Made by a program: the position numbers and the translations under genes. The notes under the pieces were generated by a model. That model was not told the origin of the DNA. It ran no database searches and saw only the letters and a program-made list of their open reading frames with translations. A stretch of 64,000 bases of DNA from Flavobacterium orientale (GTDB taxonomy: Bacteria > Bacteroidota > Bacteroidia > Flavobacteriales > Flavobacteriaceae). This document shows positions 1 to 64,000 of this stretch, piece by piece (the stretch's first letter is position 1; each line of letters opens with the position of its first letter). The stretch lies in assembly GCF_014638005.1 (NCBI RefSeq), contig NZ_BMFG01000005.1:124001-188000 (forward strand). Direction: 5' to 3'.

Positions 1-1
1 C

Positions 2-628
2 ATACAAGAAAAAAACCGGTACCATGTGATTTTGGCTAACCCACCCTTTGGAGGAAAAGAACGACCGGAAGTACAACAAAACTTTGACATTAAAACAGGA
101 GAAACCGCTTTCTTGTTTATGCAACATTTTATAAAGAGTTTAAAAACCGGTGGTCGTGCGGCTATTGTTATCAAAAACACCGTGTTGAGCAATACCGATA
201 ATGCCTCGGTAGCGTTGCGTAAATTGTTACTGGAAGGTTCTAATTTACACACTATTTTAGATTTACCAGGTGGAACGTTTACCGGTGCAGGCGTTAAAAC
301 GGTAGTTTTGTTTTTTCAAAAAGGAGAACCAACGAAAAAAATTTGGTATTATCAGCTGAACCCGGGACGCAACATGGGCAAAACCAATCCGTTGAATGAT
401 AAGGATATGGAAACTTTTGTAGCATTACAAAAAACAAAGCCTGAAACCGAACAATCGTGGAATATAAAAGTTGCCGATATTGACGAAACTACTTTTGACC
501 TAAGCGTTAAAAACCCAAACACTCCTGAAGAGGCTGCTTTAAGAAGCCCAGAGGAAATACTAGACGAAATGGTATATCTTGACAAAGAAACCAAATCTAT
601 TTTGAATTCTATTAAAGAGCTAATATGA
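2..628 (+). CDS. hsdM: Type I restriction-modification DNA methyltransferase subunit M (5' truncated by window edge)
   Basis: C-terminal part of an N6-adenine methyltransferase, the M subunit of a type I restriction-modification complex, which methylates adenine in the site chosen by HsdS. The frame is open to the first bases of the window, so the true start lies upstream; the GTG at 26 is internal. The catalytic motif NPPFGG follows directly after VILA, and the segments LPGGTFTGAG and TVVLFFQKG are typical of the methyltransferase fold's second half. About 208 residues are visible of a family usually near 500. The stop overlaps the next start (ATGA at 625-628), indicating translational coupling with hsdS. 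Identity is well supported by motif and context. Confidence 0.93.
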   Translation: MQEKNRYHVILANPPFGGKERPEVQQNFDIKTGETAFLFMQHFIKSLKTGGRAAIVIKNTVLSNTDNASVALRKLLLEGSNLHTILDLPGGTFTGAGVKTVVLFFQKGEPTKKIWYYQLNPGRNMGKTNPLNDKDMETFVALQKTKPETEQSWNIKVADIDETTFDLSVKNPNTPEEAALRSPEEILDEMVYLDKETKSILNSIKELI

Positions 629-1872
629 AAGAAGGTTGGGAATATAAAAAGTTAGGTGATTTAACAGAAGTAATTACTAAAGGAACTACACCTACCTCGG
701 TTGGATTTAATTTTGAAGATGAAGGTGTCAATTTTGTAAAAATAGAATCTATTACATCTAATGGTAATTTCATAGTTAATAAATTCGCTCATATTTCTAG
801 CAAAGCAAACGAAGCATTGAAAAGGTCTCAACTTAAAGAAGGTGATATTTTATTTTCAATAGCTGGTGCACTTGGTAGAACTGCAATTGTATCTAAAGAT
901 ATATTACCTGCAAATACAAATCAAGCACTATCAATTATAAGACTTAAAGTTGATGAAAATGTATTAATAGAATATATATTTTTAGCTTTAACTTCTGGAT
1001 ATGCTTTAGAGCAAATTGAAAAGTTTAAAGGAGGTGTTGCTCAGCAAAATTTATCATTAGAACAGATGAAAAGTTTTCAAATCCCAATCCCACCACTACA
1101 AGAACAAAAACAAATCGTAGCAATTCTAGACCAAGCCTTTGAAGCCATAGACCAAGCCAAAACCAATATTGAAAAAAACATAGCAAACGCAAAAGAGTTG
1201 TTTCAATCTAAATTGAATGATATTTTTAGTCAGAAAGGTGATGGTCGGGAGGAGAAGAAACTTGAGGAAATATCTAATATTATAAACGGTTATAGTTTCA
1301 AGAGTAACGATTTTTCGGATGATAACGAAATTAAGTCTATTAAAATTACAAACGTTGGAATTATGGAATTTGTTGAGGATATTTCAAATAATTTACCATC
1401 TTCATTTGCCAATGATTATTCAAAAGTTAAAGTTCATGAAGGAGATTTAGTTTTAGCTTTAACACGTACTATTATTTCTGGAGGACTAAAAGTTGCTCGA
1501 GTTCCTAAAAGTTATCATCATGCTTTATTAAATCAACGAGTTGCAGCTATAGTACCTAATGTTGAAAAAGTGGATAGTGATTATTTATATTATTATTTCA
1601 GTTCAAATATTGTGTATAATTATGTTCTAGACAATGTAAATACTCTAATGCAACCTAATTTGTCCATTGAAGATTTAAAAAGAATGATTGTACCTATTAC
1701 CTCAATAAAAGGTCAAAAAACAATTAGTACTCAAATTAAGAATTTATCAGAAAATACCAATTCTTTGATTAATAACTATGGAATAAAATTAAAAGATTTA
1801 GAAGACCTAAAAAAATCGATACTCCAAAAAGCGTTTGCAGGAGAGTTGACAAATAAAGAAGTGGAGGTATGA
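625..1872 (+). CDS. hsdS: Type I restriction-modification specificity subunit S
   Basis: DNA-recognition subunit of the type I complex. The 415 residues show the usual two-fold layout: a first target recognition domain (about residues 1-150), a central conserved helix beginning with PPLQEQKQIV (about 155-200) that spaces the two domains, a second recognition domain (about 205-385) and a distal conserved helix ending LQKAFAGELT near the C-terminus. The two recognition domains read differently, so a bipartite asymmetric target is expected. It overlaps hsdM upstream and the following small ORF downstream, both by ATGA. HsdS also sets the specificity of methylation. The recognition sequence cannot be read from the gene. 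Confidence 0.93.
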   Translation: MKEGWEYKKLGDLTEVITKGTTPTSVGFNFEDEGVNFVKIESITSNGNFIVNKFAHISSKANEALKRSQLKEGDILFSIAGALGRTAIVSKDILPANTNQALSIIRLKVDENVLIEYIFLALTSGYALEQIEKFKGGVAQQNLSLEQMKSFQIPIPPLQEQKQIVAILDQAFEAIDQAKTNIEKNIANAKELFQSKLNDIFSQKGDGREEKKLEEISNIINGYSFKSNDFSDDNEIKSIKITNVGIMEFVEDISNNLPSSFANDYSKVKVHEGDLVLALTRTIISGGLKVARVPKSYHHALLNQRVAAIVPNVEKVDSDYLYYYFSSNIVYNYVLDNVNTLMQPNLSIEDLKRMIVPITSIKGQKTISTQIKNLSENTNSLINNYGIKLKDLEDLKKSILQKAFAGELTNKEVEV

Positions 1873-2207
1873 CTTGGACAGAAGCTAGAAAAAAAATAGA
1901 AACCTCTCTAAAAGTAAATAACGATTCAATTGATAAAAAATCAATATTTAGAAATGTTAGAGCCGCAAATGATAAAGGTTTCTCAATAGGTAAAGGACAA
2001 AACCAAGCTGTTTCTATTCCATGGACAATGCTTGAAACTATTTTTATTTCTTCTAAAAGAAAAGGGTATTATGACAACTCTGTTTTTAAAGAAAAATTTG
2101 AAGATAAATTAAAAAGCACAAGTTGTTATGTTCGTATTGTTGGAAACATCTTTTGTGTTGCAGGCATTATGAAAATTGAAGGAAATAAGTTTATATTTAT
2201 AAATTAA
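1869..2207 (+). CDS. Small protein of unknown function inside the type I RM operon
   Basis: A 112-residue soluble protein encoded between hsdS and hsdR. Its ATG overlaps the hsdS stop (ATGA) and its stop lies about 10 bases before the hsdR start, so it is almost certainly co-transcribed and translationally coupled. No signal peptide, membrane segment or catalytic motif is visible. The arrangement of a basic N-terminus, a central stretch SIPWTMLETIF and a C-terminal segment with two cysteines (SCYVRIVGNIFCVAG) suggests a compact alpha/beta domain, possibly nucleic-acid binding. I do not recognise the family with confidence. Its position suggests an accessory or regulatory role in the RM system, which is inference. 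Confidence 0.75.
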   Translation: MTWTEARKKIETSLKVNNDSIDKKSIFRNVRAANDKGFSIGKGQNQAVSIPWTMLETIFISSKRKGYYDNSVFKEKFEDKLKSTSCYVRIVGNIFCVAGIMKIEGNKFIFIN

Positions 2208-2217
2208 AACATTGTTA

Positions 2218-4677
2218 ATGAACGAAGCACAAACCAAACACGATTTAATTACACCCGCTTTGCAAGCTGCAGGTTGGGGCATTGTGGAAGGCAGTCGTTT
2301 GCGTTTGGAGTTTCCCATAACCAAAGGTCGCTTAATTGGGCAAGGCCGGAGAGCCACACCCCTTTTTGCAGACTACGTTTTAGAATATAAAAACAGAAGA
2401 ATTGGTATTGTAGAAGCCAAAAAAAGAGATGATTATTATACTGCTGGTGTCGGTCAAGCCAAAGATTATGCCGAGCGTTTAAACATTCGCTACAGCTATG
2501 CTACCAATGGGTTACAAATCTACGAGATAGATATGGACGAAGCCGCAGAAGGCGAAGTTCCAAAATACCCAACCCCCGACGAGCTTTGGGAAATGACCTA
2601 CCCTACTCCAAAAGAGGAGTATAAAATAGAAATCGCCAATTGGAAGGAACGTTTGTTCGCTGTTCAATTTGAAGACCGAGGTGGCACATGGCAACCAAGG
2701 TATTACCAACAAAATGCCATTGCCAAAGTGTTAGAAGGCATCGCTGAAAAGAAAAACCGAATGTTGCTCACCTTAGCCACAGGAACAGGAAAAACAGCCA
2801 TTGCTTTTCAGATTGCTTGGAAACTATTTCATGCCAAATGGAATTTAAAACGTGATGCCAGTAGAAGTCCAAGAATATTATTTTTAGCCGATAGAAACAT
2901 ATTAGCCGACCAAGCTTTTAATGCTTTCAATGCCTTTGATGTAATTGATGAAAACATCAAAGTACGCATCAGTCCAAAAGAAATAAAAAAGAAAGGACAA
3001 GTTCCTACCAATGGAAGTATCTTCTTTACCATATTTCAAACCTTTATGACTAGCAAACAAAAGGAAGATACCGTAGAAGAAGAAAATGACCGTGATTATA
3101 TGATTGCCGCTGAACCGATGGAAGTATATGGTAGTTCTGAATTTAATTTCGGGCAATATCCAGCTGATTTCTTTGATTTAATTATTATTGACGAATGTCA
3201 CCGCGGTGGAGCCAATGACGAAAGTTCGTGGCGAGCTATTATGGAGTATTTTTCTCCTGCGGTGCAATTGGGTTTAACGGCAACGCCAAAACGTGATGTG
3301 AATGCAGATACGTATAAATATTTTGGTGATCCCATCTATACCTATGCTTTAAAAGATGGTATTAATGATGGATTCCTTACGCCATTTAAAGTAAAAGAGA
3401 TCCAAACCAATTATGATGAATATACCGTTACAGCAGATGATATTATTATAGAGGGTGAAGCCAAAGTGGGTGACACTTTTACCTATCGTGATTATGGTAG
3501 AAAAATCATCATTCAACAAATAGAAGAATACCGTGTTAAGAAATTCTTGGAGTTGATTAATCAAAATCAAAAGACGTTGGTTTTTTGTGCTACGCAAAAA
3601 CATGCGGCATTAATTCGTGATTTAATTAATCAGTTTTCGACAAGCAGAAACATTAATTACTGTCATCGTGTAACGGCTGATGATGGAAAAATGGGTGAAC
3701 AACATTTAAGAGATTTTCAGGATAATGAAAAGAGCATTCCAACGGTATTAACGACTTCACAAAAATTAAGCACTGGTGTAGATGCACCTGAAATTAGAAA
3801 TATCGTTTTGTTGCGTCCTGTGGATTCAATGGTTGAATTTAAACAGATTGTAGGTCGAGGTACGAGATTATTTGATGGTAAAGATTATTTTACGCTGTTT
3901 GATTTTGTGCATGCACACGAACATTTTAAAGACCCCGCTTGGGATGGAGAACCATTGGAGCCAGAACCACCAACAGGCGGTGGAACACCAAGAGTTTGCA
4001 AAGTGTGTCAAGTTAAACCCTGTGTTTGCGAAAAAGAGGAAGAAAAAGAATGTGACGAATGCCATAATATTCCTTGTGTTTGCGATATTCCTGAAAGCAA
4101 AATAATACGAGTTAAACTATCTGACAATAAAGAAAGAGAAATAGATTCTACGGTAAAAACTTCTTTTTGGAGTCCAACCGGTACTCCTATTTCATCTATT
4201 GAATTCATACAACAATTGTTTGGCGATTTGCCTAGTTTCTTCGCTAATGAAGAAGAATTGCGTAAACTGTGGAGTTTGCCAAGCACTAGAAAAAAATTAC
4301 TCACTGAATTAAGTGAAAAAGGCTATACCAATGAACAATTGGAAGATTTACGACTGTTAATTCATGGAGAAGATAGTGACTTATTTGATGTGCTAAATTA
4401 TATCGCGTATAGCAAAGACTTAGTACCTAGATTTGAAAGAGCTACTAGAGCAAAAGTACAGTTAGGAGATTACAATGCTAAACAACAAGAGTTTTTAAAC
4501 TTTGTATTAGAACAATACGTAAAAGAAGGTGTTAATGAATTGGATGATTTAAAATTGTCGCCTTTATTAGTTTTAAAATACAAAGCCATTGCCGATGCCA
4601 AAAAAGAACTTGGAGAAATAAAAAGTATTAGAGATGTTTTTATTGGGTTTCAGCAATACTTATATAAAACATCCTAA
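2218..4677 (+). CDS. hsdR: Type I restriction endonuclease subunit R
   Basis: Motor and nuclease subunit of the type I system: it translocates DNA with ATP and cleaves away from the target. From the ATG at 2218 (preferred over a TTG two codons earlier) the order is: an N-terminal PD-(D/E)XK nuclease with D52 and the E66-A-K68 pair; a superfamily 2 helicase core with Walker A TGTGKT (188-193) and DECH box (325-328); the second RecA domain with the VGRGTR motif; a cysteine-rich stretch (about 594-622) with two CxxCxxxPCVC-type clusters that probably bind zinc; and a C-terminal helical region that would dock on the methylase. About 819 residues, normal for the EcoEI-like branch. Complete and apparently intact. 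Confidence 0.94.
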   Translation: MNEAQTKHDLITPALQAAGWGIVEGSRLRLEFPITKGRLIGQGRRATPLFADYVLEYKNRRIGIVEAKKRDDYYTAGVGQAKDYAERLNIRYSYATNGLQIYEIDMDEAAEGEVPKYPTPDELWEMTYPTPKEEYKIEIANWKERLFAVQFEDRGGTWQPRYYQQNAIAKVLEGIAEKKNRMLLTLATGTGKTAIAFQIAWKLFHAKWNLKRDASRSPRILFLADRNILADQAFNAFNAFDVIDENIKVRISPKEIKKKGQVPTNGSIFFTIFQTFMTSKQKEDTVEEENDRDYMIAAEPMEVYGSSEFNFGQYPADFFDLIIIDECHRGGANDESSWRAIMEYFSPAVQLGLTATPKRDVNADTYKYFGDPIYTYALKDGINDGFLTPFKVKEIQTNYDEYTVTADDIIIEGEAKVGDTFTYRDYGRKIIIQQIEEYRVKKFLELINQNQKTLVFCATQKHAALIRDLINQFSTSRNINYCHRVTADDGKMGEQHLRDFQDNEKSIPTVLTTSQKLSTGVDAPEIRNIVLLRPVDSMVEFKQIVGRGTRLFDGKDYFTLFDFVHAHEHFKDPAWDGEPLEPEPPTGGGTPRVCKVCQVKPCVCEKEEEKECDECHNIPCVCDIPESKIIRVKLSDNKEREIDSTVKTSFWSPTGTPISSIEFIQQLFGDLPSFFANEEELRKLWSLPSTRKKLLTELSEKGYTNEQLEDLRLLIHGEDSDLFDVLNYIAYSKDLVPRFERATRAKVQLGDYNAKQQEFLNFVLEQYVKEGVNELDDLKLSPLLVLKYKAIADAKKELGEIKSIRDVFIGFQQYLYKTS

Positions 4678-4694
4678 AGTAAAATATCTATATT

Positions 4695-4958
4695 ATGGCA
4701 GTAATCGTAAGAACAAGAAAAATTAGACCATCTACAAGAAAATCAACCTCTGTAAATTATCGGGTAGAAATATCGAAGGTTGGAAAAGATGATACTTTAG
4801 AAGTTGAAGTATCTCATGAAAGTAATTCTTTTTTGAGAACATACTATTTTCATGGAAAAGATATCGCTAATAAAAATAATATTAGTTTCAAAGTAATACA
4901 AGAAGTTCCAGAAATTGAAATATTATGGAGTGGAGCTAGTCCATTTAAGGTGGAATAA
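4695..4958 (+). CDS. Small hypothetical protein after hsdR
   Basis: An 87-residue protein beginning 17 bases after the hsdR stop on the same strand, probably the last gene of the RM transcription unit. It starts with a very basic segment (RTRKIRPSTRKS) and continues with alternating hydrophobic residues suggestive of beta-strands. No signal peptide or known motif is visible, and I do not recognise it. The codon use is AT-rich like the genes that follow rather than like hsdR, so it may have arrived separately. Coding status is supported by spacing, a clean ATG and an uninterrupted frame, not by homology. Confidence 0.55.
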   Translation: MAVIVRTRKIRPSTRKSTSVNYRVEISKVGKDDTLEVEVSHESNSFLRTYYFHGKDIANKNNISFKVIQEVPEIEILWSGASPFKVE

Positions 4959-4980
4959 GACTTCTACTTAAGTATTTTAG

Positions 4981-5109
4981 GTAGTGTTCAGGGCGGAGAG
5001 TTTCTCTGACCTCCCAAATTATATTTATGATTTGTTGTTGAGTAGGATTAATGTGAGTGTGCAGACGGATGAGGTTGTTGAGGGGCTGCCGAGGGTGAGG
5101 TTTGAGTGA
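4981..5109 (+). pseudogene. Possible C-terminal gene relic
   Basis: An open frame of 42 codons without a start codon, ending in TGA at 5107-5109. It is richer in G than the surrounding DNA and reads like the end of a soluble protein (DLLLSRINVSVQTDEVVEG). It may be the remnant of a lost gene between the RM operon and the next block. It is too short to identify, and chance openness cannot be ruled out. The rest of 4959-5149 shows no further feature. Confidence 0.25.
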
Positions 5110-5149
5110 TTAAATCACTAATTACAAGTAACTAATAAATTTATATAGT

Positions 5150-6277
5150 ATGAAAAATTGTATTACACTTTTGTTAATTGTAATTAGTTATTGCAGTTAT
5201 GGACAGACGTATGAAACTTTAAAAAATGTTAAACTACCTGACAATATAATACTCACTAAAAAAGTAACTGTTCCATGTTCACAACCTGTAAACAAAGGTG
5301 ACAAGGTTGTTAGTGAAACAGAATATAAACATACTGTAGATGGTAAAACAACAACTAAAACTATAATCAAAGAAGATGTAATTTCTACTGATGGAGAAAC
5401 TACTGACGTTGACAAAGAAATTAAAGTAAAAGTAAAATCAATTAAAGATGGAAAAGCAAATATTTATGTAGATGAAAAAGATAATTCGATCATCCATGTT
5501 AATTATTGGCTAAATCCAACAAATAAGCTTTTAAAGAATACGGAAATTGAATATATTATTAGAAGTTACGATTGTGAAGGAGTACTAAAAGAAAAGAAAA
5601 TAAAAGCTAAACTTGAAACTGATAAAAATTTCTTATTGAAAAAATATATAAAATTAGATAATGAAGATTTTACGAAACACAGCGATACAATAATTAAGGT
5701 TTTTAAAAGCGATGCAACTACAGTAGATTATTACTTAGTAAATACATATGACAGAAAAGTAGATTATACATTTCAGTTAGCTAATCGTAAAACAATAGCA
5801 GTAAAATATACCTCAGTAGTTTTGGGGGCAATTACAATACCAATAAAATACAGACCTGGACAAGAAAAAAATGATATCAAGGTAAAGGAAGATTTTTCTG
5901 CTGATTTCAATGCTGGAATTTTTGCTGGGTGGACAGTTGGAAAGCAAAAAGTAAATTACCAAAGAGGAGTTGGATTCAAAGATAACGTGAGTTTTTGGTC
6001 GGCTACAATTGGTCCATTTTTTAGTATAGGTACAACTTCATTAAACAAAAACAACACAACGATTGGAGATACACCTATTACAACTGAAGACACCCAAAAC
6101 ATAGGAACAGTCTCTACTGGCTTAGGATTGATTAAAAATGTATATAACTTTCAGTTCGGTGTTTTCTATGGTTGGGATATTGGAGTTGGCAGAGACTCTA
6201 ATGATTGGAACTATGATGGCAAACCATGGTGGGGTTTTGGTATTGGTTATAGTTTGACAGGATTTTGGAAGAAATAG
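5150..6277 (+). CDS. Secreted protein of unknown function, probable outer-membrane association
   Basis: A 375-residue protein with a clear Sec signal peptide (hydrophobic residues 4-14, probable cleavage after CSYG, before Q19). The N-terminal half is rich in Lys, Asp and Thr with strongly alternating residues; the C-terminal third (about 250-375) is rich in Gly and aromatics, has amphipathic strands and ends GYSLTGFWKK, resembling the end of a small beta-barrel. The family is not recognised. It sits inside a run of cytoplasmic defence genes, 20 bases before the AbiGi-like gene and on the same strand, which is unusual for an envelope protein. Whether it shares their transcript is unknown. Confidence 0.7.
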   Translation: MKNCITLLLIVISYCSYGQTYETLKNVKLPDNIILTKKVTVPCSQPVNKGDKVVSETEYKHTVDGKTTTKTIIKEDVISTDGETTDVDKEIKVKVKSIKDGKANIYVDEKDNSIIHVNYWLNPTNKLLKNTEIEYIIRSYDCEGVLKEKKIKAKLETDKNFLLKKYIKLDNEDFTKHSDTIIKVFKSDATTVDYYLVNTYDRKVDYTFQLANRKTIAVKYTSVVLGAITIPIKYRPGQEKNDIKVKEDFSADFNAGIFAGWTVGKQKVNYQRGVGFKDNVSFWSATIGPFFSIGTTSLNKNNTTIGDTPITTEDTQNIGTVSTGLGLIKNVYNFQFGVFYGWDIGVGRDSNDWNYDGKPWWGFGIGYSLTGFWKK

Positions 6278-6296
6278 AAATTAAATAAATACCCTA

Positions 6297-7151
6297 ATGG
6301 AAGTAAATTTAAGTTCAAATACTTTATTTCATTTTACTAACGAAAAAAAATATCTAATCAGTATTTTAAAAAATGGATTATATGTAAGATACAGCTTGGA
6401 GAATTATCAAAATTTGATCAACAATAAAGCCGAAATTGTTTTTCCAATGGCTTGTTTTTGTGATATACCGTTATCACATGTTAAGAATCACACAAAAACA
6501 TACGGAAGATATGCTATTGGTTTAACAAAAGAATGGGGTATGAAAAATAAAGTAAGTCCTGTTATTTACTCCTATCCTAATTCAGAAACAACAGAAATAC
6601 TGAATTATGTATTCGAAAATATTGAACGGTTTTTTGATATAGAGCTAGAAAAAATACAAAACGTAAAATTAAATAAAAGCACTGAAAAACTCATTGAACA
6701 TTATGATGAGAGAGACAGAGAATTTGGAAAGAAAATCAGTGGTGTTTATAATAACCTCAGCAATTTTATTAGATATATAAAACCCTACGAAGGTAAATTC
6801 TATAGAAATGGAAATTATCTTAAAAGTAATGTTAAGTTTTATGATGAAAGAGAGTGGAGATTCACTCCTACAAGAGATTTTCTTTCAAGTGTTGGTATAA
6901 AAGATAGTTATATTAAAGACTTATATATTGACCCAATAAAACGAAGAGCTTTAAATATAAAACTAGCAAAACACATAAAACTAAATTTCGAACCTAAAGA
7001 TATTCGTTTTATTATTGTTGAAAAGGATAAAGAAATTCCTGAAATGATAAATCAATTAGAAAAAATTTTTGGTAACAAATCCACTTCAAATGATTTAAAG
7101 CTATTGAGTACTAGATTGATTTCTATGGAACAAATATTGGAGGATTTGTGA
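6297..7151 (+). CDS. AbiGi-like abortive-infection protein
   Basis: A 284-residue protein resembling the putative abortive-infection (AbiGi) family. Visible features are the N-terminal FHFT (residues 11-14) followed by a helix and L..NGL, the conserved CFCDIPLS (53-60), YGRYAIGL (69-75) with KEWG just after, and DEREWRF (about 183-189). In this family the protein is described as the antitoxin partner of AbiG; a role in phage defence is known only at that level. Cytoplasmic, with no signal peptide or membrane segment. It lies 37 bases upstream of the first ATPase on the same strand, so it may be the first gene of the ATPase-HNH-ATPase block. Function inside that block is inference. Confidence 0.7.
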   Translation: MEVNLSSNTLFHFTNEKKYLISILKNGLYVRYSLENYQNLINNKAEIVFPMACFCDIPLSHVKNHTKTYGRYAIGLTKEWGMKNKVSPVIYSYPNSETTEILNYVFENIERFFDIELEKIQNVKLNKSTEKLIEHYDERDREFGKKISGVYNNLSNFIRYIKPYEGKFYRNGNYLKSNVKFYDEREWRFTPTRDFLSSVGIKDSYIKDLYIDPIKRRALNIKLAKHIKLNFEPKDIRFIIVEKDKEIPEMINQLEKIFGNKSTSNDLKLLSTRLISMEQILEDL

Positions 7152-7188
7152 TATTGACGATAAAATTTATTCTATTAAGTTAAAAGAT

Positions 7189-9042
7189 ATGAGAATTGCT
7201 GCTATTTATATTTATGAAGATTCTTTACCTTATGTGTTTGGTGAGAACCATAAAGGTCAAACTATAAATTTAGGTGGAGAATACTTATATGATGTTGGTG
7301 AAATACGGGGTAGAACTGTCATATTGAAAAAAGAAAAAAATAAAAATTTCATTAACGATTTTTGGAATAATAATATCATTCTAATTTCAGCAATTGTGGG
7401 TGCTAATGGAACAGGAAAATCAAAAATTTTAGAGTATATAAAAACAGGATGTGAACTAGTTATTGAAATTGGAAAGGCATCTAGAATACTTTGGTCAAAA
7501 GATGTAGGTCAATTTCTTTTTCACACACCTTATTTAACTGAAAATAATGAAGGACAAGACCAATCAAATGTATTTAACTTATCCAAACTTTCTCAAATGA
7601 CAAAAGATTCAGGTTCTGCAACTATGGATTTTAACGGTCATTGGGAATATCATACATCAGAAAGATTGAGAAGAATTTTAATTTTTTTAGAAAACGAAAA
7701 CTTTAAAAAAAGTTTTAATGATTTGAAAATCTCAACTTTTGATAAAGTTAAAATAAAATTTTTAAGAATTAAAGAAGATGATTGGAATACATCAAGAAAC
7801 TTTATTCCTTATTTTGAAGCTTTAATTAAGTTAAAAGAAAAGGAATGGAAAAAGACTGAAATAGAGTTGCAAAAAAAATTTAAAATAAAAAATAATGAAG
7901 ATTTAAAAAAAAATAATAGTTATAAAATTGCAAGTCAAAAATTACGATTAAGATTAACTATATTAGAAACTATAATTTTAAAAATTCATTCTATTCTAGA
8001 ACGAACCGGAAATAAATTTTTGGAAGAAGGCTTTATAAATGGTAATAACTTTCCTACTGACCCAGAATTTAATAAAATTGAATCTACTAAAGAAGCTTTT
8101 TTTTGGTTCATTAACAATGCATACTTAAAATTGAGAAGTAAAAAATATTTTTTGCCTGTAAAAGATATTGAAAACTTAGTAAATACGATATTGCCACTAG
8201 TCGATTTAGATAGTAAAATTGATAATTGGACTATTCTAACTGTAAATTTTGATAATGCAAAAAAAATTATTGAATCCTATCAAGCATTTTTAATTTCATT
8301 TAAAGACATCTTTACATATGATGAAAAAATATTCATTACATTTTACCCAGATAAAAATTTAAGTACAGGTGAAATGTCGTTTTATGAATTATTTTCTTCC
8401 TTGAACAATGCAAATTATCGCATAAAAAACAAATTGGATTCACAAGCTTATGAGAAAGTAATAGATCATAAAAATTATACATTTTTATTAGATGAGTCTG
8501 ATTTAGGTTTTCACCCATATTGGAAAAAAAAATATATAAAATTTTTATGTAATATTATTCCAAAAATATTTAATAGTAAAACCATACAAATAATAATTAC
8601 AACTCACGACCCTTTAACTTTATCAGATATTCCAAATAATAATATTGTTTACCTCAGAAAACAAAACTATAAATCAGAAGTATTAAATTTTGATAGCAAC
8701 GAAAGACCTAATAAAACATTTGGTGCAAATATAACAGATTTACTATCTGATAGTTTCTTTATTGAAGATGGTTTAATTGGAGAGTTTGCTAAAGATAAAA
8801 TTGAAAAAACCATTAATTGGATTAATACGGAGATAATAAAAAAAGAAAAATCTCAAAATAATTATGTAACCGATGAGAAAGAATACCAACATCATAAAAA
8901 AATCATATCAATCATTGATGAACATGTAATAAGATTAAAATTAGCGGAGATGCTAGAAGAATTAAAAGGAGTTAAAAAATTACAAGAAGAATTAATTGAT
9001 AAAGAGATAGAATATCTACAAAATAAAAAAAGAATGTTATGA
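7189..9042 (+). CDS. SMC/OLD-type AAA ATPase, PtuA-like (first of two)
   Basis: A 617-residue ABC/SMC-class ATPase. Walker A GANGTGKS is at 71-78, a Lys/Glu-rich helical (coiled-coil) middle spans about 150-330, the signature LSTGEMS begins near 391, Walker B ends in LLDESD near 432-437, and the H-loop TTHDPL lies near 471. The C-terminal part carries FGANITDLLSDSFF and IGEFAKDKI, shared with the second ATPase downstream. Such ATPases paired with an HNH nuclease are the PtuA component of Septu defence. The stop overlaps the HNH start by ATGA (9039-9042), so the two are coupled. All ATPase residues are present. The Septu assignment comes from motif plus neighbour, not from a search. Confidence 0.85.
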   Translation: MRIAAIYIYEDSLPYVFGENHKGQTINLGGEYLYDVGEIRGRTVILKKEKNKNFINDFWNNNIILISAIVGANGTGKSKILEYIKTGCELVIEIGKASRILWSKDVGQFLFHTPYLTENNEGQDQSNVFNLSKLSQMTKDSGSATMDFNGHWEYHTSERLRRILIFLENENFKKSFNDLKISTFDKVKIKFLRIKEDDWNTSRNFIPYFEALIKLKEKEWKKTEIELQKKFKIKNNEDLKKNNSYKIASQKLRLRLTILETIILKIHSILERTGNKFLEEGFINGNNFPTDPEFNKIESTKEAFFWFINNAYLKLRSKKYFLPVKDIENLVNTILPLVDLDSKIDNWTILTVNFDNAKKIIESYQAFLISFKDIFTYDEKIFITFYPDKNLSTGEMSFYELFSSLNNANYRIKNKLDSQAYEKVIDHKNYTFLLDESDLGFHPYWKKKYIKFLCNIIPKIFNSKTIQIIITTHDPLTLSDIPNNNIVYLRKQNYKSEVLNFDSNERPNKTFGANITDLLSDSFFIEDGLIGEFAKDKIEKTINWINTEIIKKEKSQNNYVTDEKEYQHHKKIISIIDEHVIRLKLAEMLEELKGVKKLQEELIDKEIEYLQNKKRML

Positions 9043-10025
9043 TTTATATTAATTCTAATGATGCAAAAATTAAATCTGCATTAAACTTTCATATAAATGG
9101 TTTATTTTCAATTTTGAAAAGAAGAGTTAGTCGCTGCACAAATAGTGACATTAGAAACTTTTTATCAGATGGGAATTTAATGATTTTTTTACAAGGAAAT
9201 CCAGATGAGATTCAAGGTTTAAATAATCAATTTTATAGTAGTATTACTAATTATACATTCAATGGATATAATGATTTTAGATTAAATATTGATAAAGAAC
9301 CAAAATCTAGAGCTGAAAAATGTAATGTTACAAAATACAGAACTTTACATTTATTAATTGAAACCATTTTCAATTATGAAACTTCTTTCTCAAAAAAAAC
9401 AACAAAATATTCTACTTACAATTTAGCTAAAAACTTGGATATTAATACTTGCGTTTATTGCAACAGAATGTATACTAAAACAGTTTTTACCCCTGATAAA
9501 TTAACTAGACCAGAGTTTGACCATTGGTTTCCAAAAAGCAAATACCCTCTTTTAGCTCTATCATTTTATAATTTAATTCCTAGCTGTCATATTTGTAATA
9601 GCTCTTTAAAAGGTGCTACAAATTTGAATCTTAATGAGTATTTACATCCTTATATCGATGATGAAAAAACCATAAATAATGATATCAAATTTAGTTACTA
9701 TAATAAATCATTAAATACTTACGGTTTTAAAATGAATACTCTCAGTAGCAAAGGAAAGAATACAATTGAAGCATTTAAGATTAAAGAAATATATGAAACT
9801 CATGAAGAAGAAATTAAAGAATTAAGACGTATAAGAGATGTTTATTCTGACAGTTATTTACAAAAATTATCTACATTATATAAAGGAATTATTTCTCAAG
9901 ATGAAGTTTATAGATTGGCTTTTGGAGTATACATAGAAGAGGCTAAGTTTGAAAAAAGACCTTTGAGCAAAATGAAAAAAGACATATTAATTGAATTAGG
10001 AATAATTACAAAAAATGAAAAGTAA
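9039..10025 (+). CDS. HNH endonuclease, PtuB-like
   Basis: A 328-residue nuclease with a zinc-stabilised HNH (beta-beta-alpha metal) core in the middle: C138-x2-C141, the catalytic D161-H162-W163, and C183-x2-C186 followed by N187. The N-terminal 130 residues and the C-terminal 130 residues are helical and would carry partner contacts. In Septu systems a PtuB nuclease of this kind is held by the PtuA ATPase complex and degrades nucleic acid on phage infection; that is family knowledge. Here the gene overlaps an ATPase gene at both ends (4 bases upstream, 11 bases downstream), so one nuclease is translationally linked to two ATPases. Catalytic residues are intact. Confidence 0.85.
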   Translation: MIYINSNDAKIKSALNFHINGLFSILKRRVSRCTNSDIRNFLSDGNLMIFLQGNPDEIQGLNNQFYSSITNYTFNGYNDFRLNIDKEPKSRAEKCNVTKYRTLHLLIETIFNYETSFSKKTTKYSTYNLAKNLDINTCVYCNRMYTKTVFTPDKLTRPEFDHWFPKSKYPLLALSFYNLIPSCHICNSSLKGATNLNLNEYLHPYIDDEKTINNDIKFSYYNKSLNTYGFKMNTLSSKGKNTIEAFKIKEIYETHEEEIKELRRIRDVYSDSYLQKLSTLYKGIISQDEVYRLAFGVYIEEAKFEKRPLSKMKKDILIELGIITKNEK

Positions 10026-12045
10026 TTTTAAGATTATTGCTTTAAAAGCACTTGAAGAATGTGATTCTAACTTTACTAAAGTTTTAGAAAAAGAAAAATT
10101 ATATTATTTCTATTCTGATTATGAAATTATTATAAATAATGATGGTAGAGAAGAAATTAAAATTAAGAAGGAGATTGTTGATGGAATATTTAATGACAAT
10201 GAAATTAAAAATGATGTAAATATTAATATTTGTGCAATTGTTGGTAAAAATGGTTCTGGAAAAAGCTCAATTATTGAATTGCTATTTAGAGCTATTAATA
10301 ACATTGCTTATAATTTTAAATTTGAATCCGGTATACCAAAAAAAACTATTACAGCCGATTTAAAGATAGTTGATGGTATTCATGTTGAATTTTATTATAA
10401 AACGGATAAATTTTACAAAGTAATAGTAAATGAATCAAACTTTGAGGTTTTTAGTTTCAATACAAACGGGTTAGTAAATGAAAAATCTGAAGAATCAAAG
10501 TTTGATTTGAGTAAATTATTTTATACTGAAGCCGTTAATTATTCTCATTATGCTTACAATAGTTTTGAATTTGGGTTTATAAAAAATGGAGTGTTTGTAA
10601 ATTGGCTAAAGGAATTATTTCACAAAAATGATTCTTATCAAACACCTTTAGTTTTAAATCCAATGAGAACTGAGGGTAATTTTGATATAAATAGAGAAAA
10701 TGATTTAGTTAAACAACGCTTATTAGCAAACATTCTAAGACCTACGCAAAAAGGTAAAATTGATTTTAGAAAATTTGGTGACAATTTAAAAGCTGATACA
10801 TTAATTTTAAAACTTAAACCAAAAAAAGAAAAAGTTTCATATTGGATCAAAGATAGTAAAGGTGAAGATGTTGAAAGATTTTTTAAATTAGGTGCTTTTA
10901 CGATTAAAGAAAAAGATGATTTGGTAAATACTTTAATGTTTGAATTACATGGTATTTCAAATATTAAACTAGGTTTATCAAAAAAAATAAAATACGATTT
11001 AGCTAGGCAATATATTGTTTATAAACTTGTTTCTATTTGCAAAAAATATGACGATTATAAACAATATTTACTTCCTAAACATTATAAATTCGACACTAGT
11101 CTTTTTAAAGAGTTTATTAAACAAATAAAAGAAGACGATAGTCATATTACTTTTAAATTAAAGCAAACGTTAAATTACTTGAAAAATGATTTCATAAATT
11201 TAAGTAATGAAGAAATTGAGTTAAACGTCGAAGAACTTTCAAAAAATATTCAAAAAAGAAAAAAAAGAAATCAGTCAATTTTAGAATTAATACCTCCTCC
11301 TATTTTTGATATTGAAATAGTTCTTAAACCTATCGAAGAATTAGATAAAATCATTAAATTTAGTTCGCTGAGTTCTGGAGAGAAACAACAAATTTATATG
11401 GTAAGTTCTTTACTTTACCATCTATATAATTTAGACTCAGTAACTGGGAATAAAATTAAATATGAAAATATAAATATCATTTTTGAAGAAGTAGAACTAT
11501 ACTTTCATCCGCAAATGCAAAAATCTTTTATTAAATATTTTTTAGATAGTATAAGTAGAATTGAATTAAAGAAAATTAAATCAATAAATATATGTTTTGT
11601 TACACATTCACCTTTCATTCTTTCAGATATTCCAAGCAATAATATTATGTTTTTAGAAGTTATTGATGGCAAAGCCATTCAAAAGAAAGAAAATCTTAAA
11701 AAAACGTTTGGTGCAAACATTCATGAATTACTAACTGATAGTTTTTTTATGACTGATGGATTTATAGGAGATTTCGCAAAAGATAAAATTGATGAAACTA
11801 TTAATTGGCTAAACACGGAATTATTGAAAAAAAGAGAATTTGAAAAAAAAGAAACTTCTGAAAGATATAATGTAAATAAAGAAGACTTTAAGTTTCACAA
11901 AGGCATCATTTCTTTAATTGATGAACCAATCATAAAAATAAAATTATCAGATATTTTATCTGAACTTGATGATAATGATGAATTTCATGATGACATTATC
12001 AATGAACAAATAGAAAATTTGAAAAAACGACTCAAAAAGAAATAA
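10015..12045 (+). CDS. SMC/OLD-type AAA ATPase, PtuA-like (second, divergent paralogue)
   Basis: A 676-residue ATPase of the same class as the one at 7189-9042. Walker A GKNGSGKS is at 77-84, the signature LSSGEKQ begins near 452, Walker B reads NIIFEEVEL near 487-495, and the H-loop VTHSPF is near 530. The C-terminal module [23 protein letters not shown] and NWLNTELL closely parallels the first ATPase, and both end in a KI..Q/E..L-rich helix, so they are paralogues that have diverged strongly elsewhere. In Walker B the usual Asp before the catalytic Glu is Glu here. The start overlaps the HNH gene by 11 bases. This is the last gene of the block; DUF262 follows 11 bases later. Confidence 0.85.
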
Positions 12046-12056
12046 TTTCAATTACC

Positions 12057-13847
12057 ATGCAAAAATACTCCGTAAACCAACACCTCATCGAAACGCTATT
12101 AACTTGGGTAAAGTCTGGCGAGATTGCTATTCCCGAAATTCAACGTCCGTTTGTTTGGGACAGTTCCAAAGTGAGGGACTTAATGGATAGTTTGTATCAA
12201 GGATTTCCGGTGGGTTATGTCATTGCCTGGCGAAATCCGAATGTGCGTTTGAAAGATGGTAGCATGAGTGAAGGTAAAAAAATATTGATTGATGGGCAGC
12301 AACGGGTAACTGCTTTAACAGCTGCCTTATTGGGTGAATATGTTGTGGATAAAACCTATCAACGCGTCAAAATAAAAATCGCCTTTAACCCTATTCTTGA
12401 AAAATTTGAAGTACAAAACCCTGCTATATTAAAAGACAGTAGTTGGATTCCAAATATAGCAGAAGCTGTTAGTGGTGAAATCAGTATTTTAAAATTGGTT
12501 CGTAATTATTTAGCGGTTAATCCTGAAGTTGATGAAGATTTAGTGGAACGTGCTTTTACCAATTTGATTAATATTCCGAAAAAGCAAATTGGAATTATCG
12601 AATTATCCCACGATTTGGATATAGAAACCGTTACCGAAATATTTATTCGAATCAATTCAAAAGGAGTGGTTTTAAGTCAGGCTGATTTTGCAATGAGTAA
12701 AATTGCTTCCAATACAGAATACCAAGGCAATGTATTAAGAAAAGCCATTGATTATTTTTGTCATTTGGCAATTTCACCGGAGTTCTACAAACACATTGTG
12801 GATAATGATCCTGATTTTGCGAAAACCGACTTTTTTGCAAAAATGAAATGGTTAAAATCGGAAAATGAAGATTTATATGACCCGGAATACACGGACTTAA
12901 TCCGTGTTGCTTTTACATCGCAATTTAATAGAGGTCGTTTATCAGACTTAGTTAGTTTGCTATCCGGTAGAAATTTTGAAACCCGTTCGTTTGAAGATGC
13001 CATCGCAGAACAATCCTTTGAAAAATTAAAACAGGGTGTTTTTAATTTTATGAATGAAACGCATTTTAAACGTTTTTTGATGATTATTAAATCTGCAGGT
13101 TTTATATCGCCTAAATTAATACGTTCTCAAAATGCTTTGAACTTTGCGTATATACTTTATTTAAAATTAAGAGAATTAAATGTCAATTCTGTTTCTATTG
13201 AAAGCTATGTAAAGCGTTGGTTTGTTTTTTCGGTATTAACCGGAAGATATTCAGGTTCGCCGGAATCAGTATTTGATTTTGACATCAAACAAATACACAA
13301 CCGTCCGTTTGATGAGTATTTAAAAGAAAAAGAAGAAGGTGAATTATCCGAAGCTTTTTGGAATGCTTCACTACCTCAAAGTCTCGACACTTCGGTAGCC
13401 AGCAGTCCGTATTTCAATGTGTTTTTAGCTTCACAGGTCAAGGCTAATGATAGAGGGTTCTTATCTAAAGATGTAATGGTTAGTGATTTAATTTCCTTGC
13501 GAGGGGATATTCACCACTTATTCCCAAGAGATTTTTTGAAAAAGAATGGGTTAGATAGAAGTAAGTACAATCAAATAGCGAACTATGTTTATATGCAATC
13601 GGAAATCAATATTAAAGTGGGTAATAAACCACCTAAAGATTATTTTGAATTGATTACTAATCAGATTGCTGCTGAAAACAAATTAGTGAGTGGTTTATCT
13701 TCTCACGAGGAATTAGTAGCTAATTTGAAAGCAAATTGTGTTCCAACTGAAATCATGAACATGAATTTAGAGGATTATCAGGAGTTTCTAATATTGCGAA
13801 GAAAGCTGATGGCACAAAAGATAAAGGAGTATTATTTTTCGTTGTAA
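12057..13847 (+). CDS. GmrSD-like DUF262/DUF1524 restriction enzyme
   Basis: A 596-residue protein of the DUF262 class, to which the type IV restriction enzyme GmrSD (which cuts phage DNA with modified cytosines) belongs. The N-terminal domain has [10 protein letters not shown] (about 23-32) and the nucleotide-binding motif DGQQR (about 79-83). A long helical middle follows, and the C-terminal domain has HHLFP (about 486-490) with a downstream Asn-rich segment, the His-Me finger nuclease pattern of DUF1524. Both halves are fused in one chain. It starts 11 bases after the second ATPase but has a clearly higher G+C, which suggests a separate origin. A role against modified phage DNA is inferred from the family. 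Confidence 0.85.
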
Positions 13848-13899
13848 TGGCTAAAAAAAAAAGGTTCAACTTTAATTATTCAATTTAAATACATGTATT

Positions 13900-14577
13900 A
13901 TGGCTCGACGATCAAGACCTTTAAATACAACTAGAAGTGAATTCTGGTTGAGAAAACTTATAAATGAACATTCAAATTTATTGAATGAGTATTTACTTGA
14001 AAATAAAATAATTTCTAAAAAAGATATTATTGAGTGGTTATCACCGATTTCAAATGATGACAATGCTGAATACTACGACGAGGAGTTTTTAGAAAAATTA
14101 AAAATTGATAAGAATAAATTAAAAATTCCATTAAAAGAGTTTTGGCCTTCTGGTGGTCCTAGATGGGATGGTATAGGTAAAACCAATACTAATAAATACT
14201 TTTTAATTGAGGCAAAAGCCCATATTGAAGAAGCCGTTGATTATGGTTCAGGTGCAAAAGCAATAAAATCAATAAACTTAATTGAGAAATCAATTGAAGA
14301 AGCAAAGAATTTCTATTCAAATAATCAATCTGCTTATTGGCAAAAGCCATTTTATCAATATGCAAATAGGCTTGCACATTTATACTACCTGAAAGAATTA
14401 AACGAATTAAATGCCTATGTCATATTTATCTATTTTTGTAATGCACCTGATGTGGTTAAACCTACCAGTAAAGAAGAATGGACGGGACACATTAGAACTA
14501 TTGAAAAAGTATTTGCATTAAACGGAAAATGCAAGAATAAGGTAAATTTCCTTATAGATACTGATAAGTTAAAATAA
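13900..14577 (+). CDS. PD-(D/E)XK-like nuclease fold protein, unknown function
   Basis: A 225-residue cytoplasmic protein. After an N-terminal helical region of about 80 residues it shows WPSGGPRWDGIG with D90, and about 14 residues later LIEAKAH with E104 and K106. That D-x(n)-E-x-K spacing is the core of the PD-(D/E)XK nuclease fold. A helix-rich region with WQKPFYQYANRLAHLYYL follows, as expected for the rest of such a fold. The start at 13900 is the only reasonable ATG; 52 bases separate it from the DUF262 gene. The family looks conserved but has no established role known to me. Given the neighbours, defence-related DNA cleavage is plausible. Confidence 0.65.
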   Translation: MARRSRPLNTTRSEFWLRKLINEHSNLLNEYLLENKIISKKDIIEWLSPISNDDNAEYYDEEFLEKLKIDKNKLKIPLKEFWPSGGPRWDGIGKTNTNKYFLIEAKAHIEEAVDYGSGAKAIKSINLIEKSIEEAKNFYSNNQSAYWQKPFYQYANRLAHLYYLKELNELNAYVIFIYFCNAPDVVKPTSKEEWTGHIRTIEKVFALNGKCKNKVNFLIDTDKLK

Positions 14578-14721
14578 CGAGGAGTTATTATTTTTAAAAA
14601 ATATAACTGTAAATTAATGATATAAGTTAATATTATGATCTAAATAGGTTTGTTGCTTACGAGATTTTTTAAAATAAACCTAGTTATTCAAAGTGAAGTA
14701 TAAAGTGTTTGTTTTTTTTAA

Positions 14722-15357
14722 ATGGCTAAAAAACCTAAATATTACGTAGTTTGGTATGGTAGAGAAACAGGAGTGTTTGACTCATGGGAATTGTGCAAGC
14801 AACAAATAGATGGTTTCCCTTCGGCAATTTACAAATCATTCAACACCAAAGAAGAAGCTACAACTGCATTTGCCAATGATAGTTCCTATTATATTGGCAA
14901 AAAAAGTTTAGCCAATAAAATAGTAAAAAAAAATCTATATCATTTAGGTGTCCCAATTACTGAAGCCATTGCAGTAGATGGAGCATGGAATACCGCAACA
15001 GGTATGGTGGAATATCAGGGAGTGTATCTAAAAACCTATGAAGTTTTGTTCCATATAGGTCCATTAGAAGATGGTACCAATAACATCGTAGAGTTTTTAG
15101 CCCTTGTTCATGCTTTGGCTTTATGTAAACAATGGCATTGGAAAGTACCGATTTATTCTGACAGCACCATTGCCCTAGGTTGGGTAAGAGATAAAAAGGC
15201 AAGAACCAATCATTTACCCAGTGAAAAGAATAAAAAATTGTTTGAAATGCTAGAAAGAGCGGAAAAATGGTTGGAAAACAATACTTTTGATAACGAATTA
15301 TTAAAATGGGAGACCAAAGCATGGGGTGAAAATCCTGCTGATTTTGGGAGAAAATAA
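14722..15357 (+). CDS. Ribonuclease H family protein with viroplasmin-like N-terminus
   Basis: Degrades RNA in RNA-DNA hybrids. Residues 1-55 are a caulimovirus viroplasmin-like domain (KYYVVWYGRETGVFDSW, YKSFNTKEEA) that binds hybrids, and the rest is an RNase H fold with all four acidic residues: D86, E124 (NNIVEFLAL), D147 (YSDST) and D207 (NPADFG). The 211-residue length is normal for this two-domain type. The gene lies only six bases before the UvrD-like helicase, so the pair is probably co-transcribed and may act together on R-loops or hybrids. The upstream gap (14578-14721) is AT-rich and may hold the promoter. The assignment is strong; a defence role is only suggested by place. Confidence 0.9.
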   Translation: MAKKPKYYVVWYGRETGVFDSWELCKQQIDGFPSAIYKSFNTKEEATTAFANDSSYYIGKKSLANKIVKKNLYHLGVPITEAIAVDGAWNTATGMVEYQGVYLKTYEVLFHIGPLEDGTNNIVEFLALVHALALCKQWHWKVPIYSDSTIALGWVRDKKARTNHLPSEKNKKLFEMLERAEKWLENNTFDNELLKWETKAWGENPADFGRK

Positions 15358-15363
15358 ATCATT

Positions 15364-17730
15364 ATGTTAGAATACAATAACACCATACTTAGGGGTTTAA
15401 ACGATAAACAAAAGGCATCCATACTTTCGGAAGCCAAAAGAGTCTTAGTGCTTGCAGGTGCAGGTTCAGGTAAAACCAAAACTGTTATTTCAAAATTACT
15501 TTATTTAATTTTTGAAAAAAACGTAAAACCATCTTCCATATTAGCCATTACTTTTACAAAAAATGCTGCTAATGAAATGATTGACCGTTTAATTGTTTCT
15601 AGTGAAACCACAAATACTTATGAAGCTTTTATTCAAAATAAAACTACAACCGCTTTACAAAAAGATGTTGAGAGAAGGAAAAGAATTCAAGAGCAACCGT
15701 GGATTTCAAATTTAACCATCAGAACATTTCACTCTTTATGCTATAAAATACTCCGCGATAATGGTAATCCGGTTTTTGACAACAAATTCAAATTAATTAC
15801 AGATAATGATGTTGAAGAAGTTGGTGTTGAGTTAAAAGGAATGGATATCTTATCAAGTGAAAAACCAAAAGATATAATTGGTAAAATGTTAATTCTTGCT
15901 TGTAAGAATAGAGGCTATTTTTTAAAACTAAAAAGATATATTTTAGATTATTACGTTGATAAAGTTTCTTTAGACAAAGAAATGAAATCCTACGCCAATG
16001 AAGGTCAACGAACGTATACAACACTAAAAGGAGAAACAGTAAAATCAAAATCAGAACGCGATATTGCCGATTGGTTGTATCGCCATAACATTAAATATGT
16101 ATATGAAAAAGTAACCAATTTTAAAGATTTTAATTTTAAACCTGATTTCTTTATTCCGCAAGCCAATCTTTATTTGGAACATGTAACAGATAAGAGTTAC
16201 TCTATGGAAAATAAAGAAAAACAGTTTATAAAAAGTGGCAAAAATTGTGTTATTACTTACGAATCCATCATGAATAATTCTATGTTGTTTAATTTGGCAA
16301 TGGAAAGAATTATAAAGGGTAAAATTACGGAAGAAATTACGGAAGAAATTTCTTTGAATTATGAAGAAGAATTTAAAAGCTATCATAATAAAGTGGATGA
16401 GTTTTTAAAAACGGTGATGCGACTTCAGTCTATGATTAAAGGTGAAGACATTAATCCTATCAGTTTATTTGATAAATCATCCATTAGCGAACATGAAAGA
16501 ATTAGAGTTTTTTATGAGCTTGCCATTCCATTAATTGAATCTTATAAAAGTTATTGCACCAATAAATCCTACGTTGATTTTGACGATCTAATCATCTTAA
16601 CTGTTAAGCTTCTTATTGAAAACCCTGATGTTAGAAGTTTCTATCAAAACAAATACAACTATTTAATGGTAGATGAATTTCAAGATGTCAATGGTTTGCA
16701 AGTTAAATTACTGGACTTATTACTTAAACCTGAAAATCAATTGTTTTGTGTAGGAGACGATTGGCAAAGTATTTATGGCTTTAGAGGTTCGGATGTTGAT
16801 TATATCGTAAATTTTGAAAAGCATTACAAAAATTGTGAAGTTTATAAACTGGATATGAATTACAGAAGTACGCAAACCATTGTTGGTGCAAGTAATGAAG
16901 TAATAAAACATAACAAAAATCAGATAAGCAAAGACATAAAAGCTTTTAAACAAACACCAAGCAAAATTCAAATTTATAGAGCAAAAAGTTTAGATATTGA
17001 TGGTGTAGATTTTTTAGTTGAAGAAGTAAGGAAACTCTATAGCAGTGGATTGGGTAAAGACGATATACTAGTTTTATATAGACGATCAAAAATGTATAGT
17101 CACTATTTTAGTGCATTGAAAGACAACAAACTATTTGTGTCATCCAAAACGATACATGCTTCTAAAGGATTGGAAGCAAAAGCAGTATTCATTATTGGTT
17201 TGAAAGAAGGAAATGGTGGCTTTCCCGATATATGGTTAGATGATGCTATTTTTAGGGTTGTTAAAGATGTAAAGTACGACATTTTACTTGAAGAAGAAAG
17301 ACGCTTGTTTTACGTTGCCATAACAAGAGCAAAAGACCAATTGTTTTTGATAACAGAATTAGGTAATGAATCTTCTTTTGTGGATGAAATTCCTAATCAT
17401 TTTTTCCAAATTAATAAATCTGGATTAAAAAGTGATGTTGAATTAATGCTCGCTTGCGATAAATGTGGGTTGTCAATAAATGAATCAGATAACTTTTGCA
17501 GTAAATGTGGTAATAAATTAACCTCTGAATTAACACCAAAGGAACTTCCTGATTATGTTAAAAAAGCAAGGTTAATTCATAAAAATGCATATGAAACTTG
17601 GAGTAGTGATGACGATTTAAAACTAAAAGAACTCTATTTGCAAGGAAATTCAATAAAGCAATTAAGTGCGTATTTTGGGAGGAACTCAGGAGCTATTACT
17701 GCTAGAATTCAAAAATTAGGATTTGAATAA
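15364..17730 (+). CDS. UvrD/Rep-type superfamily 1 helicase with inserted nuclease-like domain and zinc ribbon
   Basis: A 788-residue superfamily 1 DNA helicase. Walker A GAGSGKT lies about 32-38, and motif II VDEFQDVNG begins near 436, followed by QSIYGFRGSD and the C-terminal TIHASKGLEAKAVF and RRLFYVAITRAK motifs. Between the 1A and 1B parts is an insertion (about 225-300) with SERDIADWL, KPDFFIP (near 259) and YLEHV (E272), which looks like a PD-(D/E)XK nuclease-like domain with the final Lys position changed. After the helicase core come a four-cysteine zinc ribbon (C698, C701 and a CxxC near 712) and a helical C-terminal segment like a SANT/Myb-type DNA-binding domain. It is coupled to RNase H upstream. 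Confidence 0.87.
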   Translation: MLEYNNTILRGLNDKQKASILSEAKRVLVLAGAGSGKTKTVISKLLYLIFEKNVKPSSILAITFTKNAANEMIDRLIVSSETTNTYEAFIQNKTTTALQKDVERRKRIQEQPWISNLTIRTFHSLCYKILRDNGNPVFDNKFKLITDNDVEEVGVELKGMDILSSEKPKDIIGKMLILACKNRGYFLKLKRYILDYYVDKVSLDKEMKSYANEGQRTYTTLKGETVKSKSERDIADWLYRHNIKYVYEKVTNFKDFNFKPDFFIPQANLYLEHVTDKSYSMENKEKQFIKSGKNCVITYESIMNNSMLFNLAMERIIKGKITEEITEEISLNYEEEFKSYHNKVDEFLKTVMRLQSMIKGEDINPISLFDKSSISEHERIRVFYELAIPLIESYKSYCTNKSYVDFDDLIILTVKLLIENPDVRSFYQNKYNYLMVDEFQDVNGLQVKLLDLLLKPENQLFCVGDDWQSIYGFRGSDVDYIVNFEKHYKNCEVYKLDMNYRSTQTIVGASNEVIKHNKNQISKDIKAFKQTPSKIQIYRAKSLDIDGVDFLVEEVRKLYSSGLGKDDILVLYRRSKMYSHYFSALKDNKLFVSSKTIHASKGLEAKAVFIIGLKEGNGGFPDIWLDDAIFRVVKDVKYDILLEEERRLFYVAITRAKDQLFLITELGNESSFVDEIPNHFFQINKSGLKSDVELMLACDKCGLSINESDNFCSKCGNKLTSELTPKELPDYVKKARLIHKNAYETWSSDDDLKLKELYLQGNSIKQLSAYFGRNSGAITARIQKLGFE

Positions 17731-17891
17731 GTGATTTGTCTTAGCTTCCGCAGCTATCTGAAGTCTTATACGTTAGCACTGTGCTAGGCGAATTTCTCTG
17801 ACTTCCCACGCTGCTTGCACGAATCCTTTCGTGTAGCTTTTAAATTAAGCAACTCACTCGGCGAATGTTGAAAACCAACTAAAAAACAGCA

Positions 17892-17911
17892 TTTTACGGA
17901 AAACCGTAAAA
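17892..17911. promoter_or_regulatory. Short inverted repeat upstream of lipoprotein copy A
   Basis: Eight-base perfect arms TTTTACGG and CCGTAAAA around AAAA, about 50 bases before the lipoprotein start. The same palindrome is kept upstream of the second copy (31341-31360), so it belongs to the duplicated unit. It could be an operator or a hairpin in the leader; its role is not known. Confidence 0.4.
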
Positions 17912-17961
17912 ATGTATGATTTTCAAATGATAAGTTTACCTAAATTATAAAACTACCTATT

Positions 17962-18780
17962 ATGAAAAATCAAACAATTTTTTTATTGCTGACCCTAGCT
18001 GTTTTTTTAACTTCATGCAAACCTACTTTATTTTATCAAGTCTATGAGACCGTTCCTAAAAATCTAAAAAGTGAATCCAAAACGCTAGTTTTCGAAAATG
18101 AACAATGTAGTATTAGCTATAACTTATGGTCTAATGAGGGAGATCCCGGATTTGTTTTTTTTAATAAAACCAATGAATTGATCCATGTGCATCTTGACGA
18201 GAGCTTTTTTGTGATTAATGGAACAGCCTATGATTATTTTCAAAATAGGATTTTTTCAAGTTCCAGTGCCACTTCAACACAATCTACAAAAACGAATTCC
18301 GTAACACAATGGGGCGGGTGGTTAACTGCCTTAAATGTGCAACAACAGTCGTATGTAGCAATCAACAACCAAAGTGGCATTACAGAGGTGGAATCAAGAA
18401 CAATTACAATTCCTCCCAAAACCTCGAAATCAATTTCGGAATTCAAAGTCAATAATGTAGTATTCAGAAGTTGTGATTTATTTTTATTCCCAACAACTAA
18501 GCAAATCAAATCTATAACGTATAATGAAGGTACTACACCGATACAATTTTATAATTTAATAAGTTATAAAGTCGGTCAGGCAACGGCTCCTCAGATAGTA
18601 CGCCACGATTTTTATGTTTCCTCCGTCACAAACTATTCCGAAAACGATTTTTATCGCTATGAAGTTGATGAATTTTGCGGTAAAAAAAGTCAAAACAAAA
18701 AAAGATATTTTTCACATAATGCCCCTGATAAATTTTATTTAGAATACATCAGAAACTCAGGCGATTCAAGGAAAAATTAA
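17962..18780 (+). CDS. Lipoprotein of unknown function, copy A
   Basis: A 272-residue predicted lipoprotein. The N-terminus has a hydrophobic signal and a lipobox ending at the Cys of LTSC (residue 19), typical of Bacteroidetes lipoproteins. The mature part contains a Ser/Thr-rich stretch (SSSSATSTQSTKTNSVT), a predicted beta-rich middle and a basic C-terminus. It is not recognised beyond that. The copy at 31413-32231 differs by only about four residues (F8, M17, Y/S near 133 and F/L near 174), and all differences are substitutions, so both copies are probably expressed or recently separated. It is probably anchored in the envelope. Confidence 0.75.
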   Translation: MKNQTIFLLLTLAVFLTSCKPTLFYQVYETVPKNLKSESKTLVFENEQCSISYNLWSNEGDPGFVFFNKTNELIHVHLDESFFVINGTAYDYFQNRIFSSSSATSTQSTKTNSVTQWGGWLTALNVQQQSYVAINNQSGITEVESRTITIPPKTSKSISEFKVNNVVFRSCDLFLFPTTKQIKSITYNEGTTPIQFYNLISYKVGQATAPQIVRHDFYVSSVTNYSENDFYRYEVDEFCGKKSQNKKRYFSHNAPDKFYLEYIRNSGDSRKN

Positions 18781-19002
18781 AAGCGTTAAGATACCATTTC
18801 AGCCGTTTAAATTTAGATTGATAATGGACGCTCGGTGTCTCCAAAACCCTTGAAGCGTTGTAAATTCTTTAAGGTAACGAGATTAATTGATAAAATTTGA
18901 ATCTTCATAATGCAACAGGATATCCAAAATTTAGTTGGATAAGCGTTGTCTTGGAAGTCTTCAAATGTTAGAATGGGAAACGAACCTGGCTCCCCGTATT
19001 CT

Positions 19003-19163
19003 CTGACTTCGTAGCTTCATTTTAAAATAATTACAAACCCAACAGCTATCGAGATTGTGTTCTTTTCGGTAGAACAAAACGAATTCATAAACGACTTGTA
19101 GTCAGAGCTTATATAGCGTTGCATTTATAATTCTGAGAAGCTGAAACAAGTTCAGCTTGACAG
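19003..19163. repeat. 161-bp dispersed repeat, copy 1 of 3
   Basis: A non-coding element running from CTGACTTCGTAGCTTCAT through the first GCTGAA hairpin. Close copies are at 32453-32615 and 33885-34045. The first two lie in the duplicated lipoprotein cassette; the third stands alone. No open frame is conserved in it. Confidence 0.8.
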
Positions 19164-19326
19164 AGCTGGGTGTAAGTTTAGATTGAAGAGATGCTGAAAC
19201 GAGTTCAGCTTGACAGAGTCGGGTGTAAGTTTAGATTGAAGAGATGCTGAAACGAGTTCAGCTTGACAGAGTCGGGTGTAAGTTTAGATTGAAGAGATGC
19301 TGAAACGAGTTCAGCATGACAGAGGG
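19137..19326. repeat. GCTGAA/TTCAGC hairpin repeats, tandem block
   Basis: Four copies of the dispersed hairpin (GCTGAAAC-A/G-AGTTCAGC followed by a GACAG tail). The last three are in nearly exact tandem units of about 54 bases containing GGGTGTAAGTTTAGATTG. Members of the same family are found at 26617-26720, 32589-32668, 34021-34045 and 36988-38520. Confidence 0.85.
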
Positions 19327-19340
19327 GGATTGAACCTTGA

Positions 19341-19371
19341 ACCCTCGAAGGGTGTTGAACCCTTCGAGGGT
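19341..19371. repeat. REP-like palindrome (CCCTCGAAGGG family)
   Basis: Inverted arms CCCTCGAAGGG and CCCTTCGAGGG separated by seven bases. The same palindrome family flanks the RAYT transposase at 34753-34813 and 35544-35602 and recurs at 26515-26560, with a half copy near 22565. It lies about 120 bases beyond the stop of the helicase gene and could also act as its transcription end. Confidence 0.75.
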
Positions 19372-19489
19372 GGGTGCTTCGACAGGGTGAGCAGGTCAGA
19401 GGGGTATTTAATTGGATTTTGTATGAAAACCGGTTTTACACTATAGGTCGAGTTGATGGATTTTTTTTATCCCTTCAATTATCTTATAG

Positions 19490-22489
19490 TTATGCATTTT
19501 CAACATCATAACTATCAAACAACGTTTTTTGAAACACATCGCCGTTGAACTTATTGATTAATTCTCGGATAAATTCGTAGTGCTTTACATATTGATTGGG
19601 GATGACTACTAAATGTATCTTCTTGCCGGCAAGTAATTCCATTTTAATTGTATCTGATTGAATGGTCTTTTTGTTTTGATAATGCTCTCGCCCATTTAAT
19701 TCAAAAACCACTTTGGGGATGTTGTTTTGATAAAGTACGCCATCAAATTCTTTTTTATTGATTAGTGGGTTGTTGCTTTCTTCCGGAAATAAAGCAGCTA
19801 CCTTTATATTTCTCGCAAACCTGGCATCGTTTAAGGAACAATAGTGTTGCATGGTTATATAGAATTCATCCTCAAACTTGGAATTGTTGGAGAAGCCTAT
19901 TGTAAACTTATTGACTGTACTTTTCGCTATTTCAGTGGTTCCGTTTTTAGCGGCATATTCTATTAAGGCATACAAATCATCGTCTTTTCGGGATAAGCTA
20001 TCTATTGCTTTTTTGTCGGTGACCACAATTAAATTTTCTTTTGCTCTGGTAACACCCACATTGATTAATTGGCTGTTGTTTTTAATCCAGTCGTAGGTTC
20101 TAGGGGTTGTTTTCGTTGAAATAGCAGTGGAAATGATGATGGTTTTATTTTCTTGGCCTTGTACTTTGTGAATGGTGCCGCAACTTACTGAAGTAGCTAT
20201 CGCCCCTGCTCCTTTTGCTTCAGCTAAAAAATAATTGATTACTTCTTCCTGATTTCTAAATGGCGTCAGTATGAAAACATCTGTTAGGTTATTGTCTTTT
20301 ATATACTTTACAATTTCCGTTGCTTCTTCTATCTGTGCATTTTTTTTCTTTTGATTGGCGTTATTTACTTCCAGCAATTTCAACGTACCACTATTTGTAA
20401 TCGCGGTAAGGTTTAGTCTTTGTTCATAGAAACGCTTGTTAGAATAATCGATAATTTTCTTGCCACAGCGGTAATGGTAACTCAATAAAATTTCCCTTGA
20501 AATGCTGTCAATATTTTTATAAACGGACAGTATGGAGTTGTTGTAATAATCATACTCTTTACTGATATTGAATTGCTGCATTAATTTTTCGTTCTTGCTT
20601 TCTTCAAAAATGATGATGGGTTTTAGTTGGTTGGTATCCCCTATCAGCACCATGTTTTTACATTTAGTTATCGGAATCAAGCTGGTTGGAATGTCGCATT
20701 GACCCGCTTCATCAATCGTCAATAAATCAAATTTAAATTTGTATCCCAATCGACGGCTTGAAATATTGGTTGTTAGTATGATTGGGAATACTTTGGTGAA
20801 TTTTTCTAGGTTTTTGTCGCTTCCCATCCATGCATTAAACTCTTTTACTTGTTCGTCTTCGGACAGATAGAGTATTTCAATCAATTCATGGTAGTCTTTG
20901 CTTTTTAATCGTTTGATGTATTTCAAGGATTCATAGTAGAAAAATTGAAGGAGCTTGTGATTGCCTTGGATACTTTCAAAGATTCCTTTTACATTATCAT
21001 CGGTAGTTTCGGGAATGGAATTTATTTTCTTAATTAACTTCTCTTTTTCTTGTTCGAGTAGCCAATAGTTTCCTTTTTTCAACAACTCATTTATAAATTC
21101 CAGATTTTGCTCTAAGTCCGTTCGTTCTTCGTAATTGTGTAATTTATCCAGTAATTGTTGGTTTTTCTCTCTTGAATTTTCTTTTAGATTGAGTAATAAG
21201 GACTCTTTTGGCACGTCGGTCGTTTCAAACTCGTACAGCTTTTTAATCGTTGCTAATGCCTCTAGGGTGCATTGTTTATTTCCTAGTCGAATAAAGGGTA
21301 ACAAAATTTCTTTATCTCTATACTTTCCCAATACCAATTTCTCTTTAATTCCATCGATTGGGATATTGTTGTTAGACGTAATCAAAAGTGTTTTATTGTT
21401 TGTCAAACAGTTAACTACGATATTTAAAATCGTTTGCGTTTTTCCTGTTCCGGGCGGTCCTTGAACGTAGGTAATGGGGTATTTTAACGCATTATAAATC
21501 GTACGAAGTTGGTCGATATTTACATTGTTGTCATAGAGCACGATGTGTGGTTCTTTTCTGTTTTTCCTGTCTAATAAGGACGTGTTTCTAAAGAATGCCT
21601 TCAAAGGAATTTGCATTTCATCGTTTTTGTGCTCCGAATTTATACCCTCGTAAATAGCGGTGATGTCTATTCGTGCATAGCCTAAAATGACGACTTCGGG
21701 TCTGGTGTTGGGTAACTCCCCTGCTTTAAAATTATCCCGTAGCATTTCGATAGTGCCGGCTCGGTCATTCAAATAAGACTTTTCAAAATCTGCACTGCTT
21801 ACATCCGTATAATAAGACAAGGTGTATTTTACATCTTTTACAAAAAAATTGGGGTTAAAGTGCGTTTTTTCACTGATTTGAATGGTTCTTTTTACGGGGT
21901 CGTAGGTTAATTCCCGGTAGGCTACCACAAATTTTCCTTTGGATTCTAAATCAATTGAAAATTCACATAGAGCGAGTTTGTAATCGTGGAATTTGCTGTA
22001 CTCATTTTGATATATCTCTTTGATCATGTGCCGTTGTTGCTCTAAGGATAGCTGGTACGGGTTCTGCTTGACCAACTCCGTTACATCAATTTCAGGAATT
22101 AAATGGGATCTATGAAGAAAGGGGTCTTTATTGGCTTTGTAGCATTCTAAGTAGTAGTTTACTATATTGTTGTCGTATTGGTCAAATTCGTAGTGTTGTA
22201 AACTTTCATCCTCATCAATTTTTTTTATCAATTTATCCGGAACATCGTAATGGGAGAACTTTAGTAGTTCTGCCGTTTGGATTGCAGAAATGTAAATGGA
22301 CGTGTTTAGTATGGGCTCGTCTTTCATTACATTGAACATGTCGACTACTATTTTGTCATTAGCGGTAATGTCCGTAATGCAAATCCAAAAAGGTTTTATC
22401 TCCCCTTGCTTGTTTTTGTAGTGGATGCTTAGGTATTTACCTTCTCTAATGGCGGCTCCTATAGTTGCTGTAATCTTTTTGTTGCTCAT
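19490..22489 (-). CDS. Superfamily 1 helicase (DNA2/NAM7 type) with C-terminal PD-(D/E)XK-like domain
   Basis: A 999-residue protein. Roughly the first 300 residues have no recognisable motif. The helicase core has Walker A GPPGTGKT near 343-350, motif II TIDEAGQCDIPTSL near 592 and the late motifs GTIHKVQGQE and NVGVTRAKENL. The C-terminal 130 residues contain FDGVLY followed after about 10 residues by VVFELNGREHY, which resembles a DUF559/DUF2726-like nuclease fold with E in place and Asn at the usual Lys position. Proteins with this layout are common in defence islands. It is monocistronic on the minus strand. A relic of its first 24 codons, with an identical upstream region, is present at 26337-26524. 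Confidence 0.85.
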   Translation of the reverse strand: MSNKKITATIGAAIREGKYLSIHYKNKQGEIKPFWICITDITANDKIVVDMFNVMKDEPILNTSIYISAIQTAELLKFSHYDVPDKLIKKIDEDESLQHYEFDQYDNNIVNYYLECYKANKDPFLHRSHLIPEIDVTELVKQNPYQLSLEQQRHMIKEIYQNEYSKFHDYKLALCEFSIDLESKGKFVVAYRELTYDPVKRTIQISEKTHFNPNFFVKDVKYTLSYYTDVSSADFEKSYLNDRAGTIEMLRDNFKAGELPNTRPEVVILGYARIDITAIYEGINSEHKNDEMQIPLKAFFRNTSLLDRKNRKEPHIVLYDNNVNIDQLRTIYNALKYPITYVQGPPGTGKTQTILNIVVNCLTNNKTLLITSNNNIPIDGIKEKLVLGKYRDKEILLPFIRLGNKQCTLEALATIKKLYEFETTDVPKESLLLNLKENSREKNQQLLDKLHNYEERTDLEQNLEFINELLKKGNYWLLEQEKEKLIKKINSIPETTDDNVKGIFESIQGNHKLLQFFYYESLKYIKRLKSKDYHELIEILYLSEDEQVKEFNAWMGSDKNLEKFTKVFPIILTTNISSRRLGYKFKFDLLTIDEAGQCDIPTSLIPITKCKNMVLIGDTNQLKPIIIFEESKNEKLMQQFNISKEYDYYNNSILSVYKNIDSISREILLSYHYRCGKKIIDYSNKRFYEQRLNLTAITNSGTLKLLEVNNANQKKKNAQIEEATEIVKYIKDNNLTDVFILTPFRNQEEVINYFLAEAKGAGAIATSVSCGTIHKVQGQENKTIIISTAISTKTTPRTYDWIKNNSQLINVGVTRAKENLIVVTDKKAIDSLSRKDDDLYALIEYAAKNGTTEIAKSTVNKFTIGFSNNSKFEDEFYITMQHYCSLNDARFARNIKVAALFPEESNNPLINKKEFDGVLYQNNIPKVVFELNGREHYQNKKTIQSDTIKMELLAGKKIHLVVIPNQYVKHYEFIRELINKFNGDVFQKTLFDSYDVENA

Positions 22490-22574
22490 TTGAATTGGTT
22501 TGCGAGGGGTTTGGGTGGCTTATAGAGAGGAATATCAAATATACGAGATTATCTTTGAATTTGAACCCTCGAAG
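22490..22574. repeat. Upstream region of the helicase gene, duplicated at 26439-26524
   Basis: About 85 bases directly before the helicase start are the same at 26439-26524, ending at the start of a CCCTCGAAG palindrome half. The block probably includes the helicase promoter. It is more conserved between copies than the coding relic next to it. Confidence 0.8.
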
Positions 22575-22643
22575 TGTGGGGAAAGAAGGTTTAATCGACT
22601 AAGTAATAAAGCCTAAAAATCAAGAAATAGGTTTTATTAATAA

Positions 22644-22848
22644 TGGAAAATACTTGCTGAAGTTTGTATCTTGAAGAATAGTTTGACGTTTTGGATTAAT
22701 TTGAAAAAGGGCTCGCTGGACGTTCCTAAAAATTTGGCAAGAGATGTTTCTTCCATTGGTCATTGGGGGGAATGGGGATTATGAAGTGGTTGTTAAAAAT
22801 ACCGAAGACTTACAGTATGTGCTGTATTTGATTGAACAGGATCTGTAA
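22644..22848 (+). pseudogene. DUF5655-like C-terminal relic with a frameshift
   Basis: The open frame from 22644 reads LKNSLTFWINLKKGSLD and then ARDVSSIGHWG; the reading then continues one frame over as NGDYEVVVKNTEDLQYVLYL and ends in TAA at 22846. Joined, this matches the C-terminal domain I know as DUF5655, found in predicted transport proteins and proteins near restriction systems (N.KKG.L.DP..LARDVSNIGHWG.GD.E...). The frameshift lies in a run of Gs near 22772-22778. There is no start codon, so only the last 60-odd codons remain. It is a decayed gene from the defence neighbourhood. Confidence 0.6.
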
Positions 22849-23033
22849 AGATTGAATATAGTAACTTTTCAATTTGTGCTATTTAATGTTTTGATGATGA
22901 ATAAAGTTTATCTTCTTAAATTATTAAAATTAATTACATATGGAATTGAAAGTAAAAAATTAAATACTTAAGCAGACTGAATATTGTAAAAGGCTATTTA
23001 TAGGGAAATCAAGATAACTTTGTAGAAACCGTA

Positions 23034-23168
23034 ATGACTATTGGTGGACATTTAATAGATATTCATAAGGTTGAAGTACTTAAGAAAATTAAGTACGATG
23101 CTTACAAATATGAATGTATAAATAAGATAAGAAGTCATTTTTACGTTATTGTACCAATCATTCGTTAA
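23034..23168 (+). CDS. Possible 44-residue small ORF
   Basis: ATG to TAA, 44 codons, 32 bases before the PQQ-like protein gene on the same strand. It is rich in Lys, Ile and Tyr and has no recognisable motif. It could be a leader peptide, a relic or chance. The remainder of 22849-23200 is AT-rich and shows no other gene. Confidence 0.2.
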   Translation: MTIGGHLIDIHKVEVLKKIKYDAYKYECINKIRSHFYVIVPIIR

Positions 23169-23200
23169 GTACCAAATGTATCCAAAAATGTAATCTTTAT

Positions 23201-24274
23201 ATGAAACTGATAACAACTACTTCACTCTTTTTTTTCTACCTATTTTCGTACGCACAAATTGAATTCTATAGCTCAAAATTTGAAATATCAAATCATAATT
23301 TGACAGCGTTTTATTCGTCCATTATTGATGATTATGAATCTGTTTATGTTATAACTAATGATTTTCACATTCATGCTATAGACAAAAAAACATTATCCAC
23401 TAAATGGTCTTATTATTTAGCTACTAAAAGTAATGTTCGGCCTGTACTATTTCAAGAATCCATTTTAGTTGGGCAACACAAATCTGCAAATGAAAATTAT
23501 TGTGTACAATTAAATGCTTTTACCGGCGATACTATTAAAACATTAAAAATAAATAGATTTGAGACTACCCCTAACATCAAAGATAATATCTTATTTGGCA
23601 CTGCAATAAATCCAAAAACCGGCGGCTCAATGATTGCTTATGATTTAAATAATAATTCAATTGTTTGGCAAAAATTCATTGCTCATGGGTATACCAAAAA
23701 ACCGTATTATTTTAATGCTAAAATTATTGTAAATGCTGAAAAAGATAATTGGTTTACTATTGATTATTATGGGAATATAATCGATACAATTTGCACTAAA
23801 AAAAATAGGTTTTTTGATGATGAAAATGCATGTTTAAGAAATTTTAAATTGATAACATTTGATGAAAAAGAATTGAAAAAAGCATTTTTGGAAAAGCATT
23901 TTAAAGAAACATCCAATATTATTCAAGAAAACAATAGTAATATGACCGTCCTTATGGCAAATGAAACTTTGCTTATAATTGGTAAAAACAAAAAAATATT
24001 GCAAAAAATAAACCTTAACAATCATATTCCAAAAGTAAGTGATAAAATAAGTGACTACTCAGCGATATTGAAAATAGACGATACCAAGATATGGTTTTTT
24101 TATAATGACAATTTAGCGACCTATGATATTAAAATGAAGATTATGACAAATATTTACGACTTAAAAAAATGGAATACACACCAGTTGGTCTTAGATTTAA
24201 GTAATTTAAATTTATGGCTAATATCAAAGAATGACGGCCAACTTTATGGCTTAAAACTGAATCAATACTATTAA
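23201..24274 (+). CDS. Secreted PQQ-like beta-propeller repeat protein
   Basis: A 357-residue protein with a Sec signal peptide (hydrophobic residues 6-17, cleavage near SYA before Q19). Repeated segments such as VYVITNDFHIHAIDKKTL, CVQLNAFTGDTI, MIAYDLNNNSIVWQKFI and LYGLKLN follow the pattern of PQQ/quinoprotein-like propeller blades (two strands, a turn with an Asp and an aromatic). No cofactor site or enzyme motif is visible, so it is more likely a binding or scaffold protein in the periplasm. It ends 40 bases from the convergent gene at 24315. The family is assigned by repeat pattern only. Confidence 0.6.
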   Translation: MKLITTTSLFFFYLFSYAQIEFYSSKFEISNHNLTAFYSSIIDDYESVYVITNDFHIHAIDKKTLSTKWSYYLATKSNVRPVLFQESILVGQHKSANENYCVQLNAFTGDTIKTLKINRFETTPNIKDNILFGTAINPKTGGSMIAYDLNNNSIVWQKFIAHGYTKKPYYFNAKIIVNAEKDNWFTIDYYGNIIDTICTKKNRFFDDENACLRNFKLITFDEKELKKAFLEKHFKETSNIIQENNSNMTVLMANETLLIIGKNKKILQKINLNNHIPKVSDKISDYSAILKIDDTKIWFFYNDNLATYDIKMKIMTNIYDLKKWNTHQLVLDLSNLNLWLISKNDGQLYGLKLNQYY

Positions 24275-24314
24275 CAGTTTATTAAAATAAAAATTTGTAA
24301 TCAATTATCTTAAC

Positions 24315-25652
24315 TTAGTTATTAGCTTTAAAATAGGAACTATTAGATACATTATTATTAAAATTGTCAATTCTTGTTTGGAATTCCTTTGTAAGCTTAA
24401 CATCCCCTTCCTCTTTATAAATTGCATGCAATATAGTTAGTGTATTTAAATGGTTTGGATTACTTCTTTCAGCATCCTTTAAATACGACTTCATTTTATT
24501 AAAATTAATTGCTATTTTTTGTTCAATTAATGTTTTTTGTTGGTTATCATTTGTTTTTTGTAATTCTTGCATAAGACCAGCTGATATTTTACCATAAAAT
24601 AAGCCCAAATAAAAATAAACCTCTGTTTCGTTTGGACTTTTTTTGAGCACTAAATCATAATGTTTTAAAGCCTTTTCTTCAAATTTTTTAAATTCACTAC
24701 TTTCATATTGAAAATCAATTGCAGCTTCCAAACATGCAGTTATTACGTCAATTTGAAGAGAAATATTTTTGGGGTCTTTGGAAGCAATATCTATAAATTT
24801 TTGTACATATAAATCATATTCTTTTTTATTTTTATAATGTAGCAATTCCCTTCCAATTAGATCAGGATTATCAGAAAACAATATCTTGCCTTTTTCCAGA
24901 TATTCAAATGCTTGCTTTTCATTCGTATCTATTGTTAAATCAAACAAGTGTGCGTAAACAATGACTTCTTTGTAATTTTTATTATATAATTCTATATACT
25001 TTTCTAATGCTTTATTTTTCATTCCTAATTTAACGGCAGTTCCAGCATACCAAAAAGTGTACTTTTCTAGTTTCGCATTATCAAAATTTTCATGATTTAT
25101 ATGACTGTAAATATTTTGCAAATCAATTAAGCAACCTACATCATTTAAGGTAGCATAATTATAATTTTCGGAAGTTATTATAAATTCATCACTTAACGAT
25201 ATTTCTAATTTTTTAAAATACTCAATTATTTTATTTCTAAGTGAGTTGTTTTTTGGAAAATCATCAAATAATTTTAAAAATATTACAAATGACATTCTAC
25301 CAGACTCTTCTTGTCTTAAAAAATTCGGATTATATGATTTTTTTAAAATTCCTTTTCTATACGATTCAAAAATTTCAAAGTAAATTTCACCAAACAAAAA
25401 AAAATCATTGAAATCATATATTTCGTAATTTGAAAGCTCATTATCTTTTGAGGTTCTTATTATTTCAATTTTTTCGAAAGCGTTTGATAATTGATTTACA
25501 TCTCCAGATTTTTTGAAGGACGTAAATTCATTTTTAGCAGATTTAAAGACATTCTGATGATAATGATTTTGAGAAGTAGCAATCATTGTGAAAAAGAAAA
25601 TAATATATCCATTTTTCAAAATATGTAGAAATTTAACTTTGATCAGTTCCAT
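24315..25652 (-). CDS. Secreted TPR-like repeat protein
   Basis: A 445-residue, mostly helical protein. The N-terminus has a hydrophobic stretch (YIIFFFTMIATSQ, about 16-28) that looks like a signal peptide after a short basic leader. From about residue 190 on there are helix pairs spaced as in TPR repeats, for example YTFWYAGTAVKLGMKNKALEKY... and later TEVYFYLGLFYGKISAG, LNTLTILHAIYKEEGDVKLTKE. It probably mediates protein contacts in the periplasm or at the outer membrane. It is convergent with the propeller gene and separate from the next minus-strand gene. The specific role is unknown. Confidence 0.6.
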   Translation of the reverse strand: MELIKVKFLHILKNGYIIFFFTMIATSQNHYHQNVFKSAKNEFTSFKKSGDVNQLSNAFEKIEIIRTSKDNELSNYEIYDFNDFFLFGEIYFEIFESYRKGILKKSYNPNFLRQEESGRMSFVIFLKLFDDFPKNNSLRNKIIEYFKKLEISLSDEFIITSENYNYATLNDVGCLIDLQNIYSHINHENFDNAKLEKYTFWYAGTAVKLGMKNKALEKYIELYNKNYKEVIVYAHLFDLTIDTNEKQAFEYLEKGKILFSDNPDLIGRELLHYKNKKEYDLYVQKFIDIASKDPKNISLQIDVITACLEAAIDFQYESSEFKKFEEKALKHYDLVLKKSPNETEVYFYLGLFYGKISAGLMQELQKTNDNQQKTLIEQKIAINFNKMKSYLKDAERSNPNHLNTLTILHAIYKEEGDVKLTKEFQTRIDNFNNNVSNSSYFKANN

Positions 25653-25740
25653 AAATAAAATTTTAAGTTAAAAAATGTTTGTAAATGTAAATAATTTTCT
25701 TTTATTTTTACAGTGCAAAAATAATTTTCGAGTTACAATA

Positions 25741-26274
25741 TTAATAATTAGCCGAACTCCAATGATATAGTATCCAATTCGTTTTAGTTTCAATTAAGTA
25801 ATTGTGTTCATGCCAATAATCGTCAAAACATATTACATTAATAATGGTATTTTGATCTAGTAAATTAAAATAAACTTCGCGGTTGTCATTTTTGGTAAAT
25901 TCGAAGGTAGGTTTAGCGATGATATTGGATATGGTTTCACTGTAATTCTTGTAGAATAATTTTGTTGAAACCTTTTTACCAATTGTATTAATAAAACCAC
26001 GCTGAGCAATAAAAAACTCAATAAATTGGAATACTGTTGGTGTAGTTGTGTTCCAATGTTCTTCCCAAATAGCAAGTGCCTTGGTTTGTTTTTGTAATAA
26101 ATAAATAAGTGCCTCAATATTGGTTGTTGCCTCTTCTTTTGATAAGGTGATGACTATAGCTTTGTTCCAAAAGGAGCTATTAGTTTCAATTGCATAAAAA
26201 TCAGCTTTTTGCCAAATTTCATTGGTTAATAAATAGTTATATTGATGCGTGTTATAAATGGTGTTTAGGTTCAT
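25741..26274 (-). CDS. Hypothetical protein
   Basis: A 177-residue protein with no signal peptide or membrane segment. It is rich in Asn, Ile and aromatic residues, with a C-terminus containing FDDYWHEHNYLIETKTNWILYHWSSANY-type aromatic clusters. No family is recognised. It lies next to a relic of the helicase gene at 26337 and in a region of REP palindromes, so it may have arrived with mobile or recombining DNA. Coding status rests on length and an intact frame. Confidence 0.5.
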   Translation of the reverse strand: MNLNTIYNTHQYNYLLTNEIWQKADFYAIETNSSFWNKAIVITLSKEEATTNIEALIYLLQKQTKALAIWEEHWNTTTPTVFQFIEFFIAQRGFINTIGKKVSTKLFYKNYSETISNIIAKPTFEFTKNDNREVYFNLLDQNTIINVICFDDYWHEHNYLIETKTNWILYHWSSANY

Positions 26275-26336
26275 TTTAAAAAAGATAATATCATAAGGTT
26301 GTTACAAGATACAATTGGGTGACATTTATATCAGCA

Positions 26337-26438
26337 TTAAAGGTTTATCTCCCCTTACCAGTTTTAATAGGTTATGCTTAGGTACTTACCTTCTTTAATG
26401 GCTGCTCCTATAGTTGCTGTAATTTTTTTGCTGCTCAT
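26337..26438 (-). pseudogene. Relic of the helicase 5' end
   Basis: Read on the minus strand from ATG at 26438 it gives MSSKKITATIGAAIKEGKY and LSITY then a stop, matching the first residues of the helicase at 19490-22489 (MSNKKITATIGAAIREGKY). Similarity continues a few codons past the stop and then ends. About 34 codons survive. The non-coding stretch behind it (26439-26524) is identical to the helicase upstream region. Confidence 0.85.
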
Positions 26439-26514
26439 TTGAATTGGTTTGCGAGGGGTTTGGGTGGCTTATAGAGAGGAATATCAAATATACGAGATTA
26501 TCTTTGAATTTGAA

Positions 26515-26560
26515 CCCTCGAAGGGTGTTGAACCCTTCGAGGGTGGGGAACCCTCGAAGG
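26515..26560. repeat. REP-like palindromes (CCCTCGAAGGG family), three arms
   Basis: Arms CCCTCGAAGGG at 26515-26525, CCCTTCGAGGG at 26533-26543 and CCCTCGAAGGG again at 26550-26560. The order allows two alternative hairpins. It belongs to the family that flanks the RAYT gene. Confidence 0.8.
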
Positions 26561-26616
26561 GTGGGGAAAGATGCTTTGACTTGTTGGGGTGATTGGGGTG
26601 GAGATGCTGGAACAGG

Positions 26617-26726
26617 AGATGCTGAAACGAGTTCAGCATGACAGCGTCAAATGTAAGTTCAGATTTAAGAGGTGCTGAAATATTGAAATAATTTCAACAC
26701 AAGCAAGTTCAGCATGACAGCGTCAG
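26617..26726. repeat. GCTGAA/TTCAGC hairpin repeats
   Basis: One full copy (GCTGAAACGAGTTCAGCATGACAG) and a variant in which the two arms are separated by an ATTGAAATAATTTCAA insertion (about 26677-26720). The rest of 26727-27162 shows no convincing gene; a GTG-started frame at 26773-26997 has no support. Confidence 0.7.
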
Positions 26727-27162
26727 GAGCAAGTTCAGCGTAAAGAGAATCTGAAACACGTTTAGGTAGTTAGTGGCACACAAGTTGCCAAGTGCTTCCT
26801 ATGACTACTGTCATGCTGCCTTAATTCACTATCTAGTAATGACTTTATACTTAGATTTATCCAAAAAACATAAGATTGAAGCAATCGTTTTCTCTCCAAT
26901 TACGCCTTTGATTATTGTCCGGTATAATCCCCAAAATAGGAACATTGAAAAAATCAATAGTGATAGTACAAAGTTCATAATTATGGCTCAGTGGTAAATT
27001 TAGTCTAATGGTTTTCCGGTTTGCGAAGACGGGGTTTTTACAACATTAAACTTCAATAGAAGCACAAAGCTTGAATTTAGCACTTCGCTTTCTTTGATAC
27101 ACAAAATTTACTTTTAGTACTAAAACCGCCACTTCTTACCTAACTTGTTGATAGAAGCCTTG

Positions 27163-30100
27163 TCATCTTTTCAAACTAAAATGACCTTTATATTCTTTTC
27201 CGTTTTCTCTTGTAACCACAAACCAATAGTCACTTGATAAAAGCTCATTGCCATTATATGTACCGTCCCAAGAAGTGGTATTATTCAATGTTTTTATGAG
27301 CTTACCATAACGATCAAAAATATTTACTTTTAAGTTTGGCTCATAATAAGAAAATTTAATTGCCCAAGTATCATTATATCCATCACCATTGGGCGTAAAA
27401 AATTTAGGATACGTTAGCAAGAATATATCATCTGCGGCAATGCCACATCCATTTTTATCACGAACATAGACGGTATATTGTCCGCTATTTAATCCAGAGA
27501 AGATATTACTATCTTGATAAATAATGCCATCTATTGAAAATTCATAATTTCCAAAACCATTTGTGTTTACAATTATTATGTTTTCTGCATCAGTCCAATC
27601 TTGAGTTTCAATAGAAGTAATTGTTGCAGCATTCGATAGAACAACAGTGAAATCTTTTGTTGTAGAACATATTTTATTTCCATAATCAAATGATGCCGTA
27701 ACTGAATAATTTCCGGGTTGTGAAATTGTAATGGCTTGTGAAGTTGATCCATTAGACCATAAATAACTATAGGAATTATTAGTAGCATTTACCAGTACAC
27801 TACCATTTTCACATAGTATCACATCGTTAGGGATTGTTGAAAGAATTGGAGTTGCCAGAAGTAAAAAATCAATCTTGGCAATACTGGAACAATTATCAGG
27901 TGATATAATAGTTACAAAAACAGGGTTCTGATTATTTAGTATCTCATAACTTGTAAAATTTTGAATTTGATTGTTAAGATTTAAATTTTGAGCATCTGTA
28001 ATTGTCGTAAAATAATAAAAATTATAAGCACTGTGATTGTTTATCAAAAAAGTAGCATAATCTGTTAAATTTATTGTTTCAACTTGGTTGTTATCACTAT
28101 CGCAAACATAGGCCTGATAATCAGAAACCGAAGGGTTTGGGAGGTAATTTGAATTGAAATTTACATTAATAGCTTGCGAAGTACAATTATTATTTTTCAC
28201 TACTATTATATAATTGATATTACCTGTTAAATTTGAAATAGTATTATTTGAATCCCAAGTAAGCCCATTGTCAAAACTATATAAATCAGCTACTGTTGTT
28301 ATGGTAATACTACCATAGGTATTGCAACCGGCATTTGCTATTTGATAACTCGGAGAAATATCAGTAAAATCTTGAAGATGAATAAGTACAGAATTAGATT
28401 CACAGTTTACTCCATTTCTAACTTTTATAAAATAAAAATTAGGCGAAAGGTTATTAAATGAGGAGTTTGATGACCAAGTAACGCCGTCATTAATACTATA
28501 CTCTTGAGCCGTTGTTAAAATATTTATACTACCATTATTAGTACAACTTGAATTAATTAGTGAATAATCAATATCAATAGCTAAAATATAGGTTTGTAAG
28601 TAGACTATTTCCGCTAATGATACACAGTTTTGAGCATCTTTAACTTTTATTTGGTGATAGCCAGGATTTAAGTCTGTTGCAATGTTGTTAGTCGACCATG
28701 TAACTCCGTCATCAAAACTATATTGGGCTGCTTGCGTAATTACTGTAATTGTACCCAACATTCCACAAGCAGGTTGCGTGAAAGTAACTTGAGGTTTCTG
28801 TAAATTATCAGTTCCTATGAAAACTTGTTTAATTTCAGAAATACAATTAAATTCATTTTTTATCATAACATTGTAACTACCGGCACTTAGATTGGAAAAA
28901 GTAGCATTGTCGAACCAAGTAACTCCTCCATTTATGCTATATTGTTGTGCCGTTGTAGTAATTGTGATTGTACCTCCAATACCGCATCCCGAATTTGTGG
29001 TAGTTACTGTAGGTTCAGGGAGTCTGAAAGGCATCATTACAACATACTTAGCAACTGTTATACATCCTAACAATGTTTTAATTCTAACTTTATAATCGTG
29101 ATAATAATTAGGAGGTAAATTACTTAAGGTTGGATTTGTAGTCCAAGTCACACCATCATCAAAACTATACTCTAATGCAGGAGTTGTTACTGTAATTGAG
29201 CCATTAGTTTGACATCCAGGTTGTACGACAATTACTTCAGGTTGCGTGTAAATAGTTTCTAGTGGTGGAGAAATTAATACAACATACCTTGCACTAGATG
29301 TACATCCATTTTTTTTAATTAAAATCTTTATGGGATTAAAAAATGCAGTTAAATCGCCTTTTGATGGGTTTGTAGACCAAGTTACACCATTATCAAAACT
29401 ATATTCATCAGCAGGAGTAGTGATTGTTACAGTTGTAGTTCCGGGAAAACATGGCGACTGGTCAATGGTATAATCAGGAACATCAATAACTGTGTTCACG
29501 TTATAAAAAGGACTTATTTTACATAAACTTGAATTAGTAATTTTAACTTGATAATTTCCAACAGTATTCGTACTATAATTTAAATTTAATATACTATTTG
29601 TAGCACCTATAATTGCAACCCCATTTTTATACCATTGAAAAGAATATCCAGTGCCAATACTTGAATCAATAGCAGCATTTAAAGCTAGTGTATTTTCGCA
29701 GAAAATTCCAGTTGAATTAATTTTAAGTCCTAAATTAGAGGAATTGTTTAAGATTATATTATCAAAATAAAAATACGGAAAACAAGATCTATAATCATAT
29801 TCATCTACATAAGTATCAGGTACATTATAGGGAGAACCTAACATTATTGAATTCACATTTATTGAAGGTGTAAAAATAATAGATAATTGATTCCAGTTTT
29901 TTGAAGGTAAATAGTTAGCAGTTCCTAATGGCAGCCATCCGTAAGGAAAAAAGTTTGTATTTGGTGGTGTAGAAGTATTGCAGTTTGATCTACCATATAA
30001 CGTTATTTCAATTCTTCCAGCGTTCAAAACACCATCATTACAAACTAGTCCGATATTTGGATCGTTACCTATAGTTCTGCCGGATGAAGAAGAAGCAATG

Positions 30101-30537
30101 TCAAAATTTAACTGATATTTAGTGCCCGCTACTAGCGTCGTGTTAGTACAAATCCCTATAAATTCTTTATAGTCTCGTGCAACTAATATACCTGCAACAC
30201 CATTTCCATTTGAAGGCGGCAAAGGATAAATACCAGCGTCTGTTGCTGAAATAGGAACAAAACCACAAGAATTAATATAATCAGTAGTTGCTGAACTGGG
30301 TAAAAACCAATTTGTTGCTGCATTAAATTGTGCAAAATTATTTGGACAAAAATTTATTTCTTCAAAATCATGGTTATTAACAAAGCTTGCAGTAGTTGTA
30401 TTTTGGCAGATACAGTCCGGATCATTCAAATCAATCAATCCATCGCCATCATCATCAATTCCGTTATTACAATTCTCTTGTCCCATAGACATAATTGTAA
30501 ATAACATAAATAAAATTGAAAGTGTCACTTTCTTCAT
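27163..30537 (-). CDS. Large type IX-secreted protein with SprB-type repeats and gliding-motility C-terminal domain
   Basis: An 1124-residue surface or secreted protein. It has a signal peptide (residues 1-19, ending SMG before Q20), then a calcium-binding-like segment NCNNGIDDDGDGLIDLNDPDC. About 60-260 form a beta-rich domain. From about 370 to 760 there are six repeats built around (E/Q)YS(F/I)(D/N)(D/N/G)GVTW with a conserved Asn-rich spacer, and a divergent seventh near 1010, the SprB-repeat pattern. The last 85 residues (FFTPNGDGYND..., IFDRYGKLI, WDGTYNG) are the CHU_C/type B sorting domain recognised by the type IX system. It is likely an adhesin or motility-associated protein. Stand-alone minus-strand gene. 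Confidence 0.9.
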   Translation of the reverse strand: MKKVTLSILFMLFTIMSMGQENCNNGIDDDGDGLIDLNDPDCICQNTTTASFVNNHDFEEINFCPNNFAQFNAATNWFLPSSATTDYINSCGFVPISATDAGIYPLPPSNGNGVAGILVARDYKEFIGICTNTTLVAGTKYQLNFDIASSSSGRTIGNDPNIGLVCNDGVLNAGRIEITLYGRSNCNTSTPPNTNFFPYGWLPLGTANYLPSKNWNQLSIIFTPSINVNSIMLGSPYNVPDTYVDEYDYRSCFPYFYFDNIILNNSSNLGLKINSTGIFCENTLALNAAIDSSIGTGYSFQWYKNGVAIIGATNSILNLNYSTNTVGNYQVKITNSSLCKISPFYNVNTVIDVPDYTIDQSPCFPGTTTVTITTPADEYSFDNGVTWSTNPSKGDLTAFFNPIKILIKKNGCTSSARYVVLISPPLETIYTQPEVIVVQPGCQTNGSITVTTPALEYSFDDGVTWTTNPTLSNLPPNYYHDYKVRIKTLLGCITVAKYVVMMPFRLPEPTVTTTNSGCGIGGTITITTTAQQYSINGGVTWFDNATFSNLSAGSYNVMIKNEFNCISEIKQVFIGTDNLQKPQVTFTQPACGMLGTITVITQAAQYSFDDGVTWSTNNIATDLNPGYHQIKVKDAQNCVSLAEIVYLQTYILAIDIDYSLINSSCTNNGSINILTTAQEYSINDGVTWSSNSSFNNLSPNFYFIKVRNGVNCESNSVLIHLQDFTDISPSYQIANAGCNTYGSITITTVADLYSFDNGLTWDSNNTISNLTGNINYIIVVKNNNCTSQAINVNFNSNYLPNPSVSDYQAYVCDSDNNQVETINLTDYATFLINNHSAYNFYYFTTITDAQNLNLNNQIQNFTSYEILNNQNPVFVTIISPDNCSSIAKIDFLLLATPILSTIPNDVILCENGSVLVNATNNSYSYLWSNGSTSQAITISQPGNYSVTASFDYGNKICSTTKDFTVVLSNAATITSIETQDWTDAENIIIVNTNGFGNYEFSIDGIIYQDSNIFSGLNSGQYTVYVRDKNGCGIAADDIFLLTYPKFFTPNGDGYNDTWAIKFSYYEPNLKVNIFDRYGKLIKTLNNTTSWDGTYNGNELLSSDYWFVVTRENGKEYKGHFSLKR

Positions 30538-30723
30538 ATATAATTATTTTTTTAAGACTTTCATTGCGAATTTTTTGTTTAAAAAAAATCGTCACGGTTT
30601 TTTAAAGTTTCTGCCAACTAGCAAACATCTCCAAATATAAACATCTTTTTCACCACATCCCAAAACAACCCAAGAGTTTTCTTATCTGTTTACTAACAAA
30701 GAAAAGTAATAATTAAGAAGCCC

Positions 30724-30743
30724 GATTACGGATTTCCGTAATC
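30724..30743. terminator. Palindrome GATTACGGA-TT-TCCGTAATC
   Basis: Nine-base perfect arms around two bases, in the gap between the 5' end of the large secreted protein and the relic at 30836. No T-run follows, so it may be a regulatory or recombination site rather than a terminator. Confidence 0.25.
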
Positions 30744-30835
30744 GACATATAAATGTTTAATGATAAATCCCACCGACTGGTGGGAGCTTGTTTTTGGAAA
30801 GACTAAGGTAGGGGAAAAAAAATTAAGAATTTTTT

Positions 30836-31086
30836 CATGGTTGGCTTTTCAAGTTTAAAGAATCTCGAGCTATTATAGTCTGGTATTTTATATCCGAAAA
30901 GTCGTCAATAAAACGTAAGGGATATTCATTCCTTTTTAAAAATTCATTTCTGTAATTTCTGTCTGTTAAAAATTGTGGAATATTTAGCATAAGTGGTAAA
31001 GTTTTATCTGCTACAAATTTTTCGAATTCATTCCAACCTAATTCCCTTTCAAAGCCTTGTCCAACCTGTTGCCCTAAGTCTCCTAT
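30836..31086 (-). pseudogene. C-terminal gene fragment, unidentified
   Basis: An open minus-strand frame of about 82 codons ending in TGA at 30836-30838, with a stop just upstream and no good start. The reading (GQGFERELGWNEFEKFVADKT...NIPQFLTDRNYRNEFLKRNEYPLRFID) has the composition of a real soluble protein. Its 5' side is cut where the lipoprotein cassette's border sequence begins (near 31087). It is likely the tail of a gene lost when the cassette inserted or recombined. Confidence 0.45.
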
Positions 31087-31412
31087 CTAACACGCTGCTC
31101 GGCGAATGTCTCTGACTTCGCCTTATAAAACGTAAAGTTACTTTAAAATTAACTACATTTTTTAACCTTACTACACAAACCGCTTTTTCTGATGTCAACT
31201 CAAATTTTGAATAGAAGGATAATGTGTAAACGCTTGTGGTAATGCAATACGTTTCACTCACTGCTTACACGAATCCTTTTGTGTAGCTTTTCAATTTAGC
31301 ATCCCACTCGGCGAATGGTGAAAACCAACTTAAAAAACAGCACTTTACGGAAAACCGTAAAAATGTATGATTTTCAAATGATAAGTTTACATAAATTATA
31401 AAACTACCTATT

Positions 31413-32231
31413 ATGAAAAATCAAACTATTTTTTTTCTGCTGACCCTAGCTGTTTTTATGACTTCATGCAAACCTACTTTATTTTATCAAGTCTATGAGA
31501 CCGTTCCTAAAAATCTAAAAAGTGAATCCAAAACGCTGGTTTTCGAAAATGAACAATGTAGTATTAGCTATAACTTATGGTCTAATGAGGGAGATCCCGG
31601 ATTTGTTTTTTTTAATAAAACCAATGAATTGATTCATGTGCATCTTGACGAGAGCTTTTTTGTGATTAATGGAACAGCCTATGATTATTTTCAAAATAGG
31701 ATATTTTCAAGTTCCAGTGCCACTTCAACACAATCTACAAAAACGAATTCCGTAACACAATGGGGCGGGTGGTTAACTGCCTTAAATGTGCAACAACAGT
31801 CGTCTGTAGCAATCAACAACCAAAGTGGCATTACAGAGGTGGAATCAAGAACAATTACAATTCCTCCCAAAACCTCGAAATCAATTTCGGAATTCAAAGT
31901 CAATAATGTAGTATTCAGAAGTTGTGATTTATTATTATTCCCAACAACTAAGCAAATCAAATCTATAACGTATAATGAAGGTACTACACCCATACAATTT
32001 TATAATTTAATAAGTTATAAAGTCGGTCAGGCAACGGCTCCTCAGATAGTACGCCACGATTTTTATGTTTCCTCCGTCACAAACTATTCCGAAAACGATT
32101 TTTATCGCTATGAAGTTGATGAATTTTGCGGCAAAAAAAGTCAAAACAAAAAAAGATATTTTTCACATAATGCCCCTGATAAATTTTATTTAGAATACAT
32201 CAGAAACTCAGGCGATTCAAGGAAAAATTAA
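31413..32231 (+). CDS. Lipoprotein of unknown function, copy B
   Basis: A 272-residue lipoprotein nearly identical to the one at 17962-18780: signal peptide with lipobox ending in MTSC (Cys19), a Ser/Thr-rich stretch near 100-115 and a basic C-terminus. About four residues differ between the copies, all conservative or in variable positions. The upstream palindrome TTTTACGG/CCGTAAAA is kept. The family is not recognised. Two near-identical intact copies 13.5 kb apart suggest either dosage benefit or very recent duplication. Confidence 0.75.
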   Translation: MKNQTIFFLLTLAVFMTSCKPTLFYQVYETVPKNLKSESKTLVFENEQCSISYNLWSNEGDPGFVFFNKTNELIHVHLDESFFVINGTAYDYFQNRIFSSSSATSTQSTKTNSVTQWGGWLTALNVQQQSSVAINNQSGITEVESRTITIPPKTSKSISEFKVNNVVFRSCDLLLFPTTKQIKSITYNEGTTPIQFYNLISYKVGQATAPQIVRHDFYVSSVTNYSENDFYRYEVDEFCGKKSQNKKRYFSHNAPDKFYLEYIRNSGDSRKN

Positions 32232-32452
32232 AAGCGTTAATATACCTTTTCAGCCGTTTAAATTTAGATTGATAAAGGACGATCGGGGTCTCCAAAACCC
32301 TTGAAGCGTTGTAAATTCTTTAAGGGTAACGAGCTTATTTGATAAAATCTGAATCTTTATAATGCAACAGGATATCCAAAATTTAGTTGAATAAGCGTTG
32401 TCTTGGAAGTCTTCAAATGTTAGAATGGGAAACGAATCTGGCTCCCCGTATT

Positions 32453-32615
32453 CTATGACTTCGTAGCTTCATTTTAAAATAATTACAAACCCAACAGCTA
32501 TTGAGATTGTGTTCTTTGCGGTAGAACAAAACGAATCCCTAAACGACCTGTAGTCAGAGCTTATATAGCGTTGCATTTATAATTCTGAGAAGCTGAAACG
32601 AGTTCAGCATGACAG
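32453..32615. repeat. 161-bp dispersed repeat, copy 2 of 3
   Basis: Non-coding copy of 19003-19163 inside cassette B, with a few substitutions. It is followed by a second GCTGAA hairpin at 32643-32668. Confidence 0.8.
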
Positions 32616-32670
32616 AGCTGGGTGTAAGTTTAGATTGAAAAGATGCTGAAACAAGTTCAGCTTGACAGAG

Positions 32671-32829
32671 TCAAGTGATGTTGCCTACAGAGATTTAGCC
32701 TTCCGGAAAATATTGGATGACGTTATGTCTAAACAACGTAAAAACGAACTGGATTTAGATCGTCTATTTGCTAAAGATGACGCTTTTTATCAAGCTTTTT
32801 TTGATACTATGAAGCGAATGGTTGGGTGA
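32671..32829 (+). pseudogene. Probable HsdR C-terminal relic
   Basis: An open frame of about 52 codons without a start, ending in TGA at 32827. It reads VAYRDLAFRKILDDVMSKQR, then KNELDLDRLFAKDDAF and FFDTMKRMVG. This strongly resembles the C-terminal end of EcoR124-like type I restriction subunits (a KQR..ELDLY.LFA.D.AF pattern). It differs from the intact hsdR at 2218, which is of another branch. The frame begins exactly at the end of a GCTGAA hairpin repeat, showing that the repeat marks the break point. The rest of 32830-33108 is AT-rich with no gene. Confidence 0.6.
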
Positions 32830-33108
32830 ATGTTTAGGGGTAGAAAATTAGTGTAAGTAAGGATTAAACCTAACAGTACTATTAAATTAGTTACAAAGAA
32901 TTTAAAACCAAACTGTTGTAACCTGTAAAAAATTAAATTGTTTAATAACAACATTATTTCAATTTGGCATTGATAGTATTCTTAAATTGCAAACTATTTC
33001 AAATAAATACTATCATTAAATCACAACATTTTTTATAATTACAAACTATATAGTAAATCATTATATTTTTTGATATAAAATAGCGATTATAAAGAATAAC
33101 ACTTAAAC

Positions 33109-33807
33109 ATGGCAAAATTTTTAACCACATCAGGTACCTCATATTACATAGAGAGTATAATATTGGGAGCAAAAAAAGAACTCTATTTAGTTTCTCCTTA
33201 TTTACAAATTTCAAAGACACTTTCGGAAAGACTAAAAGATGCGGCCAGTAATGGGGTTTTTATAAAAATAATTTATGGTAAAAGTAATTTATTAGCGGAT
33301 CAACTTAAATTACTTGAATCTATTCAAAATCTACAAATATATTTTTTTGATAATTTACATGCTAAATGTTATTTCAATGAGCAAACAATGGTGATTACCT
33401 CCATGAACATGTATCAGTTTTCTGAGAAGAATAATCGCGAAATGGGTATTTTTATTGACAAAGATGCAGATGCAGATTTGTTTGGAGATGCATACCGTGA
33501 AACAAAGTCAATCATCCAATCTGCTGTAATCCATAAAAAAACCGGTGCTATAATTAAAAAAGAAAGCTCAGTCAATATTATTCAGAAAGAAAAAACGAAA
33601 ACACAAAACCCAAAAGGATTTTGTATTCGATGTAATGATAAAATATCCTATAACATTGAAAGGCCTTATTGCAAAACGTGTTTTTATATTTGGAGCGAAT
33701 GGGAAAACTACAACTATGTAGAAGTGGGTTGTCATGGCTGTGGAAAGCCAGAAGCTACAACATTCATGAAGCCTGAATGTTATTCGTGTTTTAAAAAAAA
33801 TTCGTGA
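33109..33807 (+). CDS. Phospholipase D-like nuclease domain protein with zinc-binding C-terminus
   Basis: A 232-residue protein. Residues 1-145 form a single PLD-like domain with one catalytic motif, LHAKCYF (H84, K86), followed after about 12 residues by SMNMYQ (Asn replacing the usual second polar position); dimerisation would complete the active site, as in bacterial Nuc-type nucleases. The C-terminal 60 residues carry at least eight cysteines in CxxC pairs (CIRCND, CKTCF, CHGCG, CYSCFK), a double zinc ribbon. It is probably a DNA- or RNA-processing enzyme in the cytoplasm. It stands alone between repeats and may be part of the accessory defence content, which is inference. Confidence 0.75.
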   Translation: MAKFLTTSGTSYYIESIILGAKKELYLVSPYLQISKTLSERLKDAASNGVFIKIIYGKSNLLADQLKLLESIQNLQIYFFDNLHAKCYFNEQTMVITSMNMYQFSEKNNREMGIFIDKDADADLFGDAYRETKSIIQSAVIHKKTGAIIKKESSVNIIQKEKTKTQNPKGFCIRCNDKISYNIERPYCKTCFYIWSEWENYNYVEVGCHGCGKPEATTFMKPECYSCFKKNS

Positions 33808-33865
33808 ATTCGTGTATAATTATAGTTTACTCTTTTTTAACTAATTTTCTCCCTACTCCCCGAAT

Positions 33866-33883
33866 CCCGATAGAGCTATCGGG
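33866..33883. terminator. Palindrome CCCGATAG-AG-CTATCGGG
   Basis: Eight-base perfect arms with a two-base centre, about 60 bases after the PLD-like gene and directly before repeat copy 3. It could end that transcript, although no clear T-run follows. Confidence 0.35.
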
Positions 33884-33884
33884 A

Positions 33885-34045
33885 CTGACTTCGTGGTTTC
33901 ATTTTAAAATAATTACAATCCCAACAGCTATCGAGATTGTGTTCTTTTCGGTAGAACAAAACGAATTCATAAACGACTTGTAGTCAGAGCTTATATAGCG
34001 TTGCATTTATAATTCTGAGAAGCTGAAACAAGTTCAGCTTGACAG
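33885..34045. repeat. 161-bp dispersed repeat, copy 3 of 3 (without lipoprotein gene)
   Basis: Nearly identical to 19003-19163, including the closing GCTGAAACAAGTTCAGC hairpin. It occurs here without the lipoprotein cassette, so the element can exist by itself. The remaining gap to 34213 has no gene. Confidence 0.8.
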
Positions 34046-34213
34046 TTCTATAAAACATATTCTTTATATTTGTTCCGTAGGTCAGCAACTAAAAGTAGTC
34101 AAACTTCTTTTACCGGAAGTAACAGGTACGAATTGCTGCTTACCTATTACCAATTAAAAAGTATAGTTTGCTACTTTTTTAGCTAATTTTCTTCACAACA
34201 AACACTCATTGCC

Positions 34214-34738
34214 ATGCGATATTTATTTATTTTACTGCTTTCCGTTTTATTTTGTCCGTCTGTAATGGGTCAAAACCACGACTCCTTATTTGTGGCCTCT
34301 GCTTTAAAAAAACTTGAAAATTCAAAAGCCTATTTATTACAAGTGGCCGATATGATGCCGGCAGACCAATATGCTTTTAGACCAACCGAAGAAGAGATGC
34401 GTTTTGGCGACCAACTTTTACACATTTCTTCCAACATAGGATGGCTTTGCTCTTCGTATTTGTCCGACGGAACAAATCCGGTTTCAAAATCCGACGAAAA
34501 GTTAACAACCAAAGATAGTATCCGAGCCGTAGTTGTTCGCACGTATGATTATGCGATTGGTGTTTTAAAGCAATTTCCATCCGATGCTTTAGGAGATAAA
34601 GTCTCCTTTTTTGCAGGACCGCTAACCAAATTACAAATTATCAATTTGTTAAGTGATCATCAAACGCATCATAGAGGGCAACTGCTTGTGTATCTTCGGC
34701 TTTCGGGATTGACGCCGCCTAGGTATGTGGGGTGGTGA
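34214..34738 (+). CDS. DinB-family protein, exported
   Basis: A 174-residue four-helix-bundle protein of the DinB/YfiT superfamily. The metal-binding His triad is visible as H70 (QLLHISSN), H149 and H153 (SDHQTHHRGQL). The C-terminus LSGLTPPRYVGW is typical. It has a signal peptide (FILLLSVLFCPSVMG before Q20), so it acts outside the cytoplasm, unlike many thiol-dependent DinB enzymes. The substrate is not known. It is followed by a REP palindrome and the RAYT gene. Confidence 0.85.
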   Translation: MRYLFILLLSVLFCPSVMGQNHDSLFVASALKKLENSKAYLLQVADMMPADQYAFRPTEEEMRFGDQLLHISSNIGWLCSSYLSDGTNPVSKSDEKLTTKDSIRAVVVRTYDYAIGVLKQFPSDALGDKVSFFAGPLTKLQIINLLSDHQTHHRGQLLVYLRLSGLTPPRYVGW

Positions 34739-34752
34739 TAGCATGGTAGCTA

Positions 34753-34813
34753 TCGAAGGTTTCCCCCACCCTCGAAGGGTTCGAAAACCTTCGAGGGTGG
34801 GGGAAACCTTCGA
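34753..34813. repeat. Long REP palindrome upstream of RAYT gene
   Basis: Perfect 26-base arms (34753-34778 and 34788-34813) around a 9-base loop. The inner part is the CCCTCGAAGG / CCTTCGAGGG palindrome found elsewhere in the window, extended here by a C-run. It starts just after the DinB gene and lies 118 bases before the transposase start. Confidence 0.9.
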
Positions 34814-34931
34814 GTTGAAAAAAAATCCTTTGAAAAGTTCAAAATCTTTATTAGTTTTGATTTGTTAATCTAAAAAGCTTCCGAAACTTTTAAGGATTTA
34901 ACAATTATCTATACGCCAAACAAAACTAATT

Positions 34932-35543
34932 ATGGAAGTAAAAACACCTTTACTCCACGGACATTATTATCACATCTATAACCGTGGAAACAACAGCTCT
35001 CCCATTTTCTTTGAAAATGAAAACTATTACCATTTTCTTCGTTTGTATGCCAAGTATATCGACCCTATCGCGGAAACCTATGCCTGGTGTTTACTGAAAA
35101 ATCACTTTCACATTTTGGTTAGAATCAAAGAAAAAAGTGAAATTATTGAAAGTGATTTGACTTTCAACACTACTGCAAAACCAAAGGTAATTGAACCGTA
35201 TCGGCAGTTTTCGCATTTGTTTAATGCCTATACGCAGACCATCAACAAACGACACCAACGCACGGGTAGCTTGTTTGAAAATAAATTTGAGCGAAAAATG
35301 GTCACTTCTGAAAACTATTTTCAACAATTGATCTTTTACATTCACAACAATCCGGTTCATCATGGTTTGGTGAAGCAAATGGGTTTGTATCCTTGGTCCT
35401 CTTTTGAATCCATGCTTTCCCAAAAACCTACTATGCTGAAAAGAGAGGAGGTTATGGAACTGTTTGGTGATAGAGAAAATTTTATTGACTATCACCATCA
35501 AGAACAAACTGATGATGGGATTTTGGATTTGATTATCGAATGA
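34932..35543 (+). CDS. REP-associated tyrosine transposase (RAYT, Y1/IS200-like)
   Basis: A 203-residue single-strand transposase of the HUH/Y1 family. The HUH motif is H58-F-H60 (NHFHILVRI), the nucleophilic Tyr is probably Y136 in FYIHNNP, and HQRTGSLFENKFERK precedes it, as in RAYT proteins. Such enzymes bind and move REP palindromes but lack the usual IS ends. Here the gene is bracketed by two very long perfect palindromes: one 118 bases upstream and one beginning at the base after its stop codon. Catalytic residues look intact. The related palindromes spread across the window fit its activity. Confidence 0.92.
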   Translation: MEVKTPLLHGHYYHIYNRGNNSSPIFFENENYYHFLRLYAKYIDPIAETYAWCLLKNHFHILVRIKEKSEIIESDLTFNTTAKPKVIEPYRQFSHLFNAYTQTINKRHQRTGSLFENKFERKMVTSENYFQQLIFYIHNNPVHHGLVKQMGLYPWSSFESMLSQKPTMLKREEVMELFGDRENFIDYHHQEQTDDGILDLIIE

Positions 35544-35602
35544 CTCGAAGGGGGGTAACCCTCGAAGGGTTTTGAACCCTTCGAGGGTTACCCCCCTTCG
35601 AG
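35544..35602. repeat. Long REP palindrome directly after the RAYT gene
   Basis: Perfect 27-base arms (35544-35570 and 35576-35602) around a 5-base loop. It contains the CCCTCGAAGGGT core and an outer CTCGAAGGGGGG extension. It begins at the base following the RAYT stop codon and could also terminate transcription, since an A/T-rich run follows. Confidence 0.9.
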
Positions 35603-35659
35603 AGTTAAAAAAAATTTCCTTTCTTTGTAATCATCCATCAAATAAAAACAGCACCCATC

Positions 35660-35893
35660 ATGCGTTACGTCATCGCCTTCTTCCTCCCCTGGCTATCTTT
35701 GATGCTTCAAGGTAAAATTTTGTCAGGTATCATCTGTTTGATTTTACAAATCACCATCATCGGTTGGATTGCTTCGCCAGTTCGCTAACGCTCGTGTCCC
35801 GCCGTTATTTGGGCCTTTACCGCCTTAAATCGCATGTATGCGGATAGGAGAACGAATAAGATTATTAAAGAGATGAAAGCAAGTAAGGGATAG
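35660..35893 (+). pseudogene. YqaE/Pmp3-family membrane protein gene interrupted by a 27-bp insertion
   Basis: The frame from ATG at 35660 reads MRYVIAFFLPWLSLML then GKILSGIICLILQITIIGWI, the first half of a Pmp3/YqaE small membrane protein. At 35771-35797 a 27-base stretch with TTCGCCAGTTCGCTAACGC carries an in-frame TAA at 35786. The original frame resumes at 35798 as PAVIWAFTALNRMYADRR and runs to TAG at 35893. Removing exactly 27 bases restores an uninterrupted protein of about 68 residues, close to the family's usual length. Confidence 0.85.
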
Positions 35894-35952
35894 CTAGTCA
35901 TTTTCGTTACCTATTTAATTCCTTACTTTTAGTACCTAAAACAAAACAACCT

Positions 35953-36981
35953 ATGATACGACTTCTTTATTTTTATTTACTCTTACTGGTTCTCCCCACT
36001 CAAGGCCAAACCGATTTTTCAAAAGGCACCTATACCACCCTTGATGGTGTTGCTACGGATGCCTATATCGCATCCCGCAACTGGAACGAACCGTTTGAAA
36101 GCATTCAAGTAAAAACCAATTTGAACGATAGTCCCAAAACCATTGCAATTGAGCAATTGCAAAAATTGTTCGTTTCCCCCGAGAATCAATTTGTTCGCCA
36201 AAAGATATGGAAAGCTCCGGTTTGGGTACCCGATCACACGGAATTAAATTATACTAAAAATGAAGCCGTCTTTTTGAAACTCGTGGGTTATGGCAAAGTC
36301 AGTCTCTATACCTATTATGAAGGCACAACACAGCGAATCGTTTATCAAGCCAAGTCCAATCGCTTTATGGAATTTGTACCGCCGAATGCAACCGCTACTA
36401 AAACCGGAAAGCCTTTGGATTATAAAGACCAGATAAAAGCAGATTTTAACAGCTCCCTGTATCAGGAACGCGATTTGAAGCAACTCACCTATTCCCTGTT
36501 AACCCTTATCGAATTCGTTAGAAATTATAACAGTTATATCAGGGATGATAATCAAGTGGCCTATTCTGAAGTGGTTGCGATGGAAAGAGCTCCACATGGC
36601 GAGGTGATGGAAGAACCCGACTTTGAAGTACCTTTTGCTGTAGTAGAAAAAAGTCCGGTGTATCCCGGTTGTGAAAACCTAGCTACTGAAGAAGAAATCA
36701 AAACTTGTTTGAACACCGCATTGGAAGCTCTTTTTGTAAAGCATTTTAAGTATCCCAAAGCAGCGGCTCCTGAACACAAAGACAAAAAAATGTTTGTGAA
36801 GTTTCTGATTCAAAAAGATGGTACGGTTCAATTGTCTTCCCTGCGTGCGGCTCATCCTTCTATTGATGAAGAACTGCGACGGGTATTTGGGAAAATGAAA
36901 AAGTTAAAACCCGGTATGGTTAGGAATACGGCGGTTAATGTGGCGTATTTTCAGGTGTTTAAAGTGAAGGAGAAAAAGTAG
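35953..36981 (+). CDS. Secreted TonB C-terminal-like domain protein
   Basis: A 342-residue exported protein with a signal peptide (LLYFYLLLLVLPTQG before Q19). The N-terminal half (20-150) looks like a beta-rich domain. The C-terminal 120 residues begin with VYPGCE and contain VKFLIQKDGTV and a final segment like a TonB C-terminal domain, as in many Bacteroidetes proteins that have a TonB domain without the transmembrane anchor. It is expected in the periplasm. The partner receptor is not evident; no TonB-dependent receptor gene is nearby. It stands alone, followed by the hairpin repeats. Confidence 0.75.
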   Translation: MIRLLYFYLLLLVLPTQGQTDFSKGTYTTLDGVATDAYIASRNWNEPFESIQVKTNLNDSPKTIAIEQLQKLFVSPENQFVRQKIWKAPVWVPDHTELNYTKNEAVFLKLVGYGKVSLYTYYEGTTQRIVYQAKSNRFMEFVPPNATATKTGKPLDYKDQIKADFNSSLYQERDLKQLTYSLLTLIEFVRNYNSYIRDDNQVAYSEVVAMERAPHGEVMEEPDFEVPFAVVEKSPVYPGCENLATEEEIKTCLNTALEALFVKHFKYPKAAAPEHKDKKMFVKFLIQKDGTVQLSSLRAAHPSIDEELRRVFGKMKKLKPGMVRNTAVNVAYFQVFKVKEKK

Positions 36982-36987
36982 GTTGAG

Positions 36988-37075
36988 ATGCTGAAACAAG
37001 TTCAGCATGACAGTAGTGGGTTCAGCAGGATAGTGGTGTGATAAAAGAGATGCTGAAACAAGTTCAGCATGACAG
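36988..37075. repeat. GCTGAA/TTCAGC hairpin repeats, direct orientation
   Basis: Two copies of GATGCTGAAACAAGTTCAGC with GACAGTAG tails, right after the TonB-like gene and before the large array in the opposite orientation. Confidence 0.8.
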
Positions 37076-37115
37076 TAGATTAGTGTTCAGCATATCAGAA
37101 ATCTAATCACCAACT

Positions 37116-37771
37116 CTGTCAAGCTGAACTCGTTTCAGCTTCTCTCTAACCTAAACCTGTCAAGCTGAACTCGTCTTCTATACCTGTCAAGCTGAACTCG
37201 TTTCAGCTTCTCTCTAACCTAAACCTGTTAAACTGAACTCGTCTTCTATACCTGTCAAGCTGAACTTGTTTCAGCTTTTCTCTAACCTAAACCTGTCAAG
37301 CTGAACTCGTCCTCTATACCTGTCAAGCTGAACTTGTTTCAGCTTCTCTCTAGCCTAAACCTGACAAACTGAACTCGTCTTCTATACCTGTCAAGCTGAA
37401 CTCGTTTCAGCTTCTCTCTAACCTAAACCTGTCAAGCTGAACTCGTCTTCTATACCTGTCAAGCTGAACTCGTTTCAGCTTCTCTCTAACCTAAACCTGT
37501 TAAACTGAACTCGTCTTCTATACCTGTCAAACTGAACTTGTTTCAGCTTCTCTCTAACCTAAACCTGTCAAGCCGAACTCGTCTTCTATACCTGTCAAGC
37601 TGAACTTGTTTCAGCTTCTCTCTAACCTAAACCTGTCAAGCCGAACTCGTCTTCTATACCTGTCAAGCTGAACTCGTTTCAGCTTCTCTCTAACCACCAC
37701 CTCTGTGAAGCTGAACTTGTTTCAGCTTCTCTCTAACCTAAACCTGTCAAGCTGAACTTGTTTCAGCTTCT
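37116..37771. repeat. 68-bp tandem array of hairpin repeats
   Basis: Nine regular units begin at 37116, 37184, 37252, 37320, 37388, 37456, 37524, 37592 and 37660, each 68 bases, then an irregular end. Each unit holds one full hairpin (CTGAACTCGTTTCAGC, the complement of the GCTGAA repeat) and one half copy without the second arm (GCTGAACTCGTCTTC). Units differ by single bases (C/T at the same few sites), so the array has diverged slightly since it expanded. No open frame of note. Confidence 0.92.
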
Positions 37772-37897
37772 ATTAAAATTATTATTACTTTTATATTATA
37801 TAAAGCTGAACAGAAAAACAGATGGAATGAAAGAGATGCTGAAACAAGTTCAGCATGACAGTAGAATAGAATTCAGCTACTATAAAAATCAAACATA

Positions 37898-38233
37898 ATG
37901 GCTAACAGAGACTACCACAACTATTGGGTGTACATCCTTACAAACAAACCAAACGGCACTTTATATATTGGTGTGACAGGTGGTTTAGACGATAGAATGG
38001 AAAGGCATTTGAACAATGAAGGAAGTAAATTTACTGCTAAATATAATTTGAAAATACTAGTTTATTTTGAAGAGTTTCACTACATAAATGATGCTATTGC
38101 AAGAGAAAAACAATTAAAGAATTGGCACAGGCAATGGAAGATTAATTTAATTGAGGAGCATAATCCGAATTGGATTAATTTATGGAAGGGTGGTGGTGCT
38201 ATTGAGGGAGATGCTGAAACGAGTTCAGCATGA
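37898..38233 (+). CDS. GIY-YIG nuclease domain protein
   Basis: A 111-residue protein of the small UPF0213/YhbQ-like GIY-YIG group. The paired motifs are VYIL (11-14) and LYIGVT (about 22-27), followed by RMERHL and later AIAREKQLKNWHR with the catalytic Glu. These cut or bind DNA; the exact role is uncertain. The last eight codons (GDAETSSA then stop) lie inside a GCTGAA hairpin repeat, so the repeat supplies the gene's stop. The upstream hairpin is at 37835-37860 and the ATG is preceded by an AT-rich stretch. The core domain is complete by residue 95. Confidence 0.85.
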   Translation: MANRDYHNYWVYILTNKPNGTLYIGVTGGLDDRMERHLNNEGSKFTAKYNLKILVYFEEFHYINDAIAREKQLKNWHRQWKINLIEEHNPNWINLWKGGGAIEGDAETSSA

Positions 38234-38545
38234 CAGTAGTGGGTTCAGCAGGACAGGGGATTTGGGTTCAGTAGGATAGTGATGTGATAAAAGAGATGCT
38301 GAAACAAGTTCAGCATGACAGTAGTGGGTTCAGAATGACAGTAGTTGGGGTTTAACAAGAAAGGAGTATGGAATAAAAGAGATGCTGAAACAAGTTCAGC
38401 ATGACAGTAGTGGGTTCAGAATGACAGTAGTGGGTTCAGAATAACAGTAGTTGGGGTTTAACAAGAAAGGAGTATGGAATAAAAGAGATGCTGAAACAAG
38501 TTCAGCATGACAGTAGTTGGTTTAGCATGACAGTAGTTGGTTTAG
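38209..38545. repeat. GCTGAA/TTCAGC hairpin repeats, direct orientation
   Basis: Full copies near 38211, 38295, 38382 and 38488 with partial GGTTCAGAATGACAGTAG units between them; the block from about 38340 to 38510 contains a duplicated stretch of roughly 105 bases. No gene is present in 38234-38629. Confidence 0.85.
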
Positions 38546-38598
38546 CAGGATAGGAATGGAGCGTTGTGCATGAAAGTAAATAATAGTGCGTACATAAA

Positions 38599-38626
38599 AA
38601 AAGGTGAACATTGCTGTTCACCTTTT
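38599..38626. terminator. Bidirectional terminator hairpin
   Basis: Perfect 12-base arms AAAAGGTGAACA and TGTTCACCTTTT around TTGC. An A-run on the left gives a T-run for the minus strand gene that ends at 38630, and a T-rich stretch on the right serves the plus strand. Confidence 0.85.
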
Positions 38627-38629
38627 CTT

Positions 38630-39139
38630 TTATTCTTTTTTCATAAGTGGTGCGTCCGGTGTACTCATATCGCGGATACACACATACTTCCCATCTCGTT
38701 TTTCGAAAAGGCTCATATAATGTCCGGTTCGGGCTTTGCCACCTAAGGAATCTAAAGAAGTGTACGAACCAATCTCGGTCACTAAAGACCCATCATTGGA
38801 AACAAATACATCTTTCACCGAGTAAGAAACGGTGGAACCTTTTGGATAACTTAGCAAATCTTCTTGAATGGAAGCTCTCATCGCTTCTTTTCCAACAACA
38901 GGTGCTTTTTCAGACGGATAACTAACTGCATCATCAGCATAATAGGTCATAATTCCATCCACATCTCTGGCATTAGAGGCTGTAGCATAAGCATCTTCTA
39001 ACGCTTGGATTTCTGTTTTGATAGCATCCGCATCAACGGCAGGAGCTTCTTCTACCGGAGCTTCCGATTTTGTGTTGCAGGCAGTCATTAATACCATGCA
39101 AATACCCAACATTAGGGGTTTTAAAAATTTTTGTTTCAT
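38630..39139 (-). CDS. DUF4440/SnoaL-like (NTF2 fold) lipoprotein
   Basis: A 169-residue predicted lipoprotein. The signal peptide ends in a lipobox with Cys21 (MVLMTAC), followed by a flexible Glu/Pro/Ala linker (about 25-38). The rest is one NTF2-like domain: an N-terminal helix IQALEDAYATASNARDVDGIMTYYADDAVSYP, then strands with GKEAMRASI and MSLFEKRDGKYVCIRD, as in DUF4440 proteins. Ligand and role are unknown. It is expressed alone, ended by the hairpin at 38599-38626, with the 144-bp tandem array upstream. Confidence 0.8.
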   Translation of the reverse strand: MKQKFLKPLMLGICMVLMTACNTKSEAPVEEAPAVDADAIKTEIQALEDAYATASNARDVDGIMTYYADDAVSYPSEKAPVVGKEAMRASIQEDLLSYPKGSTVSYSVKDVFVSNDGSLVTEIGSYTSLDSLGGKARTGHYMSLFEKRDGKYVCIRDMSTPDAPLMKKE

Positions 39140-39337
39140 AATTTAATTCATTTAAGGGTTTAGATAAGTAACTATTTTACAGTTAACAGACTAAAGATAA
39201 ACAAATTAAAAACACTGTGAATTAATTTTTTAACATTTTTTAGTAATACTCGATGGTGGTTGCTATTTGGTAAAAAAGGCTTACTATAAATCTTACTTTA
39301 ACCTATAAGATATGTTTTGTTTCGTTTTTTTTTTTTT

Positions 39338-40058
39338 AACCACATAGAGCCATAGTTGTTTATTCTATTTAAGACGCTTCGCTCAATTAAAGTAAATCAT
39401 AGCTATGCGAAACCAAGCATTGGTTCTATGTCCTTTTTCCTATGTAGCTATGTGGCTAATTTTTTTGTTTGTTTTTTTTTAAACCACATAGAGCCCTAGT
39501 TGTTCATTCTATTTAAGACGCTTCGCTCAATTAAAGTAAATCATAGCGATGCGAAACCAAGCATTGGTTCTATGTCCTTTTTCCTATGTAGCTATGTGGC
39601 TAATTTTTTTGTTTGTTTTTTTTTAAACCACATAGAGCCCTAGTTGTTCATTCTATTTAAGACGCTTCGCTCAATTAAAGTAAATCATAGCGATGCGAAA
39701 CCAAGCATTGGTTCTGTGTCCTTTTTCCTATGTAGCTATGTGGCTAATTTTTTTGTTTGTTTTTTTTTTAAACCACATAGAGCCATAGTTGTTCATTCTA
39801 TTTAAGACGCTTCGCTCAATTAAAGTAAATCATAGCGATGCGAAACCAAGCATTGGTTCTGTGTCCTTTTTCTTATGTATCTAGGTGTCTAATTTTTTTT
39901 GTTTGTTTTTTTAAACCACATAGAGCCATAGTTGTTCATTCTATTTAAGACGCTTCGCTCAATTAAAGTAAATCATAGCGATGCGAAACCAAGCATTGGT
40001 TCTGTGTCCTTTTTCCTATGTATCTAGGTGGCTAATTTTTTTTGTTTGTTTTTCTCCA
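39338..40058. repeat. 144-bp tandem repeat array, five units
   Basis: Units begin with AACCACATAGAG at 39338, 39482, 39626, 39771 and 39914; a degraded sixth start is at 40059. Each unit holds inverted arms ACCACATAG and CTATGTGG about 110 bases apart, an internal palindrome AACCAA-GCA-TTGGTT, and a long T-run at its end. Units differ mainly in T-run length and few bases. It separates two minus-strand genes. No open frame persists. The flank 39140-39337 shows nothing else. Confidence 0.93.
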
Positions 40059-40088
40059 ACCCCATAGAATACTAGTTATTTAAAATAA

Positions 40089-40114
40089 AAATAAGGGCCA
40101 ATTAGCCCTTATTT
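40089..40114. terminator. Terminator hairpin of the endonuclease gene
   Basis: Perfect arms AAATAAGGGC and GCCCTTATTT around CAATTA, about 25 bases beyond the stop of the minus-strand gene at 40140. Confidence 0.7.
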
Positions 40115-40139
40115 CTTAAGTAGTTATGTGGTGTGTATT

Positions 40140-42110
40140 TTACTTTATGATTATTTTCTTGCTTGACGTTTTGTCGTTTGAAGTTACTTTGATGAAGTAC
40201 ATTCCTGAGGCTACATCTAAAGTTAATGTAGTTACACCGTTTGCCGTAGCTGCTGCTACTCTTTGCCCGTCGATGGTGATTACTTCATAGGTATAGCTCC
40301 CTTCAACACCGGCAAGCGTCATTGTTCCTGATGACGGATTCGGATACAGGTTAAAATCCAAATAAGTTGGGTTTTCCACACTTAAATTACCTTGCCATAC
40401 TTGACCGGCGTTGGCTCCCCAGATGTAATCTGCCAGTTGAGGTAAGTCAATAAACGGATTTCGGTTGTATTGCCACGTATAGATATAATTATTTCGGTTC
40501 ATTTCAAAATCATCCGAAGGATCCGTTTGATTCCAAGTTAACAGCGTTGCTAAATCACCTAATTCATATAAAGTATTGTCCGGAGGGTTACCGTTCACTA
40601 CATTTAAAACGTTGTATCTCACAGCCATGTAAAAAACCGCACGAGCTACATCACCTTTCCAGCTTCCCAAATTTCCTGTGGGACCGTTGTAATCATTCAA
40701 TCCGTAATCTCTGTTGTTACGCGAACTGTTTTCCGGACCGTCTTCTGCACGAATATGGTGAGCATCGGCATGTCCTGCTAAAATATCATTAGCATCAGTG
40801 GGTAACCAAATATCGATTCCGTCTGCGGTATCGCTGGTTCCATTAGAAAATCCACCTCTCGATTGCGGATAAATATGTTCTCTATTCCATTTTCCTGTAC
40901 TACTTCCCGTAGTTTGAAAATCTAATTTCGCACGCGGTTGTTCCACATACATCAACCACACTTGGTTGTTGTTGGCCGGATTTTGATCGGCTAGTTTGAG
41001 TATATCTGTAATGTCACCATAATTGTGAGCACGAACTACATTTGGATTCGCAATGATATCCTGAAGGGCTTGTGTTAATACGGCACCTGCTTTTCCATTT
41101 AGTGAATCATAATAGCCTGCCGGTGCGGTACTGGTAACCACTCCATACGTAGGATTCAAAGGTGTTCCCCAAGGAGAAACCGAAAAATCATTATCAATCA
41201 CACGAATGTAAATGTTGTCATTCATTCGAACATAACCGTCGGGTATCACCCCAAAACGAATACGCATTTCTTCATCCCCTTCATCCAATTCGTCATCTAT
41301 GATTTGAATGGTGGATGTAAACGTTGTGCCTCCTTGTGGGATAAAAACGTTTAGATTGCCTGAAAAATCGGCTGCATTAAACCCGCCATTGTTCAGCAAA
41401 AAGCTAAAATTTAAATCGGACAGGGTTGGGTTTTGTGTGGTAAACGTAATATCAAAACTATCCCCTTCGTTTTTATGTGATGTGTCAACTGTGATGGTGA
41501 TTCCGTTAAATTGAATCCCACTTCCGTCATTATTTGCTCCGGGTGTTGGGATTTTTACTTCATACGTCCCGTCATTTTTTCTTTGAATGGAATGATTGGC
41601 CGCTTGACCAAACTGATTTTCGTTGGTTTGCACAAACACATTAAATAAATCCATCAACCCAATAGCCTGTGGGTCACTGGTATCATAAATCAACACATCA
41701 ATAAGATTGGTGGTGGTCGCTAATGTAAAATCAGGAAAATCATCGGGAGTACCTAAATAAATCGCCACGGCATCTTCACCATTTTGAATTAAATTATCTG
41801 CAATTATACGTTGCGGTACAGGAGCAACCAAAGCACTTCCAATCACCACTAAGCCGTTGGCATCGGTAACCAATCCTGATAAATTGATTGTTAAATAACT
41901 TCTGTTGGCATTACTAGCCGTAGGGTTTCCGTTAAAAAAAACCAACACATAACCGTCAAGAGAAAAGAAAGGTGTGGTGGATTTTAATTCTACAAATTCT
42001 TTATCATCAATACCCGGCGTATCGGAATCTAATTCATTTATAACCACTTGGCTAAAAGAAAATGTAGCCACTAAAGTCAACAAAAAGGTGTAGAGGTATT
42101 TTTTCATCAA
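40140..42110 (-). CDS. Secreted endonuclease I family protein with lamin-tail and Por sorting domains
   Basis: A 656-residue secreted nuclease. In order: a signal peptide (residues 1-20), a lamin-tail-like domain (VVINELDSDTPG..., about 21-170), a Calx-beta-like domain (about 205-310), the endonuclease I domain with NREHIYPQSRGG (near 409-420) and VARAVFYMAVRY, and a C-terminal type A sorting domain (from about 583: NLYPNPSSGTMTL, GMYFIKV, KIIIK at the end) used by the type IX system. It degrades extracellular nucleic acid, probably for nutrition. Single gene, followed by a terminator and the 144-bp array. Same architecture as other flavobacterial secreted nucleases. Confidence 0.9.
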   Translation of the reverse strand: MMKKYLYTFLLTLVATFSFSQVVINELDSDTPGIDDKEFVELKSTTPFFSLDGYVLVFFNGNPTASNANRSYLTINLSGLVTDANGLVVIGSALVAPVPQRIIADNLIQNGEDAVAIYLGTPDDFPDFTLATTTNLIDVLIYDTSDPQAIGLMDLFNVFVQTNENQFGQAANHSIQRKNDGTYEVKIPTPGANNDGSGIQFNGITITVDTSHKNEGDSFDITFTTQNPTLSDLNFSFLLNNGGFNAADFSGNLNVFIPQGGTTFTSTIQIIDDELDEGDEEMRIRFGVIPDGYVRMNDNIYIRVIDNDFSVSPWGTPLNPTYGVVTSTAPAGYYDSLNGKAGAVLTQALQDIIANPNVVRAHNYGDITDILKLADQNPANNNQVWLMYVEQPRAKLDFQTTGSSTGKWNREHIYPQSRGGFSNGTSDTADGIDIWLPTDANDILAGHADAHHIRAEDGPENSSRNNRDYGLNDYNGPTGNLGSWKGDVARAVFYMAVRYNVLNVVNGNPPDNTLYELGDLATLLTWNQTDPSDDFEMNRNNYIYTWQYNRNPFIDLPQLADYIWGANAGQVWQGNLSVENPTYLDFNLYPNPSSGTMTLAGVEGSYTYEVITIDGQRVAAATANGVTTLTLDVASGMYFIKVTSNDKTSSKKIIIK

Positions 42111-42274
42111 GATAAATTTGTTTTTGCGAAGATAAGTTTATTTGAAAGGAAATCATATTTCTTTAACATTAAGCCATTATTATCAGTTCATTGTGTTGTT
42201 TTTTATAAGAAATTTTAGCTATAAAATTCTATTAAATAAAAGATAAAAAACTATTACTACTAGATTAATTTCTA

Positions 42275-42282
42275 TAATTTTG
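42275..42282 (+). promoter_or_regulatory. -7 element TAATTTTG
   Basis: Matches the Bacteroidetes TAnnTTTG box 28 bases before the ATG of the thioredoxin-fold lipoprotein. No clear -33 TTG at the usual 19-base spacing, so support is partial. Confidence 0.4.
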
Positions 42283-42309
42283 GCAAAAATTAAAAACGAC
42301 TACATTCTT

Positions 42310-43449
42310 ATGAAACAATTGTTTATGCTAATAGCCCTTGCGGCTTTTGTAACTTCTTGCAACGAACTTAAAGAGAACGAATTTAAAGTTGAGGGAACTA
42401 TTGAAGGACTTGCCAACGACACCAAAATCATCCTTGAACGCCAGAATGAATTGGGTCAATTTGTGGCTCTTGATTCTACCACGCTAAAGGACGGAAAATT
42501 TTCTTTCAAAAATGAATTTGCAGAACCTGAATTTCGTTACATCCAATTTAAAGATGTTCCAGGTAAGGTACCTTTTATTGCCGAAAACGGAACTATTTCC
42601 GTTGTTGCTTACAAAGACAGTGTACACAGAAGCAGTGTAAAAGGAACGTATAGCAATGACCAGTATTTGGCTTACATAAAAGAAGGAGAAGCTTCTAATA
42701 AAAAAAGAAAAGCATTTCAAGAGGCAAACAATGCCAAATGGATGGCAGCCCAACAAGCTCAAGATACGGCTACCATCAATGCATTAATGAAAGAGAGCAA
42801 AAAATATGAAGATGAAATGATTGCTATTGGTAAAAACCACATTAAGAACTATCCGAAATCCTTCATATCTGTTTTGTTTTTAGATCACCTTGCGGGCATG
42901 CCTGATGAAGATAAAACGGAATTAAAAAAATGGTATGACAATTTATCGGAAACCTTAAAGAATACAAAACCGGGTAAATCGGCACTTGAAAAATTAAACT
43001 TTGTAGTACCTCAATTGCCATCCAACGTTGGTCAAGAGGCACCTAACTTTTCAGCACCCAATCCGGATGGTAAAGTTATTTCGTTAAAAGAAAACTTAGG
43101 TAAAGTAACTATCATTGATTTCTGGGCTTCGTGGTGTAAACCATGTCGTATTGAAAATCCGAATATGGTAGCTCTTTATAATGACTTTAAAGGTAAAGGT
43201 CTTCAAATAATTGGTGTTTCACTAGATCAGGAAAATGCTGGTGAGGCCTGGAAACAAGCTATTGCTGTTGACAAATTAACGTGGGTTCATATGTCAAATT
43301 TAAAGCATTGGAAAGATCCGATTGCACAACTTTATAGTGTGGAGTCGATTCCAGCTATTTTTATATTGGATGAAAACGGAACTATCGTTGCAAAAGATTT
43401 ACGTGGTGATGCTCTTAGAGCTAAAATCGCTGAACTTTTAGGAGCGTAG
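42310..43449 (+). CDS. TlpA/thioredoxin-fold lipoprotein with DUF4369 domain
   Basis: From ATG 42310 (a TTG ten codons earlier is not used, as the lipoprotein signal starts at this ATG) this is a 379-residue protein. It has a lipoprotein signal with Cys17 (AAFVTSC), an N-terminal DUF4369-like beta domain (about 25-130), a helical linker with many charged residues, then a thioredoxin domain with the active site W272-A-S-W-C276-K-P-C279. It is a periplasmic thiol-disulphide oxidoreductase; the target is not known. A divergent or single transcription unit, followed by a short hairpin AAAGTCGATTTAGTAGTG.../CTTCATTTAAAGTCGATTT in the gap to the tRNA. Confidence 0.88.
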   Translation: MKQLFMLIALAAFVTSCNELKENEFKVEGTIEGLANDTKIILERQNELGQFVALDSTTLKDGKFSFKNEFAEPEFRYIQFKDVPGKVPFIAENGTISVVAYKDSVHRSSVKGTYSNDQYLAYIKEGEASNKKRKAFQEANNAKWMAAQQAQDTATINALMKESKKYEDEMIAIGKNHIKNYPKSFISVLFLDHLAGMPDEDKTELKKWYDNLSETLKNTKPGKSALEKLNFVVPQLPSNVGQEAPNFSAPNPDGKVISLKENLGKVTIIDFWASWCKPCRIENPNMVALYNDFKGKGLQIIGVSLDQENAGEAWKQAIAVDKLTWVHMSNLKHWKDPIAQLYSVESIPAIFILDENGTIVAKDLRGDALRAKIAELLGA

Positions 43450-43575
43450 GCTTTCAAAATCACTACTAAATCGACTTTAAATGAACATTTTTTAACTTCA
43501 TTTAAAGTCGATTTCCTTTTATATCACTTTATTCCAATGGATTAAAAAAATATTCCAATTATTTTGAAGGAATGG

Positions 43576-43606
43576 TTTGCAATGTTTGAAAACAATTCTA
43601 TATTTG
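43576..43606 (+). promoter_or_regulatory. Promoter of tRNA-Tyr, TTTG-N19-TATATTTG
   Basis: A -33 box TTTG at 43576-43579 and a -7 box TATATTTG at 43599-43606 with exactly 19 bases between them, the Bacteroidetes housekeeping consensus, ending 18 bases before the tRNA. Confidence 0.75.
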
Positions 43607-43624
43607 CAACCGCAATAACGCGAT

Positions 43625-43706
43625 GGGGAGATACTCAAGCGGCCAACGAGGGCGGACTGTAAATCCGCTGATTACATCTTCGCAGGTTCGAATCCTGCTC
43701 TCCCCA
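43625..43706 (+). tRNA. tRNA-Tyr (GTA anticodon)
   Basis: An 82-base class II tRNA. Acceptor stem GGGGAGA pairs with TCTCCCC (43699-43705), the anticodon loop is CTGTAAA with GTA, the variable arm is long (GCTGATTACATCTTCGC region) and the T arm contains GGTTCGAATCC. The CCA end is not encoded. A terminator follows at once. Confidence 0.95.
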
Positions 43707-43713
43707 CAAAACA

Positions 43714-43745
43714 AAAATCCCTGACATATGTCGGGGATTTTGTTT
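43714..43745 (+). terminator. Terminator after tRNA-Tyr
   Basis: Hairpin AAAATCCC-TGACATATGTC-GGGGATTTT followed by GTTTTT, eight bases after the tRNA. Confidence 0.8.
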
Positions 43746-43922
43746 TTGGTTAGGCTTCTAACCTAGGATGACCGAAGGTAGTTCTTTCGAGGTTTGCATA
43801 GCACAAATAGGAACGCGGATTAGGGCAGGTAGGCTTCGCCAAACGGTGATAACGCAGATTTCTCGAAATCCTGATAAATTTAGAGCACAAAAAGAGAAAA
43901 TGAATCATTAGCAAAAAAAAAA

Positions 43923-43966
43923 GGATGCACTAAAGTGCATCCCCATTCCAATTGCTTCGCAATTGG
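43923..43966 (-). terminator. Two hairpins after the SIMPL gene
   Basis: GGATGCAC-TAAA-GTGCATCC (43923-43942), then CCAATTGC-TTC-GCAATTGG (43948-43966). On the minus strand these follow the gene stop and run into a T-run (the A-run before 43922). The gap 43746-43910 shows nothing else. Confidence 0.8.
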
Positions 43967-43972
43967 TATGAT

Positions 43973-44659
43973 TTATTCTAATACAAAACTCACCGATACA
44001 TTAGTTAAAATATCTATTTCGCCTATGGCTAGTGTTTGTTGGCTGGAACTATCTGAGGCTTCCATCGCATACAAAGTATTTTTATACATCGGTGGTTGAT
44101 AATGGCTTGAATTATCCATAATTAAAATCGCTTTTCCTACTTTTTGATTTAATACTGACACATAATCTTCTGCTTTCTTTTTGGCGTCAATAATGGCTAA
44201 TTTTCGAGCTTCCGATTTGTGTTGCTCCATTTTAGACGATTTGAATTCCACGTTGTCGATTGAATTCACTCCGTTATCCATAAGTCCCATCATTAATTCA
44301 TCATATTTCGTCAAATCTTTTAAAACAATAGCAATGGTCTGACTAGCTTGGTAGGTTTGTTTCTTTTTATCGTAGTCGTATGTTCTATTCAAACTCACTT
44401 GCGTGGTTTTAAAATCGGATGCAGGAATGCCGAATTTTTTGATGTATTTCAACACCTTATCGACGGTTTCGTCGTTTAGCTTTTTTACTTCGGCAGCATC
44501 TTTGCCTAAATTTTTAACTCCCAAATTGATTTCAACACGGTCCGGTACGACTTTAACTCTTCCTTCGCCATTAACAGAAATTTGAGGAACTTGTTTCGAT
44601 TCCTGAGCAAACATTGTGGTTTGAGCAACCAAAAATAAGAACAAAACTATTTTTTTCAT
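43973..44659 (-). CDS. SIMPL (DUF541) domain protein, exported
   Basis: A 228-residue protein with a signal peptide (FLFLVAQTTMFA before Q19). The mature chain is one SIMPL domain: ISVNGEGRVKVVPDRVEI at the start, then repeated alpha/beta units with ARKLAIIDAKKKAEDY near residue 150, ending in a strand TNVSVSFVLE. Proteins of this family are periplasmic or outer-membrane-associated and form oligomeric rings; their role in stress or signalling is poorly defined. Transcribed alone from the minus strand, ended by two hairpins. Confidence 0.88.
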   Translation of the reverse strand: MKKIVLFLFLVAQTTMFAQESKQVPQISVNGEGRVKVVPDRVEINLGVKNLGKDAAEVKKLNDETVDKVLKYIKKFGIPASDFKTTQVSLNRTYDYDKKKQTYQASQTIAIVLKDLTKYDELMMGLMDNGVNSIDNVEFKSSKMEQHKSEARKLAIIDAKKKAEDYVSVLNQKVGKAILIMDNSSHYQPPMYKNTLYAMEASDSSSQQTLAIGEIDILTNVSVSFVLE

Positions 44660-44717
44660 GATTATAATTTTAAGTTAAAGCATCCATCCAATTAACATGC
44701 CAAAATCAAAAGCAACT

Positions 44718-45359
44718 TTACAATTTACCTAATTTTGCCAGTATAAATAAAATAACAATCGGAATGGCTAGCAGCACGACCATCAGTGTGTTTTCTGTCA
44801 ACAAATACGGTTGGTTAAACAACGTTATCATATAACCACCGATGGCTCCTCCGAAATGTGCGGTGTGACCAATATTGTCTCTTCTGGATTTCATTCCGTA
44901 AATAGAATACAACAAATAACCTATTCCAAAAATATAAGCCGGTATTGGAATTGGGATAAAAAAGAAATACAGATTCATGTCGGGACGCAGTAAAATTGCT
45001 GAATACAACACCCCGGTGACAGCACCTGAGGCCCCTACTGCTCGATAGTAGAATTCATTTTTATGGAATTGCAAGGTTAACAAACTGCCACAAATTAGAC
45101 TTCCGAAATAGACTAATAGGAATGATGGCGTTCCCAGATTTGTGATCACAACGGGAGCAAAAAAATAAAGTGTAATCATGTTGAAAGCCAAATGGGCAAA
45201 ATCCACATGAAGAAAAGCGGAGGTAATCATTCGCAAACTTTCACCGGAGCGAATGCTTCCTACATGAAATTCATATTTTCTAAAAAATAATACATCATTA
45301 AATGCCTTATAACTAATTAAAACATTTGCTGCAATTATTACAATTAAAATTACTGCCAT
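44718..45359 (-). CDS. Rhomboid family intramembrane protease
   Basis: A membrane serine protease of about 213 residues when started at ATG 45359 (AAGAAGG upstream as a weak ribosome site); a longer frame from 45407 has a basic leader and is less likely. It has about six hydrophobic segments. The catalytic Ser lies in AVGASGAVTGVL (about residue 110) and the His in NIGHTAHFGGAIGGY (about 167), and the HVDFAHLAFNMITLYFF region gives the oxyanion-side His and Asn. It cleaves membrane proteins within or near the bilayer; substrates are unknown. It is divergent from the acyltransferase gene at 45467. Confidence 0.9.
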   Translation of the reverse strand: MAVILIVIIAANVLISYKAFNDVLFFRKYEFHVGSIRSGESLRMITSAFLHVDFAHLAFNMITLYFFAPVVITNLGTPSFLLVYFGSLICGSLLTLQFHKNEFYYRAVGASGAVTGVLYSAILLRPDMNLYFFFIPIPIPAYIFGIGYLLYSIYGMKSRRDNIGHTAHFGGAIGGYMITLFNQPYLLTENTLMVVLLAIPIVILFILAKLGKL

Positions 45360-45443
45360 TTTTTTCCTTCTTTTTTGTTTTGTAAAAATAGTAATTGTTT
45401 TCAGCAATTCAGAAAGACCTCTTTATAAAATTAGAAATACCCT

Positions 45444-45451
45444 TATATTTG
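45444..45451 (+). promoter_or_regulatory. -7 element TATATTTG upstream of acyltransferase gene
   Basis: Perfect TAnnTTTG box 15 bases before the ATG at 45467. The -33 position has only TCTTT, so the promoter is partly supported. Confidence 0.5.
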
Positions 45452-45466
45452 TAAAAAAATAAATTC

Positions 45467-46345
45467 ATGCAATTTTTATTATATGTTGTTTTGTATCCTA
45501 TTCTTTGGATCATTTCAATACTGCCTTTCCCTATTTTTTATGCCCTTTCTGATTTGGTGTGTTTCTTCACCTATCGTGTTTTTGGGTATCGAAAGAAAAC
45601 GGTTCGAAAAAACTTAGCGATTGCCTTATCTCATTTACCAGAAGCGGAACGGCTTGTGATTGAAAAGAAATTTTACAGTCATATGTGCGATTTATTTTTG
45701 GAAATGGTCAAAACAATGACCATTTCGACTACAGAAATGGATAAACGGTTTGTGATACAAAATCTTTCTTTTATGAAAGAATTAGAAAAAAAAGGAAAAA
45801 GCATCGCCATTATGACTTCCCATTATGCCAGTTATGAATGGTCGATTTCTATCAATAAAAAGTTGTCTTTTGAATCTTTTGCGATATATAAGAAAATAAC
45901 CAATCCGTATTTTGATAAGTTAATTCGTCGTATTCGTTCAAAATTCGGAGCTACATTAATCAACACCAAAGAAACGATTCCGACCATTGAATCTAATTTT
46001 GCAAAAGGACATCCCAGTATTTATGGATTTGCGAGTGACCAATCACCCAGAGCTTCACGAGCGACACATTGGGATACTTTTTTTGGCATTGAAACACCAA
46101 TTCAAACCGGTGCTGAAGTATTGTCAAAGAAATATGACATGATTATGGTATTCATGCACATCAAAAAAGTAAAACGCGGCTTTTATGAATGCCGCTTTGA
46201 ATTGATGTCAGACGATCCGAAAAGTGTACCTGATTTTGAACTGACCACTAACTTTATGCGAAGAGTGGAAGCTCAAATATTAGAAGCACCTGAATACTAT
46301 TTGTGGACCCACAAACGATGGAAACACAAAAGAAAATCGAACTAA
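45467..46345 (+). CDS. Lysophospholipid / lipid A acyltransferase family protein (LpxL/HtrB-type)
   Basis: A 292-residue inner-membrane acyltransferase. An N-terminal hydrophobic segment (about 3-35) anchors it, and the catalytic HX4(D/E) motif is H119-YASY-E124 within MTSHYASYEW. Later motifs IRSKFGATLINTKETIP and YGFASDQSPRASRATHWDTFFGIETP match the family's glycine- and proline-rich blocks. It adds a late acyl chain to lipid A or a related lipid. It ends one base before the stop of the convergent gene. Length is normal for the family. Confidence 0.9.
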   Translation: MQFLLYVVLYPILWIISILPFPIFYALSDLVCFFTYRVFGYRKKTVRKNLAIALSHLPEAERLVIEKKFYSHMCDLFLEMVKTMTISTTEMDKRFVIQNLSFMKELEKKGKSIAIMTSHYASYEWSISINKKLSFESFAIYKKITNPYFDKLIRRIRSKFGATLINTKETIPTIESNFAKGHPSIYGFASDQSPRASRATHWDTFFGIETPIQTGAEVLSKKYDMIMVFMHIKKVKRGFYECRFELMSDDPKSVPDFELTTNFMRRVEAQILEAPEYYLWTHKRWKHKRKSN

Positions 46346-47836
46346 TTAGTTAAACCAACTTTTGACCATTTCTTTTTCTGGAATTGTATCATTTTTATGA
46401 TAGAAATTATTGGTTTTTCCATCATAAATATAGTCTTCGCTCCAAGTTTTGTGGTTGGCTGCTACTTGTTTGATGCTTTCACAAACTTTCTTAATTTCTT
46501 CTGACGTAGTAGTAGGATGAATAGACATTCTAATCCAACCCGGTTTTTTAATTAAATCACCCGATGTAATTTGGCACACCAAATCATTGGATGTTTGTTG
46601 GTCAACGTGCAATAAATAATGCCCGTAAGTTCCGGCACAACTGCAACCGCCACGGGTTTGAATACCAAAACGATCGTTTAGCATTTTGACACCCAAATTA
46701 AAATGCAACTCGTCAATATAAAACGAAATTACACCCAAACGATTTTGATGTTGTCCTGCTAAAATTTTAATATTTTCAATTGTCCCTAATTGTTCGAAGA
46801 CATAGGCTACCAGTTCGTGTTCGCGGTCTAAAATATTTTGAACACCCATCTTTTCTTTTAATTGAATAACCAAAGCGGTTTTGATTACTTGTAAAAAACC
46901 AGGAGTTCCACCATCTTCCCTATCTTCAATATTGTCGATGTATTTGTGTTCACCCCAAGGATTTGTCCAACTTACGGTGCCACCACCCGGACAATCGGGT
47001 ACGTTATTCTTATATAAATTTTGATTGAAAACTAGAACCCCTGAAGTTCCGGGGCCACCTAAAAACTTGTGCGGCGAAAAGAAAATAGCATCCAAATAAC
47101 TTTCCGGGTCTTCCGGATGCATATCAATTTCAACATAAGGTCCTGAACAAGCAAAATCAACAAAACAAACGCCATTATTTCGGTGCATTATTTTAGCCAC
47201 TTCGTGATAAGGTGTTTTAATTCCCGTTACATTAGAACACGAAGTAATGGACGCTATTTTAAAAACGCGGTCTTGGTATTTTTGCACTAACTTTTCGAAT
47301 TCGTTGATGCAAAACAATCCCTCTTCATTAGCAGGAATTACTGCAACATCTGCAATTGTTTCCAACCATGACGTTTGATTGGAATGGTGTTCCATGTGCG
47401 AAATAAAAACAATTGGTTTTAAAGCATCAGGAATCGTAGTAAATTCTTTTAAATTTTCCGGAACCCGCAAACCTAAAATGCGTTGAAACTTATTCACAAC
47501 GCCTGTCATTCCTGTTCCGTCTGTGATTAAAACATCATTTGAATTGGCATTAACATGTTTCTTGATGATGGAACGGGCTTCGTGATAAGCCATGGTCATT
47601 GCCGTTCCCGTAATGGTAGTTTCTGTATGGGTATTGGCTACAAAGGGTCCGAACTGATTCACTAATTTTTCTTCAATAGAACGGTACAATCTTCCGCTTG
47701 CTGTCCAATCCGTGTAAATGATTTTCTGTTTTCCGAAAGGGGAAGTAAATTCTTGGTCAATTCCGACAATATTATTTCGAAATTGTTGAAAGTATATTTC
47801 CAATGCTGTTTGGGTCTCCGTAGCTGTCATATTCAC
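46346..47836 (-). CDS. PLP-dependent class V aminotransferase-fold enzyme (cysteine desulfurase-like)
   Basis: A 496-residue fold-type I PLP enzyme. The cofactor Lys lies in FFSPHKFLGGPGTSG (about residue 257), preceded by the Asp of VDFACSGPYVEID and the substrate-binding segment SHMEHHSNQTSW. FGIQTRGGCSCAGTYGHYLL near residue 395 has a Cys in the loop used by cysteine desulfurases. It is longer than SufS and differs in the middle, so it may be a relative acting on another substrate. It is the last gene of the minus-strand run 51594-46346 (58 bases after the S41 peptidase), probably read through from it. Confidence 0.82.
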   Translation of the reverse strand: MNMTATETQTALEIYFQQFRNNIVGIDQEFTSPFGKQKIIYTDWTASGRLYRSIEEKLVNQFGPFVANTHTETTITGTAMTMAYHEARSIIKKHVNANSNDVLITDGTGMTGVVNKFQRILGLRVPENLKEFTTIPDALKPIVFISHMEHHSNQTSWLETIADVAVIPANEEGLFCINEFEKLVQKYQDRVFKIASITSCSNVTGIKTPYHEVAKIMHRNNGVCFVDFACSGPYVEIDMHPEDPESYLDAIFFSPHKFLGGPGTSGVLVFNQNLYKNNVPDCPGGGTVSWTNPWGEHKYIDNIEDREDGGTPGFLQVIKTALVIQLKEKMGVQNILDREHELVAYVFEQLGTIENIKILAGQHQNRLGVISFYIDELHFNLGVKMLNDRFGIQTRGGCSCAGTYGHYLLHVDQQTSNDLVCQITSGDLIKKPGWIRMSIHPTTTSEEIKKVCESIKQVAANHKTWSEDYIYDGKTNNFYHKNDTIPEKEMVKSWFN

Positions 47837-47894
47837 CTAATTTGGGTTCAAAGATACATATTTTTACTAACTGCAAGCAATCGGAAAGCGACTA

Positions 47895-49511
47895 CTATTT
47901 CGTTTGCGTTGGAGCTGCAACGGTTTCCAAGATATATTCCAGTTCCGGGTCATCTCCCTTAATTCGTTGTTCTACTGTTGGAATAATCTCCACATTTGGC
48001 ATGATTCCTCTACCCTCTTGCTCCGTTTTGTAAACGGGACGAATATCCATCAACCCTAAGCGAAGGGGTAGTTTTGAATGGGGTAATTTTAATACAGGCA
48101 TTCTTCCCGCAACGGTTCCGTTGAAAGCACCTCCGGTTTCTTCGCCTACAAAAACAGCTCTTCCCGTGGCTTGCAAATTTGAAGCAATAATACACGAAGC
48201 CGAAAAACTACCTCCATTTATGAGGACATAAACTTCTCCGTCAAAATGCAACGGATTTGCCTCCATCGGTTTAGAGCTTTTAATTTTGAAATACAACTTT
48301 CCATCCTTTTTTTTCTTCGTTTTTGAAACCATTACGGTAGCAAAAACCGGATATAAAGGAGCCGCAATCGGATAAGTAAGTATAGGCAGTTGATTGAAAT
48401 AATTGGCGAACAGGCTGGTTCGTGAAGTCACTTCCGGTTCCTGAATGAATTGGAATTCTTCTGCCACTAAATAGGAATACAATTTTTGAATTTCATTGAG
48501 TCGACCACCCGGATTATCACGCAAATCGATTATCAATGTTTTAGATTGTTTTTCCTTAATTTTTGCAAACACCTCTTCGTACACTTTCTTTATTTTTCCG
48601 GAAGAAAAGTTTTTTATTTTCAAATAAGCCACGGTACTATCAGCACCTATAAACTGTAGCGTTTTATTGAATTCTTTGGCTGTATAATCATATCCATATA
48701 TTCTTTTATGCTCCCGTTCCTTTTTCATTTTTTCTTTTGCAACAGGCGATTTTCGAGCCAATTTAATGGAATCTTTCTGTGTTTGCGAAAGCGAATCTCC
48801 TTTTTTAGGGCCTACTTTGAAGCGTTTGATCACTTTAGTGTAGGTTACCTCGTCATTTTTGAAAACATAATTCAAACTGTCCTGCACCCCTATTTCATTG
48901 GCCAAAAAGGAGCTGAATCTTTTTTGAAATTGTTTGGGTATGAAGGTTGTATTGTACCCATCAGATGCATAACTATTTTTGTATTTTGAAAAGATTTGTT
49001 GCGGCGTGACTCCGTTAATTGCAATCACTTCCGATCCTTTTACAATCGTAGTATCTTGCGATTTATTTACTACAACATACATTTTATCCTTTTCCCAAAT
49101 CATTTTAAATTGGGAAAGTGGCCCTGTTCCGGCCTTAGTTATTATTTTTCTTTCCTTTTTTTCTAATTTCTTAGTTAAAGGTCGTAAACCCATATGACCT
49201 TGTCGGACAGCAGCAACAACGGGACTTATTTTAAAGAAGAATTCGTTGGGTGTCAGTGGTTCTTTTACCTCTGAACGCAAGCTGTCAAATTTTCCATTTA
49301 GCTCTTGTTCGCTGATATACCAATACAAACTCGGATGTAGTTTCACTAACTTCTTTTGCACATAATTCACATCCTCTATTAACTCTTCGGGAGGAATTGC
49401 CGTTTGAATGTGTTTGTTATATTTTTCAACGGAGCCACAACCGAAGCCCACAACAACTACTAACAATGCCAGTAAACGGTTGGCTTTTTTATAAAAATGA
49501 ATCTTATGCAA
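47895..49511 (-). CDS. S41-family peptidase, lipoprotein
   Basis: A 538-residue periplasmic or outer-membrane-attached protease of the C-terminal processing (tail-specific) class. The lipobox is GFGC (about residue 25). It has a PDZ-like region in the middle (DTTIVKGSEVIAINGVTP) and the catalytic domain with LIIDLRDNPGGRLNEI and VLINGGSFSASCIIAS, where the Ser is near 436; EETGGAFNGTVAG follows. It cleaves C-terminal tails of secreted or periplasmic proteins. The gene lies 21 bases after the exported deformylase gene on the same strand, so the two are probably co-transcribed. Confidence 0.88.
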   Translation of the reverse strand: MHKIHFYKKANRLLALLVVVVGFGCGSVEKYNKHIQTAIPPEELIEDVNYVQKKLVKLHPSLYWYISEQELNGKFDSLRSEVKEPLTPNEFFFKISPVVAAVRQGHMGLRPLTKKLEKKERKIITKAGTGPLSQFKMIWEKDKMYVVVNKSQDTTIVKGSEVIAINGVTPQQIFSKYKNSYASDGYNTTFIPKQFQKRFSSFLANEIGVQDSLNYVFKNDEVTYTKVIKRFKVGPKKGDSLSQTQKDSIKLARKSPVAKEKMKKEREHKRIYGYDYTAKEFNKTLQFIGADSTVAYLKIKNFSSGKIKKVYEEVFAKIKEKQSKTLIIDLRDNPGGRLNEIQKLYSYLVAEEFQFIQEPEVTSRTSLFANYFNQLPILTYPIAAPLYPVFATVMVSKTKKKKDGKLYFKIKSSKPMEANPLHFDGEVYVLINGGSFSASCIIASNLQATGRAVFVGEETGGAFNGTVAGRMPVLKLPHSKLPLRLGLMDIRPVYKTEQEGRGIMPNVEIIPTVEQRIKGDDPELEYILETVAAPTQTK

Positions 49512-49532
49512 TTGGATTAGAATTTAAGATTA

Positions 49533-50180
49533 TTATCGTTTTACTGTTTTCTCCAGCGACAGGTTTACCCCTTCGCCTATCGGAGCACTTTGAAATGCTT
49601 GCTGTTCTATCATTCTGTCGGTAAACAAAATACCTTCTAAATGATCTATTTCATGTTGAAAAATTACGGCTGTAAAACCTTCAATAACTTCTTGTTTAAA
49701 ATCCCCATTTGCATCGAAATAGGAAATTTGTATGGTATAATTTCGATACACATCACCACGTTCATCGGGAATGGACAAACAGCCTTCTGCTCCTTTTCGA
49801 ATTAGATTGGAACGCCAAACGATTTTTGGATTTACATAATATTCAAAGGGTTCATTGGGTTTATCAAAACGTTGCACCCAAATGATATTTTTGTTGATAC
49901 CTACTTGAGGAGCGGCAATTCCCACTCCGGGTCTGGCAGGATCACGCATCGCTAAATACATTCGTTTGGCTAAAACCGGAATTAGTTTGTCTTTTGGATT
50001 GATATCTGTAGAAACTGCTTTCAGTATTTTTAAATCTGCCGAATCCGTAACTTGCGTCACGCGTAACATCTCCGTTTCCGGACCGGAAAGAATCAAATCT
50101 CGTTCAGCTTTTGAAAAGCTTTGCGAAAAAGCGGTCATCGAGACCAGTAGCACTACCCAAAACAAACTTACTTTTTTCAT
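49533..50180 (-). CDS. Peptide deformylase-like protein with signal peptide
   Basis: A 215-residue peptide deformylase fold. The three family motifs are intact: GVGIAAPQ (85-92), EGCLS (132-136) and HEIDH (176-180), giving the metal ligands Cys134, His176 and His180 and the catalytic Glu177. Unusually, the N-terminus is a Sec signal peptide (LFWVVLLVSMTAFSQ, cleavage before Q20), so the enzyme is expected outside the cytoplasm, where normal formyl-methionine removal does not occur. It may be a second deformylase with another role. It is only four bases downstream of glmM and before the S41 peptidase. Confidence 0.85.
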   Translation of the reverse strand: MKKVSLFWVVLLVSMTAFSQSFSKAERDLILSGPETEMLRVTQVTDSADLKILKAVSTDINPKDKLIPVLAKRMYLAMRDPARPGVGIAAPQVGINKNIIWVQRFDKPNEPFEYYVNPKIVWRSNLIRKGAEGCLSIPDERGDVYRNYTIQISYFDANGDFKQEVIEGFTAVIFQHEIDHLEGILFTDRMIEQQAFQSAPIGEGVNLSLEKTVKR

Positions 50181-50184
50181 CCTA

Positions 50185-51594
50185 TTATGTATTTACAATG
50201 GCTTCAATTTCTTGGATAATTCGCAATGCCAGAGCATCTGCGTCGTGTTGTGTGGGAGCTTCCGTATAAATTCGAATGATCGGTTCTGTGTTTGATTTTC
50301 GCAAATGCACCCATTCTGATGGGAAATCTATTTTTACGCCATCGATAGTACTAATTTTCTCGTGCTCATATTTTTTTGAAATCGTTTCTAAAATCGCATC
50401 CACATCGATTTGCGGCGTCAATTCAATTTTGTTTTTGCTCATATAATACTGCGGATAGGAAGCTCTCAACTCTGCAACTGTCACATCCAAAGCAGCCAAA
50501 TGCGTTAAAAATAAAGCGACACCAACGAGACTGTCTCTTCCATAATGCGATTCCGGATAAATGATACCGCCATTACCTTCACCACCGATGATGGCATTGG
50601 TCGCTTTCATTACTTCCACTACGTTTACTTCGCCAACCGCACTGGCTTGATAGTTTCCGTTGTGTTTTAACGTGATATCTCGTAAGGCTCTTGATGAAGA
50701 TAAATTGGAAACGGTATTTCCGGGTGTTTTACTCAACACATAATCGGCACAAGCCACTAAGGTATATTCTTCACCAAACATTTCGCCATCGTTGGAAATA
50801 AATGCCAAACGATCTACGTCAGGATCCACCACAATTCCGAAATCGGCCTTTTCGGCTACCACTAATTCACAAATATCTCCCAGATGTTCTTTTAAAGGTT
50901 CCGGATTGTGCGGAAAATGTCCGTTAGGTTCGCAATATAACTTCACGACCTCAACACCCATTTGTTCTAATAATTTTGGGATGATTACCCCTCCAGAAGA
51001 ATTCACCCCATCAACCACCACTTTAAATTTTCTTTTGGCAACCGCTTCCGCATCAACCAAAGGTAAATTCAACACCTCATCGATATGAATATCCATATAA
51101 GCATCATTTTCAGTAATGGTTCCTAAATCATCTACTGCTGAAAACTCAAAAGCTTCCGCTTCGGCTATTTCTAAAATTTTTGCTCCTTCAGCTCCATTTA
51201 AAAACTCCCCTTTTTCATTTAATAATTTCAAGGCATTCCATTGTTTTGGATTGTGAGAAGCGGTGAGGATAATTCCGCCGTCGGCATTTTCTAAAGGAAC
51301 AGCAATTTCTACCGTTGGCGTTGTAGACAATCCCAAATCAATCACATCAATACCTAAACCTACCAAGGTATTCAACACCAAATTGTGAATCATCGGGCCT
51401 GAAATTCGGGCATCGCGACCAATTACTACTTTTAGTTTCGAGTTGCGTCCCGAAGTTTCGGGAGCAGGTTGCGAATTTTTTAAAAAAGTGCCATAAGCCG
51501 ACGCAAATTTAACGGCATCCACCGGTGTTAGATTATCGCCTACTTTTCCTCCAATGGTTCCACGAATTCCTGAAATTGATTTTATAAGTGTCAT
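50185..51594 (-). CDS. glmM: Phosphoglucosamine mutase (phosphohexomutase family)
   Basis: Converts glucosamine 6-phosphate to glucosamine 1-phosphate for peptidoglycan precursor synthesis. The 469-residue protein shows the phosphoserine loop TASHNP (111-116, Ser113), the metal-binding loop D257-PDVDR (257-262) and the sugar-binding loop GEGNGGI (about 335-341), with a C-terminal phosphate loop RKSNTEPIIRIYTEAP. It starts RGTIGG near residue 11. It is the first gene of a minus-strand run that continues with the exported deformylase. A phosphomannomutase cannot be fully excluded by motif alone. Confidence 0.85.
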   Translation of the reverse strand: MTLIKSISGIRGTIGGKVGDNLTPVDAVKFASAYGTFLKNSQPAPETSGRNSKLKVVIGRDARISGPMIHNLVLNTLVGLGIDVIDLGLSTTPTVEIAVPLENADGGIILTASHNPKQWNALKLLNEKGEFLNGAEGAKILEIAEAEAFEFSAVDDLGTITENDAYMDIHIDEVLNLPLVDAEAVAKRKFKVVVDGVNSSGGVIIPKLLEQMGVEVVKLYCEPNGHFPHNPEPLKEHLGDICELVVAEKADFGIVVDPDVDRLAFISNDGEMFGEEYTLVACADYVLSKTPGNTVSNLSSSRALRDITLKHNGNYQASAVGEVNVVEVMKATNAIIGGEGNGGIIYPESHYGRDSLVGVALFLTHLAALDVTVAELRASYPQYYMSKNKIELTPQIDVDAILETISKKYEHEKISTIDGVKIDFPSEWVHLRKSNTEPIIRIYTEAPTQHDADALALRIIQEIEAIVNT

Positions 51595-51714
51595 TATGAA
51601 TCTGATTATATTTTATACTATTTAAAAAACTAAAGAAGCAAAGATAAAGAATTGCCATTTTGTAAAACTGATTTAAAATTCAAAATTTAAATTATTAATT
51701 CTTAATTTAGGCCA

Positions 51715-52299
51715 ATGAATTTTCTGGCACATATCTTTCTCTCCGGTGAAAACGATTTTATTAAAATCGGTAATTTCATGGCCGACGGCATTCGTGGCAA
51801 TGATTATCTTGAATTTCATCCTGATATTCAAAAAGGAATTATTTTGCATAGAGCCATTGATACTTTTACAGATGCACATCCTATTTTCAGAAAAAGCAAG
51901 CATCGTTTACATGAGAAATACGGTCATTATTCCGGTGTGATTATCGATATTTTCTACGATCATTTTTTGGCTAAAAACTGGTCCGATTATTCCAACGAAA
52001 GTTTAGAAGCTGTAGCCGCCAATTTTTATGACCTTTTGAAAGCCAATTATGCCATTTTAACCGAACGCACCAAAAATATGATGCCGTATATGATTGCCCG
52101 AAACTGGTTTGTAAGTTATGCTTCCATTGAAGGATTATCCATGATTTTATTTCAAATGGATCATCGCACTAAAAATAGGGTAGCCATGCATGAATCGATA
52201 GTAGAACTCCAAGAATTTTACTCAGAATTTGAAGATGAATTTACTCGTTTTTTTGAAGAAATTCGATTACATTGCAATGAAAAATTAGCCACTTTATGA
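51715..52299 (+). CDS. Acyl carrier protein phosphodiesterase (AcpH/DUF479)
   Basis: A 194-residue HD-like hydrolase that removes the phosphopantetheine arm from acyl carrier protein. It begins with MNFLAHIFLS, and has GNFMADGIRG, ILHRAIDTFTDAHP (near 45-58) and GVIIDIFYDHFLAKNW (about 75-95), all diagnostic for AcpH. The stop overlaps the start of the gamma-glutamyltransferase gene (ATGA at 52296-52299), so both are translated in tandem. Intact and of usual length. Confidence 0.9.
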   Translation: MNFLAHIFLSGENDFIKIGNFMADGIRGNDYLEFHPDIQKGIILHRAIDTFTDAHPIFRKSKHRLHEKYGHYSGVIIDIFYDHFLAKNWSDYSNESLEAVAANFYDLLKANYAILTERTKNMMPYMIARNWFVSYASIEGLSMILFQMDHRTKNRVAMHESIVELQEFYSEFEDEFTRFFEEIRLHCNEKLATL

Positions 52300-53981
52300 A
52301 AAAATCCTTGTTGCTATTATTTCTTGTTTTCTTAAGTTGCAAAACAGAAAAGAATACTGTTGAACCGACAGGTTTAGTCACTTCAAAAGTCATGGTCGTT
52401 TCGGCTCGTGAGGAAGCATCTCAAATTGGCGTTCAGATTATGGAACAAGGAGGCAACGCCTTTGATGCGATGATTGCCACGGAATTGGCCTTAGCTGTTT
52501 CTTATCCCTATGCCGGAAATATTGGCGGTGGGGGTTTTATGGTGTATCGAAAATTCAATGGCGAAACGGGGAGTTTGGATTATCGGGAAAAAGCTCCTAT
52601 GGCGGCAACAAAATATATGTATTTGGATGAAAAAGGAGAGGTAATCAAAGGATTAAGCACAGAAACCGGTTTGGCAGTAGGTGTTCCGGGAACTATTGCC
52701 GGCATATTTGAAGTTCATAAAAAATATGGCACTTTACCGATCGAAACCCTTTTAAAACCGGTTATTGCTTTGGCCCGCAAAGGTGTGGTGGTTACAGAAA
52801 AACAAGAAGAGCGATTGCATAAGTTTCGAAAAGCAATTGTCAAAGCCAATGGTTCAGCAACGTTATTCGCTCAACCTTTCAAAACCAATGACACTATTAA
52901 ATATGAAGCTTTAGCTACTACCTTGGAACGCATTGCAAAAAATGGAAAAGACGAGTTTTATAAAGGAGAAACTGCTCAAAAATTGGTTACTTATTTGCAA
53001 TCAAAAGGCAGCATTATTACCTTGGAAGATTTGGCTTCTTATGAGGCAAAATGGCGTAAACCCATTGTAAATTCGTATCGGGATTATAAAATTATTTCGA
53101 TGGCTCCGCCTAGTAGTGGCGGTATTACTTTAGGTCAGATTTTAAAAATGATTGAACCTTATGATTTAAAAGAAATGGGCCATAATTCAGAAAGCTACAT
53201 TCAAGTTTTGGTGGAAGCCGAACGACGAGCTTATGCGGATAGAAACCATTTTTTAGGCGATCCTGATTTTGTAAAAATGCCTATTGAACAACTATTGGAC
53301 ACTACCTATCTCAACAAACGCATGGCTGATTTTTCTTTTGAAAAAGCAACGAAATCCACTGATGTATCCCACGGAAGTGTCACTTTTTCGGAAAGTACAG
53401 AAACGACACATTATTCGATTGTAGATTCGTTTGGCAATGCTGTTTCAGCCACCACCACCATAAATGATGCTTATGGTTCGAAATTATATTGTGACGAGTT
53501 GGGCTTTTTTCTGAATAATGAAATGGATGATTTTTCAGCCAAACAAGGCGTTCCCAATCTATTTGGTTTGGTAGGATCGGATGCCAATAGTATCGCACCA
53601 CAAAAACGAATGTTGAGTTCTATGACACCAACTATTGTAGAAAAAAATGGTGTTTTATTTATGGTGGTTGGAACTCCGGGTGGCTCCACCATTATCACTT
53701 CGGTGTTGCAAACCATTTTGAACGTAACCGAATTTAATATGAGTATGCAAGAGGCGGTTGATGCTCCACGATTTCATCACCAATGGTTGCCGGATGAAGT
53801 GGTTTTTGAACCCGAAAGTTTTCCTAAAGAACTCCTTAAAAATTTAAAATCCAAAGGCTATTCCATTAATCAAAAAGCCACTCCTGTACTTGGAAAAGTT
53901 GATGCTATTTTGGTTTTACCGGATAAAAAAATGGAAGGTGGTGCCGATTCCAGAGGTGATGATACAGCTGTAGGTTTTTAA
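52296..53981 (+). CDS. ggt: Gamma-glutamyltransferase, lipoprotein
   Basis: A 561-residue lipoprotein (lipobox SC at Cys16) that hydrolyses or transfers the gamma-glutamyl group of glutathione and related peptides in the envelope. The N-terminal part holds MVVSAREEASQIG and GGNAFDAMIATELAL, and GGGGFMVYR follows. Autocleavage and catalysis use the Thr of STETTHYSIVD (near 370), with VSATTTINDAYGS and, later, PGGSTIITSVLQTI. All expected motifs are present. Co-transcribed with the ACP phosphodiesterase upstream. Next gene starts 30 bases on. Confidence 0.92.
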   Translation: MKKSLLLLFLVFLSCKTEKNTVEPTGLVTSKVMVVSAREEASQIGVQIMEQGGNAFDAMIATELALAVSYPYAGNIGGGGFMVYRKFNGETGSLDYREKAPMAATKYMYLDEKGEVIKGLSTETGLAVGVPGTIAGIFEVHKKYGTLPIETLLKPVIALARKGVVVTEKQEERLHKFRKAIVKANGSATLFAQPFKTNDTIKYEALATTLERIAKNGKDEFYKGETAQKLVTYLQSKGSIITLEDLASYEAKWRKPIVNSYRDYKIISMAPPSSGGITLGQILKMIEPYDLKEMGHNSESYIQVLVEAERRAYADRNHFLGDPDFVKMPIEQLLDTTYLNKRMADFSFEKATKSTDVSHGSVTFSESTETTHYSIVDSFGNAVSATTTINDAYGSKLYCDELGFFLNNEMDDFSAKQGVPNLFGLVGSDANSIAPQKRMLSSMTPTIVEKNGVLFMVVGTPGGSTIITSVLQTILNVTEFNMSMQEAVDAPRFHHQWLPDEVVFEPESFPKELLKNLKSKGYSINQKATPVLGKVDAILVLPDKKMEGGADSRGDDTAVGF

Positions 53982-54011
53982 TGGTCCTCCAATTTACAAA
54001 TACTAAACTAT

Positions 54012-55829
54012 ATGCCCAATTCAAAAAAAACACGAATTAAAAATTTCTTCAAAAAAAGTTTTAGAAGATTAGAAGGATTTTTATTCTTCTTGAAGACTTT
54101 TCTTTCGCCAAGACAATTTATTTATTTGGCGTGTTTTTTAGTTGGGGTTTCTTCTGCATTAGCGGTAATTGCTTTAAAAACATTTGCCCATTCCGTTTAT
54201 GTTTTTGCTCAGTATATTGATTCCATATTACATTTACCTTATAGTAATAGTACTTTGCCCATTATAGGCATTGTATTAACCGCTTGGGTGGTTAAAAAGT
54301 TTTTGGGAGGTTCGATTGAAAAAGGCACTTCTCAAATCATGTATGCCGTAGCAAAAAAATCAGGTATTCTTCCCAAAAAACAGATGTATGCTCAAATTAT
54401 TACCAGTTCGTTAACCGTTGGTATGGGAGGTTCGGCAGGTTTAGAATCGCCAATTACCATAACGGGAGCAGCCTTTGGAAGTAATTTTGCTCAGAATTAT
54501 CGGTTGAGTTACAAAGACCGCACTTTATTATTGGCTTGTGGCGTTGCTGCCGGCATTGCCGCAGCTTTTAATGCTCCCATAGCCGGTGTTTTATTTGCCA
54601 TTGAAGTCGTTTTAATGGACGTTAGTATTACCGCTTTTATTCCCATCATGATTTCTTCTGCCACAGGAGCTATTGTTTCTGCGATTTTATTAAAGGAAGA
54701 TATTTTACTTACGTTTAGTCGACAAATCGAGTTTGATTATCACAACTTACCTTTTTACATTTTGTTGGGCGTTGTTTCGGGTTTTGTCTCCATTAATTAT
54801 GCCCGAACTTTCAGAAGAATAGAACATTACTTTGAAAAATTGAAAATGGGTCCTATGCGAAAAGCGTTGTTTGGAGCGTGTATTTTAGCTATTCTTATTT
54901 TCTTTTTTCCCACACTATTTGGTGAAGGCTATTCGAGTATAAAAATGCTTTCGTCGATGCATCCTGAACAAATTTTAGACAATACCGTTTTGCAAAACTT
55001 TAAAGATAACACTTGGATTTTGTTATTATTTGTTGGGGCAACTATGTTGATAAAAGTATATGCGACAAGTATTACTTTGGGTAGCGGCGGTAACGGAGGT
55101 AATTTTGCTCCTTCCCTATTTGTGGGTTCCTATTTGGGCTTTTTTGTGGCGTCGTTTGTCAACATGTTTGGTTATTTCAAATTACCCGTTTCCAATTTTA
55201 CTATGGTTGGCATGGCCGGCATTTTAAGTGGTTTGTTTCATGCACCCTTGACGGCAATTTTCTTAATTGCAGAAATCACTAGTGGTTACAGTTTGATGAT
55301 TCCTTTGATGCTTGTGTCTTCTATAAGTTTTGCCATTTCAAAAAGATATGAACCTTATTCCTTTGATATTAAAAATTTGGCCGATAAAGGCGATGTTTTT
55401 ACAGATGATCGCGATAAGAATATTTTGTCCGGAATTTCAGTTTCACGATTAATTCAAAGTCCGATTCAAACCTTAACACTACAACCTTCTTTGGATGAAC
55501 TCGTTGAAAAAATTGCAGGTTACAACCAAATGTTATTTCCCGTGGTTGATGAAAAAAACCAACTTTTAGGATTGGTTGAATTTGACGAAGTAAAATCATT
55601 TCTTTTTAATTCCTACAAAATCAAATACACCACCATAAAGGATATCATGCGACCTCCAAAGGAAATTGTTGCTTATGATGAAACCGCTGAAACCCTGATG
55701 GAGAAATTTGAAAAATCAAAATCGGATTACCTACCCGTGGTTAAAAACAACCAAGTAATCGGCATAATCTCTAAAAATGCATTGCTTGAAGCGTATCGAG
55801 AAAAGCTGAAAAGCATTATTATTGAATAG
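54012..55829 (+). CDS. ClC-type chloride channel/transporter with CBS domains
   Basis: A 605-residue inner-membrane protein. The ClC core has about ten hydrophobic helices with GGSAGLESPI (E145, the gating glutamate position) and GGNGGNFAPSLFVGS (the GxFxP ion-pathway motif, near 365). Two C-terminal CBS domains (about 455-605) would regulate it through nucleotide binding, for example MLFPVVDEKNQLLGLVEFDEV. Whether it is a channel or a H+/Cl- exchanger cannot be said with certainty from the sequence. Same strand as ggt with a 30-base gap. A short tandem repeat follows. Confidence 0.9.
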   Translation: MPNSKKTRIKNFFKKSFRRLEGFLFFLKTFLSPRQFIYLACFLVGVSSALAVIALKTFAHSVYVFAQYIDSILHLPYSNSTLPIIGIVLTAWVVKKFLGGSIEKGTSQIMYAVAKKSGILPKKQMYAQIITSSLTVGMGGSAGLESPITITGAAFGSNFAQNYRLSYKDRTLLLACGVAAGIAAAFNAPIAGVLFAIEVVLMDVSITAFIPIMISSATGAIVSAILLKEDILLTFSRQIEFDYHNLPFYILLGVVSGFVSINYARTFRRIEHYFEKLKMGPMRKALFGACILAILIFFFPTLFGEGYSSIKMLSSMHPEQILDNTVLQNFKDNTWILLLFVGATMLIKVYATSITLGSGGNGGNFAPSLFVGSYLGFFVASFVNMFGYFKLPVSNFTMVGMAGILSGLFHAPLTAIFLIAEITSGYSLMIPLMLVSSISFAISKRYEPYSFDIKNLADKGDVFTDDRDKNILSGISVSRLIQSPIQTLTLQPSLDELVEKIAGYNQMLFPVVDEKNQLLGLVEFDEVKSFLFNSYKIKYTTIKDIMRPPKEIVAYDETAETLMEKFEKSKSDYLPVVKNNQVIGIISKNALLEAYREKLKSIIIE

Positions 55830-55941
55830 GTTGTCTGTTATCTGTTGTCTGTTATCTGTTGTCTGTTATCTGTTGTCTGTTGTCTGTTATCTGTTGTCTG
55901 TTGTCTGTTTTAGTTACGGATAACAGATAACAGACAACGGA
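55829..55941. repeat. Short tandem repeat of TGTCTGT/TATCTGT units with inverted tail
   Basis: About ten alternating 7-base units (TTGTCTG, TTATCTG) in 55831-55910, then a reverse-complement stretch (AACAGATAACAGACAAC, 55923-55939). The tail can pair with the array to give a hairpin. Non-coding, between convergent genes; it may end transcription from both sides and is likely length-variable. Confidence 0.85.
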
Positions 55942-55944
55942 ATA

Positions 55945-56466
55945 CTACTTTGTTTTTTCTCCAACAAAATAATCACTTGTGCTTTTAAACAAAACATTAA
56001 ACGTAGTGAGACTACCATAAATTCTAGTAATATATTGTTGCAGGTCAATTTTTTCGGCTTCGTCTAAATTACTTGAATTTATCTTTTGTTCCATCACTCT
56101 GATTCTGTCGCGAACCATTGTAATTTTGTGAAAGAACGTGTCAATTGGCACTTCTTTATTTTGAGTAGCCGTTCCGGGTTCCATGATTAATTTTCCGCCT
56201 TTCCATTTATCAGCAATAGGAACAACTTGTGATACATCTGACCATTTTTGTAAAATATTCTTTAGAGAGCGTTCCACATCATAAAAGCTTACAGAATCCA
56301 CTTCATCTTCTAACGCTTCAATCACTTCAAATTCACTATCAATTTCAATGGTTTCGAGTCCATTCTCAATAAAAGTTACCCAATAATGTTTAGATGTAAC
56401 ATTTGTTACGACACCTAATCCGAATGCTTCATGTTTTAATCTAGAGCCTATTCCTAATAATTTCAT
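55945..56466 (-). CDS. Conserved-looking hypothetical protein with N-terminal SH3-like strand pattern
   Basis: A 173-residue cytoplasmic protein. The first 45 residues (IGSRLKHEAFGLGVVTNVTSKHYWVTFIENGLETIEI) have the beta-strand pattern of a small SH3/KOW-like domain such as found in transcription or helicase accessory factors. The rest is helical and charged (VERSLKNILQKW, VRDRIRVMEQKINSS, IDLQQYITRIYGSL), suggesting a coiled coil. I do not know its function; the pattern suggests a flavobacterial conserved protein. Convergent with the ClC gene and divergent from uvrA. Confidence 0.65.
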   Translation of the reverse strand: MKLLGIGSRLKHEAFGLGVVTNVTSKHYWVTFIENGLETIEIDSEFEVIEALEDEVDSVSFYDVERSLKNILQKWSDVSQVVPIADKWKGGKLIMEPGTATQNKEVPIDTFFHKITMVRDRIRVMEQKINSSNLDEAEKIDLQQYITRIYGSLTTFNVLFKSTSDYFVGEKTK

Positions 56467-56563
56467 GTTTTTTTAATTTTTTGGTATTGCTATTTTTTTC
56501 AAAAATAGAAATTGTTTAACAAATTCTTCTACTATGTATATCAAAATCTTTAGGTCAAAATCG

Positions 56564-56571
56564 TACCTTTG
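56564..56571 (+). promoter_or_regulatory. -7 element TACCTTTG upstream of uvrA
   Basis: A TAnnTTTG match 20 bases before the uvrA ATG. No standard -33 TTG at 19 bases; partial support. No LexA-like site was identified. Confidence 0.45.
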
Positions 56572-56591
56572 CGTTTTGCCGTAAAAAACAT

Positions 56592-59423
56592 ATGCTAAAC
56601 CCTGAAGAATCTATCGAAGTTTTAGGAGCTCGAGTTCACAATTTAAAGAACATTGATGTTTCCATTCCCAGAGAAAAACTGGTGGTTATTACCGGACTTT
56701 CGGGTTCCGGAAAATCGTCATTAGCCTTTGATACCATTTATGCAGAAGGGCAACGTCGTTATATCGAAACCTTTTCTGCATATGCCAGACAATTTCTTGG
56801 CGGATTAGAACGTCCGGATGTTGATAAAATTGACGGACTATCTCCTGTAATTGCCATTGAGCAAAAAACAACGAGTAAAAGTCCGCGTTCCACCGTTGGA
56901 ACCATCACAGAAATTTACGATTTTCTTCGTTTATTATTTGCCCGAGCAGCAGACGCTTATAGTTATAATACGGGCGAAAAAATGGTTTCCTATTCGGATG
57001 AACAAATCAAAGATTTGATTATTGAAAGTTTCAACGGAAAACGCATCAATATTCTGGCACCGGTTATTCGTTCCCGAAAAGGACATTATGCTGAATTGTT
57101 TCAACAAATTGCCAAACAAGGATTTGTGAAAGTACGGGTTAATGGCGAAATAAAAGATCTTGTTTCCGGCATGAAACTCGATCGTTATAAAACGCATGAT
57201 ATCGAAATTGTCATCGATCGCATGCAGATTGAATCGGATGAAGATACAAACAAGCGATTGGCAGAAAGTATCAAAACGGCGATGCATCATGGTGATGACA
57301 TTATGATGGTTATTGAACACGACAGTCAGGAAGTACGCTATTTCAGTAGAACATTAATGTGTCCCACTTCCGGAATTTCGTATCCCAATCCGGAGCCCAA
57401 TAATTTTTCATTCAATTCACCAAAAGGAGCTTGTGACAGTTGCAATGGTTTGGGAACTATCAATCAAATCAATTCGAAGAAAATTATTCCGAACCCCAAA
57501 TTATCTATCAAACAAGGCGGATTTGCTCCACTTGGCGACTATAAAAACACTTGGATTTTTAAACAATTAGAAACCATTGGTGAAAAATATAATTTTAAAA
57601 TCACCGACCCTATTGACTCCATTTCTGATGAAGCTATGGATGTTATTCTCAATGGCGGTAAGGATAAATTTGCGGTTGCATCTAAAACATTAGGTATTAC
57701 TAAAGAATATAAAATTGATTTTGAGGGGATTTCGAGTTTTATCAAAAACCAACACGATGACAGTAATTCTAATTCCATAAAACGATGGGCAAAAGAATTC
57801 ATGGATGAAATTCCTTGTCCGGATTGTGACGGTTCTCGTTTGAAAAAAGAAGCCTTATATTTTAAAATTAACGAAAAAAATATTGCCGATTTATCCTTGA
57901 TGGACATTTCGGAATTAGCGGTTTGGTTTGGACAATTGGAACCCTTTCTATCGGAAAAGCAAAAAGCGATTTCCGGAGAAATTACCAAAGAAATAAAAAC
58001 CCGTTTGCAGTTTCTGTTGGATGTGGGATTGAATTACCTATCCTTGAACAGAAGTTCAAAATCGCTTTCCGGCGGTGAAGCACAACGCATTCGATTAGCC
58101 ACTCAAATTGGTTCTCAATTGGTGGGTGTTTTATATATTTTAGACGAACCCAGCATTGGTTTGCATCAACGTGACAATGAGCGATTGATTAATTCGTTAG
58201 AAAATTTAAGAGATATCGGCAATTCTGTTTTGGTTGTAGAACACGACAAAGACATGATTGAACGTGCCGATTGGGTGATTGACATTGGTCCGAAAGCCGG
58301 TCGATTTGGCGGCCAAATCATTAGTCAGGGAACACCGGAATCGCTATTGCAAGAATCGACCATTACGGCTCAATTTCTCAATGGCAACATGAAAATTGAA
58401 GTTCCGAAAAAACGCAGAGAAGGCAATGGTAAAAAGCTAAAACTAACCGGAGCAACAGGCAATAATTTAAAAAATGTATCAGTTGAATTTCCTTTAGGGA
58501 AAATGATTTGCGTTACGGGAGTTTCCGGAAGTGGAAAATCGACGTTGATTAACGAAACGCTTTACCCTATTTTAAATGAATATTTTTTTAATGCGGTAAA
58601 AAAACCGCAACCTTTCAAAAAAATCGAAGGTTTAGAACATATTGACAAAGTCATTGACATTGACCAAAGTCCGATTGGAAGAACCCCTCGAAGTAATCCG
58701 GCTACTTATACTGATGTGTTTTCGGAAATCAGAAGTTTGTTTACACAAACACCCGAAGCCATGATTCGGGGTTATAAGGCAGGACGTTTCAGTTTTAATG
58801 TCACAGGCGGTCGATGTGAAACCTGCGAAGGTTCCGGAGTGAGAACCATCGAAATGAGTTTTTTGCCTGATGTTTATGTGGAATGTGAATCGTGTATGGG
58901 AAAACGTTTCAACAGAGAAACTTTAGAAATCCGATACAAAGGAAAATCCATTTCGGATGTTTTGAATATGACAGTGGATGAAGCGGTAGATTTTTTTGAA
59001 AACATTCCTAAAATTTACAGAAAAGTAAAAACCATTCAAGATGTTGGTTTGGGGTATATCACTTTGGGGCAACAAAGCACAACGCTTTCGGGTGGTGAAG
59101 CACAGCGAATCAAATTAGCCACAGAACTTTCTAAAAAAGATACCGGTAATACGTTTTATATCCTAGACGAACCTACCACAGGTTTGCATTTTGAAGATAT
59201 ACGGGTGTTGATGGATGTTTTGAATAAATTGGTAGACAAAGGCAATACGGTCTTGGTGATCGAACACAACATGGATGTCATCAAATTGGCCGATTATATA
59301 ATTGATATCGGTTTGGAAGGTGGAAAAGGCGGCGGAGAAGTCATTGCGAAAGGCACTCCCGAAGAAATTATAAAAAACAAAAAAAGCTTCACGGCTCAGT
59401 TTCTAAAAAAAGAATTACTTTAG
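56592..59423 (+). CDS. uvrA: Excinuclease ABC subunit A
   Basis: A 943-residue nucleotide-excision repair ATPase that finds DNA damage with UvrB. Two ABC modules are present: Walker A GLSGSGKS at 35-42 and GVSGSGKS in the second half (near 640), with signature SGGEAQR in both. Zinc fingers are visible as CPTSG...CDSCNGLG in the first half and CETCEGSG...CESCMGKRF in the second, the latter being the DNA-contact finger. Length and motif order are normal and no residues are missing. The next gene starts 32 bases later and may be co-transcribed. Confidence 0.97.
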
Positions 59424-59455
59424 CACGTTTGTTTAATTTAAAAAAGAAAAGAAAA

Positions 59456-60181
59456 ATGGCAGCACATAATTACGATAACGAAGACGATAGAATCCAAGCA
59501 AAATTCAAACAAAAAAACTGGAACGAAATACGAACCAATGATTCTTGGGCCATTTTTAAGATCATGGCTGAATTTGTAAATGGTTATGAAAGTATGGCTC
59601 GGATTGGACCTTGTGTTTCTATTTTCGGATCAGCAAGAACAAAACCGGGTGAGAAATATTATGAATTGGCTGAAAGTGTGGCTTACAAAATCAGTAAAGC
59701 AGGCTATGGCGTTATTACCGGAGGAGGTCCCGGAATTATGGAGGCCGGAAACAAAGGAGCTCATCGCGGTGAAGGAACTTCAGTTGGATTGAACATTGAC
59801 TTGCCATTTGAACAACATTTTAATCCCTATATTGATAAAGACAAAAACCTGAACTTTGATTATTTCTTCGTTCGTAAAGTTATGTTTGTCAAATATTCAC
59901 AAGGATTTGTAGTAATGCCAGGCGGTTTCGGAACTTTAGATGAATTGTTTGAAGCCATCACGTTAATTCAAACAAAGAAAATTGGGAAATTCCCAATTAT
60001 TTTAGTCGGAAGCGAGTTTTGGTCCGGTTTATTAGATTGGATTCAAAACGTCATGATTGACATCCAAAAAAATGCGAGTCCGGAAGACATGAACCTCATC
60101 CGAGTTGTTGATACCGAAGATGAAGTTGTTGCCGTGCTTGATGCCTTCTACAAAAAGTACAATTTGAGTCCGAATTTCTAA
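59456..60181 (+). CDS. LOG family (TIGR00730) Rossmann-fold protein
   Basis: A 241-residue protein when started at ATG 59456 (a TTG nine codons earlier is not convincing). The nucleotide-binding GGGPGIMEA (89-97) and the PGGFGTLDE motif (155-163) define the LOG/lysine-decarboxylase-like family, some members of which are cytokinin-type phosphoribohydrolases and others have unknown nucleotide substrates. It is placed directly after uvrA with no role in repair known. A strong terminator follows. Confidence 0.88.
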   Translation: MAAHNYDNEDDRIQAKFKQKNWNEIRTNDSWAIFKIMAEFVNGYESMARIGPCVSIFGSARTKPGEKYYELAESVAYKISKAGYGVITGGGPGIMEAGNKGAHRGEGTSVGLNIDLPFEQHFNPYIDKDKNLNFDYFFVRKVMFVKYSQGFVVMPGGFGTLDELFEAITLIQTKKIGKFPIILVGSEFWSGLLDWIQNVMIDIQKNASPEDMNLIRVVDTEDEVVAVLDAFYKKYNLSPNF

Positions 60182-60184
60182 TAC

Positions 60185-60207
60185 AAAGCTGCTTTTGCAG
60201 CTTTTTT
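60185..60207 (+). terminator. Terminator after the LOG gene
   Basis: AAAGCTGC-TTTT-GCAGCTTT followed by TTTT, a standard intrinsic terminator four bases after the stop. Confidence 0.85.
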
Positions 60208-60297
60208 TCAATACATCAAGCAACCCAATACGCTAATTTGTATCTTTTAATTAGTAAATTGGCAGATTGAAACCTACAACTTTTTTTCTATTCACCA

Positions 60298-63129
60298 TTG
60301 AAGACACTATTTCGATATCTCATTTGTATAATCACCTTACTACTGGTCAATCCAGTAGTGGCTCAACATGAATTGTATTTAAATGTAGAGCTTCATCCCA
60401 CTTCAAAAAAGTTATTTGTTCAACAAGAAATCGTTTTTAAAAATACAACCAAACAAGTTTTACAGTCCCTTATTTTAAACGATTGGAATCATGCCTATTC
60501 TGATAAAAACACCCCATTAGGAAGACGTTTTTCCGATGAGTTTGTGCGTAATTTTCATTTAGCAAAAGACGATGAGCGAGGCAAAACCTCTGATTTAACG
60601 ATTCTGGATTCGGAATCCTTATTTTTAGATTGGAACCGAGTGGAAAAACATCCTGATTTGATTGAAGTTAAATTAAGAAAACCTCTACCTCCGGGAGACA
60701 ACATCGTTTTAAAACTTACTTACATCAGTTACATACCCAAAGATAAATTTACAAAGTTTGGTCACAATGATTCCGGTGATATGTATCTTAAAAATTGGTT
60801 TTTGACGCCTGCTCGTTATGAAAACAATGATTTTGTACGCTATAGCAATTTAAATTTAGATGACATTCCCAATGCTCAATTTGACATACAATTAAAATTA
60901 AAACTTCCAAAAAATTTAAAATCGTTTTCTGATCTCAATTCCGGTAGTCTCAGCGAGGAAGAAATTCATAACGTTTATACTTATTCGGGTGAAAACAGAA
61001 ATGATTTCAACTTGTTTATTAGTCAGACTTTAGATTTTAACAGTTACAAAAACAGTATTGTAAATGTCATTACAAATTTGAAAGAAAACCGATTGAGTTC
61101 CATTCAAAAAGCTGTTGTTATTGACCGAATTGTTCATTATGTGGACACTACAATTGGAAACTATCCCTTTGAAAAAATAACTGTTTCGCAAGTGGATTAT
61201 GAACGTAATCCGTTTTATGGATTGAATCAATTGCCCTCCTTTATCAGTCCGTTTCCTGATGAATTTATTTTTGAATTAAAGTTTTTGAAAACCTATTTGA
61301 ATAATTTTTTACAAAACACACTTCAAATCAACCATCGTTCGGATAGTTGGGTTCATGATGGTATTCAGGTTTATTTGATGATGCACTATATTGATGAAAA
61401 TTACCCGGAAATGAAAATGATGGGTAACATTTCCAAGATGAAACTTTTGAAGAGTTACAATTTAACCAATGTTGATTTTAATGAACAGTATAGTTATTTC
61501 TATATGTTGATGGCTCGAAAAAATTTAGATCAACCCATTGGCGATTCCAAAAGCAGTTTTATAAAATTTAATGAACAAATTGCCGGAAAATACAGAGCCG
61601 GTTTGAGTTTGAAATATTTAGATAATTTTTTAGGAAACAATTCCGTTAATCAATCTATAGCTGAATTTTATGCTCTCAATTTAGAAAAACAAACAGACCG
61701 ATGTGATTTTGAAGATGTACTCCAAGAAAAAACACGAAAATCATTGGACTGGTTTTTTAAGACCATTATTAATTCCAGAGACCTAATTGATTACAAATTT
61801 AAAGACCTCAAAAAATCAAAAGACAGTGTTGAAATTACGCTTAAAAACAAAACGGGGATTACTGTTCCCATTCCGGTCTATGGCATAAAAGATTCAAAAG
61901 TTGTTTTTAAAGATTGGATTGAAAATGTTTCCACCGATACCGTTTTGGTATATCCAAGAAATGACATTGATAAATTGGTCATCAATTATAAAAATGAAGT
62001 TCCCGAATACAATTTGAGAAACAACTGGAAATCAACAAAACCTTTTGTGATTACCAATCGACCCGTGAAATTTAATTTTATGAAAGATTTGGAAGACCCG
62101 TTTTACAATCAAATATTATATGTACCGACAGTATCCTATAATTTATACGATGGTTTAACGCCCGGACTTCGTTTTCACAACAAAACCATTTTAGACAAAC
62201 CCTTTATTTTTGATGTAAATCCGGCTTACTCGTCGCTGACCCATTCCTTGGTTGGCAATTTCAGTTTGGTTCATCTTCACAACAGAAGGGAGCACAATCT
62301 TTATCAAATGAGATTTTCGTTAAACGGTTCTTTTTTTCATTATGCACCCGATGCATCGTACATGAAACTAACTCCAATGGCTATTTTAAGAATGCGACCC
62401 AGCAATTTCAGAGACAATAGAAAAGAATTTTTTGTGTTTCGGAATATTTTTGTGAATAGAGAACAAAATAATTATACCATTTTACAACCTGATAACGACA
62501 GCTATTCTATTTTTAATGCCAAATACATTAACAGTAGAACCGAATTACGCGATCATTTTAGCGTAAAAACAGATTTACAGTTGGCTTCTATATTTGGAAA
62601 ATCAACGATAGAGTTAGAATATCGCAATTTATTTGACAACAATCGCCAATTGAATGTTCGCTTTTTTGCCGGTTCTTTTTTATATCGAAACACCAATTCC
62701 GATTTTTACAGTTTTGGCATTTCGCAAGCCAACGATTATTTGTTTGATTATAATTTGTACGGAAGATCGGAAACTACCGGATTTTTTAGTCAACAATATG
62801 TAGTAGCAGAAGGAGGATTTAAATCACGATTTGATGATTCTTTTGCCAATCAATGGATTACTTCCATAAATTCCAGTATCAATATTTGGAATTGGATTGA
62901 AGTTTATGGCGATGCGGGAGTTTATAAAAACAAGTATTTTTCAGAAAAATTCATCTACAATTCCGGTATCCGACTCAATTTGGTTACCGATTATTTTGAA
63001 GTCTACTTTCCGGTTCATTCCACTTCAGGTTGGGAAATTGGTCAAAAGAACTACCAAGAACGGGTACGATTTATGATTACTTTAAGTCCCGAAATTCTAG
63101 TTGGATTATTTACCCGAAAATGGTTTTAA
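60298..63129 (+). CDS. M1-peptidase-like secreted protein lacking the HExxH zinc motif
   Basis: A 943-residue protein started at TTG 60298; the frame has a stop shortly upstream and no ATG near, and the signal peptide (YLICIITLLLVNPVVA before Q23) begins right at this codon. The N-terminal half is like the beta-sandwich and thermolysin-like domains of M1 aminopeptidases, with DSWVHDGIQVYLMMHYIDENYPE near 350 corresponding to the helix after the zinc motif. No HExxH is found anywhere, so it is probably not an active metallopeptidase. The C-terminal 330 residues look like a beta-barrel or repeat domain. Probably envelope-located. Confidence 0.7.
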   Translation: MKTLFRYLICIITLLLVNPVVAQHELYLNVELHPTSKKLFVQQEIVFKNTTKQVLQSLILNDWNHAYSDKNTPLGRRFSDEFVRNFHLAKDDERGKTSDLTILDSESLFLDWNRVEKHPDLIEVKLRKPLPPGDNIVLKLTYISYIPKDKFTKFGHNDSGDMYLKNWFLTPARYENNDFVRYSNLNLDDIPNAQFDIQLKLKLPKNLKSFSDLNSGSLSEEEIHNVYTYSGENRNDFNLFISQTLDFNSYKNSIVNVITNLKENRLSSIQKAVVIDRIVHYVDTTIGNYPFEKITVSQVDYERNPFYGLNQLPSFISPFPDEFIFELKFLKTYLNNFLQNTLQINHRSDSWVHDGIQVYLMMHYIDENYPEMKMMGNISKMKLLKSYNLTNVDFNEQYSYFYMLMARKNLDQPIGDSKSSFIKFNEQIAGKYRAGLSLKYLDNFLGNNSVNQSIAEFYALNLEKQTDRCDFEDVLQEKTRKSLDWFFKTIINSRDLIDYKFKDLKKSKDSVEITLKNKTGITVPIPVYGIKDSKVVFKDWIENVSTDTVLVYPRNDIDKLVINYKNEVPEYNLRNNWKSTKPFVITNRPVKFNFMKDLEDPFYNQILYVPTVSYNLYDGLTPGLRFHNKTILDKPFIFDVNPAYSSLTHSLVGNFSLVHLHNRREHNLYQMRFSLNGSFFHYAPDASYMKLTPMAILRMRPSNFRDNRKEFFVFRNIFVNREQNNYTILQPDNDSYSIFNAKYINSRTELRDHFSVKTDLQLASIFGKSTIELEYRNLFDNNRQLNVRFFAGSFLYRNTNSDFYSFGISQANDYLFDYNLYGRSETTGFFSQQYVVAEGGFKSRFDDSFANQWITSINSSINIWNWIEVYGDAGVYKNKYFSEKFIYNSGIRLNLVTDYFEVYFPVHSTSGWEIGQKNYQERVRFMITLSPEILVGLFTRKWF

Positions 63130-63261
63130 CTACATGAAATCGCCTTTTTAATCAAACATTAATCAAGTAAATTGCTATTTTTATTGCATTATTGATAAAA
63201 TACCTTCCTCATTTTGCCTTTTTTTTATCAATAATTAAAAAATATTTTAAAATCAAAATGA

Positions 63262-63290
63262 TTGATTTATTAGATTTTTACTTAAATTTG
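63262..63290 (+). promoter_or_regulatory. Promoter TTG-N18-TAAATTTG
   Basis: A TTG at 63262-63264 and TAAATTTG at 63283-63290, close to the Bacteroidetes consensus, 23 bases before the ATG of the dehydrogenase gene. Confidence 0.55.
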
Positions 63291-63313
63291 TTCACAACAA
63301 GTTATTTTTTGCT

Positions 63314-64000
63314 ATGACATCATCCGAAACAACAAAGATTATTACGTTTGAAGATTTTAAAACCGAAGTTTTAAATGACTATAAAATTGCGATACTAAGT
63401 AGAGAATGCAGCCTTTTGGGAAGACGTGAAGTTTTAACCGGAAAAGCCAAGTTCGGAATTTTTGGCGATGGAAAAGAAGTGCCACAATTAGCTCTTGCTA
63501 AAGCATTTCAAAATGGTGATTTTCGTTCCGGTTATTATAGAGACCAAACTTTCATGATGGCCATTGGTCAATTAACAATAGAACAGTTTTTTGCTGGTTT
63601 ATATGGTCACACCGATATTAATTTTGACCCAATGAGTGCCGGAAGACAAATGGGAGGCCATTTTGCCACCCATTCTTTGGATGAAAACGGAAATTGGAAA
63701 GATTTAACCAAACAAAAAAACTCCAGTTCTGATATTTCTCCAACAGCAGGTCAGATGCCCAGATTGTTAGGTTTGGCTCAAGCTTCAAAAATTTACAGAA
63801 ATGTTGGTGTTTTACCCAAGAAAAATAAATTTTCAACTAACGGAAATGAAATTGCTTGGGGAACCATTGGAAATGCGAGTACTTCTGAAGGTTTATTTTT
63901 TGAAACGATTAATGCTGCAGGCGTACTTCAAGTGCCGATGGTCATGAGCGTTTGGGATGATGAATACGGCATTTCAGTACACGCAAAACACCAAACCACC
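63314..64000 (+). CDS. 2-Oxoacid dehydrogenase E1 component (3' truncated by window edge)
   Basis: First 229 codons of a thiamine-diphosphate-dependent dehydrogenase E1 alpha-type chain, which decarboxylates a 2-oxoacid and passes the acyl group to the E2 lipoyl protein. [15 protein letters not shown] and [17 protein letters not shown] lie near the N-terminus, followed by [16 protein letters not shown] and [19 protein letters not shown], where the diphosphate-binding Gly-rich pattern is found. The layout suggests the fused alpha/beta form common in Bacteroidetes, which cannot be confirmed as the end is missing. The substrate (branched-chain or other) is not determined. Confidence 0.85.

Follow-up and report, generated by a model that had tools for sequence, protein, structure and literature searches.

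In a 64,000-nucleotide stretch of Flavobacterium orientale DNA, which is referred to here in its entirety as the window, the gene for a single HNH nuclease lies between the genes for two diverged PtuA-like ATPases, ATPase-alpha and ATPase-beta. This three-gene alpha-HNH-beta architecture is real and recurrent, and it is a rare yet repeated form of a known two-gene anti-virus system. The layout suggests one weapon with two different triggers. As a whole explanation, a three-gene PtuAB-like system with two sensors and a shared nuclease is regarded as reasonably probable.

Gene layout, protein families and predicted folds

The block is encoded on the forward strand. An AbiGi-like gene (6297..7151, 284 amino acids) is followed in the same direction, after a gap of 37 bases, by the PtuA-like ABC-type ATPase-alpha, or ATPase-1 (7189..9042, 617 amino acids), the PtuB-like HNH nuclease (9039..10025, 328 amino acids) and the PtuA-like ABC-type ATPase-beta, or ATPase-2 (10015..12045, 676 amino acids). 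The HNH ORF overlaps that of ATPase-alpha by 4 bases and that of ATPase-beta by 11 bases. These coordinates bear out the ORFs, order, strand and spacing described in a first-pass annotation of this DNA; the gene starts may shift because the ORFs were called mechanically. A promoter scan with a pattern for the phylum and with sigma-70 returned no more sites than shuffled sequence. Pfam and PADLOC matches place the block in a crowded defence island. An HsdS gene often precedes M62-type loci.

The best PADLOC family is PDC-M62A for both ATPase-alpha (1.7e-92) and ATPase-beta (5.1e-48), and PDC-M62B for the HNH protein (1e-61). Both ATPases are weak sequence matches to PtuA chains. Against the NCBIfam PtuA and PtuB models, which are named for retron Ec78 proteins, the two ATPases score 27.8 and 44.4 bits (cut-off 500) and the HNH protein scores 22.1 bits (cut-off 150).

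The first-pass annotation described all active-site motifs as intact, and they are indeed present in the three proteins. Specifically, ATPase-alpha possesses the Walker A motif GANGTGKSK (7399-7425), the signature LSTGEMS (8359-8379), the Walker B stretch TFLLDESDLGFHP (8479-8517) and the H-loop ITTHDP (8596-8613). The HNH protein follows the pattern CxxC...DH...N...CxxCN, with CxxC at 9450-9461, DH from 9519 and N..CxxCN at 9570-9599. In ATPase-beta the corresponding elements are GKNGSGKSS (10243-10269), LSSGEKQ (11368-11388), a 13-residue Walker B stretch (11473-11511) and FVTHSP (11596-11613), but the description needs amending at residue 491 of its Walker B, where Glu replaces Asp to give EE, not DE.

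Predicted structures agree with these assignments. The AF2 model of the HNH protein (pLDDT 93) has the PtuB fold: eight chains from Septu and retron I-A complexes match it at Z 11.4-12.2, including Septu 8eea_G (Z 11.6, 203 aligned, rmsd 3.7), and the next match is at Z 3.8. ATPase-beta, the ATPase that was modelled, is predicted to have the PtuA fold (pLDDT 83), with Septu PtuA (8eea/8ee4) as the best match at Z 15.6.

Recurrence and ancestry of the three-gene block

M62-type loci provided 163 distinct HNH ORFs, where distinct refers to the last 200 residues and a few broken ORFs, such as that of L187, are included. An ATPase lies directly upstream of 155 of them, and 149 of these 155 have one ATPase and one HNH. 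The window differs in its second, downstream ATPase, an arrangement found for 6 of the 163. All six triplets (the window, L180, L181, L182, L243 and L246) are ordered alpha-HNH-beta, with intergenic gaps of -26 to +2 bases. They represent four lineages, all within the window's genus, which is also the genus with the deepest search. PDC-M62A is again the best PADLOC family for both ATPases of L180, L182 and L246. Thus, the combination of two ATPases with one HNH that the first-pass annotation proposed does recur, while the AbiGi part of that proposal is unsupported, as discussed below.

The triplet counts pool several searches, of which the beta-led scans find solely beta-containing triplets. 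In an HNH-led scan of 259 genomes, 44 had an HNH match and four of these a triplet; the best 80 of 176 loci from an HNH-led scan contained none. Contexts were read for all HNH-scan loci except G502, a 50-residue remnant, and at the family locus L215 the contig ends just past the HNH start. A search of 50,697 phage records (E <= 1e-10) and a single-protein viral scan yielded no relative of ATPase-beta; the relatives on plasmids (3 and 2 records) are all below 60% identity. A viral scan with the HNH alignment returned at least 12 distant loci, with no triplet among the matches listed, some of which are clipped by contig ends. The titles and abstract openings of the Septu/PtuA journal papers searched yielded no description of a two-ATPase system.

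Phylogenetically, the two ATPases belong to separate classes. On quick trees with SH-aLRT support and without bootstrap, ATPase-alpha falls in an alpha clade of 26 rows (SH-aLRT 99) and ATPase-beta in a beta clade of 54 rows (SH-aLRT 98). The first-pass annotation held that finding the two ATPases apart elsewhere would count against its proposal, and this is literally what is observed, since each class occurs alone in pair loci, as the sole ATPase found beside an HNH gene (22 alpha and 50 beta loci). The triplet thus combines ATPases of two types that also occur in pairs, and its recurrence still stands.

Ancestry is mosaic across the triplets. The alpha and HNH of the window fall into clades with those of L246, but its beta lineage is that of L180 and L181. 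In AU tests, which were run on the quick trees with groups defined after the layouts were known, a single clade was rejected for the four triplet alphas (p 2.5e-28), the four triplet HNHs (p 4.7e-9) and the triplet betas with six rows (p 6e-47), but not for the betas with four rows (p 0.27). One triplet origin followed by joint inheritance is rejected by the tests on the alphas, the HNHs and the six betas. The architecture therefore persists or re-forms while its parts exchange. The gene pairs computed are under purifying selection, with dN/dS of 0.08-0.20 in every computed comparison (the L180/L181 alpha is not among them) and beta values of 0.089 for L182/L243 and 0.078 for L180/L181. Exchange is also evident in pair loci, where the tree of HNH lineages contains 9 changes between alpha and beta partners and starred branches force 7 per label. 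For example, the HNHs of L098 (alpha) and L113 (beta) are 71% identical despite the different ATPase class. One nuclease lineage can therefore pair with either class.

Proposed nuclease control and alternative explanations

The two ATPases differ unevenly along their length. In the window, alpha and beta are 45% identical at the C-terminus and 10% in the middle region. In pair loci, the alpha-beta distance at the C-terminus tracks the HNH distance (rho 0.59, with 0 of 1000 permutations as high), whereas that of the middle region, where mean alpha-beta identity is 14%, does not (rho -0.02). Within the beta class the correlation with HNH distance is likewise 0.50 at the C-terminus and 0.02 in the middle; the alpha class lacks this contrast (0.41 and 0.43, respectively). 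The co-variation may reflect physical linkage, because the 3' end of a pair ATPase gene adjoins the HNH gene. The C-terminal ~130 residues may be the part of the ATPase that goes with the nuclease. From this co-variation, the C-terminal ~130 residues of ATPase-beta (11650..12042) and the matching region of ATPase-alpha (8650..9039) are candidate HNH-docking regions, and the divergence of the beta middle region (residues 131-440, 10405..11334) points to a putative sensor.

In the triplets, the C-termini were not found to be finely matched to the HNH of their own locus: among the 12 triplet ATPases, only the L180 and L181 alphas, which are near-identical, reached an own-HNH percentile of at least 0.8, compared with 31 of 79 pair ATPases. 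Alpha-beta similarity within a triplet showed no consistent excess over that with foreign partners. At the C-terminus, the resemblance to pair alphas is stronger for triplet betas than for most pair betas (8 to 11 of 57 pair betas exceed them), and 26 of the 57 pair betas are, like the triplet betas, closer on average to alphas than to the nearest beta.

For nuclease sharing, sensing, docking, the nuclease target and the role in defence, we infer the following scheme. In a PDC-M62-type PtuAB-like system, a single HNH nuclease would serve both alpha and beta, PtuA-like ATPases that have diverged from each other. The variable middle region of each ATPase would sense its own phage-related trigger, and the similar C-terminal region of both would hold the HNH protein. 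A trigger would set off an ATP-driven rearrangement of the ATPase scaffold, by which the HNH protein would be freed or activated. The nuclease would then cut nucleic acid, for which Septu and retron I-A suggest tRNA or DNA by analogy. Cleavage would halt phage replication, probably via arrest of the host cell.

Either one oligomer that mixes alpha with beta or two alternative homomeric complexes would fit the data, and the mixed form is slightly favoured. The stricter proposal of an obligate heteromeric ATPase, for example alpha2-beta2 around one PtuB-like HNH, in which each subunit type would bring its own sensor region to a two-input nuclease with recombinationally interchangeable parts, is tentative. 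If true, it would parallel the hetero-dimeric SMC/ABC ATPases within bacterial defence. The Asp-to-Glu change in Walker B was considered as a mark of such an asymmetric ATPase and rejected. A comparison of 54 beta-class ATPases shows it in 9, and five of the six triplet betas have it, but six pair betas also carry EE (L183, L033, L065, L064, L108 and L245) and the triplet beta of L246 keeps DE.

Several explanations compete with a nuclease shared by two sensors. The triplet could have arisen by fusion of two adjoining M62 pairs and loss of one HNH, which would make the second ATPase a leftover or redundant, though still expressed. The occurrence of each class in pairs, the surrounding defence island and the rarity of triplets would all fit such an origin. 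However, it is rendered unlikely by the identical order in all six triplets, their near-zero gaps and the beta dN/dS values given above, and none of 167 labelled loci has the order alpha-HNH-beta-HNH, although short remnants could escape detection. A different role for the second ATPase is suggested by retron I-A. The retron parts neutralise PtuAB of retron-Eco7, and ATPase-beta could similarly be a brake that restrains an alpha-HNH effector and is itself inactivated on infection. In keeping with this, one study describes growth arrest by retron-Eco7 PtuAB on its own (PMC11555353), and the Glu in Walker B of most triplet betas could slow their ATPase. Yet the close beta relatives L183, L033 and L065, which also have EE, are the sole ATPase beside their HNH, and the DE of the L246 beta does not fit either, so that a brake appears improbable.

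The first-pass annotation had grouped the AbiGi-like gene with the other three genes as a single four-gene system, with the AbiGi-like protein as toxin or sensor. The gene is co-directional with ATPase-alpha and close to it, and its product passes the Pfam cut-off for PF10899 (129 vs 22.4 bits), while scoring 57 bits against the NCBIfam AbiGI equivalog, for which the cut-off is 300. However, the AbiGi profile matches only 1 of the 167 M62-type loci, that of the window, and the other five triplets therefore lack it. Conversely, none of 8 further AbiGi loci retrieved from the genus shows an M62 gene. The AbiGi-like gene is rejected as a component and judged a neighbour outside the system; a four-gene system is very improbable. 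An adjacent AbiGii partner is also absent, as the gene's neighbours are ATPase-alpha and a 375-residue protein without a significant family match.

Comparison with known defence systems

To our knowledge, the triggers of PtuAB-type systems and the control of HNH by the ATPase are not settled. Two diverged ATPases acting on one nuclease should separate these functions, the differing parts corresponding to sensing and the common parts to nuclease control. The mosaic triplets, together with the switching of alpha and beta partners in pairs, are natural chimeras for dissecting the two.

The closest known system is PDC-M62, whose A and B models are the best matches of all three window proteins. PDC-M62 loci normally comprise one ATPase and an HNH, whereas the window HNH is flanked by alpha and beta, classes that PADLOC labels alike as PDC-M62A. 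PDC-M62 overlaps Septu, because 203 loci received both calls in a survey of the B. cereus group (PMC11811056). The window resembles Septu in the predicted PtuA fold of ATPase-beta, the predicted PtuB fold of the HNH protein and the position of the HNH gene downstream of an ATPase. It differs from the two-gene ptuA-ptuB operon in having three genes, with a second ATPase, in the greater length of its ATPases (617 and 676 residues vs 465 for 8ee4) and in scores far under the NCBIfam PtuA and PtuB cut-offs. In Septu EcB88, phage defence depends on the active sites of both the ATPase and the HNH (PMC13096335).

The folds of both components are also those of the PtuAB effector of retron I-A (Ec78/Eco7, Ec83); PDB entry titles give a PtuA:PtuB ratio of 4:2. 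In contrast to these retrons, the window has two ATPase genes, and a scan of 10 proteins between 2212 and 15357 found no reverse transcriptase domain. Rfam at gathering score matched only tRNA across the whole window, with no msr/msd. PrrC and RloC are tRNases of the ATPase type, each a single protein in which an ABC-type ATPase controls a nuclease. A linked type I RM enzyme keeps PrrC silent (PMC2610378), a similarity to the M62-type loci that often follow an HsdS gene. The window shares this ATPase control of a nuclease in the proposed scheme, but its HNH is a protein of its own and its ATPases number two.

The ATPase-HNH-ATPase block and its occurrence as triplets

The four genes of the block are arranged as the first-pass annotation described, with an AbiGi-like gene (6297-7151), ATPase-1 (7189-9042), an HNH nuclease gene (9039-10025) and ATPase-2 (10015-12045). 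The HNH gene overlaps ATPase-1 by 4 bases and ATPase-2 by 11, and 37 bases separate the AbiGi-like gene from ATPase-1. The GC content of the block is 23-26%, versus 33.6% for the whole window. The best PADLOC match of both ATPases is PDC-M62A, the ATPase model of a phage defence candidate (1.7e-92 and 5.1e-48, respectively), and that of the HNH protein is the companion HNH model PDC-M62B (1e-61). The Septu PtuA and PtuB models match these proteins more weakly. The active-site motifs had all been described as intact. The ATP-site and HNH motifs were indeed found, but the Walker-B Asp of ATPase-2 is replaced by Glu (codon 11485-11487). The same replacement occurs in 9 of the 54 downstream-class (beta) ATPases compared, plus L243 and L245 (L numbers are M62-type loci from other genomes). 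Besides the window, its carriers are L064, L108, L183, L033, L065, L180, L181, L182, L243 and L245, which include both pair loci (one ATPase, one HNH) and triplets.

The genome collection was scanned with the HNH, and the best 80 of 176 relatives were kept as loci; pooled with all other searches, these give 167 loci containing 163 distinct HNH ORFs. An M62A-like ATPase lies directly upstream of 155 of these ORFs, and none was detected there for the other 8. Six of the 155 have a second ATPase downstream as well. Of the remaining 149, 10 lie close to a sequence edge; the other 139 are followed by 1.5 kb or more of sequence, with no same-strand ATPase within 2.5 kb. Loci with split or extra upstream pieces (L070, L073, L090, L119, L120, L134, L187) or an ATPase on the opposite strand (L051) were left out of the triplet count. 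The proposed pattern of two different ATPases around one HNH gene therefore recurs beyond the window, with six triplets in total: the window (ATPase-HNH and HNH-ATPase spacings of -4 and -11 bases), L180 (genome G511; -23 and -4), L181 (G456; -26 and -4), L182 (G433; -8 and +2), L243 (G1143; -8 and +2) and L246 (G1044; -4 and -1). Because L180/L181 and L182/L243 are closely related, these represent four lineages. When 398 genomes from the genus were scanned with beta (E <= 1e-80), 11 matched and 6 of these hold triplets; the HNH, run against 259 genomes, matched 44, and 4 of these hold triplets. In the family, 9 of 397 genomes matched beta, and the window was the sole triplet seen.

Two ATPase classes and their regions

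A tree of 125 ATPases places the upstream ATPases of four triplets in one clade of 26 rows (alpha; SH-aLRT 99) and their downstream ATPases in another of 54 rows (beta; SH-aLRT 98). L243 and L246 were assigned to classes by best match, in agreement. The other clade members are the sole ATPases of 22 alpha and 50 beta pair loci, and therefore each ATPase of the window comes from a class that is otherwise alone with an HNH nuclease. Such independent occurrence had been named beforehand as evidence against a new system. A single clade for the four triplets was rejected for the alphas (p 2.5e-28) and the HNHs (p 4.7e-9). For the betas, the test with four rows did not reject it (p 0.27) and that with six did (p 6e-47), because the L246 beta is sister to the pair beta L102 (support 99). 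The window alpha groups with that of L246 (support 97), its HNH with those of L246 and the pair L060 (support 96), and its beta with those of L180/L181 (support 100). Triplet parts have been swapped, with order and spacing kept. The triplet gene comparisons computed are under purifying selection, with dN/dS of 0.138, 0.200 and 0.089 for alpha, HNH and beta of L182/L243, 0.116 and 0.078 for HNH and beta of L180/L181, and 0.152 for the window/L180 betas, where synonymous changes are near saturation.

Regions were compared across pair ATPases (22 alpha, 57 beta) with 1000 label permutations. Alpha-beta distance follows HNH distance at the C-terminus (beta residues 546-676; rho 0.59; 0/1000 permutations as high), hardly tracks it in the N-terminal part (rho 0.10; 80/1000) or the signature-to-H-loop part (rho 0.13; 24/1000), and is uncorrelated with it in the middle region (rho -0.02; 643/1000). 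The contrast between C-terminus and middle is repeated within beta (0.50 vs 0.02) and absent within alpha (0.41 vs 0.43). On average, alpha and beta are 34% identical at the C-terminus and 14% identical in the middle; for the two window ATPases the values are 45% and 10%. HNH lineages switched between alpha and beta partners 9 times among pair loci. The closest cross-class HNHs (L098/L113) are 71% identical, and their ATPases share 39% identity across aligned columns, the C-terminus reaching 58% and the middle 11%. We infer that the C-terminus goes with the HNH and that the middle would be the sensing part. As a caution, linkage in recombination would yield an identical pattern, and the ATPase 3' end does adjoin the HNH gene in pairs. 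The C-termini of triplet ATPases are not finely matched to their own HNH (2/12 at a percentile of at least 0.8, versus 31/79 pair ATPases). With the middle taken as the sensing part, the best reading of the triplet is one nuclease that would be gated by two ATPases with unlike sensing regions, in either a mixed complex or separate complexes.

Neighbouring genes

A role for the AbiGi-like protein as a system component was not borne out. Of the 167 M62-type loci, only the window matched a profile of 9 AbiGi proteins from the genus. AbiGi is present in 9 of 150 genomes, including the window's own, and M62 genes were found at none of the 8 other AbiGi loci fetched, some of them short or ending at contig ends. 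The gene is a neighbour of the block. In L182 and L243, an AbiEii-type gene with an AbiEi-like partner (L182:3002-4604; L243:10542-12144) ends 4 bases upstream of alpha, where the window has AbiGi; the AbiEii domain was read for L182 and counted in 2 upstream genes. In L246, the gene 7 bases past beta (1141-5490) encodes a 1449-aa protein that matches NTPase/NACHT families weakly and whose N-terminus is LmuA-like (3.4e-21).

The block's neighbours in the window are further defence-type genes, encoding type I RM subunits (within 26-4677) and GmrSD-type (12057-13847), RNase H-like (14722-15357) and UvrD-type helicase (15364-17730) proteins. A 375-aa protein (5150-6277), 19 bases before AbiGi and with a signal-peptide-like start by eye, has no significant family match in Pfam, PADLOC or NCBIfam and is perhaps an envelope protein within the defence island. 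A 225-aa protein (13900-14577) is likewise without a match in these three; its DGIG...FLIEAKAH resembles, by eye, a PD-(D/E)XK nuclease motif.

Relationship to PtuAB and PDC-M62

The predicted HNH structure (pLDDT 93) aligns at Z 11.4-12.2 with eight chains from Septu and retron I-A complexes, presumably the PtuB/HNH chains; the next match is at Z 3.8, and Foldseek E-values are weak (best 0.012). The closest structures to the ATPase-2 model (pLDDT 83) are those of Septu PtuA (8eea, 8ee4; Z 15.6) and retron PtuA. Retron-Eco8 and SMC/Rad50 heads also match (Z 13-14.5). The match stops near residue 580 in nearly all rows, and the C-terminal ~100 residues are hardly covered.

Septu EcB88 requires Walker A/B and HNH residues and cuts tRNA-Tyr in the variable loop upon phage infection (PMC13096335), retron-Eco7 PtuAB leads to tRNA-Tyr loss, and DNA is reported as the target of another Septu (PMC11555353). 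Given its fold and motifs, the window HNH should act like PtuAB nucleases. No description of the three-gene form was found in the literature covered, with preprints and most subscription papers outside its scope.

HsdS, the type I RM specificity subunit, accounts for 20 of the 81 proteins directly upstream of an M62-type ATPase (from 141 loci outside the window, counted without a control gene set), and ATPase-HNH pairs are therefore often next to or within type I RM operons. This linkage recalls PrrC, which is silenced by its linked type I RM enzyme (PMC2610378). By fold and motifs, the window system is predicted to work like PtuAB but differs in composition, having a second ATPase. By sequence it belongs to PDC-M62, and its composition differs from the ATPase and HNH pair of that candidate.
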